From Bdellovibrionales bacterium CG10_big_fil_rev_8_21_14_0_10_45_34 (lineage in GTDB: Bacteria > Bdellovibrionota > Bdellovibrionia > Bdellovibrionales > 1-14-0-10-45-34): a stretch of DNA of 64,000 nucleotides. A model generated the notes under the pieces. That model saw nothing but the letters and a program-made list of their open reading frames with translations. It was not told the origin of the DNA and made no database searches. A program made the translations under genes and the position numbers. The stretch lies in contig PEZS01000001.1 of NCBI GenBank assembly GCA_002778785.1, positions 327,666 to 391,665 of the forward strand, given 5' to 3'. This document shows positions 1 to 64,000 of this stretch, in pieces; positions within the stretch are counted from its first letter, which is position 1, and each line of letters begins with the position of its first letter.

Positions 1-2
1 TG

Positions 3-1322
3 GGAGCAGTGGCCATAGCGGAGTACCCCCAAGTATTTTGGTCATTGAACCCTGTTCACGGTGTTCGTCTGCTTTTAGAGGATGGAACGACTTCTCTAGT
101 AATCCTCGGCAGTGTCTTTCTTGTTGTGACGGGCGGTGAGGCTCTTTATGCAGACATGGGTCACTTCGGGGCACGGGCCATACGCCGTGTTTGGTTCCTT
201 TTGGTGCTACCTTGTTTGCTGCTTAATTACTTCGGGCAAGGGGCCTTATTGTTAAGTGGGCGCACTGACATCACCAATCCTTTCTTTCAGCTGGCACCGA
301 GCTGGGCATTGATCCCTCTTGTGATTCTTTCGGTCTTTGCGAGCATTGTCGCCTCTCAAGCTGTGATTTCTGGTGTGTTCTCTCTCACAAAACAAGCTGT
401 GCAACTGGGTTACTGTCCACGGGTCAAGATAGTGCACACATCGGATAGAGAAATAGGTCAGATATTTGTACCTTTAGTAAATAGTTTGATGTGCTTAGTC
501 TGTATTTGGGTGGCACTTACTTTTCAAGAATCTTCGCGGTTGGCTTCTGCCTATGGGCTAGCTGTTACGGCGACCATGCTTATTACCACAATAATTGCGT
601 TTGTTATGGCCAAGAGTTATTACCCGAAGGCACTTTTTTGGCTAATTCCAATCACAGGTTTGTTTTTGATAGTTGATGTTGGCTTCTTTGTTTCTAACGC
701 TATTAAGTTTTTTGACGGTGGCTGGCTTCCGATAGCTGTTGGGATTGGCGTCTTCGCAGTGATGGCAACGTGGAACAGGGGGCGCAGAATATTGGCGGCA
801 TCTTTAGACAATACATCGATCGATGTTGGTGATTTTATACACAAGGTTGAAGTCGAAAAGACTATCCGAATTTCCGGATCAGCGGTTTATATGTCTTCAA
901 CACAAGCAAAAATACCGAGGATACTTGAGTCGCTTTGGTCTTATCAAAAGGTGCTTCACAAAAATATTATTCTGATGAACGTAAATTATTTAGACTCGCC
1001 TTATTGTCGGTCTGAGGACTATCTTGAAGTTGTAGAACTTGGGTCAGGGTTTTACAGCGTTTCATTTAAAGTCGGTTATTTACAAAAACCAGATCTGAGA
1101 AGAGCTGTGGCAACCTTAGCACTTCAGGGATATCCTGCAGATCTCGATAAGTCTGTCTTCTTTTTTGGGCGCGACACAGTGATACCTGCAAAGAATAAAC
1201 AAATGGCGAGATGGCGAGAACATCTCTTTGCCTGGATGGCTAGAAACTCCTACCGGGCGCCAAACTATTTTGATGCCCCTCTTGGAAGGGTCGTAGAAAT
1301 AGGTTTACAGGTTGAAGTTTAG
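3..1322 (+). CDS. kup: Kup-family potassium transporter, 3' part (5' end outside window)
   Basis: Inner-membrane K+/H+ symporter of the KUP/HAK family. The frame is open to the window edge, so about 439 residues of an expected 620-690 are present and the true start lies upstream. The family hallmark GGEALYADMGHFG is near residue 45. It is followed by several hydrophobic membrane segments up to about residue 260 and then a hydrophilic cytoplasmic tail of about 170 residues, as in E. coli Kup. The GTG at position 9 is only an internal codon. No terminator is evident after the stop. Family assignment is firm; regulation cannot be judged without the upstream part. Confidence 0.93.
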   Translation, partial: GAVAIAEYPQVFWSLNPVHGVRLLLEDGTTSLVILGSVFLVVTGGEALYADMGHFGARAIRRVWFLLVLPCLLLNYFGQGALLLSGRTDITNPFFQLAPSWALIPLVILSVFASIVASQAVISGVFSLTKQAVQLGYCPRVKIVHTSDREIGQIFVPLVNSLMCLVCIWVALTFQESSRLASAYGLAVTATMLITTIIAFVMAKSYYPKALFWLIPITGLFLIVDVGFFVSNAIKFFDGGWLPIAVGIGVFAVMATWNRGRRILAASLDNTSIDVGDFIHKVEVEKTIRISGSAVYMSSTQAKIPRILESLWSYQKVLHKNIILMNVNYLDSPYCRSEDYLEVVELGSGFYSVSFKVGYLQKPDLRRAVATLALQGYPADLDKSVFFFGRDTVIPAKNKQMARWREHLFAWMARNSYRAPNYFDAPLGRVVEIGLQVEV

Positions 1323-1562
1323 CCTCAGAATGACGCACCAAAGCGGTCAGCTTCCCTGAAAAGTTATTACCGGTCAGAATCGCTGGAGAATTACACAAAT
1401 AGCAGAACTAAGAAAATTGCCATGATAATAGCCAATTTCAAAAAAGTAGACAGAGTAAACTTCTAGTCTCGAATAGGTCTGCATTCAGCAGGCATGGTCT
1501 TCGCAACATTTAAATACATGGACCGATCAATCATCAGAATTATTTCTTTGTCTCAATTTAGA

Positions 1563-3065
1563 ATGCGTTTCAAACTGATACACTTTTTGTTAGCGGGCTT
1601 TCTCGTCGGCTGCGGAACGGAATTCAAAACAGTCCCTGGCTGCGTTGATGGAAGCTGTGGAACAGATGCATCCTCCTCTCTTGGTGGTGACAATAGCGAA
1701 GGGGGTAATAACCTCCCAGGAACTCCCGGGGGCAGCAGCGGTGGTCCTGGTGCCGGCTCAGATCCAGGAGGAGGGCCCGGCGGTTCAGCACCAGCTCCCG
1801 TAAATGCATGTGCAACGACGCCAGAGAGTTTTATACCGGACTGGGTTTTAAACTATATCCCTGAAAAAGAATTTTATATTTCACCAACCGGAAACGACAG
1901 CAATGCAGGAACATCACCTCAGGCACCACTTAAATCTGTTGCTGCAGCTGTAGCCAAAGCCGGCCCAGGAGTTCGCCTTAACTTTATGACAGGCACATGG
2001 AACTGTGTTGGGCTTTCTTTTAACAACATTAAAGGTGGCACAGCTCGACCGCTTTCTATTCGATCGGTGGATGGTCTAAGAAAAGCAAAATTCAATTGTG
2101 CTGGCTCTGGTGATATGGGATTTATTTCAACGCAAGGTTTGATTATTGACGGGGTTGAGGTATCGCACTCCGGTGGTCATGGTATTTACATACGTGGAGC
2201 CACTAAGACGGATCAAGCTAACAATGCAGTCGTGATGAACTCTTACATTCATCATACTGGTTACGCTTGTTTAAAGAGCAATTGGTCAGACTATATTTCT
2301 GTTATTAACAGCGAGTGTGCCTATGCGAATCCTGGCCGCCTGATGTTCGAATTCGTGGCATCTGGCCACGTTGCCTTAGCTGGAATCGACGCCCACCACG
2401 GTGGAGCTTTCAACGAAGTGAAAGGCGGGATCGATTCTGCGATTCTTTTTGGCAACTACATTCACGACAACAACACCGGCATAAGTATTTACGTCGGCGG
2501 GCCAGGCACAGGTTATCAGTTTTTGGTTGATCCGTCCGTTACTTATGAAGCGAAGAATGTAAAAGTCTGGAACAATGTGATGATAAATTCCGGAACAACG
2601 GCATTTCGTTTTGATGGTTGCCAAGACTGCATCGTCGCGAACAACACCTACAGTGTTAACAATTCTACTTCAGCTATGAGAATTCTGCGAAATGAAATTA
2701 TAGGTGGCCCAAGTGGAAATATTTATACTCCAAACAAAAATTTGAAGATTTACAACAACATTTTTTCTACACAGGGAAATTTCGTTTGGATGATCCCTGG
2801 GCAGCAATCGGAGACAGTTGGGCTAGAAATGTCTCACAATGTTTTTTACTGGGGAGGTGGAGGCGCCTATCCCGGAACAGATATTGAATACAAAAATTTA
2901 CCAAACTCCTTCTATCAGATCGTTCCTGGTTTTGTTAATCCTCTTACTAACGTAGCTTTGCAGCCTTCAAGTCCAATAATTGGCAAGGGCAAGGTTTTGG
3001 ATTTTATAAATGGTAACTACAACGGTGACTGTTGGAATGGTGCCCCTAATATCGGTGCACTTTAG
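1563..3065 (+). CDS. lipoprotein with right-handed beta-helix domain
   Basis: About 500 residues. The chosen ATG gives a basic n-region, a hydrophobic core and the lipobox LVGC near residue 16, so it is probably a lipid-anchored envelope protein. The frame extends upstream to 1494, but that extension would bury the signal peptide. A Gly/Ser/Pro-rich linker with several Cys follows (about 25-85). Then comes the DUF1565-like start of a parallel beta-helix (FYISPTGNDSNAG) and Asn/Gly-rich coils such as HGIYIRGA, NYIHDNNTGI and KIYNNIF. Such folds are found in polysaccharide lyases and surface adhesins. No catalytic site is recognisable, so substrate is unknown. No good ribosome-binding site was seen. 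The 240 bases upstream hold nothing recognisable. Confidence 0.8.
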   Translation: MRFKLIHFLLAGFLVGCGTEFKTVPGCVDGSCGTDASSSLGGDNSEGGNNLPGTPGGSSGGPGAGSDPGGGPGGSAPAPVNACATTPESFIPDWVLNYIPEKEFYISPTGNDSNAGTSPQAPLKSVAAAVAKAGPGVRLNFMTGTWNCVGLSFNNIKGGTARPLSIRSVDGLRKAKFNCAGSGDMGFISTQGLIIDGVEVSHSGGHGIYIRGATKTDQANNAVVMNSYIHHTGYACLKSNWSDYISVINSECAYANPGRLMFEFVASGHVALAGIDAHHGGAFNEVKGGIDSAILFGNYIHDNNTGISIYVGGPGTGYQFLVDPSVTYEAKNVKVWNNVMINSGTTAFRFDGCQDCIVANNTYSVNNSTSAMRILRNEIIGGPSGNIYTPNKNLKIYNNIFSTQGNFVWMIPGQQSETVGLEMSHNVFYWGGGGAYPGTDIEYKNLPNSFYQIVPGFVNPLTNVALQPSSPIIGKGKVLDFINGNYNGDCWNGAPNIGAL

Positions 3066-3331
3066 GCGCCGCTGCCAATACGTCCAAGCTACAGCGCGAA
3101 CGCAAAGAAATGAATTTCCGACGGGGTCCCCCCTAGTATTTTGTTTCAGTAAATGAAGTAATTGCTATTCTTCTATATGAGATATCAAACTCAATGTCCT
3201 CTGAGTGCGTCTCTAAAACGATCTGAACGGCACTACCTGCCTATACCGTCTTGCCGAGACTCACTCGGCTTAATCCAATAGACTTGATGGACTCCCCAAC
3301 CTATACTGCATACTCCTGATGCAAGGAGACG

Positions 3332-3772
3332 ATGGGTACCATTTTCAACCATTCCATTTCCCCAAAAAAGAGCGAAGTAGTTTCGCCAAAGCAGTCAATA
3401 CTTGTGATCGATGACAGCTCCGACACCTTAGAGTTGCATCAAATTGTGCTCGGTTCAGCAGGATTCGACGTTATCGCGGCTGACAGCGGTGAGAAAGCAC
3501 TCCAGCTTCTGTTAGAAATCGATGAGCCCAACCTCATCATATTAGATATGCAAATCGGTGATATGAATGGTCTGGAGTTTCTGAATTTGCTGGAAAAGGT
3601 GAATCCTGAGATTGTTCAACATGTACCCGTAGTTTTTTTGACAGGTATGAGCGAGGTACCTAAAAGTAAGGCAATCGGATTTATCCGAAAACCTGCCGAC
3701 AACGACGGGTTTCTTAAAGCTGTAAATCACTTTATCGAGATTGGACAGCACGCGCCTTACAAACGAAAGTGA
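3332..3772 (+). CDS. single-domain response regulator
   Basis: A stand-alone receiver domain of 146 residues. Visible parts are the acidic pair in VIDDSS (about 27-28), the phospho-acceptor Asp in ILDMQIGD (about 72), the switch Thr in FLTG and the conserved Lys in IRKPAD. No output domain is present, so it should act by protein contact, as CheY-like or phosphorelay proteins do. AAGGAGACG sits directly before the ATG. The gene lies 63 bases upstream of a CheB-CheR-histidine kinase hybrid in the same direction, which suggests it is a partner or phosphate sink for that kinase. The partner assignment is inference. Confidence 0.9.
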   Translation: MGTIFNHSISPKKSEVVSPKQSILVIDDSSDTLELHQIVLGSAGFDVIAADSGEKALQLLLEIDEPNLIILDMQIGDMNGLEFLNLLEKVNPEIVQHVPVVFLTGMSEVPKSKAIGFIRKPADNDGFLKAVNHFIEIGQHAPYKRK

Positions 3773-3835
3773 CAATCAGCTTACCGACTACCGGTTAGAC
3801 TCACCGCCAAGTAATTTGAAGCCCCTTTAGGAGGG

Positions 3836-6800
3836 ATGTACAGTTTGAAATCTAACACTCTGAAGTCTAAAATCGTGCTGAAAAGCAAAAAGAGAATACC
3901 TGATCAACCCAAACAGGAAACGCGTCGGTTGCGCGACAGCTTTCCGATAGTTGGTATAGGGGCTTCGGCAGGGGGGCTGGAAGCCTTTTTGCAGGTCTTT
4001 TCGACTATGCCCACTGATACTGGGTTGGGGTTTGTACTCGTGCAACACCTGGATCGAACACACCCAAGCATGTCTGTAGATATTATTGCTAGATCGACAA
4101 ATTTAAAAGTAGAAGAGGTGAAGGACGGCACACGTATTGAACCTAATCATATCTACGTAATTCCTCCAAATTTTAATATGACAATAAATGAAAGAGTGCT
4201 CAGTCTTTCTACCCGGGATGTGTCTCCTGGGCAAAATATGACCATCAATGTTTTTTTGCAATCTCTCGCCATATCAGAAAAGAGCAGAGCGATTGGCATA
4301 GTGCTGTCTGGAACAGGCAGCGACGGTACAAGTGGGTTAATGGCGATCAAAGTAGAAGGCGGCATTACCTATGCCCAAGATCCAAAAACGGCAAAGTATC
4401 CGGGGATGCCCCAGAGCGCAATAACAGCAGGTGCTGTGGATCTGATTTTAAGGCCTGAAAGTATTGCCGCCGAACTTTCAAGGCTGGTGGCACATCCCTA
4501 CATTGCCGCGGAAGAGTTTGAGATAAGTAACCAGTTTGACGAAGGTGAGGATTCAAATTCGGCATTATCAGAAGAAAACTCTGAGGTTGCTCCCAATGAC
4601 CAAGCTCTCGAAAAGTTATTTGCCCTACTACGATCTCAAAAAAAGGTCGATTTTTCTGGGTATAAAAAAACCACTATTATGCGCCGAATCCAGCGACGAA
4701 TGGTGGTGCAAAAACGCCAAGATCTTTTGGAATACGTCAAGTTTCTCGAGACTCACGAAGAAGAGATTCAAGCTCTTTACGATGACATCCTTATTAACGT
4801 CACCGATTTTTTTCGTGATCCAGAGTCGTTCGAGGCATTGACAAAAGAGGTACTACCTAATCTTTTAAAAAATAAGCCCAAGGGGAGCACTATTCGCATT
4901 TGGGTTCCAGGTTGTTCGACGGGCGAAGAGGTTTATTCGATTGCCATTGCTCTGTTAGAAGTTTTAGAAACCCGGGCACAGCGTAACGCCGTTCAAATAT
5001 TCGCAACAGATATCAGTGAATATGCAATTCAGAAAGCTCGCACAGGACAGTATAGCGATAGTGTAGGTGGACTTTCGCAACCACGCCTCAGTCGGTTCTT
5101 TCAAAAAATTGATGGTGGATATCAGATCATAAAAGCGGTCAGGGATCTTTGTCTCTTCTCTCGGCATGACGTAACTAGCGATCCACCATTTGCAAAACTA
5201 GATTTGATTTCTTGTCGCAATGTAATGATTTATTTTGGCAAAGATCTGCAGAAAAGGGTCATTCCAATTTTTCATTACGCCCTTTTACCTAGCGGTTTCT
5301 TGTGGCTTGGTCGCGCTGAGAGTCTCGGAGATTTTTCGCAGCTCTTTAGTTTGGTCGATAAAGTTCATAAAATTTATTCTAGGTCAAGCGTGCCAACTCC
5401 TATGATTCGGTTTTCTTCTAAGCAAGCTCAAGCCATCCCAGATGTTTCAAAAACCCTCAGGCACGCTACCAAGAATGACAGTGAGTTTCAAAGGGACGCA
5501 GATAAGATACTGCTTTCAAAATATGCTCCGGCGGGAGTTATTGTAAATTCTGATCTTGAGATATTGCAGTTTCGGGGTCGCACTGTGCCTTTTTTGGAGC
5601 CTGCGACGGGCCAGCCAAGTCTCAACCTCATAAAAATGGTTCGACCTGAGTTACTCGCTAGTCTTCGAACAACAATTCAATCGGTAAAAAAGGCGAATAA
5701 GGCCATGGTGCGAAGTGGTCTACATTTTGAGTCGGATGGCAGGCATATCAGCTGCGACCTTGAAATAATCCCAATCGATCCTAAGGCGTTGGTAAAAGAC
5801 AGAAGGTATTTAGTTCTCTTTAAAGAGCCAAAGACGGGTGAGTTCAGCTCAAAAGACGATAGTAAGCGGGGCAAAAAGGGCGCAAAAACGAAGGCGCGCC
5901 TCAAGGAAGATAAGCGCACGTCCGAGTTGCTCGCCGAACTACTAGAAATAAAAGATTTCCAGCAAGCTCTTGTCGAGCAGTATGAATCTACTGAAGAAGA
6001 GCTGACGTCTGCAAACGAAGAGTTACAAAGCACAAACGAAGAGCTGCAGAGCACGAATGAGGAGATTGAAACCGCCCAGGAAGAACTGCAATCTACGAAC
6101 GAGGAGCTTATTACGGTGAATGAAGAGCTGCAGATGAGAAATGCGGATCTTACGACTTTAAGTAGTGACCTTAATAACGTTTTGGCGAGTATAGAAATCC
6201 CTGTTCTGATTGTTGGCAGTGATTTTCGTGTGCGGCGCTTTTCTCCTAGAGCTAAAAGCGCATTTAATTTGATATTCTCTGATGTTGGCCGACCGATAGG
6301 AGATATTAAACCCAGTTTCGACCTAAACCTCAGTCAAGTTATAGCGGAGGTGATTGAGAGTTTGAGCCCTAAACAATTAGAGGTGCAAAGTTTTAAGGGG
6401 AGTTGGCTACGCCTGCAGGTGCGGCCCTACAAAACTGTAGATAACAAGATTGATGGTGCCATTATCACTTTGACTGATATTGATGAAATCAAAAAACGAG
6501 AAGAAAGAACGATGAAAGCGTATATCAAGGCTGATGAAGCCAACCTTGCTAAAGATGTTTTCTTGGCTACTCTTTCACATGAGCTCAGAACTCCCCTGTC
6601 TTCAATCCTCACATGGGCTCAGTTAATTGCGCAAGGAAAGGTCAATTATGAGCAGGCAAAAAGAGGTGCTGCAGTTATTGAGCAAAACGCTAAGACTCAA
6701 AACCAGCTCATTGACGATCTGCTTGATATTTCTAGAATTATCGTTGGTAAGTTAGCTATAGAAATTAAAGAAGTTGATCCGGGTGCAGTGATTCGTACCG

Positions 6801-7735
6801 CAACAGAGTCGGTGAGGCCACTGGCAGAAAAGAAGTCCATTAAAATTAAGTTGGATATTCCAAATTCGGCAGAATTAATTCGTGTGGATCCCACTCGGCT
6901 CCAACAGATTGTTTGGAACCTACTTAACAACGCGATCAAGTTTTCTCCGAACGGCAGTACGATTAGCATTGAGCTCACATATTTAGACGTACACAACGGC
7001 CGAATTGCCAGGCTTCGTATCTCAGATCAAGGTAAAGGTGTTCCTGCGGAGTTTCTTCCGTATATCTTTAAACGTTTTATGCAGGCAGACGGTTCGTCTA
7101 CAAGAGAGCATGGTGGGCTAGGTTTGGGGCTTTCTATTGTGAGCAGCTTGGTGGAAATGCAAAGTGGTACCGTCAAAGCAGAGAATAATCCTGGGGGTAA
7201 GGGAGCAATCTTTACAGTTACCTTTCCAGTGATATCCCATCAAACTGCGATCACAACGAATGATTTAACGAATGATTTAACGAATGGCACACCGGGTAAT
7301 AAAGATAAGTCTATCCGGCAAACTCCGAAGCTAGATGGGCTGCGCATTCTGATAGTGGATGATGATCAGGGGACACGGGAAGCGATTAGTATTTACCTGA
7401 AGTCTTTTGGAGCGGAGGTTACCTCTGTCAGTTCTGCCGCGGAAGCCCTCGACGTCTTTTCAAGTTTTGATCCTAGTATTATACTGAGTGACCTGGCGAT
7501 GCCCGGAGAAGATGGGTACAGCCTAATTCGAAAAATTAGGGCACTTGATGATGGTAAGGGAGGCAAAGTCCCGGCCTTGTCTTTGAGTGCTTACACATCA
7601 GACGCAGATGCCAAGGACGCTTTATTAGCTGGTTTTCAAGCACATGTAACTAAGCCAGTAGAAGCCACAGAACTGGCTCGACTTATCTTAAAGACTGTCG
7701 TCGAGAGGAACCAAGGTCCGCCGCCGGGATTTTAA
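3836..7735 (+). CDS. CheB-CheR-PAS-histidine kinase-receiver hybrid
   Basis: A 1299-residue multidomain signalling protein. Order: CheB methylesterase (catalytic Ser in GIGASAGG about 44, His in VQHLDRTHP about 76, Asp in GTGSDGTSG about 165); CheR methyltransferase (about 265-530, WVPGCSTGEEVYS and SCRNVMIYF); the acidic coiled coil typical of this family (about 690-785, repeated QSTNEEL); PAS; HisKA with SHELRTP (His about 914); HATPase_c (NLLNNAIKF about 1027); and a C-terminal receiver with Asp in SDLAMPG (about 1218). It is probably cytoplasmic because no membrane segment is seen. AGGAGGG abuts the first ATG with almost no spacing, so the TTG at 3845 is an alternative start. It likely couples chemoreceptor-like methylation chemistry to a phosphorelay; targets are unknown. 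Confidence 0.93.
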   Translation: MYSLKSNTLKSKIVLKSKKRIPDQPKQETRRLRDSFPIVGIGASAGGLEAFLQVFSTMPTDTGLGFVLVQHLDRTHPSMSVDIIARSTNLKVEEVKDGTRIEPNHIYVIPPNFNMTINERVLSLSTRDVSPGQNMTINVFLQSLAISEKSRAIGIVLSGTGSDGTSGLMAIKVEGGITYAQDPKTAKYPGMPQSAITAGAVDLILRPESIAAELSRLVAHPYIAAEEFEISNQFDEGEDSNSALSEENSEVAPNDQALEKLFALLRSQKKVDFSGYKKTTIMRRIQRRMVVQKRQDLLEYVKFLETHEEEIQALYDDILINVTDFFRDPESFEALTKEVLPNLLKNKPKGSTIRIWVPGCSTGEEVYSIAIALLEVLETRAQRNAVQIFATDISEYAIQKARTGQYSDSVGGLSQPRLSRFFQKIDGGYQIIKAVRDLCLFSRHDVTSDPPFAKLDLISCRNVMIYFGKDLQKRVIPIFHYALLPSGFLWLGRAESLGDFSQLFSLVDKVHKIYSRSSVPTPMIRFSSKQAQAIPDVSKTLRHATKNDSEFQRDADKILLSKYAPAGVIVNSDLEILQFRGRTVPFLEPATGQPSLNLIKMVRPELLASLRTTIQSVKKANKAMVRSGLHFESDGRHISCDLEIIPIDPKALVKDRRYLVLFKEPKTGEFSSKDDSKRGKKGAKTKARLKEDKRTSELLAELLEIKDFQQALVEQYESTEEELTSANEELQSTNEELQSTNEEIETAQEELQSTNEELITVNEELQMRNADLTTLSSDLNNVLASIEIPVLIVGSDFRVRRFSPRAKSAFNLIFSDVGRPIGDIKPSFDLNLSQVIAEVIESLSPKQLEVQSFKGSWLRLQVRPYKTVDNKIDGAIITLTDIDEIKKREERTMKAYIKADEANLAKDVFLATLSHELRTPLSSILTWAQLIAQGKVNYEQAKRGAAVIEQNAKTQNQLIDDLLDISRIIVGKLAIEIKEVDPGAVIRTATESVRPLAEKKSIKIKLDIPNSAELIRVDPTRLQQIVWNLLNNAIKFSPNGSTISIELTYLDVHNGRIARLRISDQGKGVPAEFLPYIFKRFMQADGSSTREHGGLGLGLSIVSSLVEMQSGTVKAENNPGGKGAIFTVTFPVISHQTAITTNDLTNDLTNGTPGNKDKSIRQTPKLDGLRILIVDDDQGTREAISIYLKSFGAEVTSVSSAAEALDVFSSFDPSIILSDLAMPGEDGYSLIRKIRALDDGKGGKVPALSLSAYTSDADAKDALLAGFQAHVTKPVEATELARLILKTVVERNQGPPPGF

Positions 7736-7822
7736 AAAACTTAAAGCTTTTATTTATTTGTGATCCCGACTTACTATCCCGACTTTAGCAATTGGACTTG
7801 ATACTTTTCTATGATTTTCTAT

Positions 7823-7844
7823 TGGGACGTTAGTTAACGTCCCA
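7823..7844. terminator. hairpin between convergent genes
   Basis: Perfect inverted repeat TGGGACGTTA-GT-TAACGTCCCA between the hybrid kinase gene and the convergent exported-protein gene, whose stop codon lies in the loop. A short T-rich tract follows on the plus strand (TAGGTTTTCC), but there is no strong U-run. It may end transcription in one or both directions. Confidence 0.45.
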
Positions 7845-8970
7845 TAGGTTTTCCGGCTATCGCTTCATAAGTAGTAATGAGTTGGCCGGGTGCCCATGGG
7901 TTCTCAGAGAGACTCCTGAGGCCAATGGATTCAAAGTCCAATCGAGTCGTCGATGGTCCGAGCAGCAGAATGTCGCCGGGCCGAAATGTTGATTTGAAGG
8001 CTTCAAGTGTGGCGACTACATATTCTTTTTGTTGGGCTAGCTTTGATTTAATCTTTTCATCTACTATGGCGATTGTTTCGGGGGTGCCGCTAGGTTTTTC
8101 CAAGCTAGCTTCTTCAATTAGTTTTAGAGCTAATTCGGTGTAGTAAGGGCTTGGCGCATCGAGTGGGCCACTTAGATTACCCCTATCTTCGCTAAGTGAG
8201 ATATTGAGGAGTTTGGCAGCGGTTTCGTACACCTTGCTCCAATCTACAAGTTCCATCCCCATCATTACAAAAGTTGCAGGGGCCGAATCGCTGCCTCTTT
8301 GTTTGTAGTTCTTAAGAAACTCAACAATATCTTGCTTGATATACCGGGATGGCAATTTAGCTTGGAAATTCGAGGTGGTCGGGTAGCCTCTTTCCGTGAA
8401 GGTAACTTCATCAACTTCAGTATCAACTCCGAGATAGCTTGTGGCCCTAAAGTGATGCGACAACATTCTAATGTAATTAGAAGTGTCGGGATCACCGGAT
8501 CCTAGGTCTACAATCTCTCTGTTTGCAAAGAGCTTTCTTAGAGCTTTGTGATGCTCTTCGGTAGTCTCTTCTAACTTTACTTGTCGATTTTCAATCAAAT
8601 TCAGAATGAGACTCGTTTGTTTTAATGCTTCTCTTTGTCGACCAGGGGAGGTTTTTCGATATGTTTGATGAGCGTTCGGATAAATTCGATACACCACGGC
8701 ATTCATAACTTGATGAAATGAGAAGCCAAGAAAGCTTTCGATGAAGAAAAGCCCTGATTTACTCTCAGGTGCTGGGTACTTGGGTGTAGGAACTCCAAGT
8801 CCGAAAAAGGCCGAATTTTCTGAGCTGACAATGTGATTACATACGTCTGATGAATTCGATTCATTCTCTAGGCCAGCCAGCGCAATCGGGGGTGGATAAG
8901 CTACAAAAAGGCATCCTGCTAAAAATAAACATTTGATAGACAACACTTTCCTATTGGACCAAATTCCCAC
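7834..8970 (-). CDS. exported or membrane-anchored protein with SAM-methyltransferase-like motif
   Basis: A 378-residue protein with a GTG start. The N-terminus is a basic stretch plus hydrophobic core (9-31). It contains both a possible lipobox (LAGC, 17-20) and a later signal-peptidase-like site (ALA-G, about 32), so the anchoring mode is unclear. The motif VDLGSGDPDTS (154-164), followed by a YLGVDTE segment, resembles motifs I and II of Rossmann-fold methyltransferases, distantly EgtD-like. Methyltransferases are normally cytoplasmic, so a signal peptide is odd; either the leader is misread or the fold has another role. It stands alone on the minus strand. Function is not established. Confidence 0.65.
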   Translation of the reverse strand: MGIWSNRKVLSIKCLFLAGCLFVAYPPPIALAGLENESNSSDVCNHIVSSENSAFFGLGVPTPKYPAPESKSGLFFIESFLGFSFHQVMNAVVYRIYPNAHQTYRKTSPGRQREALKQTSLILNLIENRQVKLEETTEEHHKALRKLFANREIVDLGSGDPDTSNYIRMLSHHFRATSYLGVDTEVDEVTFTERGYPTTSNFQAKLPSRYIKQDIVEFLKNYKQRGSDSAPATFVMMGMELVDWSKVYETAAKLLNISLSEDRGNLSGPLDAPSPYYTELALKLIEEASLEKPSGTPETIAIVDEKIKSKLAQQKEYVVATLEAFKSTFRPGDILLLGPSTTRLDFESIGLRSLSENPWAPGQLITTYEAIAGKPMGR

Positions 8971-9059
8971 CAGTTTCTCTACTTAGCTGCAGTGAAAAGT
9001 AAAAAATTCCTACTGAGGCGGCTAATGGTTCGACAGTTTAAAGCCTCTTTCTCTTCTAA

Positions 9060-9293
9060 GTGTGTCTAAATCATTTCGAAAAAAGAAGTGGTGCGCAAGT
9101 CGAACAAGTAGACGAACCGCTTGCGACGTTTATATTTGAGATGGAAGCCTATCCCGAAGCTAAGAGCCTCTCGCCCCAGGAACTGAGTGATCTCTATCTG
9201 CGTTTAAAGAACTTTTATACGGTTGCGGACCTCATTGGATCCTCTGAAGTGTTTGCCCGCCAACATTGTTTTAAGCACAGAGATGATGAATAA
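9060..9293 (+). CDS. small hypothetical protein, possible HTH
   Basis: A 77-residue frame with a GTG start. The segment from about 35 (LSPQELSDLYLRLKNFYTVA) into DLIGSSEVFARQH reads like a helix-turn-helix recognition region, but the match is by eye only. Its 3' end overlaps the convergent antitoxin gene by 23 bases. No clear ribosome-binding site precedes the start. It could be a genuine small regulator or a chance frame. Confidence 0.35.
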   Translation: MCLNHFEKRSGAQVEQVDEPLATFIFEMEAYPEAKSLSPQELSDLYLRLKNFYTVADLIGSSEVFARQHCFKHRDDE

Positions 9294-9603
9294 TTTTTCC
9301 AAGATTTTCCAAGGTGGGGTTTCCTTCGGGCGAAAGCATTCTAAATAATGTCCGCCTAGGAATACCTGCTTTCTGCGCAAGCTCGTCTTTATTCGTCACT
9401 TCTAAATGGCTTCGCAAAATTTCCTTAAATGCTTCAATGTCATTTTCAACAAGACATTGCCAAAGGGCTTGCGCTACAACTTCCCGTTTTTGAAGTCGCA
9501 CATCTGGATTAAATCCTATGATGCCTTTGCGATTTTTTAATTTAACCGCCGGTAAATCGTTCAAGGAGAAGCCGCGCTTTTTGGATATCTTTTTTTTGAG
9601 CAT
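9271..9603 (-). CDS. antitoxin, HigA-like (addiction module antidote)
   Basis: A 110-residue protein whose C-terminal half carries an XRE-type helix-turn-helix (LAQKAGIPRRTLFRMLSPEGNPTLENLGKI). This is characteristic of the putative addiction module antidote family that pairs with RelE/ParE-superfamily toxins. GGAGGA lies seven bases before the ATG, which supports this start although it overlaps the upstream toxin gene by 62 bases. Toxin-first order is usual for this family. It presumably binds the toxin and represses the operon through the palindrome at 9847-9870. Confidence 0.85.
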   Translation of the reverse strand: MLKKKISKKRGFSLNDLPAVKLKNRKGIIGFNPDVRLQKREVVAQALWQCLVENDIEAFKEILRSHLEVTNKDELAQKAGIPRRTLFRMLSPEGNPTLENLGKIIHHLCA

Positions 9604-9838
9604 TTTTTAATCCTCCGTTCAAAAGCAAAATTACAACAGGTCCAGTCTTTGAAAAATAAACTCTCCGTCCATTTTTCCATCTTAACTCAGCCAAACCATC
9701 CCCGAGATTTTTGGCGTCACCAAAATGAGCATGATCTCGGATACGTTGAATTCGTGAGTCAATTTGCATCTGATCTTTTAGATTCAGACTCTCAAACCAT
9801 TCCATAAACTCAGATGTTTGCTCTATTTGAAGTTGCAT
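9542..9838 (-). CDS. toxin, RelE/ParE superfamily (addiction module killer protein)
   Basis: A 98-residue protein matching the phage Gp49-like/addiction-module killer family: FMEWFESLNLKDQMQIDSRIQRI, then LAELRW, GRRVYFSK, VVILLLNGG and a Lys-rich C-terminus with QKARLL. Members are usually ribosome-dependent mRNA interferases. It is the first gene of a two-gene operon with the HigA-like antitoxin (62-base overlap). A perfect 24-bp palindrome lies nine bases upstream of its ATG. It sits at the left margin of the accessory region and may stabilise it; whether it belongs to the integrated element is not resolved. Confidence 0.87.
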   Translation of the reverse strand: MQLQIEQTSEFMEWFESLNLKDQMQIDSRIQRIRDHAHFGDAKNLGDGLAELRWKNGRRVYFSKTGPVVILLLNGGLKNAQKKDIQKARLLLERFTGG

Positions 9839-9846
9839 CTACAAGT

Positions 9847-9870
9847 AATAGTGCCATATATGGCACTATT
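9847..9870. promoter_or_regulatory. 24-bp perfect palindrome, likely toxin-antitoxin operator
   Basis: Symmetric sequence centred on TATA with arms AATAGTGCCATA, just upstream of the toxin start. On the minus strand a TTGACC hexamer immediately precedes it and could be the -35 element, so a bound HigA-like protein would cover the promoter. The palindrome is seen; the binding role is inferred from known toxin-antitoxin autoregulation. Confidence 0.65.
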
Positions 9871-10335
9871 AGGTCAATTAAAAAATAGAACTTTTTCTAA
9901 CCGCCGGTTGGCGCGTATCGACCGGCAACTTTTGTATCGTATTGATATTTCTGAGAAAAAACTTGGTGCGCCCTGTTGGACGAGTTTCGAACCGCTGTCC
10001 TCGATTGTGCTTAAAATTGAATTGGCCGTCAATCTACCATTTTTAATAATATAATCTGACGCTTTGTTTTTTAATAACGACATTTAAGCTAGTCAGACAC
10101 ATCTTGCGTCTGTTCCTTAATATTCCTTTTTAATAAAATCCATTCCCAAGCCACCCCTCCGACCAAATGATTACTCGTTTATCAAAAACACCGCCAGCTT
10201 TAGCTGTCACTGGTTATGCCACTCGTAGATTTAAAATTTTCTTTTTCGGCTGGGTTAACTTGGAGTTCTCAACACCATTTGGGTTTCAGAGTTTTACAAA
10301 AACCCCGAAATGGGTTGGAACAAAAGGAGGATTTT
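9871..10335. other. gap with no convincing gene
   Basis: About 465 bases. Open frames here have no ribosome-binding site and no family resemblance. At 9964-10000 a stretch (TGGTGCGCCC ... TTCGAACC) resembles the 3' end of a tRNA gene on the minus strand, but its T-stem does not pair. It could be a decayed tRNA end or attachment site, or chance. Confidence 0.4.
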
Positions 10336-10521
10336 ATGGCAAAAGTAAAACAAGAAAGACAAGAGGAACAATTCAAACGAGGCCTAGCATTCGTACCGTT
10401 TCACAAAGTGAGAAAAACTAAAAATGGCTCACAGATTTTAATATACCTTAATTCAGGTTCGGCCATTTCTGTTTCTATTAAGTACCTACTAAAAGTGCTT
10501 GAAGGTCAGGGCGAGGGTTAA
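10336..10521 (+). CDS. small basic protein of unknown function
   Basis: A 61-residue protein starting MAKVKQERQEEQFKRG. AAAGGAGG lies five bases before the ATG, an excellent ribosome-binding site, and a strong intrinsic terminator follows the stop. It is therefore probably a real single-gene transcript. Longer overlapping frames that begin upstream lack such a site. A charged N-terminus is followed by a beta-like segment (SQILIYLNSGSAISVSIKYLLKVLEG). I do not recognise the family. It lies at the left part of the mobile element, convergent with the methyltransferase gene. Confidence 0.65.
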   Translation: MAKVKQERQEEQFKRGLAFVPFHKVRKTKNGSQILIYLNSGSAISVSIKYLLKVLEGQGEG

Positions 10522-10535
10522 ACCTCGCCTTTTTT
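10510..10535 (+). terminator. intrinsic terminator
   Basis: Stem GGCGAGG / CCTCGCC with a six-base loop followed by six T residues. It overlaps the stop codon of the 61-residue gene and serves plus-strand transcription. Confidence 0.9.
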
Positions 10536-12429
10536 ATAAAGATAATTCCGATACCGAACCAGCCGTTAAGTGCCTCATAAATTCGAGTTCCGTCATACGG
10601 TTTTGGTAAAACTCCATTCGACTTTTTAAAAAAGCTTTAATAGTTGAGTCTTTAAGCTCCAGCATTGGAATATCAACAAGATTGAGATCTGTCTTTTTCA
10701 CTCGTTGGCGACTTGAGGATGTCCCTCTACCAAGAGCAACAACCTGACTTCTTACAGCTTGTTGTTGAATTAAAAGAAATAATTTCGCTGCATTTAACTG
10801 TCCTTTTTCCTTCGGCTTTAAAACGGCGAACTCTGGGCTACAAGTCCAAGTAGTATTCTCGATTGATGGAATAAAGGTAGCTCTCCAAATATTCGGATTT
10901 AAACATGAAACGAGTATATCACCAGCCTCACAAACTAGAGGCTGCGTAACTGGTGCTTGCGCTAAACACGAGCGAACATCAATCAATCCCGTCTCATCAA
11001 TATCAAGAATAGAAATATGGAGGTGTTTCGAGTTAGCTTTCCGCTCAATTTTTCCAAAATCTCTTCGATGCGTAACTAGACTCTCTAAGGACTTGATAGC
11101 CATAGAAGCATTATCGCTCTTCCTTGACTGGTATTGAATTAAATCAGGAGACAATCGGTCGAAGGACTTCCAGCTTTCCGACCAAGTTAGTATGTCAGTA
11201 TTTTTTTGTTTCACAAAACTACTTGCGATTTTTTCGAGTTGATTTCCATGATTAGACTCGACTCGTTTATTTCCGCTTTTATCAAACCCAATATGTTCGA
11301 TAGTTGCTGTTCCTAACTTTTTAAAGTCAGTATTTTTTCCAATCAGAACAACAGTCGTCTTTGCAACTGTTCCACCGAGAGCAAATGTCACTGTTGGAAG
11401 CGCGAACACTCCGCCAACGGTAAGCTCAACATTATTAATGCGTTCGTAACTAAAAAGTAAGCGAACAAAGTCTTCGGAGTGCGCTATACCATTAGGCAAA
11501 ACTATCCCAAGCACGCCACCACTAGCCAACAAATCCAAGTTTTTCACAATAAACAACCAAGCTGGGTCTATTGTTGCGCCACTATTACTAAAGTTTAAAA
11601 ACTTTAATAATTCAGTGTGGATATGGGACCTAATATTTTCCGTGTATGTGTACTTATTCACTCCAAATGGTGGATTTGTTAGTAAAAGAGCAAACTTTCC
11701 TCTCAGTTTGTCGAGCGAGTCACTTGTCAGTGAGTCTGGAACACAAAAACATTTTGGCTTATTCTCACTTTCCAATAAAAAATTAATCTCGCAAAACTCT
11801 GTATGGATTTTGGACTGGTCAAATAAATAGATTTTTTTGTTAAATGTGTTTTTTTCCGCTTTGTTCTCTAGGGATTTGGCTAGATGGAACATAAATCGTC
11901 CAGTTCCACCAGTGATGTCGCCAGCTACGAAATCACTCTTTTCACTTAACAGTCCGTCCAATACGTTTTTATTCATAATCGCTAATGCCATCTGGACGGT
12001 TGGGGTAACGACTTCTTCTGGGGTGAGGTGAGTACCAAGTCCTTCTCCCGCCTCAAACTTACCCCGTAATAGAGAATTAAAAGCTAGACCTAAAACATCA
12101 AAGTCAGCCGATAAATTATGAATTTTAACTAGAAATCCCAAGACATTTTCTAGTTGAGGCTCAATGTCGCCAAGGACTTGCGAGAGATCATAATCGTCGG
12201 AGCTAAGGTCAAACTTTTTTCGGACGAGATTATACTCATCAACGAATTGGGTGATTGTTGGCGAACCTTTTTTTTCTATAATCGCGTTAAGTTTTCTAGA
12301 GTGCTTTAATACTAACAAAAGACGAGAGACAAAAAATAATGTCTTAGACATAGGCTTTAAGGCCGTATGTGCGTAAATGTAGTCCGCAAAATCTAAAAGA
12401 TGCTGTTCCAAGTTGTTTACTTTACTCAT
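10534..12429 (-). CDS. N6-adenine DNA methyltransferase with fused specificity domain
   Basis: A 631-residue protein. After a helical N-terminus comes THLTPEEVV (motif X-like, as in HsdM), the SAM motif GDITGGTGRF (about 170) and the catalytic NPPFG (about 255), the gamma-class order of HsdM and Type IIG enzymes. The last 200 residues resemble an HsdS target-recognition half (DILVSCLNPNIWRA, TCSPEFAVLKP, SQVVALGRGTSSSRQRV, LVDIPML). The enzyme is therefore a methyltransferase-specificity fusion. AGGGG precedes the ATG. It is divergent from a MamI-like nuclease gene, and together they read as a restriction-modification system. No nuclease motif was seen in this protein itself. Confidence 0.88.
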   Translation of the reverse strand: MSKVNNLEQHLLDFADYIYAHTALKPMSKTLFFVSRLLLVLKHSRKLNAIIEKKGSPTITQFVDEYNLVRKKFDLSSDDYDLSQVLGDIEPQLENVLGFLVKIHNLSADFDVLGLAFNSLLRGKFEAGEGLGTHLTPEEVVTPTVQMALAIMNKNVLDGLLSEKSDFVAGDITGGTGRFMFHLAKSLENKAEKNTFNKKIYLFDQSKIHTEFCEINFLLESENKPKCFCVPDSLTSDSLDKLRGKFALLLTNPPFGVNKYTYTENIRSHIHTELLKFLNFSNSGATIDPAWLFIVKNLDLLASGGVLGIVLPNGIAHSEDFVRLLFSYERINNVELTVGGVFALPTVTFALGGTVAKTTVVLIGKNTDFKKLGTATIEHIGFDKSGNKRVESNHGNQLEKIASSFVKQKNTDILTWSESWKSFDRLSPDLIQYQSRKSDNASMAIKSLESLVTHRRDFGKIERKANSKHLHISILDIDETGLIDVRSCLAQAPVTQPLVCEAGDILVSCLNPNIWRATFIPSIENTTWTCSPEFAVLKPKEKGQLNAAKLFLLIQQQAVRSQVVALGRGTSSSRQRVKKTDLNLVDIPMLELKDSTIKAFLKSRMEFYQNRMTELEFMRHLTAGSVSELSL

Positions 12430-12558
12430 TTTTTCCCCTTAACTTTTCAAAATGTTAGACTAAAATCCAGGCTCTGCAAAGGATTATGATCCGCATCCGA
12501 AATTATCGCATTGCTTCAGGCCTCAAGAAATCACTAGTAATTTCCGAATAGTGGGTCG

Positions 12559-13245
12559 ATGAACGGAAAAAAAACTTATCCACAAAACATCATTGATGCT
12601 CTTCAACTCTTAGACGCACACTGCAAGGCATTCTACGATATTCACCCCATTGCTCATAAGTATAGCCACCCAATTCCAAACGATACTCGTGCTTGGTCGC
12701 AAATCCTCGCATCCGTGTTATCAGGTATCAAAGGTCTCGCTCAAAAAAAAGGAGCAGACCTAAGCGATGGCTCCGACGTAAAAGGTGCAAACTGTTGGGA
12801 GGCTATTGATACTCCAAGATTTAACGGGGTTCTGCCATCAGGCCGGAAATCGGAAACCTCAAAAAAAGAATTAAATGTAACAGCATTGGACGATATTCCC
12901 CGCATCTACTTTGTTCTCTGGGACGACGAGCCAGTAACAAATAATAAGAGATGTAGAGTATGGTGTGTCCGTACAGCAAAGGATAAAGTTTTCCGTTCTG
13001 TAAGTGCCAAATGGTATGAACTAAGAGTGTCTGGTGAAATTAAGAGTGATAACTTTCAACTCCACCCACCTCGCCATCAAAATTCCAATGTCATTCGAAA
13101 CACTTGTGGAAATATAGAAATGCCACTTTTGTTTTCAGCCACGAAAAAAAATAGCCATTTTTCTTGTGACCATTATAATCCCGACGTCATTGAAAATGGG
13201 CTATGCCAACTGGTACAAGCAGAAAATAAGAGACCGAAAAAATAG
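12559..13245 (+). CDS. probable Type II restriction endonuclease, MamI-like
   Basis: A 228-residue protein. Its middle part (SQILASVLSGIKGL, DLSDGSDVKGANCW, IDTPRFNG) and later LYFVLWDDEP-like and FQLHPPR segments resemble, from memory, the MamI family of restriction enzymes. The acidic and Lys residues of DGSDVKGA could belong to a D...(E/D)xK nuclease core. It is divergent from the fused methyltransferase across about 130 bases, so the promoter region is shared. MamI cuts within a split palindrome, which would fit a methyltransferase with an HsdS-like recognition domain. The assignment rests on recalled family features and has not been searched. Confidence 0.6.
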   Translation: MNGKKTYPQNIIDALQLLDAHCKAFYDIHPIAHKYSHPIPNDTRAWSQILASVLSGIKGLAQKKGADLSDGSDVKGANCWEAIDTPRFNGVLPSGRKSETSKKELNVTALDDIPRIYFVLWDDEPVTNNKRCRVWCVRTAKDKVFRSVSAKWYELRVSGEIKSDNFQLHPPRHQNSNVIRNTCGNIEMPLLFSATKKNSHFSCDHYNPDVIENGLCQLVQAENKRPKK

Positions 13246-13330
13246 ATCTTAATCTCTATTCAATCATCAAAATAAAAAACACCCATTTTGGGGTGTTCAT
13301 TAAGTTTAAAGCTACTATGAAATGTCTATC

Positions 13331-13597
13331 CTAATTTAAGTCGCTTTTTGCGATTTCATCAAAGTCAACCCTATACAGCGAACCAATATCCAAAAATACA
13401 TCTAAAAGTTCATTGCTTGGATTTGTTTTTAGCTCTTGCTCCATTTCGTAGATTAGGTCTCTCAATTTATCGCTGTAATCTTGCCAGCTTTTAGAGGACT
13501 TTTTCAGTACCTCCTTTAAATCATAAAAATCGTTATCCAATCGTAATGAGCAAGCCCAAGTCTCACGATTTACCCAGCCATTGTATTTTGTATCCAT
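13331..13597 (-). CDS. small protein with NGWxNRETW motif
   Basis: An 88-residue protein. The start YNGWVNRETWACSLRLDND matches a widespread family of small phage and plasmid proteins with the pattern NGW-NxETW-xxLWLxND, of unknown function. GGGAG lies five bases before the ATG at 13597; a GTG two codons earlier would overlap that site. The rest is acidic and helical. It is the last gene of the minus-strand element operon, but a 120-base gap and its own upstream TTAAATGGA motif suggest separate expression. Confidence 0.65.
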   Translation of the reverse strand: MDTKYNGWVNRETWACSLRLDNDFYDLKEVLKKSSKSWQDYSDKLRDLIYEMEQELKTNPSNELLDVFLDIGSLYRVDFDEIAKSDLN

Positions 13598-13718
13598 ATT
13601 CACTCCCTGTCTTTCGGCGTTGATTTCGGGTTCTCACTTGCGGAAACCCTTAACTGTTAAATGGAGTTTTTTAGGATAGACTGAGATTTTCTGGGCGACT
13701 TTTTAAATTATTTTCTAT

Positions 13719-13919
13719 TCAACTTATATGGAGCTGATTTATCGAATTAAAAATGGCGACATTGTCACGAATAGTAATTAATTCGGCCTCAATTTGCTCT
13801 TGGCTTATCCTTGGATATTTAATTACTAAATCCTGAATGGGCATTTTTAATAAATCTCTCTCATAATCGCTCAAAAAATAATCCCAAGGCAGAAGTTTAA
13901 ACTTTTCTTCGTGAAACAT
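13719..13919 (-). CDS. small acidic hypothetical protein
   Basis: A 66-residue protein starting MFHEEKFKLLPWDYF. GGAGG six bases before the ATG at 13919 decides this start over an ATG five codons upstream. The first 23 bases overlap the end of the papain-like gene, so translation is probably coupled. The segment QDLVIKYPRISQEQIEAEL looks like a small helical bundle. Family not recognised. Confidence 0.55.
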   Translation of the reverse strand: MFHEEKFKLLPWDYFLSDYERDLLKMPIQDLVIKYPRISQEQIEAELITIRDNVAIFNSINQLHIS

Positions 13920-14493
13920 TGTCTTCCTCCACATTTAATCCGAAAAAAATAAGTGTCGTTGGTCGGGAAAAATAAAAGGCACTGAGAAGGAAATCCAGAT
14001 TAGAGCGAAGTCCATCGAAATAAACCTCGCCCTTCTCGCTATGAATAAATGAGACGTGATTAAGAACGTCCTTTGCTTTGTCTCCTGGCTTCGCTGGCAC
14101 CTCCATTAGACTTAAGGCGATACTACCTTGCGAGAGGCGATTTAAAAATATACGCAAAAAAACTTCTTCATTCATTCCGTTGGGATTTATCACGAGCATT
14201 CGGCAAGAGTTGAATGTTGGGTGTTTGTCAATAATGCCCAGTAGCGTTTCAGGTTGAACACTGTTATTTTTTTCATTTGTTAACTCTTGAATGAGTTTCA
14301 TTTCCTCAAAGGGCGATACATTGTCGCTAATTTTAAGACGTTTCTTTAAAGTCAAAATCGCATTAAGTAGTGCGATAGTGGAACAACCACAAGCCCTTGG
14401 GTCTTCAGTCCCCGATTTATCTGGGTCAATAATATTGTAATAAGGGGCCTCGCACGCAGGATTTTTTAATTCGTTTACATCAATGATTTTCAT
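13897..14493 (-). CDS. papain-like cysteine peptidase-like protein
   Basis: A 198-residue protein. The segment ACGCSTIALLNAILTL (about 34-49) places a Cys at the start of a hydrophobic helix, as in papain-fold and C39-like peptidases. The later NHVSFIHSEKGEVYFDG (about 146-162) supplies a His followed by an Asp in beta-strand context. This Cys-His-Asp order is what a papain-like enzyme needs, but the family is not recognised and the match is by eye. The ATG overlaps the stop of the upstream coiled-coil gene by four bases (ATGA). It sits in the mobilization operon, where its role could be as an effector, maturation protease or anti-defence factor. Confidence 0.5.
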   Translation of the reverse strand: MKIIDVNELKNPACEAPYYNIIDPDKSGTEDPRACGCSTIALLNAILTLKKRLKISDNVSPFEEMKLIQELTNEKNNSVQPETLLGIIDKHPTFNSCRMLVINPNGMNEEVFLRIFLNRLSQGSIALSLMEVPAKPGDKAKDVLNHVSFIHSEKGEVYFDGLRSNLDFLLSAFYFSRPTTLIFFGLNVEEDNVSRRKV

Positions 14494-14705
14494 ACTTTTG
14501 CCTCCTGTGGCTGATTAGAAAAAAATGAACTAAATTGTCTTCGAAGACCCTCAAGTCGTTCGCCAAAGGCGACTTCCTTAGCTCGTTTGGTGCGTTCGTT
14601 TTCGGCAAACTTTGTTGTCATTCGCTTTAACTCCTGAACCTCATCGCTCTTTGTCTTTTGCCAACTCAAAATCTCCTCAATAATTTCTTTTTGTGTAAAA
14701 CTCAT
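14490..14705 (-). CDS. small coiled-coil protein
   Basis: A 71-residue, highly charged helical protein (MSFTQKEIIEEILSWQKTKS ...). AAAGGAGGATACGTT before the ATG at 14705 selects this start; a longer frame has no such site. It lies 22 bases after the relaxase-like gene and overlaps the papain-like gene by four bases, so all are probably co-translated. ICEBs1 also has small genes following nicK, but no homology is claimed. The motif TTAAATGGA lies between it and the relaxase gene. Confidence 0.6.
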   Translation of the reverse strand: MSFTQKEIIEEILSWQKTKSDEVQELKRMTTKFAENERTKRAKEVAFGERLEGLRRQFSSFFSNQPQEAKV

Positions 14706-14727
14706 AACGTATCCTCCTTTGTTTCTA

Positions 14728-15498
14728 TTAAATGGAACTTTCATTTATTAAATCCGCCAAATCTGAATTGAACTTAATCCGCTTCATTGCTTGTGCGACG
14801 ACGAGTGATTTAAGTTTTACCGGGTCAACTTTTTCGATAATTGCCTCAGTGATTAAGGCACAACTATCTGTGCCTAACGTACGAAGTTCGAGATTTATTA
14901 AATCTTCGGGCAATGTTGAAAGCTCGTAACACGATAAAAATCGTTCAAGATATTCGTTCCCTTTTTCCTTTTTTATTTGGCTCGACTTACCATAAGCCAC
15001 GAGGGCAAAACGTGAGTTATATGCTTTATAATAGATGATTTCTTTACGTTTCTTGAGCGTATATTGGGTGAGATTTTTAAAATCGCATTCGTCAAGAAGC
15101 CCATAGATTTTTTCATTTCTATTAATGAACGAAATATCCAAACGGCTCACTAAAAACTTAATTCTTCGCTCTTTCAGAAAATCAATGACGGCTTGAGTGA
15201 GAGTGAGTGCGTCTGGTCTTAAGAAAAATAACCCCTTAAATTGGAGAGACTTTTGGAACTGGCGGGCGGATAGAAAAATCTCTTTGCTCTCGCTTTTGTA
15301 CAGAACACGACTACCCCAGGTGGAACTTGTCTGGGACATTTTTAGAAGACTGAAAATCTCGTGTGCTAAGGCGTCGTTTACAAAAAGCGATGAGTTGAAT
15401 GTTAAACCATCTTCGTCTTTTTGTGGTACGAGTAACGACGTTTTTATTTCGTCGTAAATCTGTATATCGAGGTAGTCTATTCTGGCATTTTTTTTCAT
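14728..15498 (-). CDS. Rep_trans/MobT-like relaxase or replication initiator
   Basis: A 256-residue protein. The segment FLVSRLDISFINRN (about 135-148) fits the RxDls strand of Rep_trans (PF02486-type) replication initiators and MobT/NicK relaxases. Further on, EIIYYKAYNSRFALVAYGKS resembles their YxGSR..lRvYdK strand pair, with Tyr residues available as nucleophile, and LINLELRTL resembles the following E-containing strand. It is shorter than NicK (about 350). GGAG precedes the ATG at 15498. It lies immediately downstream of the FtsK-like ATPase, the same order as conQ-nicK of ICEBs1 and orf21-orf20 of Tn916. It likely nicks the element at an origin of transfer or replication. Confidence 0.6.
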   Translation of the reverse strand: MKKNARIDYLDIQIYDEIKTSLLVPQKDEDGLTFNSSLFVNDALAHEIFSLLKMSQTSSTWGSRVLYKSESKEIFLSARQFQKSLQFKGLFFLRPDALTLTQAVIDFLKERRIKFLVSRLDISFINRNEKIYGLLDECDFKNLTQYTLKKRKEIIYYKAYNSRFALVAYGKSSQIKKEKGNEYLERFLSCYELSTLPEDLINLELRTLGTDSCALITEAIIEKVDPVKLKSLVVAQAMKRIKFNSDLADLINESSI

Positions 15499-15502
15499 AA
15501 AG

Positions 15503-15525
15503 TCTCCACACAAAATAAATGGAGA
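15503..15525. other. inverted repeat between ATPase and relaxase genes, possible oriT
   Basis: TCTCCA and TGGAGA separated by an AT-rich 11-base spacer in the 30-base gap between the two genes. In ICEBs1 and Tn916 the nic site lies at this same junction. The repeat is short and includes the relaxase gene's ribosome-binding site, so the oriT reading is a guess from position. Confidence 0.3.
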
Positions 15526-15528
15526 TTT

Positions 15529-16785
15529 TTAAATGTCGTCTTTTAGTATGAATGGCACTTGGACTTTAATAACCTCACCATTGCCTGAAAAAATAAATCT
15601 CCCTGCCTTGAGGGTGGTATCGGTCAAAGTTTTTTCGTCACCAACGAGTAATCGGCTCATCTGGGCTGAGTTCCGTCCCAATAAAAAATTGATTATGTTT
15701 GTACGCTGGAGCGTCAGTTCCTCAACCTTGAGAGTCTGGTTACTTAAGATAATGAACACGCCTGATGAGCGGAAAAGTTGGAGGATAGAGTTTAGAAGTG
15801 ACGAGAGTTTCTCTTCAAGTGAATAATGCTCCTTAAGTCTAATAGTTTCATCGTCGCTTTCCTTAGTAATGCGAACACTCGGTCGCGGGGTCATATACTG
15901 CGAGAGTTCGTCCGCAATAATTAAAAATGGTTTCGGAGTTGGCTTTAGGTCAGGATACTTATCTTTAATTTTTAACCAATGAGAAATCGTAATACCGTTA
16001 TCTGCGAGATATTTTCGATACTCATCGATTTCTTTTTTATAGTCCTCAAGTACTGCCACCGCCTCTTTTAGCTCGTCTAAAAAAATGGGATTAAATGATT
16101 TGGCATTATACTTCTTTATGAGCGAGTGAAAATCTGTGCCTTTGGCGTCCAAAATTAAAACTCTGTAATGCTGCTCACCAGTGTTTTTAATCCAAGTATC
16201 AAGAAATGAACTGGCGACCGCCATAATTGAATTACCCTTGCCACCACCAGCCAGGGCAAAAATGCCTAGCGAAAAATCACCTTTGCGCAAATCTAAAATC
16301 AAATCATCGCCAAGAGCGTTTTTGCCAAGCCAGTATTGGCCCACCTCAAGGTTTCTAGGGCAATCAGTCATTGCGAGGGTTTGCTTAAAACTTTCAGTGT
16401 GAAACACGATTTCTCGTTGTCTCCAAGGGAACCGGGGATTTCTTACAGAAATATGCTCAATTTTTTTATCCCAAATGTGTTCGAGGTGTTCCTTTAGACG
16501 TTCAAAATCAAGGACTGCCAATTTGGGATTATATTTAGCGAGTACAATATTATTTTTATCCCGATAAATCTTAATCCGAGAGGCGATAACCTTTTCTCTA
16601 ATGACTTTGGTGCTTGGGTCAATAAACAGTTTTTTCTTTTCGTAATAAAGGCCGAGGGCTTTTAGGTCTTTCATTCGGTAGCGGAAATGATTTTTTATCT
16701 TCTGATAGTAAAATACAAGTAGCCCCACTCCAAAGAGCGAGGCCACAAGTACCGCAACTATTTTCATATTTGCGAGGGAAATCAT
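15529..16785 (-). CDS. FtsK/TcpA-like DNA-pumping ATPase (coupling protein)
   Basis: A 418-residue protein: one N-terminal membrane segment (about 8-27), a basic linker, then an FtsK/HerA-type ATPase. The P-loop region reads ALAGGGKGNS, where FtsK has GTTGSGKS. The invariant Lys position is Asn, with a Lys two residues earlier. Walker B is FLIIADEL. The C-terminal SNQTLKVEELTLQRTNIINF, RLLVGDEKTLTD and GRFIFSGNG segments follow FtsK closely. Length and single-domain layout fit TcpA/ConQ coupling proteins more than FtsK itself. It probably delivers the relaxosome to a conjugation pore at the inner membrane. Its start is three bases after the preceding stop. Confidence 0.72.
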   Translation of the reverse strand: MISLANMKIVAVLVASLFGVGLLVFYYQKIKNHFRYRMKDLKALGLYYEKKKLFIDPSTKVIREKVIASRIKIYRDKNNIVLAKYNPKLAVLDFERLKEHLEHIWDKKIEHISVRNPRFPWRQREIVFHTESFKQTLAMTDCPRNLEVGQYWLGKNALGDDLILDLRKGDFSLGIFALAGGGKGNSIMAVASSFLDTWIKNTGEQHYRVLILDAKGTDFHSLIKKYNAKSFNPIFLDELKEAVAVLEDYKKEIDEYRKYLADNGITISHWLKIKDKYPDLKPTPKPFLIIADELSQYMTPRPSVRITKESDDETIRLKEHYSLEEKLSSLLNSILQLFRSSGVFIILSNQTLKVEELTLQRTNIINFLLGRNSAQMSRLLVGDEKTLTDTTLKAGRFIFSGNGEVIKVQVPFILKDDI

Positions 16786-16787
16786 AT

Positions 16788-17063
16788 TTATTTCGCCTCT
16801 ACTTTTTTAAGAATGCGCGTGTACGACTTTACAGTTCGTCCATCGGCAATATGAAATTGTTCGACCTCCAATAGATGTTCTCCTACCGGAATGTTCTGGA
16901 GCGATTTACAGCGAATGAAATCAGGAGCCGATAAGGTATTTGTGACCTTACGCTCACTCTCTAGTATGACGACCCACTTAAGATTTTTGCTTAAGTCTTT
17001 TTCGTCGGTCGCAGGGACACACTCAACCACTTTTGCTTTTAGATACTGAACTATTTTTGCCAT
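16788..17063 (-). CDS. small beta-rich protein, first gene of mobilization operon
   Basis: A 91-residue protein starting MAKIVQYLKAKVVECV. GGAG eight bases before the ATG at 17063 decides the start; a longer upstream frame would run through the large palindrome. It is predicted by eye to be mostly beta-strand. Its place directly before a ConQ-like ATPase is that of HelP (DUF961), the small OB-fold processivity factor of ICEBs1 and Tn916. Sequence similarity to HelP is not evident, so that role is only a positional guess. Confidence 0.55.
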   Translation of the reverse strand: MAKIVQYLKAKVVECVPATDEKDLSKNLKWVVILESERKVTNTLSAPDFIRCKSLQNIPVGEHLLEVEQFHIADGRTVKSYTRILKKVEAK

Positions 17064-17152
17064 TTTATTTCTCCTTTGTTTTGGTGGCGTAATTGCCAAC
17101 CGAGAAATTAAATGGAAAATCTCAAAAGTAGATTTTTTGTGGGTATATAATG

Positions 17153-17189
17153 CCAGTTTTGGGGGTATTACATATACCCCCAAAACTGG
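17153..17189. promoter_or_regulatory. large perfect inverted repeat between regulator and mobilization operon
   Basis: Arms CCAGTTTTGGGGGTAT and its exact complement, 16 bp each, around the spacer TACAT. It starts directly after the stop of the XRE gene and lies about 90 bases upstream of the small beta-rich gene. In gene direction it is followed by CATTATATACCC, not a U-run, so it is more likely an operator or transcript-stability hairpin than a terminator. Confidence 0.6.
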
Positions 17190-17414
17190 TTAAAGTCGGG
17201 CTAATAGGTTCGCTACCTTAAGATTTAAAGCCTCGGCGATAAAGTAGAGGGTCAAGTATCTGGGGTCTTTCTTGCCATTCTCAATGTCGCTTAAATTACC
17301 TTTGCTAATGCCAGCCTTATTCGCCAGCGCTTCAACGGTCATTAGTCGTCGCTTGCGCCAACTCTGAATGTTAGCGCCCAACTTTAATAGTTTTTTTTCG
17401 TGTGCCTTCACCAC
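17190..17414 (-). CDS. XRE-family transcriptional regulator
   Basis: A 74-residue protein that is almost entirely one Cro/CI-type helix-turn-helix domain (IQSWRKRRLMTVEALANKAGI, then SKGNLSDIENGKKDPRY and LTLYFIAEALNL). GGAGG lies before a GTG start. It heads the minus-strand operon and is divergent from the recombinase operon across 290 bases rich in inverted repeats. This layout suggests it is the repressor or immunity-type switch of the element. Palindromes at 17153-17189, 17431-17446 and 17467-17511 are candidate binding sites. Confidence 0.9.
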   Translation of the reverse strand: MVKAHEKKLLKLGANIQSWRKRRLMTVEALANKAGISKGNLSDIENGKKDPRYLTLYFIAEALNLKVANLLARL

Positions 17415-17430
17415 GCACCTCCTGTTTTAA

Positions 17431-17446
17431 AAATATCTCGATATTT
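17431..17446. promoter_or_regulatory. inverted repeat upstream of XRE gene
   Basis: AAATATC-TC-GATATTT lies 17 bases before the XRE start codon and close to its ribosome-binding site. Position and symmetry suit an autoregulatory operator; this is inferred. Confidence 0.45.
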
Positions 17447-17466
17447 ATGTAATGGCCTATATTCAG

Positions 17467-17511
17467 CTTAGCCGATTTTGTTCGTTATCGCGAACAACGA
17501 GCTAGGCTAAG
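17467..17511. promoter_or_regulatory. nested inverted repeats in divergent control region
   Basis: Outer arms CTTAGCC (17467-17473) and GGCTAAG (17505-17511) enclose inner arms TTGTTCG (17478-17484) and CGAACAA (17491-17497). The region lies between the divergent XRE and recombinase operons. It could be an operator pair, or a relaxase or replication-initiator site. Confidence 0.5.
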
Positions 17512-17576
17512 ATATGACTTCTCTTGAAGAAAAAAATATTTATGAAATGAGATAATCGTGTAAACCATTGAAACCA

Positions 17577-17605
17577 TTGAGAAATATGTAACAACGCGTT
17601 ATACT
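17577..17605 (+). promoter_or_regulatory. sigma-70-type promoter for recombinase operon
   Basis: TTGAGA and TATACT with a 17-base spacer, about 100 bases upstream of the first gene of the recombinase operon. The match to the consensus is good by eye. Confidence 0.6.
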
Positions 17606-17706
17606 GGTTTTGTAGCGATAAAGAACCGAGGGAGTAGGCTCAAGGGGAAATATCGGGACTGGTTCTGGGTAAGCCACTTAAAGAAACCCTGATTAGTGGT
17701 GGTGAT

Positions 17707-17958
17707 ATGAAACCCAATACAACAGGCCGAGCCAAGCCTGACTTAGTCGAAGAGGCTGGCACATTAGCGAAAGAAAAGACCCGAACTTACATAAACCCAG
17801 CTGATGGCACGAAGTTTAAAATTACTGAGGAAGAGTTCGCTCAGGTAGTTAAGATTTTCGAATATCTTCGAAATTCACGAAACGCCCAAGTGGACACTCT
17901 CGAACCAGAAACAGATACGCAAGAAGTATCAAATGATTTAAAAGAAAAGGCAGGATAA
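17707..17958 (+). CDS. small hypothetical protein, recombinase operon
   Basis: An 83-residue acidic protein with the segment TYINPADGTKFKITEEEFAQVVKIFEYLRN in the middle. It has a weak ribosome-binding site (GGTGGTG). It is the first of three closely spaced plus-strand genes ending with the serine recombinase. Family not recognised; position suggests a recombination directionality or accessory factor, which is speculation. Confidence 0.55.
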   Translation: MKPNTTGRAKPDLVEEAGTLAKEKTRTYINPADGTKFKITEEEFAQVVKIFEYLRNSRNAQVDTLEPETDTQEVSNDLKEKAG

Positions 17959-17962
17959 CTTT

Positions 17963-18304
17963 ATGGACGCTTATAGAAATAGAAAAATCAATTTTTCCGA
18001 TGTTGGCTTTAGACTTTGGCATAAACTCCGAAGCACAAAAACAACCCGGAAAGAGCGAGAAGATTTGCGAATGGAACTCCAAAGAATTGGAATGGTAAAT
18101 GGAATTATTTTTAGAATTTTAGTTACCAATCGAGAGGAGTTTCCCTTCGCAAAGGAGTTACAAGAAAGTTTCGTGAGAACCTTTATACCAGAAGAATTAC
18201 TCACGAATTGGAGCGATAAGAAAAAACTTGAAGTGCTGTTAGCAACCATAATGCCTGACCCAAGAAAGTTCGAGTATCTATATGACGATAATATACAAGA
18301 ATAA
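17963..18304 (+). CDS. hypothetical protein preceding recombinase
   Basis: A 113-residue basic, helical protein (MDAYRNRKINFSDVGFRLWH ...). It starts four bases after the previous stop and overlaps the recombinase gene by 23 bases, so the three genes are very likely co-transcribed and translationally coupled. No family is recognised. Its partner-like position next to a serine recombinase suggests a role in integration or excision control, unproven. Confidence 0.6.
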   Translation: MDAYRNRKINFSDVGFRLWHKLRSTKTTRKEREDLRMELQRIGMVNGIIFRILVTNREEFPFAKELQESFVRTFIPEELLTNWSDKKKLEVLLATIMPDPRKFEYLYDDNIQE

Positions 18305-19889
18305 GAAAGCTGTCGCTATTCTTCGAGTGAGTAGCGTCAAGCAAACAGATGGTGGTATCTCTCATCAGGTTCAGGAAGAGAAGTGTCGGGAGTATGCGAA
18401 AGACCTTGGATTAGATTTAGTAAGTGTTTTTACTTTTGCCGAAAGTGCTAAAGACAGTCAGCATCGAAAAAAATATAATGAAGCAATGGCATTTGTACGA
18501 AAGAACAAGATAGGTAATGTCTTATTCTATATGACCGACCGCGAAGCAAGAAATATGACTGATGGGGAGGAGAATGAGCGTCGCGTTTTAAAGGGTGAGT
18601 TCAATATTCATTATGTGAATGAAAGAAAGATACTTCATCAGAATACACCAACTAGTGAACTGTTTGCTCGTGATGTTCAACTCGCTTTGGCGAAAAGCAC
18701 CTCTAAAATAACAAGTGCTAAAGTTATCGATGCGATGGCCTCAAAGGCTGAGACTGGCTGGTACCCCAGCAATAAGCCGCCACTTGGATACACCACAGTT
18801 AAACTCAGAGACGATGAAACTGGACGTCTCAAAAATCGAGGCACAATTATTGGTCTCGACCCTAATGAGAAAAATAGGAAAATCGTTCTTAAAGAGTTCG
18901 AATTACGAGCGAAGGGGTTTACTTACGAGGAGATTAGGAAGCAAGTTTTGTCAGAAGGGCTGATGAAATCAAAAAAAGCCCTGACATACCGAAAAAGCTC
19001 AATTGAACATAGGCTTAAAAACCCCTTCTATCGTGGCGAGTTCGACTGGAAGGGTAAGCGCTACAAAGGCAAGCACGAATTATTTATCCCTAGAGCTTGG
19101 ATTGATAGAGTTGATGAAATGAATGGGCTTCGAGGTAGTTCTAAACGCAATTTTGCTGATGAGCATATGGTGTTGGTTGATGGCTGGTTGAATTGCTCCT
19201 GTGGTTGCCGGATTATTTATGACCCTAAAACGAAAACCATCAAGAGTGATGATGGAAAGACAAAAACATATCACTATTATCATTGTACCAATGGCAAAGG
19301 TGTTCATCAGAAGTTCGAAAATATCAAGGGTGATAAAATCTGGGAACAGTTTGGAAGTCTCATCGAAAAAATCAATATCAGCGATGAGTTTGCTGAAGAT
19401 ATAGCCCAGGCCCTCAATAAGACCGAGAATAAGGCCCATAGAGTTAGTGAACTTCAAATAGCTGAGTTCAAGGATAAGGAAGTTGAACTTCAAAGTCGTG
19501 AAGATAAGTTGTTTAATATGTTTGCCGAAAATCAAATCGACAAAGCTACCTACGAGCGCCAACTAAGACTAGTTCGTGAAAATCGTGAAGACATAACTAA
19601 TCAACTTGAGAAACTTCAAAAGAGTTTAACAAGTGCTGTGATGGAAACAGCTAAAACTGTTCTCGAACTGGCTACATCAGCGAAATCATTATGGAAAAGC
19701 AAGTCACCACAGGAGCGCAGAGAGTTCCTAGATACCATACTCTCGAACCCAATATTAGATGGCTTAACTGTTCGATATCAGTTGAAAAAACCATTCGCTG
19801 TACTTGTCAAAATGAATGAAAATGTTGAATGGTGCCCGGGACTGGACTTGAACCAGCATGCCCTTTCGAGCGCTAGCACCTCAAGCTAG
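18282..19889 (+). CDS. large serine recombinase (integrase)
   Basis: A 535-residue site-specific recombinase. The resolvase catalytic domain begins AVAILRVSSVKQTDGG (nucleophile Ser about 17) and ends with YMTDREARN, matching the DR-xxR helix start. The recombinase domain has PPLGYTTV, and a zinc-ribbon region has CSCGC (about 310) and YYHC. A long coiled-coil follows (about 370-460). The final 20 or so codons lie inside tRNA-Leu read antisense (WCPGLDLNQHAL), so the C-terminus and stop codon are supplied by the attachment site. It should insert the element at this tRNA; C-terminal residues may differ in the excised circle. Confidence 0.93.
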   Translation: MTIIYKNKKAVAILRVSSVKQTDGGISHQVQEEKCREYAKDLGLDLVSVFTFAESAKDSQHRKKYNEAMAFVRKNKIGNVLFYMTDREARNMTDGEENERRVLKGEFNIHYVNERKILHQNTPTSELFARDVQLALAKSTSKITSAKVIDAMASKAETGWYPSNKPPLGYTTVKLRDDETGRLKNRGTIIGLDPNEKNRKIVLKEFELRAKGFTYEEIRKQVLSEGLMKSKKALTYRKSSIEHRLKNPFYRGEFDWKGKRYKGKHELFIPRAWIDRVDEMNGLRGSSKRNFADEHMVLVDGWLNCSCGCRIIYDPKTKTIKSDDGKTKTYHYYHCTNGKGVHQKFENIKGDKIWEQFGSLIEKINISDEFAEDIAQALNKTENKAHRVSELQIAEFKDKEVELQSREDKLFNMFAENQIDKATYERQLRLVRENREDITNQLEKLQKSLTSAVMETAKTVLELATSAKSLWKSKSPQERREFLDTILSNPILDGLTVRYQLKKPFAVLVKMNENVEWCPGLDLNQHALSSASTSS

Positions 19890-19916
19890 TGCGTCTACCA
19901 ATTTCGCCACCCGGGC
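19830..19916 (-). tRNA. tRNA-Leu (GAG), attachment site
   Basis: 87 bases including an encoded CCA. Acceptor strands GCCCGGG and CCCGGGC pair fully. The anticodon stem CTAGC/GCTAG encloses loop TTGAGGT (anticodon GAG), followed by a long variable arm and T-loop GGTTCAAGTCC. The 3' half overlaps the last codons of the serine recombinase gene on the other strand, marking the right attachment site of the element. Confidence 0.95.
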
Positions 19917-19925
19917 AATTAAAAA

Positions 19926-20105
19926 TTGTGTCTCAGTAACCTGCCAGAGCTCAGCTCGTATGGCAACTACGAGAAGTTCGAAAACGGTAAAGACACTTAT
20001 TTCATCGAAAAAGGGACCTGGTACCTACATCATGTTGGAAAAGGCAGCCACTTCACTAAGTTTATCCGCGCCAGACTCAAAATTGTGGAATTGTTTTCGG
20101 CTTGA
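19926..20105 (+). pseudogene. possible 3' remnant of a truncated gene
   Basis: A frame directly after tRNA-Leu, with no ATG and only a TTG near its beginning, reads as coherent protein for about 57 residues: ELSSYGNYEKFENGKDTYF, IEKGTWYLHHVGKGSHF, then TKFIRARLKIVELFSA and stop. Composition is protein-like, and a strong terminator follows at 20182. It may be the tail of a gene interrupted by insertion events next to the tRNA. Family not recognised. Confidence 0.35.
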
Positions 20106-20181
20106 TTAACCCATTTAAAACAGAGTTGGGTCCAATGAGTATGGGCGCAGATAGAACGCCCATATGGTTCCTCCAGTTTTT

Positions 20182-20217
20182 GGCCAGGATCTCCCCAGAC
20201 CTGGCCGTTTTTCTTTT
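20182..20217 (+). terminator. intrinsic terminator
   Basis: Stem GGCCAGG / CCTGGCC with an 11-base loop, followed by GTTTTTCTTTT. A second inverted repeat, ATGGGCG / CGCCCAT, lies upstream at 20141-20163. No intact plus-strand gene precedes it, which supports the idea that the upstream coding remnant was once an expressed gene. Confidence 0.85.
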
Positions 20218-20581
20218 AGGAAGCTAGCACTCTTATCAAAAAGAAAAGCGCTGTTCCGAAAGTCACAAAGTGTATCAGTATGGTCGACATTTTCATCCTT
20301 AGCTGGCCTTTAGGGGCACCTACCCATCTTTTCGGTTAAGTTTTGAAAAACTTTAGCAACTAGTTGAAATCTATGAATTTTCTTGCCTGACTAAAAACTA
20401 GACAATTGCACGCCAGAACCGCTTAGATGTTAACATATTGAAAACACAAAGAAAAACCAAAATTTGTAACATTTTTGGTCACCCTTATCCCACCTAAAAG
20501 TGCTTAGACAGATTGCCCTCAGAAAGCATGAAATCCAGAAAACCCATTAATTACAATTAGTTAAGACTAGCCACTAACCTT
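20218..20581. other. gap without a recognisable gene
   Basis: About 360 AT-rich bases between the terminator and the lipoprotein promoter. No frame with a ribosome-binding site and no structured RNA was recognised. Confidence 0.4.
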
Positions 20582-20597
20582 CGGCACGATCCTGGCA
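20582..20597 (+). promoter_or_regulatory. candidate sigma-54 promoter
   Basis: CGGCACG-ATCC-TGGCA has the invariant GG and GC dinucleotides at the required -24/-12 spacing and six of seven -24 consensus bases. It lies about 50 bases before the lipoprotein start. A transcription start near 20608 is expected. Sigma-54 control would need an enhancer-binding activator that is not in this window. Confidence 0.5.
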
Positions 20598-20648
20598 TTT
20601 TTACATGGTTGAGGCGGTGTTTGAAGACATCTCCTTAGGAGAAAGAGA

Positions 20649-21431
20649 ATGAAAAGGGTAACTCTAAAAATTAAAACAGCGGTACTGGTGAGCACACTTG
20701 CCATACTTGTTGGTTGCCCAAGCAAGGACAACGGAGCTGGAGCTCCGCCTCCTCCAGCAGCCACTCCAACGACACCCACAGTGCCTACACCGACGACACC
20801 CACTGACACAAATACTGCGGCCAAAGCTGGCGGAGAAGCTGTACTTCAGATTGATTCGATAACTTCATTTTCTGAGTATGCGGGCCGTCCTTTATATAAT
20901 CCAAAAGATGTGAAGGTGAGAGTTAATCTTCAAAATCTTGGCTCATGGTATGGCCAAGATGTCTATGGTGGTGAGTTAGCAATTTCGTACAACGATCTTG
21001 GACCTGGTGGTCGTGATCAGTATTACGAAGGGCGTTTCTATTCAGGAACAGATCTGAACGAGAACTCGCATAAAAGATTTGCGCACGGAATGTTTCGTGG
21101 TTTTTTTGAAGACAGCTTAGGTGCGGCCCTCATCGTCATCGAAGAGACGGATGATTTGGGTTTAATGTCGGGCTCTGTTTACTACAAAAACTGGAACCTC
21201 GCTGTCTGTAATTCTATGCCGTTCTTCTACCCCGAGTGTAACGACAAATCACAAGCCAAGTGCTGGAATATATTAAGAGGGCCTTATGACTGTCGCACCT
21301 TTGTGGCGCAAAACTCAGACGGCAAGTGGGTCGTTGATATAGACAAAGTAACATCATCTGTACCGAGTGATGGATATAAGAGAATTGGTCGATTTGAAGG
21401 TCTCAACTTTGCAAAAGCATTTAATAAGTAG
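20649..21431 (+). CDS. lipoprotein of unknown function
   Basis: A 260-residue protein. Signal peptide with lipobox LVGC (about 20-23), then a Pro/Thr-rich tether (about 32-56) and a globular domain of about 200 residues with conserved-looking GRPLYNPKDVKVRV and four Cys (CNSMPFFYPEC, C-W-N, DCRTF) that may form disulfides. TAGGAGAAAG precedes the ATG. A sigma-54-like promoter lies about 50 bases upstream. It is the first of three envelope lipoproteins on the plus strand. The tether suggests the domain projects from the membrane; function unknown. Confidence 0.75.
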   Translation: MKRVTLKIKTAVLVSTLAILVGCPSKDNGAGAPPPPAATPTTPTVPTPTTPTDTNTAAKAGGEAVLQIDSITSFSEYAGRPLYNPKDVKVRVNLQNLGSWYGQDVYGGELAISYNDLGPGGRDQYYEGRFYSGTDLNENSHKRFAHGMFRGFFEDSLGAALIVIEETDDLGLMSGSVYYKNWNLAVCNSMPFFYPECNDKSQAKCWNILRGPYDCRTFVAQNSDGKWVVDIDKVTSSVPSDGYKRIGRFEGLNFAKAFNK

Positions 21432-21567
21432 CGATGTTTGAAGCGACTGTGTTTAAGAGCGATTTAAACAGGTGAAACTGAACAAAGGTTCGACATCTGT
21501 AAAACAAAAAAGATCTGCGGGGGCAGATTGAATACGTAGGGGGGAGGAGAGTTGAGGAGAGAGAGTT

Positions 21568-22236
21568 ATGAAAGCAACAGACTTCTTTCAGAAAGAAAAC
21601 GATCGGGCTTCAGCAAAGCGACCCTACTTAAGAAGGTTGGGCGTCTTGATGTTGGCAGTGACAGCGTTATCGATGCTAACGGCGTGCCCGGATAAAGATC
21701 GAAACAATCAGCCCGTAGCGATTGCACCGCCACCACCTATGCCGCCAGGCCCAGGAGGTCCAGGAGGGTGTATGGGACCACAATGTTACCAGAGTCAGGG
21801 TATGATGCCCTTAATGTCAGCGATTGGATCTGACTACTCGGGAACAATCTTTCTTGAGTTAAATCTCTATGGTTCGCAGCAGACGATCTCGCAGTTCGGA
21901 GGTCAATTCTTTTCAGAACAGTACAGCGGTCCAGCGTTGGCAGAAGGCGTGTTAACGGTAACCCCACAGTTTTCTCAAAATAACTCGGTTACTTGCGCGA
22001 TACCTCCAGGTCAGTACTATGTTGTGTCTCAACAACAGGGAATGTTCAGCCAGATGATGTTTCAGTTTCAGATGATAGATCAGAATACTGGAATTCAAGT
22101 AGTCCTTCCAAACAATGGGTTAAGAGTTTCGCAGAGTCCGCGAATTGGGCCTGATGGTTTTGGTTACAACTTTCTCATGCAAAACTACATGCAGGTTGGA
22201 GTGGGCGGCATGGGGTGTCAAGTGATGTTGAACTAG
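21568..22236 (+). CDS. lipoprotein with Pro/Gly-rich tether
   Basis: A 222-residue protein. An unusually long n-region (about 26 residues) precedes a hydrophobic core and lipobox LTAC (about 37-40). Then comes a Pro/Gly/Met-rich tether with APPPPMPPGPGGPGG and a Gln-rich, beta-like domain with three or four Cys. A GAGGAGAGAGAG tract before the ATG provides the ribosome-binding site. It follows another tethered lipoprotein and may be functionally related. Family not recognised. Confidence 0.72.
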   Translation: MKATDFFQKENDRASAKRPYLRRLGVLMLAVTALSMLTACPDKDRNNQPVAIAPPPPMPPGPGGPGGCMGPQCYQSQGMMPLMSAIGSDYSGTIFLELNLYGSQQTISQFGGQFFSEQYSGPALAEGVLTVTPQFSQNNSVTCAIPPGQYYVVSQQQGMFSQMMFQFQMIDQNTGIQVVLPNNGLRVSQSPRIGPDGFGYNFLMQNYMQVGVGGMGCQVMLN

Positions 22237-22371
22237 AGTCAAACATAGTGAGGTTACACTTTCTCAAGCGGGCTTTCCGAATGTTTAGAGGTAAAGGCAA
22301 ACTATTAGATGACTAGTTAAAAAATGAAATTTGAGTACGGACACCTGAAGTAAACTCTTGAAAAAAAGGCT

Positions 22372-23085
22372 ATGGTTGCGATGAGACTAAATGAAATTAT
22401 TGTTTCGATTCTGATAGGGCTAAGCGCGTTGACTGTCTCTTGCGCGAAGGTTGAAAGATACCACGAATCGACGCTGACAAATGATCAAGCATCGGCACTC
22501 TACTCAGAACAGCTCACTGTAATGAATGAGGCGCTGACAGAGCTGACAGAGCAGAACTTCGATCAAATCCGCGTCAGCGCCATTCAAAATATGATGACTT
22601 TAGAACAAGACCCAGCAACACGTCACTTTATGATGGAGGCCAAAACTTCTGAGCAGTTTCGGGCGCTGCTTCCGTTTGCTGATTACACGATCCTTGACGT
22701 AGCATCTACTGCGCAGCCAATCCGCGGAATCGTTTCGCTTTCCGTCTTAAAACAAGAGGCGGCCTATTACGTTAACCTAGTATTCACAACTTACCTTTCA
22801 CCAACTGAGTACACCCGAGAAGGATACTCGAACCTTGTACCTTCATCAGGTTACGAGAATTTTCACCTTCAAGACGGAGGCTTCCAGATAGTCGCGAGCA
22901 ACATTCTCGATTTTAATCCTGAGTACAAGAGAAGATCTATTGTGATCCACTCTGACGACCTCGATGAAAATGGTGCACTGAAAGACAGTCTCAAGCTTCA
23001 GATTCACTCACTTGATCAAACAACTGGCCAAACTTGGCTATCCGGCGTCGTCAACGGCCTCCAAGAATTCCTCATTCATTTTTAG
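22372..23085 (+). CDS. lipoprotein of unknown function
   Basis: A 237-residue protein with hydrophobic N-terminus IIVSILIGLSALTVSCAK; lipobox TVSC around residues 21-24. The ATG at 22381 is an alternative start, three codons on. The domain is mixed alpha/beta with no recognisable motif. It is the third consecutive plus-strand lipoprotein gene, but its 135-base upstream gap suggests its own promoter. Confidence 0.68.
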   Translation: MVAMRLNEIIVSILIGLSALTVSCAKVERYHESTLTNDQASALYSEQLTVMNEALTELTEQNFDQIRVSAIQNMMTLEQDPATRHFMMEAKTSEQFRALLPFADYTILDVASTAQPIRGIVSLSVLKQEAAYYVNLVFTTYLSPTEYTREGYSNLVPSSGYENFHLQDGGFQIVASNILDFNPEYKRRSIVIHSDDLDENGALKDSLKLQIHSLDQTTGQTWLSGVVNGLQEFLIHF

Positions 23086-23305
23086 GTGCCAGGTCCTAGA
23101 TGCGGACGCACCTAGTCGATTAGTAGAATCGAAATCCCAAGTTCAACCCAAATCTCCTACTTGGGATAAGTGAAGCCTATAAGCCAGCATGTTTTACTAC
23201 CTATGTTTGCGCTCGCTCAGGCAGGATCACTCATTGGCCATGTGTTGTAACATAATACTTGTTCCTACCATCAATAGCTTTCATACTTATACGAGTGGGG
23301 TAAGT

Positions 23306-24172
23306 ATGCAGCTTTGGGTGGAGTTTTTTGAAGATCTTCAGAACGTTCGGGGTCGCTCGCGCAATACCGTCATGGCCTACCGGCGTGACCTTGAAGTTTA
23401 CGAAAAGTTCTTAGCAGCGAAAAAGCCTCTTTCGATGCTTGCAGGCTTTTTAAAGTCGCAGGGGTTGAGCACACGCTCCCAAGCTCGAGTAATCTCAAGT
23501 CTTAGAACCTATTACAAATTTTTAGAAGATCGCGGAATTGATGCGCCCGAACTCAGAGAACTGCGTCCGCCCAAGGTGACTAAATCTATTCCAAGGCCAC
23601 TTGATTTTGACGAATATCGAAAACTTGTTGATGCCAGTAAAACGAGCGACCTCTATAAAACTGCACGTAACCACATCACATTGGCGCTTTTGTTCGGGCT
23701 TGGTTGCCGCGTGAGCGAACTTATAGAGCTGAGTTTGCAAGATGTTTACTTGGATGACTCCAAAGTATTGCTAAAAGGTAAGGGCGGAAAGCAGCGATTC
23801 GTGCCGCTCACAACATTTATTATTCAAGAGTTGGGTATTTATCTCACTCATGTCAGAAGTCATCTCACCGACGATCCGATTGCGCAGACGAGTATCATTA
23901 TAAATGATCGAGGACATCGCCCTTCGCGGGTAGATATCTGGAGGTGGCTTGCTCATTGGTCGCAAGTCGCCGGGTTTGATGAGCCTATTTCACCGCATAG
24001 ATTTCGCCATGGCTGCGCGACGGCACTGCTCGAGTCAGGCGCTGACCTAAGATCGATACAAATGATTTTGGGGCACGCAAGTTTACAGACGACGCAGATC
24101 TACACGACAGTAGCGACTCATAAAATTCAAGAGACCGTTGAGAACCATCATCCGATGTCGTACAAAGGTTGA
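23306..24172 (+). CDS. XerC/XerD-type tyrosine recombinase
   Basis: A 289-residue site-specific recombinase. The N-terminal SAM-like core-binding domain (FFEDLQNVRGRSRNTVMAYR) is followed by the catalytic domain: first Arg in GLGCRVSELIEL (about 135), Lys in KGKGGKQR (about 158), HRFRHG (about 230), His in ILGHASL (about 255) and the Tyr nucleophile in TTQIYT (about 266). Length and ending match XerC/XerD, which resolve chromosome dimers at dif. The ATG at 23306 (after GGGGTAAGT) is preferred over an upstream frame start at 23189. Chromosomal housekeeping role is more likely than element integrase, as no element borders it. Confidence 0.88.
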   Translation: MQLWVEFFEDLQNVRGRSRNTVMAYRRDLEVYEKFLAAKKPLSMLAGFLKSQGLSTRSQARVISSLRTYYKFLEDRGIDAPELRELRPPKVTKSIPRPLDFDEYRKLVDASKTSDLYKTARNHITLALLFGLGCRVSELIELSLQDVYLDDSKVLLKGKGGKQRFVPLTTFIIQELGIYLTHVRSHLTDDPIAQTSIIINDRGHRPSRVDIWRWLAHWSQVAGFDEPISPHRFRHGCATALLESGADLRSIQMILGHASLQTTQIYTTVATHKIQETVENHHPMSYKG

Positions 24173-24361
24173 TCTTTTAAGCAACAAGATGGGATTGGGC
24201 AAAGTCGGACATAAAAAGTGAGCACCGTCGACTTTGTGGGCCTCCTAAAAGGAGCCATCTGAAACCTTCATCAAAGCCTATTCGAACCTACTTCTGCTAC
24301 AATCCGAAACTCGAACGACCAGGATCAGGATGAGTGCCATCAGATAGGCAATTGATTTGCT

Positions 24362-25840
24362 GTGCAGCCGTTCACTATGCAAATTTTTTCACTCATCGAA
24401 TCGAGAAACAGAACCCAAGAAATCGAGATAGAAGTCTCAGCCGTTTCGGGGCCTAGCCAAATTATGATCGTCGGGTGTGCCAGCCAATCTGTTAAAGAGA
24501 GTGCTATAAGAATCCAGTCGGCACTAAGGGTCTGCGGTATTCGCCTGCCAGTTTCTTCAACGCTTTTGGTAAACCTTCGCCCAACCGAGCTCAGCAAATC
24601 GAGCTCGGGTATCGATCTAGCAATCGTGCTCGCTATTCTCATAGAAATCGAAAAGATTGAACCTTCGAATCTGTTTGGTTCGGACGCCTCGAATAAGAAA
24701 ATCTGCGTTTATGGAGGCGTTGGTTTAAAGGGCGACATTATACGACCTAAAGACACCGCCACTTTGCTCTGTAAAACAGATTTCGACTTTTGCGTGTGTG
24801 CTGAAGGCGGCGGGACTCTCACCGGTAAGCAGTGGCACCTGCGGCACATAGGTGAGCTTTTTGAATCTCCCAACTGGGCGGAACCCTCTAATAAACTCCA
24901 ATTCCAGCGACCGAAGCTTCCGCTTTTGACTTGGGGTGAGCCGGCTTCAAGGCTTGTTGAGCTTTTAGCCCTATGGCCCGCCCACGCACTTGTTGCTGGA
25001 CCGCCCGGAAGCGGGAAGACCACTCTTTCAGACACACTTTGGGCCTTGATGAAAGGCCCCCGGTCTGATGAGCTTTCAGATATCTTAGAGTGGTCTGACT
25101 CAACGAATACGGCGTGGCGTCCGAAAGTTCAGCCGCACCATACGATGACCTATCTATCCATTGTTGGTGGCGGTAGTCATATCACACCCGGAGAGATGAC
25201 AAGGGCGCATTTAGGCTTACTTGTTCTTGATGAGTACCTAGAGTTTTCGAAACAAGTGCAAGAGGCACTTCGTGAACCACTAGAGAGTTCGAAGTTTCGA
25301 CTAGTGAGAGCAGGGCAAGCTGCGCAGATAATGCCTTGTGCGTTTCAGATGTATGCGACAGCGAACTTATGCCCATGCGGTCGCTACCTTCCAAACGATT
25401 CTACAAAGTGCCGCTGCAGCTCGCAGAAAATCTACCGCAGCCTTGAGAAAATTTCTGGTCCTGCTACCGATCGAATCGACGTTATCGCATTTTCTGATAA
25501 ATGGAGGGAGGCAAATGCTCGCAAAGATCTGGGAGCGCTGGTGAATCGAATAGAGGCGGCGCGTGACTGGATCGAAGATTACGTCCGCGATACTGAGTGC
25601 CAGGTTTGGAAGCGCAGATGGCAAAAATTCCCACAGCTGGAGTTTTCCGGCGCTGCTCAGCGAGCCTTCGCGGGTATTCAAGAATCATCCCTTCGAAGAA
25701 GTGAGTCGGTGAGGCAAGCTGCCATTGCTTTAGCCTGTTTAGAAAACTCCAGCGTGGTTGAGGGAATTCACATTGAGGAGGCGAAAGAATTTTGCATAAA
25801 GCCCCACCAAGCACTTCTTGAGGCGCGCAGCGCGCTTTAG
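24362..25840 (+). CDS. comM: ComM/YifB-family Mg-chelatase-like AAA+ ATPase
   Basis: A 492-residue protein. The N-terminal domain (about 1-170, S5/Lon-C-like, ends in GGVGLKGDIIRP) precedes an AAA+ Mg-chelatase core with Walker A GPPGSGKTT (about 213) and Walker B LGLLVLDEY. It also has the SIVGGGSHITPGE loop and the family Cys-rich segment ANLCPCGRYLP...CRC. Members are hexameric helicases promoting branch migration during natural transformation. Start is GTG at 24362 or ATG at 24377. The Walker B helix carries DEYLEF where ComM has DELPEF, a minor variation. Confidence 0.9.
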   Translation: MQPFTMQIFSLIESRNRTQEIEIEVSAVSGPSQIMIVGCASQSVKESAIRIQSALRVCGIRLPVSSTLLVNLRPTELSKSSSGIDLAIVLAILIEIEKIEPSNLFGSDASNKKICVYGGVGLKGDIIRPKDTATLLCKTDFDFCVCAEGGGTLTGKQWHLRHIGELFESPNWAEPSNKLQFQRPKLPLLTWGEPASRLVELLALWPAHALVAGPPGSGKTTLSDTLWALMKGPRSDELSDILEWSDSTNTAWRPKVQPHHTMTYLSIVGGGSHITPGEMTRAHLGLLVLDEYLEFSKQVQEALREPLESSKFRLVRAGQAAQIMPCAFQMYATANLCPCGRYLPNDSTKCRCSSQKIYRSLEKISGPATDRIDVIAFSDKWREANARKDLGALVNRIEAARDWIEDYVRDTECQVWKRRWQKFPQLEFSGAAQRAFAGIQESSLRRSESVRQAAIALACLENSSVVEGIHIEEAKEFCIKPHQALLEARSAL

Positions 25841-26070
25841 CTATCTGAGCTGGTGCTCATGTCATACCTCACCCCCACAGAGAGATCTCGCCGAACGACT
25901 CAACACTAGGCTGGGGTTGCGTTAATTCAGCACACCCTCTATAAGCCGTTCCATAAATTCTGCGCGCTCCCTGTCGAGGCACGGCGCAGCAATAGTTTTA
26001 ACCAGCAATTTACCAACTTGAAATCTGAGCTCTGAAGAGCGATTCTTGCCCACACGATTCAAGTCTCATT

Positions 26071-26144
26071 GGTGATGTAGCCAAGTGGTTAGGCACCGGT
26101 CTGCAAAACCGTTGACGCCGGTTCGATTCCGGCCATCACCTCCA
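26071..26144 (+). tRNA. tRNA-Cys (GCA)
   Basis: 74 bases including encoded CCA. Acceptor GGTGATG/CATCACC, anticodon loop CTGCAAA (anticodon GCA), T-arm GCCGG-TTCGATT-CCGGC. The outermost anticodon-stem pair is C-T, a mismatch. The 230 bases upstream of it hold no recognisable gene. Confidence 0.93.
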
Positions 26145-26174
26145 ACTCTCACTCAAGAACCGGAGTTTTTACTG

Positions 26175-26720
26175 GTGCACTCAGTTGAGAAGGTATTTCA
26201 GGAATTCTGCAAAGGCGACTCTCGGTTAACAACAGTTAAAAACATCACAGACCAAAAGCTTTTCGAAGTTGTTACTCATCTCGGGATCAAAAATCAAAAT
26301 TTAACAGTTGTTCTTGAAGAAGTTCTCATCAATGCGCAAGAACATGGTGATGGCCATCCGAGTTTACATTACAAGGTAGATGGCAACTTACTAGTGCTTG
26401 TTATTAGTGATTCGGGGGTCGGGATCCATCAGAAGATTCCAGAAAATTTGCGACTGAGTGATACACGCGGCAAGTCTAGCAGTTCGATCATTAGACTATC
26501 ATTGGAAGAGGGGATAACCGGAACAGGCACTGTCGGTAGAGGTATGGGTCTTTATTATCTTTCTCGTTTTGCAAGCGAGAATCAGGCATCTATCTTTGTG
26601 GCAAGCGATCAAGGTGCAGTCATCCAAGTCTCTAGTCAGTTTTACGAAAGAAGACTGACAGATGATTTGGGTTGTACCTTAGTCATATTAGAAACCACTT
26701 TGAAGGATGCCGGCATATGA
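26175..26720 (+). CDS. GHKL-type ATP-binding regulatory protein
   Basis: About 181 residues from the GTG at 26175; a longer frame would begin inside tRNA-Cys and is rejected. It is a stand-alone histidine-kinase-like ATPase: N-box EEVLINAQEHGDG, G1 box ISDSGVGI and G2 box GRGMGLYYLSRFA. There is no phospho-acceptor His or sensor domain, as in anti-sigma-factor-like kinases. Its ATGA stop/start overlap with the next gene implies a two-protein switch. Targets are unknown. Confidence 0.8.
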   Translation: MHSVEKVFQEFCKGDSRLTTVKNITDQKLFEVVTHLGIKNQNLTVVLEEVLINAQEHGDGHPSLHYKVDGNLLVLVISDSGVGIHQKIPENLRLSDTRGKSSSSIIRLSLEEGITGTGTVGRGMGLYYLSRFASENQASIFVASDQGAVIQVSSQFYERRLTDDLGCTLVILETTLKDAGI

Positions 26721-27010
26721 TAATTCGCCTCGTTGAAATAGCAGGCGAATTCTGCACTCGGCGGAACATGCCGGCCCTAGCAGAAATTAAAAAAATTCTG
26801 GTCGAAAAATTGGAAAAACAAGAGCCGGTCGAAATTAGTACAGCCGGGGTAAAGATACTTACGCCCTCCTTCATTGATGAATTAATACCTGATCTTATAA
26901 ATCAATACGGAGAAGAAAAAGTCACTTCGTTGATTTCGTTTAATCCGCCGCTTGAAGGGTTTCTAAAAGAGCAAATCTCGCGCGGAGTAAAGAACCGCAA
27001 ACCTAGATAG
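26717..27010 (+). CDS. STAS-like protein (DUF4325-type)
   Basis: A 97-residue protein. VEISTAGVKILTPSFIDELIPDLINQYG fits the STAS-like DUF4325 family, which often lies beside stand-alone GHKL ATPases. The ATG overlaps the upstream stop (ATGA), so synthesis is coupled. In the spoIIAA/AB model the ATPase would phosphorylate or sequester a STAS partner; a Ser/Thr before the helix (STAG or TPS) could be the target. That mechanism is inference. Confidence 0.75.
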   Translation: MIIRLVEIAGEFCTRRNMPALAEIKKILVEKLEKQEPVEISTAGVKILTPSFIDELIPDLINQYGEEKVTSLISFNPPLEGFLKEQISRGVKNRKPR

Positions 27011-27065
27011 TCGGGGTGAAACTAGCTGGCCTTTAAATCGCTCTAAAAAAATCAGGAGCTCTAAG

Positions 27066-28931
27066 ATGCGTTTCATCGGATATTTTATTGTCATGTTAAC
27101 TGTGTTCGGGTGCGCTGGCGTATCGAAAAAAGGCAGAGATAAAAACGATTTTTCATTTGAAGACTTTCAAAAATCATTCTCTCTAACGGATGCTACTTTG
27201 TCTCCGGATGGCCGTAGGGTGTTTTATATTACAAACAAAAACAAATATCCAATGATATGGTCGATAAACTTAGAGACCAAAAAAGAAGAACAATTCTTTG
27301 ATTTGGGCCGCCCGATTTCAAACGTCGTTTTTTCTCCGAATGGAGAATACCTAATTTTTCATGCAGATCACAACGGGGATGAAAATCATGAGATTTTTAG
27401 TCTCAATCTGTCTGACAAAAGAATTACAGAACTAACAGGTAAAAAGGGCGCAAGAAATGGGCTTTGCGGCTGGTCTGATGACGGTACGACAATCACTTTT
27501 ATGTCTAATGCGAGAAATAAATCGTTCTTTGATTTATTTAGTCTGAAGATGCTCAACAATGGGCAGCCTTCGGAGCCGGCAAGGTCACTCGTCGAATCAG
27601 ATCATGTAAACACTTGTGGCAAGTTTTCTATGGATGGCTCTCAGTACGCATTTATTCGATTTCTAACCAACACCACTCAAGAGATTTGGGCGATGGACCT
27701 CGAGACGAAGAAGAATCAGAAAATTTCACCCCCCAAGAAAGCGGGTTATAAGAGAGTTCAATGGCTTTCTGACGGCAAGACTATTGTTTCTTCTTCAGAT
27801 TTGCATGGCGATTTTAAGAACCTGGTCAGGCTTAAAAATGGTAAAAGTGCGTCCATGACAAATGAGAGGTGGAATGTTGTCGACTTTATTAATGACGTAA
27901 GAGCGTCTCTCTCATACATGATAGTTAATGCAGACGGTTCGTATGATTTAAAGTTTTTTGGACAAGATTTCAAGAGGCCGAAAGTTGTCAATGTTCCAAG
28001 GGGCATTGTCGAGGTCAAAGGCTGGAGCAAAGATGGCGGTACAGCTCTTATTTCAATAGAAACCCCAACCAGTCCTGCTGAGTTGTACACGCTCCAATTG
28101 AGTAGCGGAGAACTCGACCCGATTACTAAGCTCAATCAATCTCCAGTTCCAAGAGAACTCTTGAGTGACAGCCAGCTCGTGCGCATTCGTTCCGAAGATG
28201 GAGTCGAGTTTAGTAGTTGGCTGATGAAGCCAAAGCCCGGACGTTCAAACGGCAAAGCTATTGTGTTTGTCCACGGTGGGCCAGAAGATCAAGTAACCTT
28301 GGATTATAGTGTTTACCGACAATTCTTTCTCTACAATGGATTCACTCTCATGATTCCTAACTTTCGCGGTAGCACTGGTTACGGAACAAAGTTTCAGAAA
28401 ATGGTGTATGGTGACTGGGGCGGTGGTCATATAAAAGACCTCTTGGCTGCAAGGAATTACATGGTTAGTGTCGAGAAAATAGATGAGAGTAAAATCGCTA
28501 TCTTGGGAGGATCTTTCGGAGGATTTTCGGTATTGTCATCCATTACTCAGCATCCAAAATCTTACTGCGCAGCCGTGGATATTTTTGGCCCCGCCAATCT
28601 ATTCACTTTTATTGCCTCCGTTCCTCCGCACTGGAGAGAGCCAATTTACGAACTTGTAGGTCATCCAGAAAAGGACAAGGAGAAGCTAACCGAACGATCG
28701 CCATTTTTTCATCTCGATAAAATCGAAGCGCCTCTGCTCGTTGTTCAAGGGGCCAATGACCCCCGAGTTGTAAAAAAAGAGTCTGATCAGCTTGTCGAAT
28801 CCTTAAAGAAAAAAGGCCGATACGTGGATTACATTGTGTTTGCTGATGAAGGGCACGGATTCTCAATGAATAAAAACCAAGTCATGGCGTTCGAGAAAGC
28901 CGCTGAACATATTGAAAAGTTCTGTAAGTAG
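27066..28931 (+). CDS. S9-family serine peptidase, lipoprotein
   Basis: A 621-residue prolyl oligopeptidase-type enzyme. Signal peptide with lipobox VFGC (about residue 16), a WD40-like beta-propeller (about 30-370, repeated DGRRVFYI and SPNGEYLIF blades), then the alpha/beta-hydrolase domain. Nucleophile Ser lies in GGSFGG (about 482), Asp in GANDPRV (about 563), His in EGHGF (about 596). Such enzymes trim short peptides; lipid anchoring puts it in the envelope. AGGAGCTCTAAG precedes the ATG. Confidence 0.92.
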   Translation: MRFIGYFIVMLTVFGCAGVSKKGRDKNDFSFEDFQKSFSLTDATLSPDGRRVFYITNKNKYPMIWSINLETKKEEQFFDLGRPISNVVFSPNGEYLIFHADHNGDENHEIFSLNLSDKRITELTGKKGARNGLCGWSDDGTTITFMSNARNKSFFDLFSLKMLNNGQPSEPARSLVESDHVNTCGKFSMDGSQYAFIRFLTNTTQEIWAMDLETKKNQKISPPKKAGYKRVQWLSDGKTIVSSSDLHGDFKNLVRLKNGKSASMTNERWNVVDFINDVRASLSYMIVNADGSYDLKFFGQDFKRPKVVNVPRGIVEVKGWSKDGGTALISIETPTSPAELYTLQLSSGELDPITKLNQSPVPRELLSDSQLVRIRSEDGVEFSSWLMKPKPGRSNGKAIVFVHGGPEDQVTLDYSVYRQFFLYNGFTLMIPNFRGSTGYGTKFQKMVYGDWGGGHIKDLLAARNYMVSVEKIDESKIAILGGSFGGFSVLSSITQHPKSYCAAVDIFGPANLFTFIASVPPHWREPIYELVGHPEKDKEKLTERSPFFHLDKIEAPLLVVQGANDPRVVKKESDQLVESLKKKGRYVDYIVFADEGHGFSMNKNQVMAFEKAAEHIEKFCK

Positions 28932-29026
28932 TTGAGGGAATTGGGTTTTTGCCTTATAGATGTGCCTTTGTGTTTGTAGTCGTTGTATTGCCCCGATGAT
29001 GTTATCAAAGAAGATTGGGGGGGCAA

Positions 29027-29043
29027 GGCCAAGTACCTTGGCC
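29027..29043. terminator. hairpin downstream of S9 peptidase
   Basis: GGCCAAG-TAC-CTTGGCC, about 95 bases after the stop, without a U-run. It is a possible transcript end or stability element only. An 83-codon frame covering it has a composition unlike a protein. Confidence 0.3.
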
Positions 29044-29207
29044 CTCGTTCCAATTTTCGACGACTATTTTGTGACAGACTTAAGTTTTGCTTTTGCTCAT
29101 TTGACCTGGTTTTACATTCCCAATATTGACTTCAATTCTGCCCACGTACTAACTGGTAACGTACCTACAAGCGATCAGATACCAAAAATATTGAGAGGGG
29201 ACTTTTC

Positions 29208-30428
29208 TTGAGGTTCTCAGTGGCGCCGAATACTCACAATTTTAAGACCATGTTGGTTGTTGCAGTGGTGGCCAGAATTGTTTTAGTAGCCGTTCAATCT
29301 GAGAACTTGATGGCGAATGAGCCCATTTCAAAACCTTTTGTAAAAGCAAAAAGTATTGCGGCCAACGATCAAAAAGCTGATGATTTCATAAAGGCAAACA
29401 AAGCTTATATTGCGGAGTATAGAGCTAGAGTCAAAGAAAAGGCTGATATTTCGAATAAGTTGATACAGGAAAATTGCGGCGTGAATATGGCTGAAAGACC
29501 TTGGATCAAAAACGACCTGAAAAAGAACAACAATAAATCCTGGCTCAACCTCGAGCGACAGAGGCAGGACAACGCGATTATAAAAGTCCTTGCGAAAATC
29601 CCGCAACTTCCAGGGAAGATTGTTTCAAAGTTAAGTTGTGACAGTGCTTGCGGAATTATTGATACACTATTTTTGGGTGGAACCGATGAAAAAAAAGCAG
29701 CGTTTGGCGAAATGGGAAGCTACTTGGGTGAGTCCGCGATAGTATTCTTAGATGGCGGCAAAGAATCGGTTAGTACTTTAATATCAGAATTGAAGTTTCA
29801 AATGAACTCTGATTTTGAACAAAATCATGGTATACAGTTAAGTGCAGGAAGCTCCGACCCATACTTGTCAGTTAGTTTTTTGGGGATGTTTCAAAAGAGA
29901 ATTTCGAAAAACTCAAAGTTGAATTTTGCCTTAATCGGAGTCCCTTCTAGCTATAGTCCAGATGTGATTCCTGTTGAACCTAGTATTGTAAATGAAGTGA
30001 CTTCGCATAACAAAGCGAGCCTTTGTAACGTAATTAAATCTGTGAGTTTTAACAACTTCATGCGATCGCCATTTCTTTCGCAAAATCAAGTTGTTTCACA
30101 AAATGAATCGAGCGCTTTCGATTTGATTTACCAAAGGGGTTATTCCTTAAAGTGGAAAAATCAGACATTTGACTTCATTAGTTTCGATTACCATATTGGT
30201 GACTTAGCGTTTGCCAGTCCATTGTTTTACCTATCAGCTTCTGGAAACGAAGTAGGCATAATAGGTTCGCTGCACAACATCCAAAGTTGGAATGCAATTA
30301 GTATTGACGACAGGCTGTACATCCAGACTCAGGAGGGCGAGTACGCAGAGTGGGGGACTACTATTTATCAATTGATTGGCGACACGTTTTTGTCGATTCA
30401 CAATGAATACACAGATCATGGCATCTGA
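29208..30428 (+). CDS. exported hypothetical protein
   Basis: A 406-residue frame with a TTG start after GAGAGGGGAC. The N-terminus has a hydrophobic stretch MLVVAVVARIVLVAVQS (about 15-31), consistent with a signal peptide; an ATG at 29250 is an alternative start. Then a Lys-rich helical part (about 50-130), a few Cys (CDSACG) and a mixed C-terminal domain. No motif recognised. It precedes the trypsin-like lipoprotein gene. Confidence 0.6.
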   Translation: MRFSVAPNTHNFKTMLVVAVVARIVLVAVQSENLMANEPISKPFVKAKSIAANDQKADDFIKANKAYIAEYRARVKEKADISNKLIQENCGVNMAERPWIKNDLKKNNNKSWLNLERQRQDNAIIKVLAKIPQLPGKIVSKLSCDSACGIIDTLFLGGTDEKKAAFGEMGSYLGESAIVFLDGGKESVSTLISELKFQMNSDFEQNHGIQLSAGSSDPYLSVSFLGMFQKRISKNSKLNFALIGVPSSYSPDVIPVEPSIVNEVTSHNKASLCNVIKSVSFNNFMRSPFLSQNQVVSQNESSAFDLIYQRGYSLKWKNQTFDFISFDYHIGDLAFASPLFYLSASGNEVGIIGSLHNIQSWNAISIDDRLYIQTQEGEYAEWGTTIYQLIGDTFLSIHNEYTDHGI

Positions 30429-30548
30429 ATTCACCTAGGTAGTTGCTTGGGGATATCATGAGCAAAAAATTACACATCTCTATAGAACTGATTGTCTCTC
30501 AGTTATAAGTGGTGTAGCTCCCTAGTCTATTCGGATTTTGGGGGTGTC

Positions 30549-32198
30549 ATGCGTATTTTGAGTTTGTTGTTTTCAGCTTTACTTTTAACTATCGGCTGCG
30601 GAAGAGAAACAACAAAAACGGAATATGTAACGTCGCCAGAAGTAAAGACTGTTGAAGTGCCAATTCCAGGCACAAGAGAAATCGTTGCCGTACCTCAAGT
30701 CATTTTTGTCGATAAGGGTTTTGGTATAGTTACTATTCCCAGGCCAATTGAACAGGCTCCTGAATCCTTGAAAAAACTGGGTCATGCTGTTGCTAAGATC
30801 ATGAGAATAGATGGCGCCTCTGGGACCGGCTTTTTTGTTTCTGAAGATGGTCTCTTTCTTACCAACGAACATGTAGTCCCGATCGCCGCGTGTATAGATA
30901 GCGGATGCCCCGGGATAAAAATTGTCCACAATTTTTCAGACAGCGGTGTTGTCAAGGAGTACTACAATTTTCGAGTTATTGCACAAGCAGGTTCCGACAA
31001 GGGGCTAGACTTTACTTTGTTAAAAGTCATACTCGATGAAGGCGAACAAGTTCCGTATTTGGATCTAGAGTTCGACGACAGCAGATATGACTTTTCTGAT
31101 CAAGACTCAAGAGCTTTCAAAGCACTTGGGCATCCCGGCGGCGCAGCACTCAGTTTTACAAATGTTCAGCCTATTATCCGTGAGAAATTTGATCTCGATC
31201 TGAAGGGGCTACTGATCTCCGGCAATAGCGGCGGCCCATTGGTTGACGAGTCGACAGGAAAAGTTGTCGGTCTACTCAAAGCAGTACGAACAAGTTTTGT
31301 AAGAGAAAGTGATGTTTCGGCAGCTCATCAAACGCGAAATAGAGCTACTTCTGTCATCGATTTGTTCAGGCAGCTGAAAGTTGAGAAAGTCCAAGGTCTT
31401 GATTCGATAGAAGGCTATAGTGGTTTAGTTGGCAAAGGCGAGTCGGTGGGGCTAACACTTCCGTTAGAACGTTTCCCAAAACCTTCGGCTGAGATATTCA
31501 CCGGGGCGCTCAGGCGAGACAGCCAAGATTTTAAAGGTCGCCAGGCGTTGACTGAGTTTGACAAATACATCGGCACTTTCGATGAGCAAAGCGTGCTGGA
31601 TTTAATGGTAGTAAAACATGAATTTACTCCTGGGGATTTGAATGTAGACCTCCTTTTACATCTTTTTAAAAAACAGGTTCTAATCGGACGACCTCTAGGG
31701 CTTTCATCTGATGCAAGGCGGGTTATTGAGAAAGCAATTGAATGGAATGCTGTCGAGGAGGGTATTAACCCTAAAATCTCAGTACAAATACTTCTGAACT
31801 ACTTCGACGGTGAGAAGAGAACTGAGCTTCAAAGTATGTGCAGAGAAGCTCTGCCAGATATGCCTGCTGTCTACGGCGCTTGGGTTTATTCGTGTGTAAC
31901 AACCACGAAAAGTGACGGAACGTCCTTAATAACTAAAATAGTCGAGCAATTGACTGCCAATAGTTACAAAAACCTCAATGACTTTGGAATTGTCACAGGT
32001 TTTTTGATGTTTTTAAGTGTGCCCTCTGTCAAAGACCAACAAGATCTGGATGCTCTGCGAGATCTACAGAGGTTTGTTGATCAAGAGGTCGAAGACATCG
32101 AGTTTCTGGCTCAAAACAAATCGATTTTGATGAACATAATTAAGGGGCTTGTGGGGCCGGGATCGTTTAGAAAAACCTTTGCATCCTATGACGAGTAA
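30549..32198 (+). CDS. trypsin-like serine protease, lipoprotein
   Basis: About 549 residues from the ATG at 30549, which gives a signal peptide with lipobox TIGC (about 15-18). An HtrA/Glu-V8-like protease domain follows: catalytic His in TNEHVV (about 107), Asp in GLDFTLLKV (about 153), Ser in SGNSGGPLV (about 225). A helical C-terminal domain of about 280 residues is unlike PDZ. It is likely a periplasm-facing or surface protease; substrate unknown. Confidence 0.85.
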   Translation: MRILSLLFSALLLTIGCGRETTKTEYVTSPEVKTVEVPIPGTREIVAVPQVIFVDKGFGIVTIPRPIEQAPESLKKLGHAVAKIMRIDGASGTGFFVSEDGLFLTNEHVVPIAACIDSGCPGIKIVHNFSDSGVVKEYYNFRVIAQAGSDKGLDFTLLKVILDEGEQVPYLDLEFDDSRYDFSDQDSRAFKALGHPGGAALSFTNVQPIIREKFDLDLKGLLISGNSGGPLVDESTGKVVGLLKAVRTSFVRESDVSAAHQTRNRATSVIDLFRQLKVEKVQGLDSIEGYSGLVGKGESVGLTLPLERFPKPSAEIFTGALRRDSQDFKGRQALTEFDKYIGTFDEQSVLDLMVVKHEFTPGDLNVDLLLHLFKKQVLIGRPLGLSSDARRVIEKAIEWNAVEEGINPKISVQILLNYFDGEKRTELQSMCREALPDMPAVYGAWVYSCVTTTKSDGTSLITKIVEQLTANSYKNLNDFGIVTGFLMFLSVPSVKDQQDLDALRDLQRFVDQEVEDIEFLAQNKSILMNIIKGLVGPGSFRKTFASYDE

Positions 32199-32325
32199 AT
32201 TGATTGTAAGAAACTTCAGCGAGAAACAGATTTAGTTAGACACCCGAAGGTGTTGGGTGGGTATTGGCGAAACCTCTAAAACCATTTTGAGCAATTTCAG
32301 CCATCTGTCGCTAGACTTGGCAAAA

Positions 32326-33153
32326 TCATAGGGGGTCAACCGACCACATGTTTTGAATGAGATCAAAGTCCCAGTTTAACTGAACTATGTGGTTCATGCC
32401 TAATAAAACTTGCGGTGCAAGTTCAGATTTATAGTTGAGTGTGGACAGGTCAGCCACAAAACCATATTCCGCTGAAACGGCATGGCCACCTATCACCACA
32501 GGTGCTTTAACCTTAACAATATTTATTCCGGACATAAGATTATTAAAATCGGCAGGCATCATAGCGGAGTCGAAGAGTTCGGGAAAAGCTGTCAACAATC
32601 GACGATCAAATATAGTTAGAGGACTGCCCGTATCAACGCCTGCAATAAACTGGTGCGAACCAATTTTAACCGGCACAAGCAGCCAACCCATCGAATTTCT
32701 TTTGAGTGTATGGTTAACTACTTTGAACGAACCATACGAAAAAATTCGTTGTTTGAAATCCATTCGAAAGCTGGTTGAAGCAAGTAAATTTATGCCCACC
32801 AAGAGCGAATCTCCGAGTATGAAATTTTCGGTTCGGCAGATCAAAGCGTTAGGTACAGGCCGAGAAGCAAATACCATGTCATTTGGACGGATGTGTTCAC
32901 ACAAAAATGTAAGGCCTCCAAGGCCTTTAAGTTTTTGAGCGCTAACGCTAGGATATCGAGATGAAATATGGTTCTTCGAGACAATAGAAGTTACTGCTCC
33001 GGTATCGAGTATACAGAATCCAGCAAAGGAGCCTAATGAGCAATCTACCCAAAGTCTCGAACCACCGAACTGATCTGGGGCGTCCAAATGTATATTGCCG
33101 GCATTTGCGATTGAGACTTTTACTAAAAGAAGAACCATCATCACAGTTTTCAT
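32326..33153 (-). CDS. exported aspartyl protease with two DTG motifs
   Basis: About 275 residues from the ATG at 33153, chosen because CGGAG precedes it and a signal peptide follows (MKTVMMVLLLVKVSIANAG). Two aspartyl active-site motifs are visible: ILDTGAVTS (Asp about 50) and GVDTGSPLT (Asp about 174), each in a retropepsin-like strand context. A two-DTG single chain could form an internal pseudo-dimer. Location is probably periplasmic. It is convergent with the trypsin-like protease gene. Confidence 0.78.
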   Translation of the reverse strand: MKTVMMVLLLVKVSIANAGNIHLDAPDQFGGSRLWVDCSLGSFAGFCILDTGAVTSIVSKNHISSRYPSVSAQKLKGLGGLTFLCEHIRPNDMVFASRPVPNALICRTENFILGDSLLVGINLLASTSFRMDFKQRIFSYGSFKVVNHTLKRNSMGWLLVPVKIGSHQFIAGVDTGSPLTIFDRRLLTAFPELFDSAMMPADFNNLMSGINIVKVKAPVVIGGHAVSAEYGFVADLSTLNYKSELAPQVLLGMNHIVQLNWDFDLIQNMWSVDPL

Positions 33154-33406
33154 TGGTTGCTCCGAGGAGTTTTTATCTAGCTGAATCCCAAATAGCAAAG
33201 AATTGTGTAAAAATCGTAAGTCCTTGAGTGCGGATTTATTTTTTCAGTCTGTGTGAAGAGTTCTTTGGGCTTGGCTTCCCTAATGGACACCTTGCGTGGT
33301 TGTTTTTATCGTTTAAAATCTTCTAAAGAGTGGTATTCGATTCGTAGCGGCAGCCGGTACTGTGCGGACGAAAGACAATCAGTGGATCAATTAAAGTTCT
33401 TAAGCC

Positions 33407-34093
33407 ATGAAAAAACAAAGTGAAGTTAGCATGTATGATCCCCGTATAGATAGACTCCAATGTATACTCTGCAAAGAGAGTGCTGATTTGTTTTTTACAG
33501 ACGAGCGAACTCGTCAGAGCTACCTTCACTGCATTTGTTGTGACCTCCGCTTTTTGAATCCGAGTTTTAGGCTTGACCCCCTAGATGAGAAAGATCGTTA
33601 CCTTACTCATAACAATGATGTGAACGATTCTCGTTATCAAAATTTTGTATCTCCGCTCTATCAGCTGATAAAAGCAAACATTCATTCTACCTCAACGGGT
33701 TTAGATTATGGATGCGGAACCGGCCCAGTTTTGACTCATTTACTTTCAGCCGACGGTTATGACATCGCCTTGTATGATCCTTATTTTATGCCAGATCAAA
33801 GTGTGCTTGACGCCAAGTACGACTTTATCTTCGCTGTTGAAGTTGCGGAGCATTTTTTTGACCCAGCCAGCGAACTCCTTCGTCTTAAAGAGCTCTTAAA
33901 GTCAGGCGGAAACTTGATGTTTATGACGCTGATTTACAGCGCGGACATTGATTTTGGCTCTTGGTACTATAGACGGGATCCCACACATGTTTGCTTCTAT
34001 TCGGAACATACCTTTAATTGGATTAAAGAGCAGCACGGTTTTAAGAGTTTCAAAAATTTTGGAAACCGTATAGCCTGGCTCTACAGCCCTTAA
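33407..34093 (+). CDS. class I SAM-dependent methyltransferase
   Basis: A 228-residue protein of the Methyltransf_23 type. N-terminal Cys pairs (LQCILC and LHCICC) probably bind zinc. The SAM motif is GLDYGCGTGP (about 106-115), followed by ALYDPYF and FIFAVEVAEHF. The DPTHVCFYSEHTFNWI ending is typical of this family. Substrate unknown; such enzymes act on small molecules or sugars. A later ATG at codon 9 is possible. Confidence 0.85.
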   Translation: MKKQSEVSMYDPRIDRLQCILCKESADLFFTDERTRQSYLHCICCDLRFLNPSFRLDPLDEKDRYLTHNNDVNDSRYQNFVSPLYQLIKANIHSTSTGLDYGCGTGPVLTHLLSADGYDIALYDPYFMPDQSVLDAKYDFIFAVEVAEHFFDPASELLRLKELLKSGGNLMFMTLIYSADIDFGSWYYRRDPTHVCFYSEHTFNWIKEQHGFKSFKNFGNRIAWLYSP

Positions 34094-34182
34094 ATGTAAA
34101 GAGAACGATTTCTCAACGAATCGAGATCGATTATGATTGGACTCTCACAAAGTTATCACACCTTTATCGAACAAATGCGCCA

Positions 34183-34233
34183 ATAGACTATTCCTCTGCT
34201 TTTGCCGATTGTCGGCGGGGTAGGCTAGTCTAT
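34183..34233. terminator. nested hairpin between convergent genes
   Basis: Outer arms ATAGACTA / TAGTCTAT enclose GCCGA-TTG-TCGGC between the methyltransferase and the convergent arfB gene, and overlap the arfB stop. No U-run. A bidirectional transcript end is plausible. Confidence 0.35.
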
Positions 34234-34658
34234 AGTCGCAACTTACTCCGTGTGCGCTTTATTTCGCCCCGCTGCTTTTTGGTGTCGACTCGCTTTTTTC
34301 GGCTTGCTTTAGTTGGTTTAGTTTTCTTACGGAGTTTTGGCACATAAAAGGCCTTTTCGAGCAGATTATTGAGCTTGGCTATACAGTCTGACTTGTTTCT
34401 CTCTTGGTCGCGAAATCGATCAGACTTGAGTACAAGTTCGCCGAGCTTGTTAATATGATGAGCAAGCTTTTCAGTAACAAGCATCTTTTGATCTTCATTC
34501 AGCTTCTCCGACAACGATGGCTCCCATCGGAGCTCAATTGCTGAGCTGACTTTGTTGACGTTCTGTCCGCCTGGCCCCCGACTTTTAATTGCTGAAAAGC
34601 GAACCTCCTTCAAAAACAAAGAAGCGTAGTCGGCTTTATGAGATTCTCGCAGTGCCAT
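34230..34658 (-). CDS. arfB: alternative ribosome-rescue peptidyl-tRNA hydrolase ArfB
   Basis: A 142-residue protein with the release-factor GGQ motif in SRGPGGQNVNK (about 27-35) and the basic C-terminal tail (KKTKPTKASRKKRVDTKK) that enters the empty mRNA channel of stalled ribosomes. Length matches E. coli YaeJ/ArfB (140). It frees nascent chains from non-stop ribosomes. Its 5' end is divergent from uup. Confidence 0.93.
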   Translation of the reverse strand: MALRESHKADYASLFLKEVRFSAIKSRGPGGQNVNKVSSAIELRWEPSLSEKLNEDQKMLVTEKLAHHINKLGELVLKSDRFRDQERNKSDCIAKLNNLLEKAFYVPKLRKKTKPTKASRKKRVDTKKQRGEIKRTRSKLRL

Positions 34659-34734
34659 TATGAGAGATTAACATATCTCGGTCGTTCAAAATAGTAGACC
34701 TAAGCCCACTTGCTGATGTAGGAGATGAGTTATT

Positions 34735-36600
34735 GTGTCCATTCTTGTCTCGGTTAACAACATTTCCCATGCCTTTTCTGCGCGAGCTCTCTTTGAAGAG
34801 TTGAGCTTTGGCATCTTTGAAAGGCAGAAAGTTGGGTTGTTGGGACCAAACGGATCGGGCAAATCCACTCTTCTTAAGATCTTAGAAGGAGTAGAGACTC
34901 CTAGTTCTGGTTCTGTGTCTACGAAGAAGGGGGTTCGAATTCATAGGGTAGAGCAGAACTCCCATTTTTCGAAAGAGGAATCGGTTCACGATTTTTTACT
35001 GCGCAACCTTGAAAGCATTGATCCACTAGAGGCCTTTTCGAAGACGCAAATCTGGTTAGGAATCGGAGGCTTTGAAGATACCAATGCATCTGTAAAGACT
35101 CTTTCTGGGGGTTGGAGTAAAAGGCTTCAATTGTGTTTAGCCTTGGCCTCTGATTCAGAACTGATCCTGTTAGATGAACCTACAAACCATATGGATTGGG
35201 AGGGCATCCTTTGGTTCGAAACGCAGATGGCTCGCTTTGGCGGATCCTTTGTGCTTGTTAGTCACGATCGCAGCGTGCTTAACAATCTTTGCTCGAAAAT
35301 GGTCGAACTTAACCCCGCATTTGAGAATGGAATACTCAGCTTCGACGGTAACTACGACCGGTATCTTGAACAGCGAGAGCGCTATCTAAGCGAGCAAGGG
35401 AAATTAGAAGACAAGATGACCAATAAAGCCAAAAGAGAACTCGAATGGTTAAGAGCTGGTGTTAAAGCGCGTACTACTAAGAGTCAGAGTCGCTCTAATG
35501 AGGCCTTCGAACTTTTGAACAATCTTGATGAACTGAAAAGTCGTAATCGACTAGCCACCCGAAAGATTCAGCTGGACGTACAAGATACAAAGCGGCAGAG
35601 CAGAAAACTTATTGAACTTAAAGACGTGGATGTAGGCTATGGCGAAAAACCATTGATCGAGAAGATTAATATTACCTTTGGTCCGAGAACTTGCGTAGGC
35701 ATTTTAGGGTTTAATGGATCAGGAAAAACCAGTCTCATAAAAGTGATTACTGGAGAACTACAGCCAATGAGGGGGAGCGTATTCCGTGCAGAGAGTCTAA
35801 AGATTCTCTCTATAGATCAAAAGAGAGAAAGTTTGCCCCTTGGAAGTACCATTTGGAATTTTCTTGCAGACGGATCCGACCATGTCGTGTTTAGAGATAA
35901 ATCAGTTCACGTTGCCTCATATGCCAGTCGCTTTTTGTTTGAGTCTGACAAACTTCAAAGGAAAATCGAATCTCTCTCTGGGGGCGAAAGAGCCAGGCTG
36001 GCTCTTGCAAAGCAGCTGCTTATGCCCGCCGATGCCATTGTACTTGATGAGCCAACCAATGATCTAGATATTGAAAGTATTGAAATGCTCGAAGAGCAAT
36101 TGAGTCTTTTCGAAGGGCTATTGATTCTGATCTCTCACGATAGGTATTTCCTGTCGAGAATGTGTAATACGTTTTTAGGTATAGACGGACATGGCGCTTG
36201 GAATACCTTTGCTGAGACTAATCAGTGGGTAAAGCAGCTGCAGAAAACTTCGCGGCGCCCTAGTGAATTGACTAAAAAAAGTGGCTTAGCCTCTAATAGT
36301 TCTACAGAATTAGTGAGCGAACTTAAGGCTAAAGAGAATTTTTCTAAAGCTAGTTTAACTGGTGTTGATTTGCCGTCTAAAACGATGAGGACGTCTTACA
36401 AAGATAAAAGATTTTTAGAGACAGTAGAGAGTGAAATTGAAATAGCAGAGCGAGAATTGGCTTTAGCACAAAAAGATCTCGAGAATGCAGACATTCTGGC
36501 AGATCATGAAAAAATGCAGAAAGTGTTAGACAAAATTGGAGTACTTCAAAACAAAGTAGATGCACTTTATGAAAGATGGTCGAGCCTTGAAAAGACCTAG
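34735..36600 (+). CDS. uup: ABC-F ATPase, Uup type
   Basis: A 621-residue soluble protein with two ABC domains: Walker A GPNGSGKST (about 36-44) and GFNGSGKTS (about 325); signatures LSGGWSKR and LSGGERAR; Walker B LILLDEPTNHMD and IVLDEPTNDLD. The interdomain linker (KRELEWLRAGVKARTTKSQ) and C-terminal coiled coil (about 560-618) are those of Uup, which acts on ribosomes and on branched DNA. GTG start with AGGAGATGA upstream. Its end overlaps the convergent GNAT gene by four bases. Confidence 0.92.
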   Translation: MSILVSVNNISHAFSARALFEELSFGIFERQKVGLLGPNGSGKSTLLKILEGVETPSSGSVSTKKGVRIHRVEQNSHFSKEESVHDFLLRNLESIDPLEAFSKTQIWLGIGGFEDTNASVKTLSGGWSKRLQLCLALASDSELILLDEPTNHMDWEGILWFETQMARFGGSFVLVSHDRSVLNNLCSKMVELNPAFENGILSFDGNYDRYLEQRERYLSEQGKLEDKMTNKAKRELEWLRAGVKARTTKSQSRSNEAFELLNNLDELKSRNRLATRKIQLDVQDTKRQSRKLIELKDVDVGYGEKPLIEKINITFGPRTCVGILGFNGSGKTSLIKVITGELQPMRGSVFRAESLKILSIDQKRESLPLGSTIWNFLADGSDHVVFRDKSVHVASYASRFLFESDKLQRKIESLSGGERARLALAKQLLMPADAIVLDEPTNDLDIESIEMLEEQLSLFEGLLILISHDRYFLSRMCNTFLGIDGHGAWNTFAETNQWVKQLQKTSRRPSELTKKSGLASNSSTELVSELKAKENFSKASLTGVDLPSKTMRTSYKDKRFLETVESEIEIAERELALAQKDLENADILADHEKMQKVLDKIGVLQNKVDALYERWSSLEKT

Positions 36601-37082
36601 TCTGTAGGTTGGAGCCGATAAATCATCGCTACATGCGGCCCGTGTTTGGGATCTTCGAATTCGGGGCCAAAGGCAACAAAGCCACATTTTTCATAAAAGG
36701 GTATAGCCACCTTTCGGGCGTAACACCAAATTCGCGTGTAACCGCCAGTTGTTCCCCGAGTTATGCAATCTTCCACAAGGCGACGCCCGACATTCGCACC
36801 CCGTTCGCCCGTTCTGACGGCCATCCCTCGAAGCCGTAAGTCGCTATCAATGGGATCTTTCGGGAATGGGACTGGATGAAGTGATACGATACCAACAACT
36901 TCCTGTGTCGCAGAATCTTCGGCCACCAAAAAAATCGACCCAAGCAGTGAATCTTCATCAAAGACGCAATCCTTTGGTGGGGCGCCATTCCTTAAGACAG
37001 CTGATCTCAAAGGGAGCAGCTCCTCGGCTCTTGCAGATCTTATCGCGTATTTTTTTATGCTCATACTTTCAATCGCCTTCAT
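36597..37082 (-). CDS. GNAT-family acetyltransferase
   Basis: A 161-residue N-acetyltransferase. The acetyl-CoA pyrophosphate loop is RGANVGRRLVED (about 98), preceded by strand LRLRGMAVR, and the C-terminal FYEKCGFVAFG motif is typical. An internal ATG at codon 7 is an alternative start. Substrate is unknown. Convergent with uup. Confidence 0.85.
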   Translation of the reverse strand: MKAIESMSIKKYAIRSARAEELLPLRSAVLRNGAPPKDCVFDEDSLLGSIFLVAEDSATQEVVGIVSLHPVPFPKDPIDSDLRLRGMAVRTGERGANVGRRLVEDCITRGTTGGYTRIWCYARKVAIPFYEKCGFVAFGPEFEDPKHGPHVAMIYRLQPTD

Positions 37083-37271
37083 TTATGTCGATCGCTCGAA
37101 GCACTATCCTCAGAGCTAATAGCATGAGTTGCGGGATCAAGGACAGCATTCTTTCAGATGCAGTGGGGTAGAGTGAATTTATGCCCCAAAAGTAGTGAGG
37201 AGCTTTCAAGTTGGAGGATGTGGCGCTGGCATCAGTGCTGTGGGAGAGCCCGATTCGGAATGCCTTTTTTG

Positions 37272-37287
37272 TGGCATCTTGCTTGCA
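37272..37287 (+). promoter_or_regulatory. candidate sigma-54 promoter of csbD-like gene
   Basis: TGGCATC-TTGC-TTGCA closely matches the -24/-12 consensus, with a perfect TTGCA and GG/GC spacing, and lies 32 bases before the start codon. Expected transcription start is near 37299. Confidence 0.6.
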
Positions 37288-37319
37288 CAAGTAGGGAGTA
37301 ACTACAAAGGAGAAAGAAG

Positions 37320-37661
37320 ATGGAAAATCAATTCGTAAGCGGAAACTGGCAACGACTCAAAGGCAAAGTGAGAAAGCTTTGGGGCAACATCACAGACGAT
37401 GATTTAGAAAGAACCCAAGGAAACATCGATGAAATCAGCGGCGTTATCCAAAGAAAGTATGGTGTTAAAAAGGATGAAATCAAAACAGAGCTGGAGACTA
37501 TGGTTGGAAATTTAGAAATTTCCAGCGAGGAAAAATCGACTGAAACATTGTCAGCGGGAGCGCAAGGTACCGAGGCAGACCGCAAAGAGAAGCTAGAGAA
37601 AGACAAACTGGAGAGGCAGAAGTTACATCGAATTCGACAGACTGATGTTGACATATTCTAA
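37320..37661 (+). CDS. CsbD-family stress protein
   Basis: A 113-residue protein. Residues 1-60 match CsbD (GNWQRLKGKVRKLWGNITDDDL, then the DEISGVIQRKYG repeat). CsbD proteins are abundant stress-induced proteins of unclear function. The C-terminal half is a Lys/Glu-rich extension, longer than the usual 60-70 residues. AAGGAG precedes the ATG, with a sigma-54-like promoter upstream. Confidence 0.88.
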   Translation: MENQFVSGNWQRLKGKVRKLWGNITDDDLERTQGNIDEISGVIQRKYGVKKDEIKTELETMVGNLEISSEEKSTETLSAGAQGTEADRKEKLEKDKLERQKLHRIRQTDVDIF

Positions 37662-37673
37662 CATGAAAATTAG

Positions 37674-37812
37674 GAAAGACCGCAACCCACCCCTGCTTCG
37701 AACTCACTGTTAAAGAGAGAAACACCGTTAAACTGTGTTAAAAAGAGAAGCTCTAGTAAAAAAAGAAAGACCGACCAACTCCATCCTTGCTCCGAACTCA
37801 CTGTTAAAGGAG
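37674..37812. repeat. imperfect direct repeat, two copies of about 47 bp
   Basis: Copies at 37674-37719 and 37765-37812 both begin GAAAGACCG and end with CGAACTCACTGTTAAAG. The final 19 bases differ at one position. They lie in the gene-free gap after csbD. Overlapping minus-strand frames here are repeat-derived and not credible genes. Confidence 0.7.
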
Positions 37813-37908
37813 ATATCCGGGAATAAAAGGTAACGAGATTGATCGGCCAACATTTTTCTTGTTTCTTGCGCAAGCGACATCACGGGTTCGTGCGTCTTTT
37901 GCTTACGC

Positions 37909-37948
37909 ACTTATGAGTATAAGTGCGTATCCACTTATACTCATAAGT
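37909..37948. terminator. 17-bp perfect hairpin at end of beta-barrel gene
   Basis: ACTTATGAGTATAAGTG and its exact complement around CGTATC. The right arm includes the last codons and stop of the beta-barrel gene. No U-run follows on either strand, so it could be a stability hairpin, a rho-assisted end, or a DNA-binding site. Confidence 0.5.
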
Positions 37949-38585
37949 CGATTTTCACACCTGCGAGCCCTGCTAATTGACTGAGGCTGCTAGAGTTATC
38001 TTCGTTAAAAGGGTATGAGTATCTACCTTCTATAAAGAATCCAGTCTTGTCTGAGATTGCAAGGTTAAGCGTTGCGGCCAAGTCTGCTCCTAGGGTCACC
38101 GTGTCATCAGCCGGTGTATCAATGCTTGCCTGGAAGGGTCCTGCTTCGCCGGAAGTTCGAGTGTCGCCGACTCTGAATGATGCATAGGGGCCGACTCCTA
38201 ATGAGAAAAAATCTGTTGCCCAAAACCGCGCGAGCACAGGCACATGTAAGCGCACAGTTTCTTGGACTACTCGAAAGCCATCTCTTCCCCAGTCATATTG
38301 CTTGTTTGTAAGAAGAGCTCCTGTTTCGATACCGAACCAATCCTGAATATTTGCCTCCACCAAAACGCCTCCTCCTAGTCCTACTTCGTCCCTGAATTGG
38401 CTACGCTCGATGTTTTGCACTTTATTGTTTACCATGGCTGCTATCGAGACAATGAGCGAGCCATCCCGGTCTCTTCGGTTTTCAATTTGTCGCTCTCGCA
38501 CGCTTCGGCCGCTTTGAGCAAAGACTGCGCTCACTGCGAGTGTAATTGCGAAAATTGTAAGGAAAGAATTAATACATGATTTCAT
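37941..38585 (-). CDS. outer-membrane beta-barrel protein
   Basis: A 214-residue protein with a signal peptide ending AVFAQ (about 23). Alternating amphipathic strands are typical of small barrels (WFGIETGALLTNKQYDW, VRLHVPVLARFWA, FFSLGVGPYASFRVG, FFIEGRYSYPF), ending in a strand AGLAGVKIDL. It fits the Omp beta-barrel (PF13568-like) group. It is the downstream member of a minus-strand group with a lipoprotein and a DUF1328 protein. Confidence 0.82.
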   Translation of the reverse strand: MKSCINSFLTIFAITLAVSAVFAQSGRSVRERQIENRRDRDGSLIVSIAAMVNNKVQNIERSQFRDEVGLGGGVLVEANIQDWFGIETGALLTNKQYDWGRDGFRVVQETVRLHVPVLARFWATDFFSLGVGPYASFRVGDTRTSGEAGPFQASIDTPADDTVTLGADLAATLNLAISDKTGFFIEGRYSYPFNEDNSSSLSQLAGLAGVKIDL

Positions 38586-38634
38586 TTTGATACCTCGTTA
38601 TGTTTGTTTAAAAACAAACTAGTTTGTAGTTTCA

Positions 38635-39051
38635 TTACCGATAAAAAGTTCTAGCAGTTGAATACTTGCTCTCAAGCACATTGAAAGTTGTTTGGAATTC
38701 GGCTTTTTCGTCGACCCATTTATCAGCGCCTGTGCCTCTAAGTTCAGCAAGCTCCTCTCTTACTTCGCGAGCTGCCTCTTGAGCCTCAGTTGTGGCCTCC
38801 GTTGCGTCTGACGCGTCAACACCTGGTCTGACGGGTGAGGCTTTGAGTTGACTCAGATTTCGTTCAATATCCTGCAGGCGTGTTTGGGTTTTCTTTAAGT
38901 AGTCTGTCTTGGCTTCGTTCCAGTCAGGGTTCGTCATTCCAAGAGTCTCTTTCACCTCTTGATTTGCTTTAGCTCTGTCAAAGCTAGAGCATGAACACAA
39001 GAGAAGAGCGACAAATGCCGCAAATATCATTCTTGGTTTTATTACTTTCAC
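38635..39051 (-). CDS. small lipoprotein, helical
   Basis: A 138-residue protein; GTG start behind AAGGAG. Signal peptide with lipobox LCSC (about 18-21), then a charged, mostly helical region with heptad-like patterns (LKKTQTRLQDIERNLSQL, EAAREVREELAEL). An Lpp-like or periplasmic coiled-coil role is possible. It lies between the DUF1328 and beta-barrel genes. Confidence 0.72.
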   Translation of the reverse strand: MKVIKPRMIFAAFVALLLCSCSSFDRAKANQEVKETLGMTNPDWNEAKTDYLKKTQTRLQDIERNLSQLKASPVRPGVDASDATEATTEAQEAAREVREELAELRGTGADKWVDEKAEFQTTFNVLESKYSTARTFYR

Positions 39052-39093
39052 AAAAATTCTCCTTTTTAAAAGTTTTTACTGTTCACGATTAAC

Positions 39094-39276
39094 TTAGGGT
39101 AATCGCTTTGTTCGCTGCTGCGAAAAAAGATTTACGACAAGGCTAAGAGCCGAAAGTATGAGAAACACCACAAGTAGTGTTTTGCCAATTTCTGCAGATA
39201 AGCCTGCGAATCCAGTTGCTCCGAAGATGAGCGAGACAAGGGCTAGTACGAAAAAGATTATTGCTGCTCGTAACAC
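39094..39276 (-). CDS. DUF1328-family small membrane protein
   Basis: A 60-residue protein with two membrane segments and the family pattern AAIIFFVLALVSLIFGATGF then FLILSALSLVVNLF. Members (YtjA-like) are small inner-membrane proteins of unknown role, often near CsbD-type stress genes, as here. A ribosome-binding site (AAAAGGAG) precedes it. Confidence 0.9.
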   Translation of the reverse strand: MLRAAIIFFVLALVSLIFGATGFAGLSAEIGKTLLVVFLILSALSLVVNLFSQQRTKRLP

Positions 39277-39720
39277 GGGTAAACTCCTTTTAAATAGTTA
39301 TTGGTTTCGTTGGTTTGACACAAAAAATTCAAAAAATACTCCTTTGTATTTGATACTAAGGCGTTCCAGTACCGAGAACGCGATCTAAGTAAAACTACAC
39401 ATGTTCGTTAACTGCAATGGCAATGCCATGGTTCATGAAGGCTCAGTGGGCTGCTAATCAGTCAAAACGCTGCTGCAGATCTTTACAAAGAGGCACTGAA
39501 AGAGGCGCGGGGTAATCTGCCTCGGTTGTTTTCACTGGTATAGGTTCGGAGCACAGATAGGTTGCACTGGTCTTATCGACGATGTTAGTTCGCGCCTTTA
39601 GTGTGCAGAATGCTGGTGGGCAGGTAAGGGCTCTTGAAAACTATTCAGGCGTCACTGATGTTTTCGTTTTATGAGCAATAATATTTGCTTGGGCGAAACT
39701 ATTGGGCATCAAAAGAGGGT
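39277..39720. other. gap without a recognisable gene
   Basis: About 440 bases between divergent genes. It carries AT-rich sequence near the DUF1328 start and a long stretch with no coding or structured-RNA signal that I recognise. Confidence 0.4.
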
Positions 39721-40962
39721 ATGAAGAAATTAAAGCTAATCGGATGCAATTGGGTTTTAGTTGCTACATTTGCACATTTGGCCGTGGCTGCGTCGGGTGC
39801 GACATCTGGTGAGTCCATTGTTCGAGGGCCACCTGCCGACACCAAAATCGAAGACGGCAGGCAATTTGGATTCGACGTGGGCGAAGCTTGTGCCTTGTTG
39901 ATGTCAGTCCCAGGTACTCAGTTCTCGCGGTTCTTAACATTTCGACTGCGATATCTCTCCAACCAATCTAGTACAAGTGACGAGCAATTGCTTTTGAATT
40001 TCGTTGAGAATCTTTTTCGGAATAAAATAAGGGAGATCTTTTCGGCCGAGCGACCCTCCCGAAGCAGTGTTTCCATCGAAGAATTTTCACAAAATAACAA
40101 CTTCAAGGGCCGAACCTCAAAAAACATTAATGACTATTTCAACTTTAGTATTGAAAGATCGCTCAGTCGAGATGAGAAGCTTAGGCGAAGTACATATGAT
40201 GCTTTGTTAAGTAGCCCGCTCACAATAGAATATTTGGGGGCGTGGAAGCTTAGTCCTCATGGTTTGATTGCAAGCAGAACATTTCAAGGTTTCAATCCGA
40301 AAATCTACTTGGAATTTGGTGTGGCCTCCTTAATCAAAGGAGAGAATGTTTTTTTCTCTGTGCTAGTTGATCCAGTTTATGGCAAGGATATGGTTTTAGA
40401 GACAGAGATTCTCAGCCCTAACCACATTCGCGATTTCACCATTGTTAATATTCGTGAAACCGCGCGACGTCCAGTTAAGGGTGATGCGATTGATAGAATC
40501 CCCGTGGATGCTCCTGAGGTCGTCTACCGTTTGCATGCGGAGAGCTTGGAGGGCGCGAAAATTTTTAGCCAGGCGCCGAACAGGTTGATTGTTTTAGACA
40601 GACCGCTTTCGCAATCTCAAATTACCGAGATGTCGGTAGCAGAGCTGAACTGGGACACAGAGAGGAGGCTGGCATCTCATCGTGATTCCAACGATCCGTT
40701 AAGTGAACTGTTGAGGTTTCGTTTGGTTCTGAATGATGATCAGATATTTAAAATCGACTTCGCCTTGCCTCCTGTGGGTGGAAGCGACACCGTGAAGCAC
40801 TTCGAGAGAGTGTATTCTTTGGGGCTGTGGCGCAGGATACGTATTCGGGTCCAGTGGAGTGTAGTGACCGATTCTTTTGAGCTAGTAGTTTTATCTGAAT
40901 ACCGCTGGCCGGGACTTCGTGCGCCCAATGCGATATGGAGAGGCGAATTCAGAGCTGAGTGA
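39721..40962 (+). CDS. exported hypothetical protein
   Basis: About 413 residues from the ATG at 39721 (after AGAGGGT), which exposes a signal peptide (MKKLKLIGCNWVLVATFAHL then AVAASGA). The mature part is mixed alpha/beta with no recognised motif. It stands alone upstream of dnaE2. Family unknown. Confidence 0.65.
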   Translation: MKKLKLIGCNWVLVATFAHLAVAASGATSGESIVRGPPADTKIEDGRQFGFDVGEACALLMSVPGTQFSRFLTFRLRYLSNQSSTSDEQLLLNFVENLFRNKIREIFSAERPSRSSVSIEEFSQNNNFKGRTSKNINDYFNFSIERSLSRDEKLRRSTYDALLSSPLTIEYLGAWKLSPHGLIASRTFQGFNPKIYLEFGVASLIKGENVFFSVLVDPVYGKDMVLETEILSPNHIRDFTIVNIRETARRPVKGDAIDRIPVDAPEVVYRLHAESLEGAKIFSQAPNRLIVLDRPLSQSQITEMSVAELNWDTERRLASHRDSNDPLSELLRFRLVLNDDQIFKIDFALPPVGGSDTVKHFERVYSLGLWRRIRIRVQWSVVTDSFELVVLSEYRWPGLRAPNAIWRGEFRAE

Positions 40963-41158
40963 GTGGGTCTTCCGAGGACATTTCTAATTGCGTTTCGCCA
41001 AGCTTGACCTACGCATAACATACGCATATGATAATTACCAATAACTAAGTTTGCATGCACTGAGAACACTATAAGCCTGCTCTGATCACTGGGAATTCAG
41101 CCAGAATGGAAAGATGGGCCCAAGGTTAGTCTAAATAAGTAAAATAAGGGGGCGTCCT

Positions 41159-44100
41159 ATGGGTGAGTTTAAATTCGTAGAGCTTTTAGCAAAGACGCAT
41201 TATTCTTTTTTAGAGGGAGCAAGTTTTCCTCATGAAATGGTAGAGAGAGCCTTGGCTCTGAATTATTTGGGATTGGGAATTGCTGATCGAAATGGTGTTT
41301 ATGGTGCACCTAAGGCATGGCTAGCAAAAAAGGCAACTTCTGAATTTAAGCTGATTATAGGTTCAGAAGTGAGTATCTGCCCGCATGATTTGAATCTTAA
41401 GGTTGCAGATGAAAATACCCTTGTTAAAAATTTCTTAAAGGTCCATTTAATTCCGTTAAATAAAACTTCTTATGGTTGGATGTGCAGGCTTTTAACTGCA
41501 GTGCATGCTAATAAAGAGAAGGGGATGGGGCACTTGAGCTGGCAAGAGTGGTCTGATTGGTTATCGGATCCTCGTGCGAAAAATGTGTATTTTGTACCGA
41601 GGGTTTATGATGAGGGTTTTGAAGTCACCCGACTTTGGACAATGAAAGAACTAGAAATCTTTGCTGACACCTCCTTGCCCACAGCTCTTGCGCTCACTTA
41701 CTTTTTTGATGGAAGAGACAAAAAGAGATTTTCGAGTATTCAAAGAATTCAGAGTAAGTATGAATTCCCTTTGCTGGCCAGCAATCAACCTCTTTATCAT
41801 GTGGAGTCTCGTATAAAGCTTCAAAATCTGCTCCATGCTACTCGCGAAAATCTATCTGTGGAGCAAATGGGAGTGAGGCTTTTGTCTTCAACAGAGAGAT
41901 ACTTAAAGCCACTTGATACAATTAGTAGAATCTATCGAGATTTTCCTGAGGCCGCTCATAAGTCTTATCAAATTTTCTCAGAGTACAACTTTGATCTTTC
42001 AGAGCTGAGGTACCAATATCCGACCGAGTGGATACCTAAGGGGCATACAGCACAAAGTTATCTGCGGGTTCTCATCACAGAGGGATGTCAGTTTCGGTAC
42101 AGAGACGGCGTGCCTGAAAAAGTAGAGAAGCAAATAGCCCATGAACTGCAGCTTATTGAAGAACTCAATTTTGCCGACTATTTTCTAACAATTTGGGACA
42201 TCGTAAAGTTTGCACGCAGTAGAGGAATTTTGTGTCAGGGCCGGGGCTCTGCTGCCAACTCAATCATTTGTTATGTATTACAGATTACATCTGTTGATCC
42301 CGTTTTGATGGATCTTCTTTTCGAACGTTTTTTGTCAGCAGAAAGGGGTGAACCACCCGATATTGATGTCGATTTTGAACATGAGCGGCGCGAGGAAGTG
42401 ATTCAGTATGTTTACGAAAGATATGGGCGCGATAGGGCTGCGATGGTGAGTGCCGTGATCACGTATCGTAGTAAGTCAGCTTTAAGAGATGTGGCGAAGG
42501 GGCTTGGCTGGAGCGAAGGCGTATGGACAAGAAAAGAATCAAAGCAGTTGAGTAGAGAGTTAGGAAGAGAAAGAGAAGAAGAGAAAAAGAATGAAAGAAA
42601 AAGAGAGAATGGCGATACAGAAAAAGAGAGCGGGAAAGAAGACAGAAAAGAAAAAGTACAAAGTTTGAATTTAACAGAAGACCAATATGAATCCTCTCAG
42701 AAACTAATTGCAGAATTAAAAGGCTTTCCACGGCATTTATCAATTCACAGTGGTGGATTTTGTTTGTCTCATGAGCCGATTGTTGAAATGGTTCCGGTAG
42801 AGCCGGCAAGAATGCCCGGGCGAACAATTCTTCAGTGGGATAAGTATGACTTAGATGCTTTAGGTCTTGTAAAAGTAGATTTGCTCTCATTAGGAATGCT
42901 CACGGCGATTCGCAAAACAATGGATCTATTGGGAATTTCCGAGATGGCAGATATTCCTTCAGAAGATCCTAAAACCTACGAAATGATTCAGAAGGCAGAT
43001 ACAATTGGGGTTTTTCAAATTGAGTCCAGAGCTCAAATGGGAATGCTAGGTCGTCTGCAGCCAAAGTGCTTTTATGATCTCGTCATTCAAGTGGCTATTG
43101 TTAGACCTGGCCCAATTGTCGGAAAAATGGTTCACCCTTATCTTAAAAGACGAAGAGGGCTTGAACCAGTTAAGTATTACCATCCCAAGCTAAAGAAGAT
43201 ATTGGGTAAAACTTTAGGTGTACCTTTGTTTCAAGAACAAGTCATGAAGATGGCTATTGAATTAGCAGGTTTTTCACCGGGTGAGGCAGATCGACTTCGA
43301 AAGGCTATAGGGGCTTGGCGCTCAAGTGGAACCATCGAAGAAATGGGGCAAAAACTGATGAAGGGGCTTTTAGCTCAAGGTTTGCCGCTAGAGTTTGTAG
43401 AGAGGATTTTTTCTCAGATCAAAGGATTTGCCGAGTATGGGTTTCCAGAGTCACATGCAGCATCATTTGCACTGATTGCCTATGCTTCGTGTTACTTGAA
43501 GTGCCATCACCCGGAGGCTTTTCTTTGTAGTTTAATCAACTCTCAGCCGATGGGCTTTTATTCGGTGCATAGCCTTGTTGAAGATGCCAAGAGAAAGGGC
43601 ATTGCTGTATTAGCAGTCGATCCTAATTTTTCAGATTGGGATTGCAAGTTAGAAGTTGCTACCGATGAAGTTCGGATTCAGGTGAGCTCGACCGCAAACT
43701 CGGCGTCGAAGTTTGCTATTCGCTTGGGGTTTCGCATTTTAAGAAATGTTTCTAGGTCGGAGATCGACAACTTGTTAGAGGAACGAAAAAAGAGCGGGGA
43801 GTTTAAAAGCTTTTCTGACTTTTTAAAACGATGTCCGATTAGGCCGCAAGCCCTGGAAGTTATGTGCTTAAGTGGTGTTTTTGAAACGTTTCATGTGAGC
43901 CGTAGAGAGGCCCTCTGGCGAAATTTAGAGTTTCAGATTTTTGCTCGAGGGGGCCTGGGGGCTCAAACCAATCTTTTCTTTGAAGCGAGTCACCTGACCT
44001 TAGGGTCAAGTAGCCAACTTTTGAAATGCAAAGGTCGAATCTTTAAGCCCATGACTCAAGCCGAAGAGATGCAAAAAGACTTTCATGGCATGGGCCTCAC

Positions 44101-44485
44101 CTTGGGTGAGCATCCAATGGCGTACTTGCGTAGGGAGCTACGAAATATTCCTAGAACGCGATCAACAGATTTGCGTCTTATGTCTTCAGGCAAGCGAGTA
44201 AAAGTGGCAGGCTTAGTGATTGTACGTCAACGCCCCCATACGGCAAGAGGTACTTGTTTTGCTACGCTTGAAGATGAAGTCGGTCTCATTGATCTTATTC
44301 TAAGAGAAGAGTTTTATTTAAAACACCGCGAGACGTTTGCAGATCACGGATTTATTGAAGTGGCTGGGCGCCTACAGAGAGATGGGTATTCCTTGAGTGT
44401 CATTGTAGATCGGCTCTCTCCTCTTAGCGTCTTTGAAAATACTCACCAAGAGACCTTTCAACGCTTTTTACACTGGAGTTACTAG
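41159..44485 (+). CDS. dnaE2: error-prone DNA polymerase III alpha subunit DnaE2
   Basis: 1108 residues. PHP domain start [12 protein letters not shown], polymerase active-site PDIDVDFE (about 400), [46 protein letters not shown], and a C-terminal OB-fold ([20 protein letters not shown], about 1015). These are DnaE2/ImuC features; replicative DnaE would keep the full PHP metal site. Between about 462 and 500 a Lys/Glu/Arg-rich stretch replaces part of the usual fingers region. ImuA and ImuB genes, its common partners in mutagenic repair, are not adjacent. No LexA box was recognised upstream. Confidence 0.92.
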   Translation: [1108 protein letters not shown]

Positions 44486-44772
44486 CAAAGAATTGCCAAC
44501 TCATCTCGATGGCCGCCGCAGTTCGATCCCGATCACCAGAGTTCATTGCTTCAGAATTTAAGTGACAGTGAAGGACGTTTTTAGGCTCTTATTGTTCAAT
44601 AGCGATCTCAAAGCCGGACTGCTGTAAAAAAGTTGTACACTGAAGGTGGTAATCATTACTCTCACTCCTAGGTCCGGAAACCAGTACAATCATCACAACA
44701 CAAACTATTAACAGGTACCTTCGAAAAGTTGTTTTTAACAAACTTTGGGACGGGGGCCCTTTTGGAGATTGT

Positions 44773-46563
44773 ATGCAAAATGAAATGAATACTAAAATGG
44801 CGAAAGGTATATGCTCGTTATTAATCACGTTCCAGTTCGCGTCCGGTGGAATAGCCCAGGCGGCAGGAAAAGAAAGACCTGAAAAATTATCAAATGCAAA
44901 AGCAAGGTTTGCGAAAATTGAAAATGGGAAGATCAAAACAGCTTCCTTCTTAGAGGGTGTGCCTTGGCCTAATCCCTCATGTAAGACTGCCAGGCTTCAC
45001 AATTACGCCAGCATCTTTAAAAAATCCTTGGATCAGAAAAACACAGCTTATATCCCATACGATGGTTATGAGATTGATCCTAATAAGACGCTAGTATGTA
45101 ATGATGGTTCGATTATGAAAGTGAAGCTATCTGACTACAGTGCGTCTGGCTGGGGCGATCACCTGCGCGTTGGCGCCATAGAATGGATCCGTCCATCTCC
45201 CAGAACTGGAGACATTGGCTATACGTCGACCAGTTTTGTGCCTACAGTGTTTGGAAGAAAATCCCCGGTAGATAAGGATCAACCCGAGATGGCTAGAGAT
45301 TATAAGCAAATTCTGCAAGCGAATTTGCCGGCATCTAGCCAGGTTGAAGATCTAGAACTTGAGATTAGTTCGGAGGATTCAGAGGCTATTATCTCTGGTA
45401 GCAGCATGCACTTGACTTCGCTTTATACGGCTAACCCCCGTAAAGCCTGGCTAAGAGATACAGTATACAAGGGCAGTGACACCCATCAGCTCGACGGGCC
45501 CATCCGAATAAAGATGACTCGTTTAGGAAAAGGAGTAAAGCGAGACTTTTATTTACGAGGCTCCCAGCTTCGGTACTCCGAAAATAAACTATATTGCTCA
45601 GAGGTCTATCGAGGCGGAAAGTTAGCAGACAATTATGGTCTAACTAGGGAATATGTGGCGATCGCCTCAATTAAAGAAAAGCTTGTCTACCTTAGAAAAG
45701 TGATCGAAATGATTCTTGAGTTAGATCCTAATTGTAAGGATCGATTTGAGGGGATTCGTTGCGCGACTTCAAAGGCCATATCGCCCTACGCAGGAAGCGA
45801 AGATGAATTTAGAGGTTTACCACACCGCATGTATCGCATCACATACGGCTACGACGTTTCTGATGTTGTAACCAATGGAATTGATGAATTTGGATCACGC
45901 CATGGAACCGACTCCTGGCTTGCCAAGAGTTATGTGGATCTTGTTACTTCGTTCAATGCATTGGTTGATTTGAGTAAGAAGACGCTTCCGGAAGCTAGAT
46001 ATGGGCACAAGGTTGAATGGTTAGACGGGAATGCATTTCTAAAATTGATAGATGATGTTATGAGCGTATCTGAGGCAGCAACCTGGTTAGAAAAAATGTT
46101 AGTAGGGAGTGCAGTCGATTTTGAAACCTTTTCGAAAGATTATTCGAAATTCAATATGGCACTGGAAGCACAAAGAAAGTATTTTGTCGGGAACACTCCT
46201 ACAACATTTCTGCGCCCATCTGATTTTGAATACTGGTCTGGTAATTGGGATACTTCGCTTGCCCCAGACTGGATGGGCAACAAAAGTTTAGATTGGAAAT
46301 TGCGCCGACAAGCTATGGCAACAGATACAGGTTTGAAGTCTGACGGACTTGACGAGCCGTACAATGCCCTTTACAGAAATTATTTTTCATATAGTTCCAG
46401 ATTTGAGTTGAATTCGACGGATTTCTACGTGCAAGAATGCCCAGGTCAGGAAATGATCGAAAGTTGGGGTAGTGCATCCAGAAGATTTCGGAAAACAGTC
46501 GGTAAACCTTCGATCTCGCGAGAACTTGGCACTGCGGGTTTGAAATCCAACCCTGAGTTGTGA
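44773..46563 (+). CDS. exported hypothetical protein
   Basis: A 596-residue protein with GGAG before the ATG. N-terminal hydrophobic stretch (GICSLLITFQFASGGIAQAAG) suits a signal peptide. The mature protein has YIPYDGYEIDPNKTLVCNDG, several Cys and aromatic-rich motifs, but nothing I recognise. The upstream 287 bases hold no convincing gene. It precedes clpB without sharing an operon. Confidence 0.65.
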   Translation: MQNEMNTKMAKGICSLLITFQFASGGIAQAAGKERPEKLSNAKARFAKIENGKIKTASFLEGVPWPNPSCKTARLHNYASIFKKSLDQKNTAYIPYDGYEIDPNKTLVCNDGSIMKVKLSDYSASGWGDHLRVGAIEWIRPSPRTGDIGYTSTSFVPTVFGRKSPVDKDQPEMARDYKQILQANLPASSQVEDLELEISSEDSEAIISGSSMHLTSLYTANPRKAWLRDTVYKGSDTHQLDGPIRIKMTRLGKGVKRDFYLRGSQLRYSENKLYCSEVYRGGKLADNYGLTREYVAIASIKEKLVYLRKVIEMILELDPNCKDRFEGIRCATSKAISPYAGSEDEFRGLPHRMYRITYGYDVSDVVTNGIDEFGSRHGTDSWLAKSYVDLVTSFNALVDLSKKTLPEARYGHKVEWLDGNAFLKLIDDVMSVSEAATWLEKMLVGSAVDFETFSKDYSKFNMALEAQRKYFVGNTPTTFLRPSDFEYWSGNWDTSLAPDWMGNKSLDWKLRRQAMATDTGLKSDGLDEPYNALYRNYFSYSSRFELNSTDFYVQECPGQEMIESWGSASRRFRKTVGKPSISRELGTAGLKSNPEL

Positions 46564-46775
46564 AATCCCGTGGTTTGCCGTAAGCGTTTGCAGTAAGCGC
46601 TTGTATCGCTGGGGGGTGCACGCAAAAAGCTTGCGGGGCTCAAGCTCTATATTGACTTTTGTGATTTTGCCCTCACCTTTTTAGTTAGAACGTTAGGGTC
46701 TGTGACGATCAACTACGATACATAAGTAGTTTTGATGAGACGTCGCCACGCCCTCAGTTTAGGCAGGAGCGAACG

Positions 46776-49370
46776 ATGAATGCAGACAAATTCACTGAGA
46801 AAACCCGTCAGGCCCTCGAGGAGGCCCAATCAGAAGCCATACAAAGAGGCCATGCTGAAGTAGATGTCGAACATTTTGTCGATCGCTTACTTGCGCCCAA
46901 CGATGGTCTAGCATCGGCTATTCTTCAAAAGGCCGGTGCTAATCTCAGCACCATCAAATCCCAAATTGAGTCTGATCTTAGTAAGCGCCCTGTGGTTTCT
47001 GGAGCAGGAGTAGAAAAGGGGCGGGTTTATATTACTCAGCGCTTAGGAAATCTCATCACTACCGCTGAAAAAGAAGCCAAAAAACTTAACGATGAGTACC
47101 TATCGGCCGAGCACATTCTTATGGCGCTTTTTGACGACAAAGGCGCCGCCGGTAATGCATTCAGATCATCGGGCCTACAAAAGAGCCATTTACAAAACTC
47201 AATAAAAGAAGTGAGAGGGAGCCAAAGAGTGACTTCACCAAATCCAGAGGGCACTTACCAAGTGCTTGAAAAATACGGCAGAGACTTAGTTGAAGAGGCA
47301 AAGTCAGGCAAAGTGGATCCTGTTATTGGCAGAGATGAAGAAATCCGCAGAGTCATTAGAATCCTTTCGCGCAAAACTAAAAATAACCCCGTGCTTATTG
47401 GTGAGCCAGGCGTCGGTAAAACAGCCATCGCAGAAGGCTTGGCGCAGCGAATACTTAAAGGTGATGTACCAGAAGGGCTAAAGGACAAAACAGTGTTTGC
47501 TCTGGATATTGGCTCTTTGATTGCGGGCGCTAAATATCGAGGTGAGTTCGAAGAAAGATTGAAAGCGGTGCTCAATGAAGTAAAGAGTAAGGGTAACATA
47601 ATACTTTTTATTGATGAACTTCATACAATCGTTGGTGCTGGAAAATCAGAAGGTGCAATGGACGCAGGCAATATGCTCAAGCCCATGCTTGCACGCGGAG
47701 AACTAAGATGTATTGGAGCAACAACACTTGATGAGCACCGAAAATATATCGAGAAAGATCCTGCTTTGGAGCGACGTTTTCAAACGGTGTTGGTGAATCC
47801 GCCAAGCGTAGAAGACACGATTTCTATACTAAGGGGTTTAAAGGAGAGATTTGAAATACATCACGGCGTGCGCATCGCTGATAACGCTCTTGTTTCAGCA
47901 GCTGTACTTTCAGACAGGTACATTCAGGGGCGCTTTTTACCTGATAAAGCCATTGATTTAGTTGATGAAGCTTGTGCATTGATCCGAACAGAAATGGATT
48001 CAATGCCGTCTGATCTGGATCAATCTACCAGGCGACTTATGCAGCTCGAGATTGAAGAAACTGCGCTTAAAAAAGAAAAAGACTCTGGATCACTGCAGCG
48101 ACTAGCCGAAGTGCAAGAGCAGATCGCCGAATTAAAAGAGCAGACAAATACCTTGCGCGCGCAATGGGATACGGAAAAAGCCTCTTTGCTAGAAGTGCGA
48201 AAGGCCAGAGAAGAACTAGAGAAGGCGCGCCTTGAAATGGAATCGTCTGAGCGCGAATACGATCTTAACAAAGTAGCAGAACTCAAATTTGGAAGAATTC
48301 CGGAAATCGAAAAAAGAATTCAAGCTTTAGAGGGGCAACTTCAAACCCAACAAAAATCGACAAAACTAGTTTCAGAGGCAGTTTCTGAAGAAGAGATTTC
48401 TCAAATTGTGTCAAAGTGGACAGGTATACCTGTCACACGCTTGGTCGAGGGTGAAAAGGAGAAACTACTTAAGCTGGCCGACATACTTCATGAAAGAGTT
48501 ATTGGCCAAGACGAAGCTGTCGATTTGGTTTCAAATGCCATACTTCGCGCTCGATCGGGGATTAAAGATCCTAAAAAGCCGATAGGAAGTTTCTTGTTTT
48601 TAGGCCCAACCGGCGTTGGCAAGACGGAGCTGGCGAAAACACTGGCCGCAAGCCTTTTCGATACAGAAGAAAATATGGTTCGAATAGATATGAGCGAGTA
48701 CATGGAGAAGCACTCAGTATCTAGACTCATCGGTGCCCCTCCGGGATATGTAGGCTATGAAGAAGGTGGTCAGTTAACTGAGGCCGTGAGAAGAAAACCG
48801 TATTGTGTATTGTTATTTGATGAAATTGAAAAAGCGCACCCGGACGTGTTTAATGTGCTACTTCAGATACTGGACGATGGAAGAGCAACGGATTCTCAAG
48901 GAAGAACCGTCGATTTTAAGAACACAGTAATCATTCTAACATCCAACATAGGTGCTCCACTCTTACTCGAAGGAGTTAGTAAGGATGGTGAAATTAGTGA
49001 GTCGGCTCGCGAAGGAGTAACGCGAGAGTTGCGCTCGCATTTTAGGCCAGAATTCCTCAATCGAGTTGATGAGATCATACTCTTTAAACCTCTGCAGCAA
49101 GGAGAGATTTTGAAGATAGTGGACTTGCAGCTAGACGATATTCGAAGTCGCCTTAAAGCCCGCCAGATTGGGTTACAGCTAACAGACGAGGCCAAGAAAT
49201 TTGTTGCTGAAACAGCGTATGATCCCGTTTTTGGTGCAAGACCGCTTAAGAGATATTTGCAACGGCATTTAGAAACGCAGATCGGTAGAGCACTCATCTC
49301 AGGTCAAGTGAGCGACGGCCAGACGATTCGTATCGGCCTGCAAGGGGATCGACTCGTTATTGCAAACTAA
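46776..49370 (+). CDS. clpB: ATP-dependent disaggregase ClpB
   Basis: 864 residues. Clp N-domain ([20 protein letters not shown]), first AAA+ with Walker [10 protein letters not shown] (about 209), the coiled-coil M domain (about 410-525), second AAA+ with GPTGVGKTE (about 610), and the C-terminal D2-small domain. The M domain distinguishes ClpB from ClpA/C. It rescues aggregated proteins with DnaK. AGGAGCG precedes the ATG. An hsp20 gene follows 118 bases later, forming a heat-stress pair. Confidence 0.96.
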
Positions 49371-49488
49371 ATTGACTAAATGTGGTGAATTGGGGTGTGA
49401 AAAAATGCCTTTAACTAACTTGACTCCTAGAAACCCGGACACAAATTAAGTGTGAAAGAAGAAATAGTCGCTAAAAAAGGAGGAGTTT

Positions 49489-49956
49489 ATGGCACTCATG
49501 ATTCGAAGACCAGCAAGAAATTGGACGAACGTTCCCACTTTGTTTGGTAGAGAGTGGAACGATTTGTTTGAAGATTTTTTTAAAGGAATGGAACCGCTTA
49601 CCAATTTAAAGGAAGCTACTTTTGTTCCAAGGATTGATGTAAGCGAGAAAGAAGGCGAGTATCGTGTGAAAGCCGAACTCCCAGGTATTGAAGAAAAGGA
49701 CTTTGAAGTAACTTTCCACGACAATGTACTCTTTCTTAAAGGAGAAAAGAGGATAGAGAAGGACGAGGAAGGTGATGACTTTCACCATCGCGAAGTTCGC
49801 TATGGTTCATTTGAAAGGACTATTCCTTTTGCTGCTGAAATTGATGCAGACAAAGTGAATGCGGATTTTAAACAGGGTGTACTTACAGTGACGCTTGCCA
49901 AGGCTCAACCGACCGAGCGAAAGGCTCGTAAGATTGCTGTGAGCAATGGTCATTAA
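49489..49956 (+). CDS. small heat-shock protein (Hsp20 family)
   Basis: 155 residues. Alpha-crystallin domain about 45-140 (VPRIDVSEKEGEYRVKAELP, GIEEKDFEVTFHDNVLFLKG, FERTIPFAAEIDADKVNADF, KQGVLTVTLAKA), then IAV near the C-terminus as the I-x-I/V oligomerisation motif. AAAGGAGG precedes the ATG. It likely holds unfolded substrates for ClpB. A TTGACT-containing promoter region lies upstream. Confidence 0.94.
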   Translation: MALMIRRPARNWTNVPTLFGREWNDLFEDFFKGMEPLTNLKEATFVPRIDVSEKEGEYRVKAELPGIEEKDFEVTFHDNVLFLKGEKRIEKDEEGDDFHHREVRYGSFERTIPFAAEIDADKVNADFKQGVLTVTLAKAQPTERKARKIAVSNGH

Positions 49957-50100
49957 GTTAAGCCTTCAAAGTAAGCTTCTTGAAATGTCGTGTTGGCCGT
50001 CTCTACAAAATGGTAGGTATCAGAGGCCATAGCGTTTCGAAATGGCAGGGTGGTTGCTCGAAGACGTTAACGGCCCAGTCCGAACCACGAGACGGTCGCG

Positions 50101-50139
50101 TCAGGTGTCTCCCAAATCCCCGGGGGCACCTGATCTTTT
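50101..50139 (+). terminator. terminator downstream of hsp20
   Basis: Stem TCAGGTG / CACCTGA with additional inner pairing, followed by TCTTTTATATT, ahead of the convergent orn gene. Confidence 0.6.
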
Positions 50140-50142
50140 ATA

Positions 50143-50688
50143 TTAAACTAAGTCACTCGTAACTGGAGTGAGATTCAGATGCCCCAGGTAGAATTTCAGT
50201 TCTGAAATACTTTCTCGAATATCGTCGAGGGCTCTGTGGCTATTTTGTTTGTCGTAACTAAGGCCATAGATGTTTTTCATTATTATCTTCCATGAAGTTA
50301 CATCGAGCATCCGATAATGAAGTAGGTTCGAAAAACTCGGTAAGTACTTTTCGATGAAAAGCCTATCTTGAGAAATGCTATTGCCAGCAAGTACGACTGG
50401 ATCATCTTGCGCTTCATAGTGATCATGGATTAAGCCAATAAGTTCGCTCTCTACAAGATCTTCCGGCTTTCCAAACGGGACTTTTCTAACCAGTCCAGAC
50501 TCTTTGTGAGTCTTGGAATTCCATTCGTCCATGTTATCAAGATATTTTTGTGGCTGTTTAACGATCGAGTGATACTCCGCTAACTCACGAAAATTTAAAT
50601 CTGTAACAATGGCGGCCACCTCAATGATAACTTCTTTCTCGACTTCGAGGCCGGTCATCTCCATATCGAGCCAAAACAATTTCTTCAC
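50143..50688 (-). CDS. orn: oligoribonuclease
   Basis: 181 residues, a DEDDh 3'-5' exonuclease. DMEMTG holds Asp 8 and Glu 10; GNSISQDRLFI supplies the second Asp; SHRALDDI supplies His and the last Asp. Length equals E. coli Orn (181). It degrades di- to pentaribonucleotides including pGpG. GTG start in the frame (VKKLFWLDMEMTG); its coding start is partly duplicated 135 bases upstream. Confidence 0.95.
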   Translation of the reverse strand: MKKLFWLDMEMTGLEVEKEVIIEVAAIVTDLNFRELAEYHSIVKQPQKYLDNMDEWNSKTHKESGLVRKVPFGKPEDLVESELIGLIHDHYEAQDDPVVLAGNSISQDRLFIEKYLPSFSNLLHYRMLDVTSWKIIMKNIYGLSYDKQNSHRALDDIRESISELKFYLGHLNLTPVTSDLV

Positions 50689-50776
50689 TTAGCTACCTTC
50701 TCCTAAGATATATGATCGAGTAACTCTAAACACTAGCTAAAAAAAAGCGGTCATGTGGGCACTGAGAATTCATTTA

Positions 50777-50802
50777 ACTTCGAGGCCAGTCATCTCCATA
50801 TC
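50777..50802. repeat. partial duplication of the orn 5' region
   Basis: 26 bases, with one mismatch to 50642-50667, in the same orientation; read on the minus strand it again encodes DMEMTGLEV and then stops. It is a remnant of a tandem duplication, or recombination at a short repeat. Confidence 0.7.
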
Positions 50803-50906
50803 AAGAGACCCGGCCAATCATTTCATATATTTAATGAGCCCCGAACAATCAGTACCCTTGACTACACCACCCGCCAAAATCCATTCTTGCCAGTGGTCTC
50901 AACTGT

Positions 50907-51080
50907 TTACCTTTTTGGTTGGCGACGACCGATGTGGTTTTTCCAGTTGAATTCTGGATTCTTCTCAAAGCGATCTTTCCAAAGTCGCCATTTCTCTTCG
51001 GAGTGATCGTGGTAAGTTTGACCCTGTTTTGAGAAGTTGATCTTTGGTTTCTTACCAAAGAGAAAATCTAAAATCCACAT
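50907..51080 (-). CDS. small basic hypothetical protein
   Basis: 57 residues from the ATG at 51080 behind AAAGGATG: MWILDFLFGKKPKINFSKQG, then an aromatic- and Lys-rich tail ending RRQPKR. The GKKPK and W-x-x-W-K-x-R-F patterns suggest a nucleic-acid-binding or membrane-surface peptide. Coding status is likely but unproven. Confidence 0.45.
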   Translation of the reverse strand: MWILDFLFGKKPKINFSKQGQTYHDHSEEKWRLWKDRFEKNPEFNWKNHIGRRQPKR

Positions 51081-51189
51081 GCATTCATCCTTTCGAACAC
51101 GGCTCAAATTCTCTCGCAACTTGCTTGACTAGGAGCAGTTTGCTGGCTCACATGCTATTAGGAACCAAGTTAACATACACAACGGAAAG

Positions 51190-52521
51190 ATGTATATGAA
51201 CTCTTTTTATGCGCTTCGTGATCTACCTCCGACTGACTCTTACAAAAAGGGTGATATTGTCTTTATTTTTGGAGAGGTCTTTCAGTCGGGATACGTTAAC
51301 GGACTCATATCAGCGGCGGTGCGGAGGGGGCTCAAAGTATACTCCACCACAGTGGGGCGCCGTGAGGGTGACGCTCTTCGCAATCTTACCAATGAAGAAC
51401 TAACGGAGTGTGCCTCTCGAGCCCCTCTTGACGGGGTGTTAAACGCAACCCTTGAAGCGGGGTTTGATTTTGAGCCATCATCGCAAGGCAAGACCCCTGT
51501 CGACCAGATTTCAGGGCTCAAGATGAGCCAGTGGCAAGAGGCAAAAATTGACTGGAACCAGATCGAAGAGAGCAAAGAGCGAGGTCGCGAGCGATTCTTT
51601 ACCTCCGCACGGCAGTGGGCCGAACAGGTGAGCGAGATCGCACAACAGAACCCTGATTCGAACATTCTCTTTGTTCACACAATGGCCGGCGGAATACCAA
51701 GAGCAAAGATTCTTATGCCCACGATGAACCGCATTTTTAAAGGGCGCGGCGACAGATACTTAGCCAGTAAGACCTTTTGGGAATCAGAACTCGGTAAACT
51801 TTGTTCTGTTTCGTTTGATGAAGTCACTGCGCAAACCTATCAGACTTTGATTGATGTCACTCAACCTCTTCGTGAGGAGCGAAAAGGAAAGAGGGTTGCC
51901 TATGTCGCGTATGGTTATCATGGGTGCGAACTCTTAATGAATGGCCAATACACTTGGCAGAGTTACGCACCGTACTTGCAGGGCTGGGCAAAGTTGGAAC
52001 TCGAAAAAATTTCTCAGCGGGCATTTTCTGTAGGAGTTACTAGTTGCGTTTTTAATTGCCCAGAAATCCTTACGAATTCCAGTAGCTTATTTCAAGGTGT
52101 TGAGATTCCACTTTACCCTTTAATTGAGGCCGTTCGAAAAGATGCGCCGAATCACTTTGCAAAAGTCGAGGCAAGTCTAAAGCCTTTCTTGAAACCGGGT
52201 GTGTCTTTAGATTCCATCTATGAGAGCTGCATGTCCTTTTTTAATAATCCTTCAACTCAGTTTCTTCAGGATTTCAATTCTTGGCCGCAGCACAGTGAGG
52301 CAAATCAAATGGACCTAATGCTAGAGCAAAGCGATCGGGTATTTGACATGCAAACCGCAAAAGATGACTCGATCACCAACTGGTTGAGTCGCTTAGTCTT
52401 TGAGGGTTGCGGCCACCTGATGTTTGAAGAGTCTGCTAAGCCTTGCGCTGCAGTTGAGTGGCTCGGTCATGACATCATCGCAAAGCGACTTTCGAAAGAA
52501 GCGGATCTTTCTGATTTTTGA
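51190..52521 (+). CDS. conserved protein resembling FabMG-like enoyl-ACP reductase annotations
   Basis: 443 residues. KGDIVFIFGEVFQSGYVNGLI near the N-terminus suggests a Rossmann-type nucleotide site, then GRREGDALRNLT, AGGIPRAKILMPTMNRIFKG and AYGYHGCELLMNGQYTWQSY. From memory it resembles Bdellovibrio proteins annotated as enoyl ACP reductase FabMG family; I cannot check this. The ATG at 51196 is better spaced from GGAAAG than the one at 51190. It likely acts in the cytoplasm. Confidence 0.5.
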   Translation: MYMNSFYALRDLPPTDSYKKGDIVFIFGEVFQSGYVNGLISAAVRRGLKVYSTTVGRREGDALRNLTNEELTECASRAPLDGVLNATLEAGFDFEPSSQGKTPVDQISGLKMSQWQEAKIDWNQIEESKERGRERFFTSARQWAEQVSEIAQQNPDSNILFVHTMAGGIPRAKILMPTMNRIFKGRGDRYLASKTFWESELGKLCSVSFDEVTAQTYQTLIDVTQPLREERKGKRVAYVAYGYHGCELLMNGQYTWQSYAPYLQGWAKLELEKISQRAFSVGVTSCVFNCPEILTNSSSLFQGVEIPLYPLIEAVRKDAPNHFAKVEASLKPFLKPGVSLDSIYESCMSFFNNPSTQFLQDFNSWPQHSEANQMDLMLEQSDRVFDMQTAKDDSITNWLSRLVFEGCGHLMFEESAKPCAAVEWLGHDIIAKRLSKEADLSDF

Positions 52522-52715
52522 CGCACCTGAGACTGTGCGGCGAGCGAGGCTTTCGTTTTTAAAAAATCAGGGTAAAGTAAGTATCACTAGGATTGGTAAG
52601 TCGCTTCGGCGGTTCACAGGGTGCTTCTGAAGGTGAGACACGACTGGTTTTTGCTAGGTGCATTTTAAAAAATGCCCCACATCGGTGCTACTCAAGATGT
52701 TTTTAGGAGAGTGAA

Positions 52716-52997
52716 ATGGCGCATAGGTTTTCTTCGAAAATGACTCCTGAGCAGAAAACAAAAGCTCAATTGATACTTGAAGAGATGAATCGCGAGGGGC
52801 AAGTTTTACCTGATCTAATGGTTTCTTATGAAGAATCCAATAAGGCGATAAAGTTTCAGAGAGATCGCCGAATCGCTACGATACCAGACGCGATTGTCGA
52901 TAAGAAGGCGTGGTCTGACGTGAGATTTTTGTTTCGATCGTGCTTAGGAAAAGATCCAGCAGTATGGAATCACACGGCGCCCAACGATTGGGACTGA
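52716..52997 (+). CDS. small hypothetical protein
   Basis: 93 residues with TAGGAG before the ATG. A basic helical N-terminus (MAHRFSSKMTPEQKTKAQLI) and the closing NHTAPNDWD. It ends 22 bases before the antiporter gene, so the two are probably co-transcribed. Family unknown. Confidence 0.65.
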   Translation: MAHRFSSKMTPEQKTKAQLILEEMNREGQVLPDLMVSYEESNKAIKFQRDRRIATIPDAIVDKKAWSDVRFLFRSCLGKDPAVWNHTAPNDWD

Positions 52998-53019
52998 GCT
53001 TCCGAAAGGGCTTTCTATT

Positions 53020-54285
53020 ATGACTGTGGCAGTTCTAGCGGTAGCGGGCCTCTTTTTCCTAGGTCACTTCCTTAAATGGCTTTTTAGTAAAACGAAGATA
53101 CCCGATCTTCTTCTATTAGTGGGCCTAGGCGTTTTGCTCCGAGTGACGGGTTTAATTTCAGTAGCTGATTTTGGGAAAGTTGGAACTTTTTTGTCCACGG
53201 TCGCGCTTATCGTGATTCTCTATCACGGTGGACTGAGTCTCAAAGCAAGTGATCTCAAGGGATCGTCAGCGCCAGCATTGGGTATTTCGTTAGTGGGCTT
53301 TTCTTTGGTCATTCTTATCGGGATGGCCATTGCTATGGGGCTCGGCTTTCAAGATTGGCAGGCAGGTCTTTTGTTTGGCGTAAGTATTGGTAGTACTTCT
53401 AGCGCCATAGTTATCCCCATGGTTCGGTTTCTGAGTGTTTCCGATCGTATGAAGACGATCCTGTCTTTGGAATCATCGTTTACCGATGTACTGGCAATCG
53501 TTATAGCTTTAGTGCTCATTGATGGCTTTGTTGCGGGTAAGATCAACGTGAGAGAAATCTTTCTTGGCATTGGCCCGGGTACTCTCATGGCGATTCTTTT
53601 AGGAATTTTGTTCGGCTTAGCTTGGGCTTTTCTTAAAAAGACCTTTTCTTTCTTAAAGGGGCTTCATTTTTCAGGCGAAGCGTGGGCTGCTCTGACTTAT
53701 GCGATTATCACTTTGATCGGTTACAATGGCGCTATGGCCGTGTTGGCTCTCGGTTTTTGTCTTTCAAATATGGATCTGTTGCCAGATTGGCTGAGCAGTA
53801 AGCTCGAGAAAAACGCGGTGACTCGCGAAGAATTAACTTTGCTGGGGGAAATTGCTTTTATACTAAAAACTTTTTTCTTCATTTACTTGGGTATGATGGT
53901 TGAATTTACCGGCTGGGGACTTCTCGGGATTGCACTCGTGACAAGCGTACTGATATTCATTAGTCGTTACCTCTTTGTACGGTTGCTACTGAGGCCATCC
54001 CACTATGATAGGATAGATGCGATGGCCGCAATGGCAATGGGGCCTCGTGGGCTTGCCTGTGCTGTTCTTGCTACGATTCCACTTCAGAGGGGGCTTCCGT
54101 ATGGTGCCTGGATGCAGGATGCTGTCTTCACTGTCATTCCGGTCACTGTTATTTTCACTTCGACATTAGTATTTTTTGTCGAAAAACCAAAGCTTCGGCA
54201 AAAACTGGAAAAGTTCTTCAAGTCCTACCGAGACGACAGTTTACCCTCTGTCTCAAGCGTAGTAAACACTACGCCAAGTGTTTAA
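53020..54285 (+). CDS. cation/proton antiporter (CPA family)
   Basis: 421 residues with about 12 membrane segments. PDLLLLVGLGVLLR and the core SSFTDVLAIVIALVLI correspond to the CPA transport core; the Asp of FTD sits where CPA1 members have ND. GSTSSAIVIP replaces the usual TDPA unwound segment. GPRGLACAVLA near the C-terminus is typical of NhaP-like proteins. It probably exchanges Na+ or K+ for H+; ion choice is unclear. Confidence 0.85.
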   Translation: MTVAVLAVAGLFFLGHFLKWLFSKTKIPDLLLLVGLGVLLRVTGLISVADFGKVGTFLSTVALIVILYHGGLSLKASDLKGSSAPALGISLVGFSLVILIGMAIAMGLGFQDWQAGLLFGVSIGSTSSAIVIPMVRFLSVSDRMKTILSLESSFTDVLAIVIALVLIDGFVAGKINVREIFLGIGPGTLMAILLGILFGLAWAFLKKTFSFLKGLHFSGEAWAALTYAIITLIGYNGAMAVLALGFCLSNMDLLPDWLSSKLEKNAVTREELTLLGEIAFILKTFFFIYLGMMVEFTGWGLLGIALVTSVLIFISRYLFVRLLLRPSHYDRIDAMAAMAMGPRGLACAVLATIPLQRGLPYGAWMQDAVFTVIPVTVIFTSTLVFFVEKPKLRQKLEKFFKSYRDDSLPSVSSVVNTTPSV

Positions 54286-54603
54286 GAAATCGTTTGGCAG
54301 CGCGCGCCGACTGGACCCTAGAAAAGGTGTGGCAGAAGACGTTTGGTTTAACCCTGATAGCTGAAATTATCTGTAAGTGTGTTTAAATCTCTCAGAAACA
54401 GCAATGGAAGTGGCTTTGCTAACTTTGGTGCAATAAGCATTGACCATTCGCTCATTTGTGATCAACTGAACATTGCTCGGTTTCAATGGATTGCTTTTGT
54501 TTGGCTGCTGTGCAGTTTCAATATTAGCCATCGGAAAAATGGATCCAACATGCGGATCCGTTTTTTTCTTCCGAGTGACTATTTTTCAAAAGGAGAATCG
54601 AAA
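54286..54603 (+). other. sodB leader region
   Basis: 318 bases with no separate gene. The sodB frame stays open upstream to 54379, but that extension lacks protein character. It contains the hairpin at 54535-54567 and the sodB ribosome-binding site AAAGGAG. Confidence 0.5.
54535..54567 (+). terminator. terminator-like hairpin in sodB leader
   Basis: AAAAATGGATCC pairs with GGATCCGTTTTT (one T-G pair) around AACATGC, ending in a run of seven T. It lies 37 bases before sodB, so it may end read-through from the antiporter gene or act as an attenuator. Confidence 0.6.
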
Positions 54604-55185
54604 ATGTCTTATGCTAACCTTCCTCAGCTGCCCTATGCTTTGAACGCACTGGCGCCGCATATATCTGGTGAAACCCTAGAGTATCATTACGGAAAGCATC
54701 ACAAAGCGTATGTAGACAATTTGAACAACTTGGTTCGAGGCACTGAGCACGAGAAGAAGTCATTGGAAGACATAATTAAGACATCCCAAGGAGGCGTCTT
54801 TAACAATGCTGCTCAGGTTTGGAATCACACTTTTTATTGGCATTGTCTCACACCGCAGCCGACGGAACCCAAAGGGGTTTTGCTAGAGGAAATCAAGAAG
54901 ACATTCGGTAGTGTAGAAGACTTCACAAAGAATTTTTCAGATGCCGCAATACGGACGTTTGGTTCTGGTTGGGCCTGGCTTGTCGTGGATGATTCGGGAA
55001 AACTTGCTATAGAAAGCACAAGCAATGCGGATACTCCTATGCGCACGGGCAAAAAAACGCTTTTGACTTGTGATGTTTGGGAGCACGCTTACTACATCGA
55101 TTACAGGAACGCTCGACCGAAGTATGTTGATGCGTTTTGGAAGCTGGTTAACTGGGATTTCGCCTCAAAAAATCTTAGCGAGTAG
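54604..55185 (+). CDS. sodB: iron superoxide dismutase
   Basis: 193 residues, the usual SodB length. Metal ligands appear in YHYGKHHKAYV (His), VWNHTFYWHCL (His) and DVWEHAYYIDY (Asp and His). GGVFNNAAQVWNH with Gln before the second ligand is the Fe-type pattern. It removes superoxide in the cytoplasm. Start fixed by AAAGGAG and the canonical MSYANLPQLPYAL. The next gene starts 11 bases later. Confidence 0.95.
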   Translation: MSYANLPQLPYALNALAPHISGETLEYHYGKHHKAYVDNLNNLVRGTEHEKKSLEDIIKTSQGGVFNNAAQVWNHTFYWHCLTPQPTEPKGVLLEEIKKTFGSVEDFTKNFSDAAIRTFGSGWAWLVVDDSGKLAIESTSNADTPMRTGKKTLLTCDVWEHAYYIDYRNARPKYVDAFWKLVNWDFASKNLSE

Positions 55186-55196
55186 AATGGCATCAA

Positions 55197-56084
55197 ATGG
55201 GTGCACTTCTTATTTATGGGTGCGGCGAGCTGGGGTCGCGCCTAGCGGGTTACTTCAGTAAAAGCTGTGAGACTCAGGGGTGCCCCTACGACGCCATTTA
55301 TGGTGTTACCCAATCCAGCCGGAGTTGGGAAAATCTTCGAGAGCTCGGAGTTGTGCCTCTACTTAACTCTGAAGTTTTAGAAGTCTTAAAAGGTAAGATT
55401 GTTCAAAATGTGGTTTTGGCGGTGCCTCCCTCCAAGGCTTCTGAGCTCTATCACCGAGAAATCAACGACATTGTAAGAGTTCTGAAAGGCCGCCAGGAAT
55501 ACGCGAACCAGCGTTGGGTGTTTATATCAAGTTCATCTGTATTTTTAGAGGATCAAGGTAATGTGGTTAACGAAGATTCAGCGGTTAACTCGAATTCACT
55601 TTTATATCGATCCGAGCGCATAGCCGCTTCTCGAGGTGGCACCATCGTAAGACTTGCCGGTTTGTACTCAGATAATAAAGGTCCACACATGTACTATCAG
55701 AAATACAAAGGGCCGATTGAGCGCCCTTTGCGATGGGTCAATTTAATTCACTACGACGATGCAGCAAGAGCAATTGCGCATGTGTTGATGTCGCCGTCAG
55801 AATTTGCTCATTTCACATTTTTGTTTTCGGATAATCACCCGTTAAGAAGGCAAGAAATCGTTACGGGAAATAGGGTTGATGAAATCGGAGAGGGAGCTGG
55901 ATCTGAGATAATGATAATTAACCAAAGGCCTCACGACAATGAAATCTCGAAACGCAAAGAAGTCTCTGAACGCAATGGAATCGCTGCCAGCGGTAAGCAA
56001 ATAGATTCGCTGCGCAGCTGGCGGATTATTAACGCATCCCCCGTCCACACCAGATTTAAAGCGTCGCCACCATATGGCGTTTAA
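55197..56084 (+). CDS. Rossmann-fold NAD(P)-dependent epimerase/reductase-like protein
   Basis: 295 residues. LIYGCGELGSRLAGYF (about 4-19) is a GxGxxG dinucleotide site; RWVFISSSSVF and LLYRSERIAASRGGTIVRLAGLYS recall extended SDR (YeeZ-like) proteins, but the canonical YxxxK becomes YRSER. It starts 11 bases after sodB. The C-terminal 60 residues look disordered. Convergent overlap of 29 bases with the next gene. Confidence 0.75.
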   Translation: MGALLIYGCGELGSRLAGYFSKSCETQGCPYDAIYGVTQSSRSWENLRELGVVPLLNSEVLEVLKGKIVQNVVLAVPPSKASELYHREINDIVRVLKGRQEYANQRWVFISSSSVFLEDQGNVVNEDSAVNSNSLLYRSERIAASRGGTIVRLAGLYSDNKGPHMYYQKYKGPIERPLRWVNLIHYDDAARAIAHVLMSPSEFAHFTFLFSDNHPLRRQEIVTGNRVDEIGEGAGSEIMIINQRPHDNEISKRKEVSERNGIAASGKQIDSLRSWRIINASPVHTRFKASPPYGV

Positions 56085-56682
56085 GTGGATAGCCTTTTTC
56101 GGAAGCCACATTATCAACAAGCGTAACAACCTGTGAATGTAGACTATCAAATGAGCTATTGTTGTAGAGGTGGTGAAGACTTGTTTTTGAGGCTACATCG
56201 AAGTCTGTTAAAGCGGCCTCAAATTCTGTCGTCAATGCGTTGTACCAACCAAGATCAAGATTCCTAAATCCATCGTCTAGGTCACGAGATTGCCAAACAG
56301 AAGGATCGACTTTTAAGAAAACTATCAAATCATAAGGGTCGTCTTCAAACCATCGGCTAATAGACTGTTCTATGAGCTTTTTTTGGACGCGACTCATTCG
56401 GTTGGGATTTCCGTTGTGGATGAGTTTCGTGTAAACAGCAATATCGAGTAGGCAGCGATCCGTAATGATCAGGTCATGTTTGGCTTCTCTGGCCTCTTGC
56501 TCGGCCAATATAGAATGAGACAGAACCCACCATTCCGTTTTGAAGTCGGCTTCAGTATCTACCGGATACGGACATTCCCTCACAGTCTCTCTAACAACGT
56601 GTGCGTTGCCGTAGTGACGTAGCAAGGTTTTAGATAGCGTTGTTTTACCGACTCCCTGCGCTCCAATTAGACCAATCTTCAT
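56056..56682 (-). CDS. AAA_28-type nucleotide-binding protein (NadR/Ttd14-like)
   Basis: 208 residues from the ATG at 56682 behind AAAGGAG. Walker A GAQGVGKTTLSK (about 7-18), then VRETVRECP, DLIITDRCLLD and LIVFLKVD, the pattern of NadR-kinase-like and Ttd14 proteins. It is probably a nucleoside or nicotinamide-ribose-type kinase; substrate unknown. It precedes no clear partner. Confidence 0.78.
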   Translation of the reverse strand: MKIGLIGAQGVGKTTLSKTLLRHYGNAHVVRETVRECPYPVDTEADFKTEWWVLSHSILAEQEAREAKHDLIITDRCLLDIAVYTKLIHNGNPNRMSRVQKKLIEQSISRWFEDDPYDLIVFLKVDPSVWQSRDLDDGFRNLDLGWYNALTTEFEAALTDFDVASKTSLHHLYNNSSFDSLHSQVVTLVDNVASEKGYPLKRHMVATL

Positions 56683-56766
56683 AGGACCAAATCTCCTTTT
56701 GGGTAAGGCGGACACCATAGTCCACACCTTCCAAAGGAAAAAGCAAAAAGTGCATCCGAATACAAG

Positions 56767-57396
56767 TTAATTTAGGGCTGGAAATGCCCCCTTTAGCCCA
56801 TCAATCAAAAATTGCGCCGCTGTGGAAGCTAAAACCAGACCCATCAAGCGCGATAGGATATTCATTCCAATTTGCCCAAGAGCTGTTGCGATACGATGGG
56901 CTTCATTAAGGGTCAAGAAGACTATCATGACCACCACGATTATAGAAAGATAGAGCGCCGCATGCTGCAAACCACCCTGAGCCCGTTCCGAAAGTATAAA
57001 CACGCTCACAATGGCACCTGGTCCGGACAACAGGGGAATCGCCAGCGGAAATACCGCAATGTCGTCTTTAAGTGCGCCTTCTTCGTGCTCCTCGGAAGTC
57101 CCTTTTGCTCGAGGGCTGCGGGCATTTAACATATCAATGGAAATCAAAAGTAAGAGAATGCCCCCCGCAATTCTTAAGGCCGGTACTGAGATATTAAGAG
57201 TTTTAAAAAAATAGCCGCCTGCAACAGCACAAAATAGCAGAATACTACCTGCGACCAATGAGGCCCGCCGAGCCGTCACGCGCCGCTTAGACATTGAAGA
57301 GGTGCTAGTCATAGATAGAAAAGGCGGGATAGCTCCGATGGGATTCACAATAGTTATTAAGGTGGAGAGTGTGACGAAAAAGAAGCCTTCGAGCAT
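56767..57396 (-). CDS. MarC-family membrane protein
   Basis: 209 residues with six membrane segments. LITIVNPIGAIPPFLSMT, ALRIAGGILLLLISIDML and AIPLLSGPGAIVSVFIL are MarC-family hallmarks. It lies in the inner membrane. Despite its name MarC is not shown to export drugs; role unknown. Confidence 0.93.
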   Translation of the reverse strand: MLEGFFFVTLSTLITIVNPIGAIPPFLSMTSTSSMSKRRVTARRASLVAGSILLFCAVAGGYFFKTLNISVPALRIAGGILLLLISIDMLNARSPRAKGTSEEHEEGALKDDIAVFPLAIPLLSGPGAIVSVFILSERAQGGLQHAALYLSIIVVVMIVFLTLNEAHRIATALGQIGMNILSRLMGLVLASTAAQFLIDGLKGAFPALN

Positions 57397-57493
57397 GGGA
57401 GCTAATTACCTGCGCATGAGAGTTCGATATGGGTAGATTGTAACATAATAGTTCTTTGAGAAGCCACAAGTATTTGAGTCAGATTGGCTTCTC

Positions 57494-59314
57494 ATGCACA
57501 CTGAGAGAGTGAAAACATTTGACCTTCGCCGCCTCGAGCGGCGCGCGCGACTCTATAGAAAACGATATGATAGTAGTTCTAACGATCTAGGACGGATACG
57601 AGATATTCGTCTCTATTCGGGTCTGACTACCATGGGTCTATTTGTTGTTTCTGTTTTTTTTAAAGGATACGGATTCGAATGGGTGGCGCTGTTTGTTGGC
57701 TTACCCAGCTGGCTCTTTCTTGTGAGGCGGACGCGCTTGCGCCAACAAGCGGTGTTGAGATTGCAAAGGATTCTTGCGTTCTCAGAGCGGCAGATTCTTA
57801 AAAGGAAAGGCGAATACAAGGCTCCCGAAAGCTACGGCGCTATTAGTTTTGAAAAGCTGTTTAGTGAATCTGAAGTAACTAAGATGCATCTCGAAAATAG
57901 ACTCGATTTTGACATGCTGGCGGTTGATTTTGAATTTTTTAGACGAGGTGGGGTTTTTGATATTCTTTCCGAAGTGACAAGCCGGCGAGGGCGACTAGCT
58001 CTGGTATGTCATTTTCTAAAATCCTTAACCGGTCAGTCGACATTGTCGACTGATGTGAGATTTTTCCTTAAAAATGCAAACGAGGGGTTTTCCTTTTGGT
58101 TAAGGATTTGGGCTTGGCTCGGTGAGCTTCCTAGAAATGTGAAGTTTGAGAAAAAAGCGCCCGTAAGACATGAAAATGCAATGTTAGTGGGTGTTTGGAT
58201 TTTTTGGTTGGTTGCGGTGGCGGCAATCTTTTTTTATGAGCAATCTTTGCCTGTCCAAGGCGCGGCGATTGGTTTGTTTTGGCTAGCTAATCTTCTGGCT
58301 CTTTTTGCAGTTGGGAGTCGGTTTTCTGCTGCGGTTTCTTTGGAGTCTCAGTTTCGTCGATGGAAACGTTTTACGCTCAAAACGGCAGAGGATCGATCAG
58401 TTTTGCAAAAGTATGGGCTTCTTGAAGACCTTACTGATAAATCTTCCATAAATCTCTTTTCAAAACTGCAACTTCAAGTCGCTGTTTTGAGCATAGAAGG
58501 GCATCCTCTCGTTTACTTGTTACTTAATCTAATACTGCCGTGGTCACTTACGGCTGGTACGCTTCTTAACCATATTATTTCTCAGCTCGAAAAAAGATTG
58601 CCAACATGGCAAAAAGAGCTTGATCGTTTGGAGATTTTTTTATCGGCCTACTTTGCTTTTGCTAGGGGCGGTGCCAGGTTACCCGAGTCTGTGCAGGATG
58701 CGGAGCTTTTGATGATAGATTTTTATCATCCCGCATTGCCGGATGATAAGAGAGTCTCTAACTCTTTTGATTCTCAGGGTGTTGTCGTGTTGATTACCGG
58801 ATCAAATATGTCGGGTAAATCAACATTTTTAAAAACGCTTCTCATCAACCAGTTGCTCTCGCAAGCTGGCTTTGGAGTCTACGCGAAAAAATGGACATCG
58901 CCCGACTGTCGAATCATGTCTAGCTTACGCATTCAAGATGATCTTGGGGACGGATTGTCCTATTTCTATGCAGAAGTTAAACGGCTAGTTGCCATTAAAA
59001 ACTCTCTTTCTTTGGTCCCGAGTAAAAGACATTTTGTTGCAGTAGACGAAATTTTTAGAGGTACAAACAATAAAGAGAGGTTAGAGGGGGCCAAAAAGGT
59101 TATTTTGGATTGGCTTGAAGCTAATGGTTTCTTTTTTGTTTCATCGCATGATCTTCAGCTGGCAGAGCTGGAAAACGAGAGTAAGGGTGTTATCAACTAC
59201 CATTTTGCAGAAAGTTATTCGAAGGGCCGAATGGAGTTTGATTTTTCGCTAAAGAGAGGACCGTCGCCAAGCACCAATGCTCTGGAGATTATGAAATCAG
59301 AGGGGCTTTTTTAG
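57494..59314 (+). CDS. membrane-associated MutS-like ATPase
   Basis: 606 residues. Four probable membrane segments in two pairs (about 45-78 and 228-276) flank or interrupt a helical lever region; the C-terminal MutS domain V has Walker A TGSNMSGKST (about 433), signature SLRIQDDLGDGLSYF, and Walker B HFVAVDEIFRGTNN (about 512), then SSHDLQL. It lacks the MutS mismatch-binding domain. Members occur in several phyla with unknown role. Start uncertain: ATG 57494 lacks a ribosome-binding site; GTG 57509 is possible. Confidence 0.85.
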   Translation: MHTERVKTFDLRRLERRARLYRKRYDSSSNDLGRIRDIRLYSGLTTMGLFVVSVFFKGYGFEWVALFVGLPSWLFLVRRTRLRQQAVLRLQRILAFSERQILKRKGEYKAPESYGAISFEKLFSESEVTKMHLENRLDFDMLAVDFEFFRRGGVFDILSEVTSRRGRLALVCHFLKSLTGQSTLSTDVRFFLKNANEGFSFWLRIWAWLGELPRNVKFEKKAPVRHENAMLVGVWIFWLVAVAAIFFYEQSLPVQGAAIGLFWLANLLALFAVGSRFSAAVSLESQFRRWKRFTLKTAEDRSVLQKYGLLEDLTDKSSINLFSKLQLQVAVLSIEGHPLVYLLLNLILPWSLTAGTLLNHIISQLEKRLPTWQKELDRLEIFLSAYFAFARGGARLPESVQDAELLMIDFYHPALPDDKRVSNSFDSQGVVVLITGSNMSGKSTFLKTLLINQLLSQAGFGVYAKKWTSPDCRIMSSLRIQDDLGDGLSYFYAEVKRLVAIKNSLSLVPSKRHFVAVDEIFRGTNNKERLEGAKKVILDWLEANGFFFVSSHDLQLAELENESKGVINYHFAESYSKGRMEFDFSLKRGPSPSTNALEIMKSEGLF

Positions 59315-59394
59315 TGGCAACGTCTGCGAGTATGATTGTTGTAAAAGTGGAAAAGAGTTGTAGATACTTATTGCGGGTCCGACGAAAGAGTTAA

Positions 59395-59428
59395 AGCAAA
59401 AGCGGCACCTTCGGGTGCCGCTTTTGCT
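59395..59428. terminator. bidirectional terminator with TTCG loop
   Basis: 15-bp perfect stem AGCAAAAGCGGCACC / complement around a TTCG tetraloop between convergent genes; the A/T ends of the stem give U-rich tails in both directions. Confidence 0.88.
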
Positions 59429-59440
59429 GGGAATTTGAAC

Positions 59441-60634
59441 CTAGCAGAATGTGAAGCTACAGTTGCAAGAGTTATCAACGTCGAGATAGCAACTTTGCGC
59501 ATAGCAAGCTTGGTAAAACTGGGTATACGTCGCGTATCCCACACCGCTGAAACTTCCTCCGACAATTACGTTTGTGGAGCAGTAGGGTTCGCCCGTATTG
59601 TCGTGATACAGCTGAAACGGTAAGTAAGTTGGACAGGTTTGAGGGGCAATGGGAGATTCACGTATGGCGACCGTGCCATTGCTAAAATCTTGGCGTCCAG
59701 GTAGAAACGGTTCCCACGGCAGTGGTTCGGTTGGATCTTGGCTGCCTCCTCCAGTTTGGCTTTCAGCAACCGCATCCGAGCACACTTTCGTATCCATGTA
59801 GTTGGCAAAGAAGCCTAGAAGCTCGTTATAGGCCCAGTCTGCATCAATATTGATCGGGTATCCACACGCAGCGAGGGCGGTTTGAATATCGGCAAGTTCG
59901 TATCCTAAAACATCCTTGATGTAATGAATCCAATGAGATTTAAACTCTAAATCTGAACTGTAAAGACGGTGGGCCTCTTCGTGCGCAAAAGTGCCAAACA
60001 TTTGATTGTAGGTTAGCCCAGGCGCAACCACAAAAAGTACAATAGATTTAGAGGGGTCTACTGTATAGCTTAGCGGTTTTTCCTCACATACGACAGGGCC
60101 CGGAAATCCACTTAGATCCGGAGTACAAGAGTAGTGGCCCTCGTGTTTTGTGACCACGCCGGCTTCTTGGCCGATCCTTAAAATAAGTGAAGCAAAGTTG
60201 CCGGTATAGTTTAAGTCAATTAATTGCTGAATCGCCGAGGCGGGTATGTGTTGTCCGACTGAGCTTGAGTTGTCATAATACAGCCTTGCAGCTTGGTCCT
60301 TAATAGCGCATTGAGTGTCGATGCAATAAACGTCGTTGGTGCTATTTTTCGCAGCCTTAAGTAAAGTATCAAACTTTACATCGACCTTGTCGCGCACCAT
60401 AGTGCAGAGCTTTTTCAATAAGTACGTTTCTTCGATTGTGGGAAGGTCAGGAGTTCCGTAAACATTTACCTGTAGCGGCTGTGAGGGAGGCGGGGTGCTA
60501 GGCCCGCATGTGACCTGCGAGTTTGCTGACTGGCTTACCACAAATACGCATAGCACGATCATCCGACTTGCGATCAGTCTCGCTCTTTGGATATTAATTC
60601 CAGATTTGGTTATTTTTGGAGTATTTGATTTCAT
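59441..60634 (-). CDS. secreted protein with HExxH zinc-peptidase motif
   Basis: 397 residues. Signal sequence MIVLCVFVVSQSANSQVTCG (about 26-45). HEEAHRLYS (about 217) is an HExxH motif in a helix, and the downstream NELLGFFANYMD (about 268) offers a third Glu ligand as in gluzincins. Many Cys (CIDTQC, CYAQSC, CNC) point to disulfides outside the cytoplasm. Family not recognised. It is one of four minus-strand exported-protein genes. Confidence 0.72.
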   Translation of the reverse strand: MKSNTPKITKSGINIQRARLIASRMIVLCVFVVSQSANSQVTCGPSTPPPSQPLQVNVYGTPDLPTIEETYLLKKLCTMVRDKVDVKFDTLLKAAKNSTNDVYCIDTQCAIKDQAARLYYDNSSSVGQHIPASAIQQLIDLNYTGNFASLILRIGQEAGVVTKHEGHYSCTPDLSGFPGPVVCEEKPLSYTVDPSKSIVLFVVAPGLTYNQMFGTFAHEEAHRLYSSDLEFKSHWIHYIKDVLGYELADIQTALAACGYPINIDADWAYNELLGFFANYMDTKVCSDAVAESQTGGGSQDPTEPLPWEPFLPGRQDFSNGTVAIRESPIAPQTCPTYLPFQLYHDNTGEPYCSTNVIVGGSFSGVGYATYTQFYQACYAQSCYLDVDNSCNCSFTFC

Positions 60635-60706
60635 ATATAGAATCCCCTTTACTTAGTTTTTTGCCTTAACTGAAAAACCACCTATTCCCCTAAAAAAACT
60701 GACACT

Positions 60707-61942
60707 TTAAGTGCCAGGGATAGTTACAGACACTTGGTTGCTCGTTCCTCGGCTTGGTGAGGTAATTTGTATCTTGCAAGTTCTACTGTTCGAAGGAATC
60801 GATGTGATCTTAAAATTTACCTGAGCGGAACTTTGGTAGCTGACTTCTGCTGCAACATAAATGTTGTTGCACATGGCATAAACGGTTGAGTTTCCGTCAG
60901 ACAAAAACTGACCATAGGCCTCTACATAAGACTTCCCTTCAGACAAATTGTGGCCCCAGAAAACTAGGCCGTTTGAGTTTATTATTGGCGCAGCTTTTAC
61001 GAGAATGGGCTTTGTATTACTTGGCACTCCATTCGCAAATACCTGAAGGCTGCAAGTCTCATCGTAGTTTCTGACGGGGATGTACACGTTGACTTGGTTA
61101 TTCGATTTATAGCTCACTTTAGTGGTAACAGCTGCTCCTGTACAAGTCGCGGCTGCTGTTACGGTGGTGGCATTAAGGTTTGAACCATAGATTTCGATAT
61201 AGGTTCTGTTCGCATGTCTGTCGGAAGACTGCACGTTAAGACCTGCAATATTCGGTGACAACGGAAACTGATAGGCGGGGGAATTGGTGCCATTTGATGA
61301 GTAGTAGGCGGTCAGAGGCAGCGCGCCTGCTCCGCAGCTTGCATAAACATCTCGTGTTCGTTGTTGACAAGCGCTGAGAGAGTCAGCAGACGTGCCAATT
61401 TCGAAAACTGTTTTATTGTGGTAGGCGCCGTTTCCAGAACAGGCGCTTCCTTGTATTTTACAAAGAGTATTCACCGTTTTACTCGCCTTGACCACTCCGT
61501 CTTGAATAAACTCTGCTTTTACATTTCGACTCGTCTGACATGAGTTTGCACGAGCTCTCGCTTTTGTCATGCAAACACTTGAATCGACATCTGCATTGTT
61601 GCTGGAATCAAAAACAACGGTGCTACTTGGTGAGGTAGGACATTCAACAAGGGCCACCTTACAAAGTGATTCGGGGCTGTATTTGACAGCTACCGAACCC
61701 TCAACTTCGCACACCTTCTTCCATTCTGGTATTCGTGCAGCACACTTGGACTGTGATTCTGAAGCGAAGGGTGAGGTATCTGTAAAGAAAGTGTTGATTG
61801 CGATATCTTGCCGGGGCCAACAATTTTCGACCTTTACCTCGCACTTGCGGGCTGCGCCGAATGCTGCTTGAATTTGGAGTAATTGGAGTAATAGGACACT
61901 TACAAAAATGTGAAAAGGCACACTCGTCAATTTGAATTGCAT
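60707..61942 (-). CDS. secreted protein with Cys repeats and TIG-like domains
   Basis: 411 residues. Signal peptide MQFKLTSVPFHIFVSVLLLQ ending AAFGA. The N-terminal 215 residues hold three repeats of about 60 residues, each with Cys patterns such as CKVALVECP...C-R...SCQ. The C-terminal part carries two beta-rich repeats (AGLNVQSSDRHANRTYIEIY and SNGLVFWGHNLSEGKSYVEAYG) resembling IPT/TIG-like modules. Probably surface-exposed or secreted; partner unknown. AGGGGG lies before the ATG. Confidence 0.7.
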   Translation of the reverse strand: MQFKLTSVPFHIFVSVLLLQLLQIQAAFGAARKCEVKVENCWPRQDIAINTFFTDTSPFASESQSKCAARIPEWKKVCEVEGSVAVKYSPESLCKVALVECPTSPSSTVVFDSSNNADVDSSVCMTKARARANSCQTSRNVKAEFIQDGVVKASKTVNTLCKIQGSACSGNGAYHNKTVFEIGTSADSLSACQQRTRDVYASCGAGALPLTAYYSSNGTNSPAYQFPLSPNIAGLNVQSSDRHANRTYIEIYGSNLNATTVTAAATCTGAAVTTKVSYKSNNQVNVYIPVRNYDETCSLQVFANGVPSNTKPILVKAAPIINSNGLVFWGHNLSEGKSYVEAYGQFLSDGNSTVYAMCNNIYVAAEVSYQSSAQVNFKITSIPSNSRTCKIQITSPSRGTSNQVSVTIPGT

Positions 61943-62270
61943 TTAATCCCCCTTACATACGTTATTGGCAACAGTTCAGGAAGGTGCAAGGTCAATGCCC
62001 AAGGTGTGGATCATTAAGGAACATGTAATTTCGTTCTAAAGGTAATAACGTACCGTTATGAAACAAGGAGTATATCGTTGGCTAACTTAGTTTGTGCAAT
62101 GGTTAAAAGCTTGGTCAAAAGAAAACAGGAACTACTTACCCATTTCTGTTCTCTGTGTAGCTTGAAGTAGGTTACTAAGCAAAAATACTTTCATATGTTT
62201 CGCGGAGATTACAAAGCTCGTTAGCTTCTGTCTCGTCATGATGCAGGAGAAACAGTAAGCACTTTGTGAT
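61943..62270. other. gap between exported-protein genes
   Basis: 328 bases with no convincing gene. It includes an inverted repeat ATAACG-TAC-CGTTAT at 62045-62059, about 100 bases upstream of the TIG-like protein gene, a possible operator. Confidence 0.4.
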
Positions 62271-63686
62271 CTAGTCTTCAACTGGCAAGCCGCTTGGAAC
62301 ACTTCGGGGGGGGGCTGCACGATTCAAATAACTAGTGTCGGTCAGTGAGCTCAAAAAATGAATTAAATTGGCTTTTTCGTCTTTCGAGAGAACGGGCACA
62401 TTTAATCGGGCGTCTACCGAATGCATACGCCTTTGGTTTCTGTCAGTGTCAGAATCTAACAAAACAAGGAACGACGTGCGAAACACACTGAGAAAGTTTG
62501 GAGGATTCTCCGAGTAGCTTTGGCACATCTCCATCGGACGAGAGTGATGTTCAATAACATCACTGAGATCGGAATACACACCACTATGCAGCCATGGGCC
62601 TGTGAGGATGACATTTCGAAGAGTAGGTGTCTTGAAACGATAATTATCTTGAGGGTTGTTTGTGATGAGAGCAAGTCCTCTGTCTTCTTTGGAAGGTTCT
62701 CCGCTTCCTGTACCCTTTCCTGGCCCCAACTGAGGAGATCCTAAAGAATAGAACTGAAAGTCTGTGAAGTGCGAACCAGAGTGACACTCGACACATCGAG
62801 CCTTACCAACAAAAATAGAGGCTCCGCTGAGTTGCTGATTGGAAAGAGACCTATCATCACCAATCATAAAATAATCGAATGCGGTGAGGTTGGCTCTAAA
62901 TGCATGGGATTCAAAAGCAGCTATACTTCGTGCCAAGTGTGCAAAGTTAAAATCATCGAAGCTCTCTACTTCGGGATAAGCTCTCCTCAAAAGGAGCCTG
63001 TAGGCTTCAATACCTCCATGTTGCCCGTTGTCTTTGCCCACGATTCTTTCGGTGAGGCGCTGCCAAATCTCTAAGTTGTTTTTAGAGTCGGCAACTTCGT
63101 TCTCCCCTCTGAATCCCAGCATTTCTTCGTGGGAGGTGCCTGGAAACATCGCTTGGGCGGCCGCGACTGTTGTCAATTGCGATGCAAGTGCTGCAGCTAC
63201 GGGCGACGCGCCATTAATAGCCGATTCTGGGGTCTTAAGGTGCCCGGTCACGGGATCCTTGGCTATGCGACCATCCCACATTGTTGTGTGGAAATCGATA
63301 TATCCGATATTGAAGATCGCAGGAGCATTGCGAGGTATGAAATGAGCGGATCCAATATAGCGGCTCGGGCCAAGTCCTTGGCCGCCGCTACCAATTGAAA
63401 CGGGCAAAGCGTCAACGGAACCGAGAGAAGGGTGGTGGCAGGTGGCGCATGATATATTTTTGTTTCCAGAAAGGATTTTATCGAAGAATAAGAGTCGGCC
63501 GAGTTCAATTTGACTCTTATTCTCGGCGGGAGGTTTTCGAAAGGCGAGCGACTCGACATTCCATTTTCGAAATTTGCTTCTAACGATTTCGTAGGGCGAC
63601 TGACCGGCGGCTAAAGTTTGTGAAAGTGATAATAGTGCAACTGATGTGACGACGATGCGGCATTTTTTGATCTGCTGAAGTTTCAT
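62271..63686 (-). CDS. di-haem cytochrome c peroxidase (MauG/CcpA family)
   Basis: 471 residues. Signal peptide MKLQQIKKCRIVVTSVALLS ending TLAAG. Two haem-binding CxxCH motifs: CATCH (about 80-84) and CVECH (about 297). ELGRLLFFDKILSGNKNISC and RFKTPTLRNVILTGPWLHSG are typical of the family. It would reduce peroxide or oxidise a protein partner in the periplasm. It is longer than classical CcpA (about 340), with insertions around residues 180-240. AGGGGG precedes the ATG. Confidence 0.9.
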   Translation of the reverse strand: MKLQQIKKCRIVVTSVALLSLSQTLAAGQSPYEIVRSKFRKWNVESLAFRKPPAENKSQIELGRLLFFDKILSGNKNISCATCHHPSLGSVDALPVSIGSGGQGLGPSRYIGSAHFIPRNAPAIFNIGYIDFHTTMWDGRIAKDPVTGHLKTPESAINGASPVAAALASQLTTVAAAQAMFPGTSHEEMLGFRGENEVADSKNNLEIWQRLTERIVGKDNGQHGGIEAYRLLLRRAYPEVESFDDFNFAHLARSIAAFESHAFRANLTAFDYFMIGDDRSLSNQQLSGASIFVGKARCVECHSGSHFTDFQFYSLGSPQLGPGKGTGSGEPSKEDRGLALITNNPQDNYRFKTPTLRNVILTGPWLHSGVYSDLSDVIEHHSRPMEMCQSYSENPPNFLSVFRTSFLVLLDSDTDRNQRRMHSVDARLNVPVLSKDEKANLIHFLSSLTDTSYLNRAAPPRSVPSGLPVED

Positions 63687-63784
63687 GAGTCCCCCTGAAT
63701 CTTACACCACGCCACTTTTAGAGGTGGATAGATTCAAAGTCACGAATTACCCGGCAGATTTTTGTTGGTATTCCTCGATGTGAG

Positions 63785-63810
63785 TTGGAGGGAACGGCTG
63801 TTCCCTCCAA
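63785..63810. terminator. hairpin downstream of proline-rich gene
   Basis: TTGGAGGGAAC-GGCT-GTTCCCTCCAA, an 11-bp perfect stem 14 bases after the stop of the minus-strand proline-rich gene; no U-run. Confidence 0.55.
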
Positions 63811-63823
63811 CAAGTTTTAGTGA

Positions 63824-64000
63824 TTAACAGCGGCCACCAGTGCACCTTGACGGAGTAGGCCGGCTAGGAGCAGAAGGCCGACTCGGCGGAGCAGATGGTC
63901 TGCTTGGCGGCCTTGTCGAAGTTGGCGGCCTTGTCGAAGTTGGCGGCCTTGTCGAAGTTGGCGGCCTTGTCGAAGTTGGCGGCCTTGTCGAAGTTGGCGG
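63824..64000 (-). CDS. proline-rich repeat protein, C-terminal part (5' end outside window)
   Basis: 58 residues visible, running off the window edge. It consists of five PPTSTR hexapeptides, then PPSRPSAPPSRPSAPSRP and the ending CTGGRC. The last six residues hold a Cys pair. Frame choice is supported by the absence of stops and by the perfect 18-bp repeat periodicity, which preserves the frame. It probably belongs to a surface or secreted protein, like its minus-strand neighbours, but the N-terminus is unseen. Confidence 0.6.
   Translation of the reverse strand, partial: PPTSTRPPTSTRPPTSTRPPTSTRPPTSTRPPSRPSAPPSRPSAPSRPTPSRCTGGRC
63911..64000. repeat. 18-bp perfect tandem repeat, at least five copies
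   Basis: The unit CCTTGTCGAAGTTGGCGG is repeated exactly five times to the window edge, encoding PPTSTR on the minus strand. Perfect identity suggests recent expansion and possible copy-number variation. Confidence 0.93.

Follow-up and report, generated by a model that had tools for sequence, protein, structure and literature searches.

In the window analysed here (the whole 64,000-nucleotide stretch of a contig from a Bdellovibrionales relative of the predatory Bdellovibrio), we delimited a 9.9-kb mobile DNA that is probably an integrative and mobilizable element (IME) of Bdellovibrionota, one that nicks its own DNA and uses in trans the type IV secretion system (T4SS) pores of resident TcpA-type systems. 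As read from the sequence, its core operon encodes a putative OB-fold protein, an FtsK/TcpA-type ATPase with a membrane anchor and a nickase with the Rep_trans fold, and lies behind a conserved hairpin, the candidate origin. The original prediction of a mobilizable element with a MobT/TcpA strategy in a non-Firmicute host was largely supported by the module, the candidate origin and the IME features, except for strict MOBT membership.

Results

Extent, Target and Gene Content of the Element

The element extends from about 9964 to 19835 and is flanked by two TGGTGC cores (Table 1). Judging from the serine recombinase gene and the paired att cores, it resides at the 3′ end of tRNA-Leu(gag). The last 19 codons and the stop of the recombinase gene lie inside the tRNA-Leu gene, and attP is located within the 3′ end of the recombinase gene itself; the excised circle is predicted to join ...NVEWC to ALLDEFRTAVLDCA across 19830/9964. 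A repeat search revealed no long perfect att repeats, and the att sites were recognised only via comparison with the sister element L049, whose left end (2943-2971) has 27 of the 29 attL bases in common and whose recombinase is 70% identical and associated with the same tRNA. Among 58 relatives, none has a homologue of the left-flank protein, and so no empty integration site was found. The interval first proposed, 13331-19889, was right in gene content and too short in extent: the element spans 9964 to 19830-19835 and therefore includes the MamI-type restriction-modification pair, which would be cargo, and a small conserved gene next to it. As expected of an IME, it has its own integrase, att sites and a relaxase-like gene and bears no mating pore genes.

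The XRE regulator, the 91-aa protein, the ATPase, the Rep-like protein and the small gene all follow one another on the minus strand as had been described, divergently from the plus-strand serine recombinase operon. For the 198-aa core protein, Pfam gave no convincing match; its Gly36-Cys37 and His146 are invariant across seven homologues, and our guess is that it might be cysteine-peptidase-like.

Table 1. Features of the element and its target, with positions in the window
Feature	Position	Strand	Evidence or remark
attL	9964..9992	+	TGGTGC core and the half GCCCTGTTGGACGAGTTTCGAAC on the element side
conserved small gene (61 aa) immediately within the left end	10336..10521	+	homologues (74-83% identical) beside the cassette in L015, L016, L017
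N6-adenine DNA methyltransferase, putative cargo	10534..12429	-	PF02384 E 6e-16; PADLOC MTase
MamI-family restriction endonuclease, putative cargo	12559..13245	+	PF09567 E 1.3e-36
DUF7249 protein, accessory	13331..13603	-	PF23907 E 2.9e-8; 54% identical homologue in L015
71-aa accessory gene	13719..13934	-	homologues at the equivalent place in L013, L014
198-aa core protein (Cys/His)	13897..14493	-	invariant Gly36-Cys37 and His146
71-aa small core gene	14490..14705	-	homologues in L013, L014, L049; start chosen from homologues
256-aa Rep_trans-fold nickase, putative relaxase/initiator	14728..15498	-	D8, D121, Y169, K171, E204
FtsK/TcpA-type ATPase (418 aa) with membrane anchor, putative coupling protein	15529..16785	-	PHROG FtsK E 1.6e-17
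91-aa OB-fold protein, HelP-like position	16788..17063	-	model pLDDT 81; OB-fold/SSB matches
Conserved non-coding block, putative binding site	17106..17137	-	holds CTACTTTTGAGATTTTCCATTTA; near invariant in four relatives
Perfect 16-bp hairpin, candidate oriT/double-strand origin nic site	17153..17189	-	loop ATGTA, GTAA at tip
XRE-family repressor-like regulator	17190..17414	-	PF01381 E 4.9e-12; 63% identical homologue in L049
83-aa gene, recombinase operon	17707..17958	+	54% identical homologue in L049
113-aa gene preceding the recombinase	17963..18304	+	ORF; operon position conserved
Large serine recombinase	18282..19889	+	PF00239 E 5.7e-14, PF07508 E 6.9e-8
Right attachment core TGGTGC	19830..19835	+	last six bases of tRNA-Leu
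tRNA-Leu (gag), integration target	19830..19916	-	ARAGORN

The Predicted Nickase and the OB-Fold Protein

The AlphaFold model of the 256-aa protein (pLDDT 83, pTM 0.80) predicts a fold like that of the pT181-family initiators, with two 5-strand sheet modules. The top six Foldseek matches were chains of 4cij/4cwc/4cwe (best E 2.9e-8), and VIA gave Z 12.8 over 213 residues; the Z values of 12.8, 11.8 and 11.4 all belonged to Rep_trans initiators and the next unrelated row stood at 8.2, families missing from the VIA list not being counted as negative evidence. The identity to the pT181-family initiators in the aligned structures was about 11-13%, and the Rep sequence profile gave nothing significant against the PDB, so the link came from structure only. 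D8, D121, Y169, K171 and E204 are invariant in six homologues, the E204 position being Asp in L049. They comprise the three acidic metal ligands, the catalytic Tyr and the Lys at Tyr+2 that characterise MOBT, and match the sets of RepSTK1 (D9/D116/Y179/E196; PMC4797284) and RelSt3 (D72/D177/Y252/K254/E280; PMC6499999). Conservation does not extend to the Arg at Tyr-2, which matters for religation in RepD.

Thus, the modelled fold agrees with the earlier Rep_trans-like assignment, and the MobT label stands as regards mechanism (fold and catalytic residues) and fails as a definition: hmmscan found no PF02486 (Rep_trans) match in six homologues at E<=1, nor at the element's locus even at E<=10, and an N-terminal HTH is absent, as the model opens with the strand 4-15 bearing D8 and has nothing before it. 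Given these two absences, the element would represent a separate Gram-negative branch that works in a MOBT/TcpA-like way. Initiators of plasmids and phages, inovirus Reps among them, share the Rep fold, and a pure replication role is therefore conceivable.

For the model of the 91-aa protein, SSB-type OB-folds led the Foldseek matches (best E 5.5e-4), and VIA gave SSB, PriB and MCM OB-folds with Z 7-8. No DUF961 match and no Pfam match at E<=1 were obtained. A small, single predicted OB-fold adjoining the coupling ATPase and relaxase genes is what distinguishes HelP/OrfL/OrfM, and in ICEBs1 and ICESt3 the OB-fold protein (HelP/OrfM) likewise adjoins the coupling ATPase (PMC12614216). The beta-rich protein noticed at the outset is, by its model, a probable HelP counterpart.

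The Putative Coupling ATPase

The profile of the ATPase family ranked FtsK first among solved structures (E 1.2e-7) and the pCW3-type TcpA next (E 2e-4), and PF01580 matched four of the eight family members. A hydrophobic N-terminal segment is present in nine of ten ATPases, including the 418-aa protein, which thus combines a single FtsK_SpoIIIE motor domain with an N-terminal membrane anchor, as TcpA does, and has the DAKG/DE motifs of the FtsK type. In the tree, where TcpA was represented by an Enterocloster plasmid carrying a tcp locus, these ATPases formed a clade of their own (100/100), separate from TcpA, from FtsK and from the T4SS coupling proteins; given this and the profile ranking, they are not closer to TcpA than to FtsK. 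The Walker A motif is a non-canonical GKGN (vs. GK[S/T]) in the element, L013, L014 and L049, and a canonical GKS in the other six.

The profile ranking, together with a compact arrangement that comprises an integrase, an RCR Rep and an FtsK-like ATPase and lacks pore genes, would also suit an element of the actinomycete-ICE kind. In that case, the ATPase would, like TraB, transfer double-stranded DNA from cell to cell on its own, the Rep would serve replication and no T4SS would be involved. TraB-type proteins bear a C-terminal DNA-recognition domain. The 418-aa ATPase lacks one: in the alignment it ends about 8 residues past P411, the last conserved motor position, that is, directly after the motor domain. 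As the hosts are also diderm and T4SS pores with TcpA-like coupling proteins occur in the same genome, we regard this reading as quite improbable.

Less credible still is that the element is filamentous-phage-like or a phage satellite, its Rep being of the G2P type, its ATPase Zot-like and one of its proteins an ssDNA binder. In favour of this reading are a weak match to Phage_CRI (E 0.013), the occurrence of inovirus Reps in the list of viral fold matches and an OB-fold protein that could be a gV-like ssDNA binder, but in Pfam and PHROGs the cassette proteins matched neither Zot nor coat proteins and no structural genes were recognised, the ATPase has the anchor and motifs described above, and its relatives were found neither in 50,697 phage records nor in IMG/VR. 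We therefore rejected the Zot/inovirus reading, and the ATPase keeps its initial FtsK/TcpA-like assignment.

The Candidate Origin

Upstream of the OB-fold gene lies a perfect hairpin that had escaped the earlier reading. Its stem shows compensatory changes on 8 of the 16 pairs and none broken. MOBT nic sites are CT'AA in the loop of a GC-rich hairpin, and the known nic hairpin carries a CT'AA site (PMC9371924); here, the tip reads CTAA exactly in L013/L014, GTAA in the element and the plasmid relative, and CTAT in L049/L015/L016. A block related to the conserved one nearby occurs in the other four origins. We rejected a transcription terminator, as the terminator scan did not list the hairpin and no T-run follows it. 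The exact nic-hairpin pattern gave seven matches in IMG/VR; as their stems extended only a little and cassette genes were absent, we treated them as chance matches or other origins.

Relatives and Resident Secretion Systems

The core (the OB-fold protein, the ATPase, the Rep_trans-fold nickase, the small protein and the Cys/His protein) recurs in other Bdellovibrionota, the operon being found in six other cassettes on Bdellovibrionota contigs and on one plasmid, a recurrence that makes the gene order more than a coincidence. The module is accompanied by integrases of the serine, tyrosine and Dam-fused types, with tRNA-Leu, tRNA-Asn, tRNA-Gln and tmRNA as targets, is also carried by the plasmid and is present in several families of the phylum. 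The 15.4-kb plasmid pBdHAGR3 (AP029179) of Bdellovibrio sp. HAGR004 shares with the element the module with its hairpin and flanking block and differs in being circular and in encoding a ParA-like protein and a fusion of a tyrosine integrase with Dam. None of its module genes is annotated with a function, and MOB-suite typed it as non-mobilizable; such elements are therefore easily overlooked by current tools.

This typing, like the use of the same fold by plasmid and inovirus Reps, would fit an integrating rolling-circle replicon, whose Rep replicates the excised circle and whose ATPase pumps or segregates DNA within the cell, with no intercellular transfer. However, MOB-suite typing would miss a new relaxase, the membrane-anchored ATPase with the OB-fold protein and the origin corresponds to the ICEBs1/ICESt3 transfer module, and the module occurs in several families with its integrases swapped. 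We consider such a replicon unlikely.

The mobilizable element would find its pores in the host genome, which has two VirB-type secretion clusters with FtsK-type, TcpA-like coupling ATPases, one of them matching TcpA at E 1.5e-31. Part of one cluster has a counterpart of 91% DNA identity in G157; this genome, which carries the sister element, falls outside the order of the host. In the draft carrier genomes G049 and G012, a related VirB4 was not found. The initial remark that there was "no pore" is thus true of the element and not of the genome.

Discussion

We propose that, after excision, the Rep-like protein would nick the hairpin tip via Tyr169 and remain on the 5′ end, initiating rolling-circle replication, while the OB-fold protein would aid strand separation. 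Resident TcpA-type conjugation systems would provide, in trans, the type IV secretion pore to which the ATPase brings the nicked strand, and in the recipient this strand would be re-closed and integrated. The claim is open to direct testing, as a nic site, a nickase residue and helper genes are predicted.

According to a 2025 review, TcpA coupling proteins are confined to some of the Gram-positive systems, VirD4 serves in every Gram-negative system, and MOBT relaxases occur mainly in Bacillota (PMC12857230). A diderm lineage of predatory bacteria nevertheless has the nickase/OB-fold/ATPase trio with an origin-like hairpin, a kit thought to be almost only Gram-positive, and, in contrast to the VirD4-only view, VirB-type pores with TcpA-like coupling proteins share a genome with it. 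We tentatively suggest, rating the chances at slightly under even, a Gram-negative branch of "Rep_trans nickase plus TcpA-type coupling" in Bdellovibrionota, where TcpA-like ATPases of small elements pair with VirB-type pores of larger ones (TcpA-type coupling, not VirD4), and where attP within the recombinase gene alters the C-terminal tail upon integration, maybe as a switch.

Among known systems, the pT181-family initiators (RepD, RepC, RepSTK1) resemble the element's Rep in its predicted fold, in the metal ligands and the catalytic Tyr and in having a hairpin origin (a candidate one here), whereas in the element the Rep gene is part of a linked set that also encodes an ATPase, an OB-fold protein and an integrase. 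Actinomycete ICEs of the pSAM2 type, with TraB, combine an RCR Rep, an FtsK-like ATPase and tRNA integration without a T4SS; the element differs from them in an ATPase devoid of the TraB-type C-terminal recognition domain and in a diderm host with resident T4SS. Streptococcal IMEs are likewise compact, with their own RCR-type relaxase and FtsK-like coupling protein (TcpA) and no pore, but all have tyrosine integrases and Firmicute hosts (PMC5357655), in contrast to the serine recombinase and the Bdellovibrionota host here. Compared with ICEBs1/Tn916/ICESt3 (HelP/OrfL/OrfM - ConQ/TcpA - NicK/Orf20/RelSt3, MOBT), the element has no PF02486/DUF961 match, a Rep without the N-terminal HTH, the hairpin upstream of the OB-fold gene, a serine recombinase, no pore genes, an extra Cys/His core protein and a Gram-negative host; what it has in common with them is the set and order of the genes for the OB-fold protein, the ATPase and the Rep_trans-fold nickase, the Asp/Asp/Glu-Tyr-Lys catalytic set and a candidate hairpin origin, of which the tip is CTAA in L013/L014 and GTAA in the element itself.

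Gene Content and Boundaries of the Element

The source genome (3.06 Mb) belongs to Bdellovibrionota, its named relatives being Bdellovibrionaceae/Bdellovibrionales. All the genes named in the original prediction of a MobT/TcpA-type mobilizable element, with the divergent serine recombinase operon, were found in the window.

Features of the element, its relatives and possible helper loci
Feature	Location	Strand	Description
XRE gene	17190-17414	-	ORF
Hairpin CCAGTTTTGGGGGTAT-ATGTA-ATACCCCCAAAACTGG	17189-17153		starts 126 bases ahead of OB-fold gene
91-aa protein gene	16788-17063	-	ORF
ATPase gene	15529-16785	-	ORF
256-aa Rep-like gene	14728-15498	-	ORF
Small gene	14490-14705	-	ORF
198-aa protein gene	13897-14493	-	ORF
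Large serine recombinase	18282-19889	+	PF00239 and PF07508; last gene of divergent operon
L013 and L014			target tRNA-Asn; tyrosine-type integrase
L015			target tmRNA
L016			target tRNA-Gln
L017			same core order
L049			target tRNA-Leu; serine recombinase
Plasmid pBdHAGR3 (L012)			circular, 15.4 kb; Dam adenine methyltransferase fused to tyrosine integrase at 19-1386
L071	G000 C1:57000-76999		VirB-type secretion cluster; TcpA/FtsK-type coupling protein, not VirD4
L072	G000 C11:371500-391000		VirB-type secretion cluster; TcpA/FtsK-type coupling protein, not VirD4

The 3′ end of the recombinase gene overlaps a tRNA-Leu(gag) gene (19830-19916) by 60 bases, and the 70% identical recombinase of the sister element L049 in genome G157 (same phylum, outside the host's order) likewise stops 60 bases inside a tRNA-Leu(gag). 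The left ends (window 9964-9992, L049 2943-2971) have 27 of 29 bases in common, beginning with TGGTGC, which is complementary to the final six bases of the tRNA-Leu gene. Since the left ends match and TGGTGC recurs in the tRNA end, the element occupies ~9.87 kb, from 9964 to 19835; the toxin-antitoxin-like pair at 9271-9838 falls outside it. L049 measures 6.97 kb.

When the right end was joined to the left by a script, the recombinase reading frame stayed open, its tail changing from EWC-PGLDLNQHALSSASTSS in the integrated form to EWC-ALLDEFRTAVLDCA in the circle; the circle form of L049 ends in EWC-TLLDEFRTACVGFKLSKAI, and LLDEFRTA is common to both circle-form tails. Judging from the sequence, attP is inside the recombinase gene, and integration is predicted to replace the last ~14-20 residues with a tail read from the tRNA region, because the tail differs between the integrated and joined forms.

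The left flank of L049 (2900-2945) closes with MKGNVRWC, which resembles a recombinase tail; this element thus seems to have integrated beside the remnant of another copy. In the window's genome (L070, C12, 1707-1735), TGGTGCCCAGAACTGGACGACTTTCGAAC forms a second half site of att type immediately after a toxin-antitoxin-like pair, with a Type III restriction system nearby; it may be a relic, the end of a related element. A GGTGCGC...TCGAACAAGTAGACGAACCGCTTGC repeat accompanies toxin-antitoxin pairs at two genome places (window 9060-9130; L062, about 635-700).

Core Proteins

The AlphaFold model of the 256-aa protein (pLDDT 83, pTM 0.80) had as its top Foldseek matches the pT181-family Rep_trans initiators 4cij, 4cwc and 4cwe (best E 2.9e-8); VIA aligned 213 residues at Z 12.8 and rmsd 3.8, against Z 8.2 over 88 residues for the next unrelated match. 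The predicted Rep_trans identity stood at the level of fold; a profile search with PF02486 found no match. All six aligned homologues have D8, D121, Y169, K171 and E204, and the L049 protein has Asp at the E204 position. The corresponding sets are D9, D116, Y179, Q184 and E196 in RepSTK1 (PMC4797284) and D72, D177, Y252, K254 and E280 in RelSt3 (PMC6499999); like RepSTK1 with Q184, the 256-aa protein has Gln (Q174) at Tyr+5. It lacks an HTH domain, and the Arg at Tyr-2 is not conserved. Inovirus Reps have the same fold, so the fold alone is insufficient to prove a relaxase.

Among solved structures, the family profile of the 418-aa ATPase matched FtsK at E 1.2e-7 and the TcpA coupling protein (6o1w-z) at E 2e-4, which bore out its FtsK/TcpA-like assignment. 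The ATPase also matches PHROG FtsK (E 1.6e-17), and the profile detects chromosomal FtsK-length proteins in most Bdellovibrionota genomes. The protein has a hydrophobic N-terminal anchor, and its own clade (window, L013, L014 and L049) carries GKGN in place of the expected GK[S/T].

The 91-aa protein, described from sequence as beta-rich, was modelled (pLDDT 81) as a five-stranded all-beta fold matching single-stranded-DNA-binding proteins (Foldseek, best E 5.5e-4) and the OB-folds of SSB, PriB and MCM (VIA, Z 7-8). The OB-folds HelP and OrfL/OrfM occupy the same setting in ICEBs1/ICESt3 (PMC12614216). The 198-aa protein and its homologues share an invariant Gly-Cys and His; the protein may be a papain-like cysteine enzyme.

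A Fixed Core with a Candidate Origin

The core order (OB-fold, ATPase, Rep, small gene, ~190-aa protein) was found again in L013-L017, L049 and pBdHAGR3. Its constancy despite changing integrases and targets is as would be expected for a transfer/replication module. The cassette ATPases, with the more distant L018 and L050, form a single clade (100/100 support). Searches of phage records and IMG/VR found no cassette relatives; the sole match in the plasmid search was the Bdellovibrio plasmid. In L013 (G081), a DarT/DarG defence pair (2940-4129) adjoins the cassette, and a second serine recombinase lies at 5951-7579.

The hairpin has a DNA folding z of -8.2; shuffling the 4.4-kb cassette 300 times gave no perfect stem longer than 10 bp. 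Among the hairpins of the window, L013, L014 and pBdHAGR3, 16/16 pairs are kept, 8 of them changed on both sides. The tip reads CTAA in L013/L014 and GTAA in the window and plasmid; L049, L015 and L016 have 8-bp/12-nt hairpins with the tip CTAT, and that of L017 is weaker. For ICEBs1 and ICESt3, the nick falls at CT'AA within a GC-rich hairpin loop; the ICESt3 hairpin combines a 7-bp stem with a 12-nt interval (PMC9371924). Past the hairpin, the window has a second block, CTACTTTTGAGATTTTCCATTTA, with related versions after the hairpin in 8/8 origins; it resembles a bind site, for which it is a candidate.

Possible Helpers and Comparison with Known Systems

The absence of a pore holds for the element; its genome nonetheless has three VirB4-like loci. 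Two of them belong to clusters (L071, L072) that also hold VirB6/8/9/10-like genes and encode a coupling protein of FtsK type, ~485 aa long. That of L072 matches TcpA (1.5e-31) ahead of FtsK (2e-16). A homologue of the protein encoded beside such coupling proteins gave a weak Replic_Relax match. Related VirB4 occurs in 6/8 carrier genomes. A 4.9-kb stretch of the L072 cluster matches L087 (C129) of G157, the genome that also contains L049, at 91% DNA identity; this identity outside the host's order suggests recent transfer between distant hosts, with the caveat of draft-genome contamination.

Sequence or prediction shows where the element is integrated and which genes it carries, along with the folds, catalytic residues, conserved origin and resident pores. 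We infer that the element would be excised, nicked at the hairpin, replicated as a rolling circle and handed over to a TcpA-type pore in trans, with re-closure and then integration. Such elements have been argued to be able to use TcpA-bearing helpers only (PMC5704250), the type of system present in the window's genome.

According to a 2025 review, TcpA is limited to some of the Gram-positive systems (PMC12857230), and the literature searched contained no description of such elements from Bdellovibrionota. TcpA-bearing mobilizable elements are already known in streptococci, always with a tyrosine integrase when the relaxase is RCR-related (PMC5357655).
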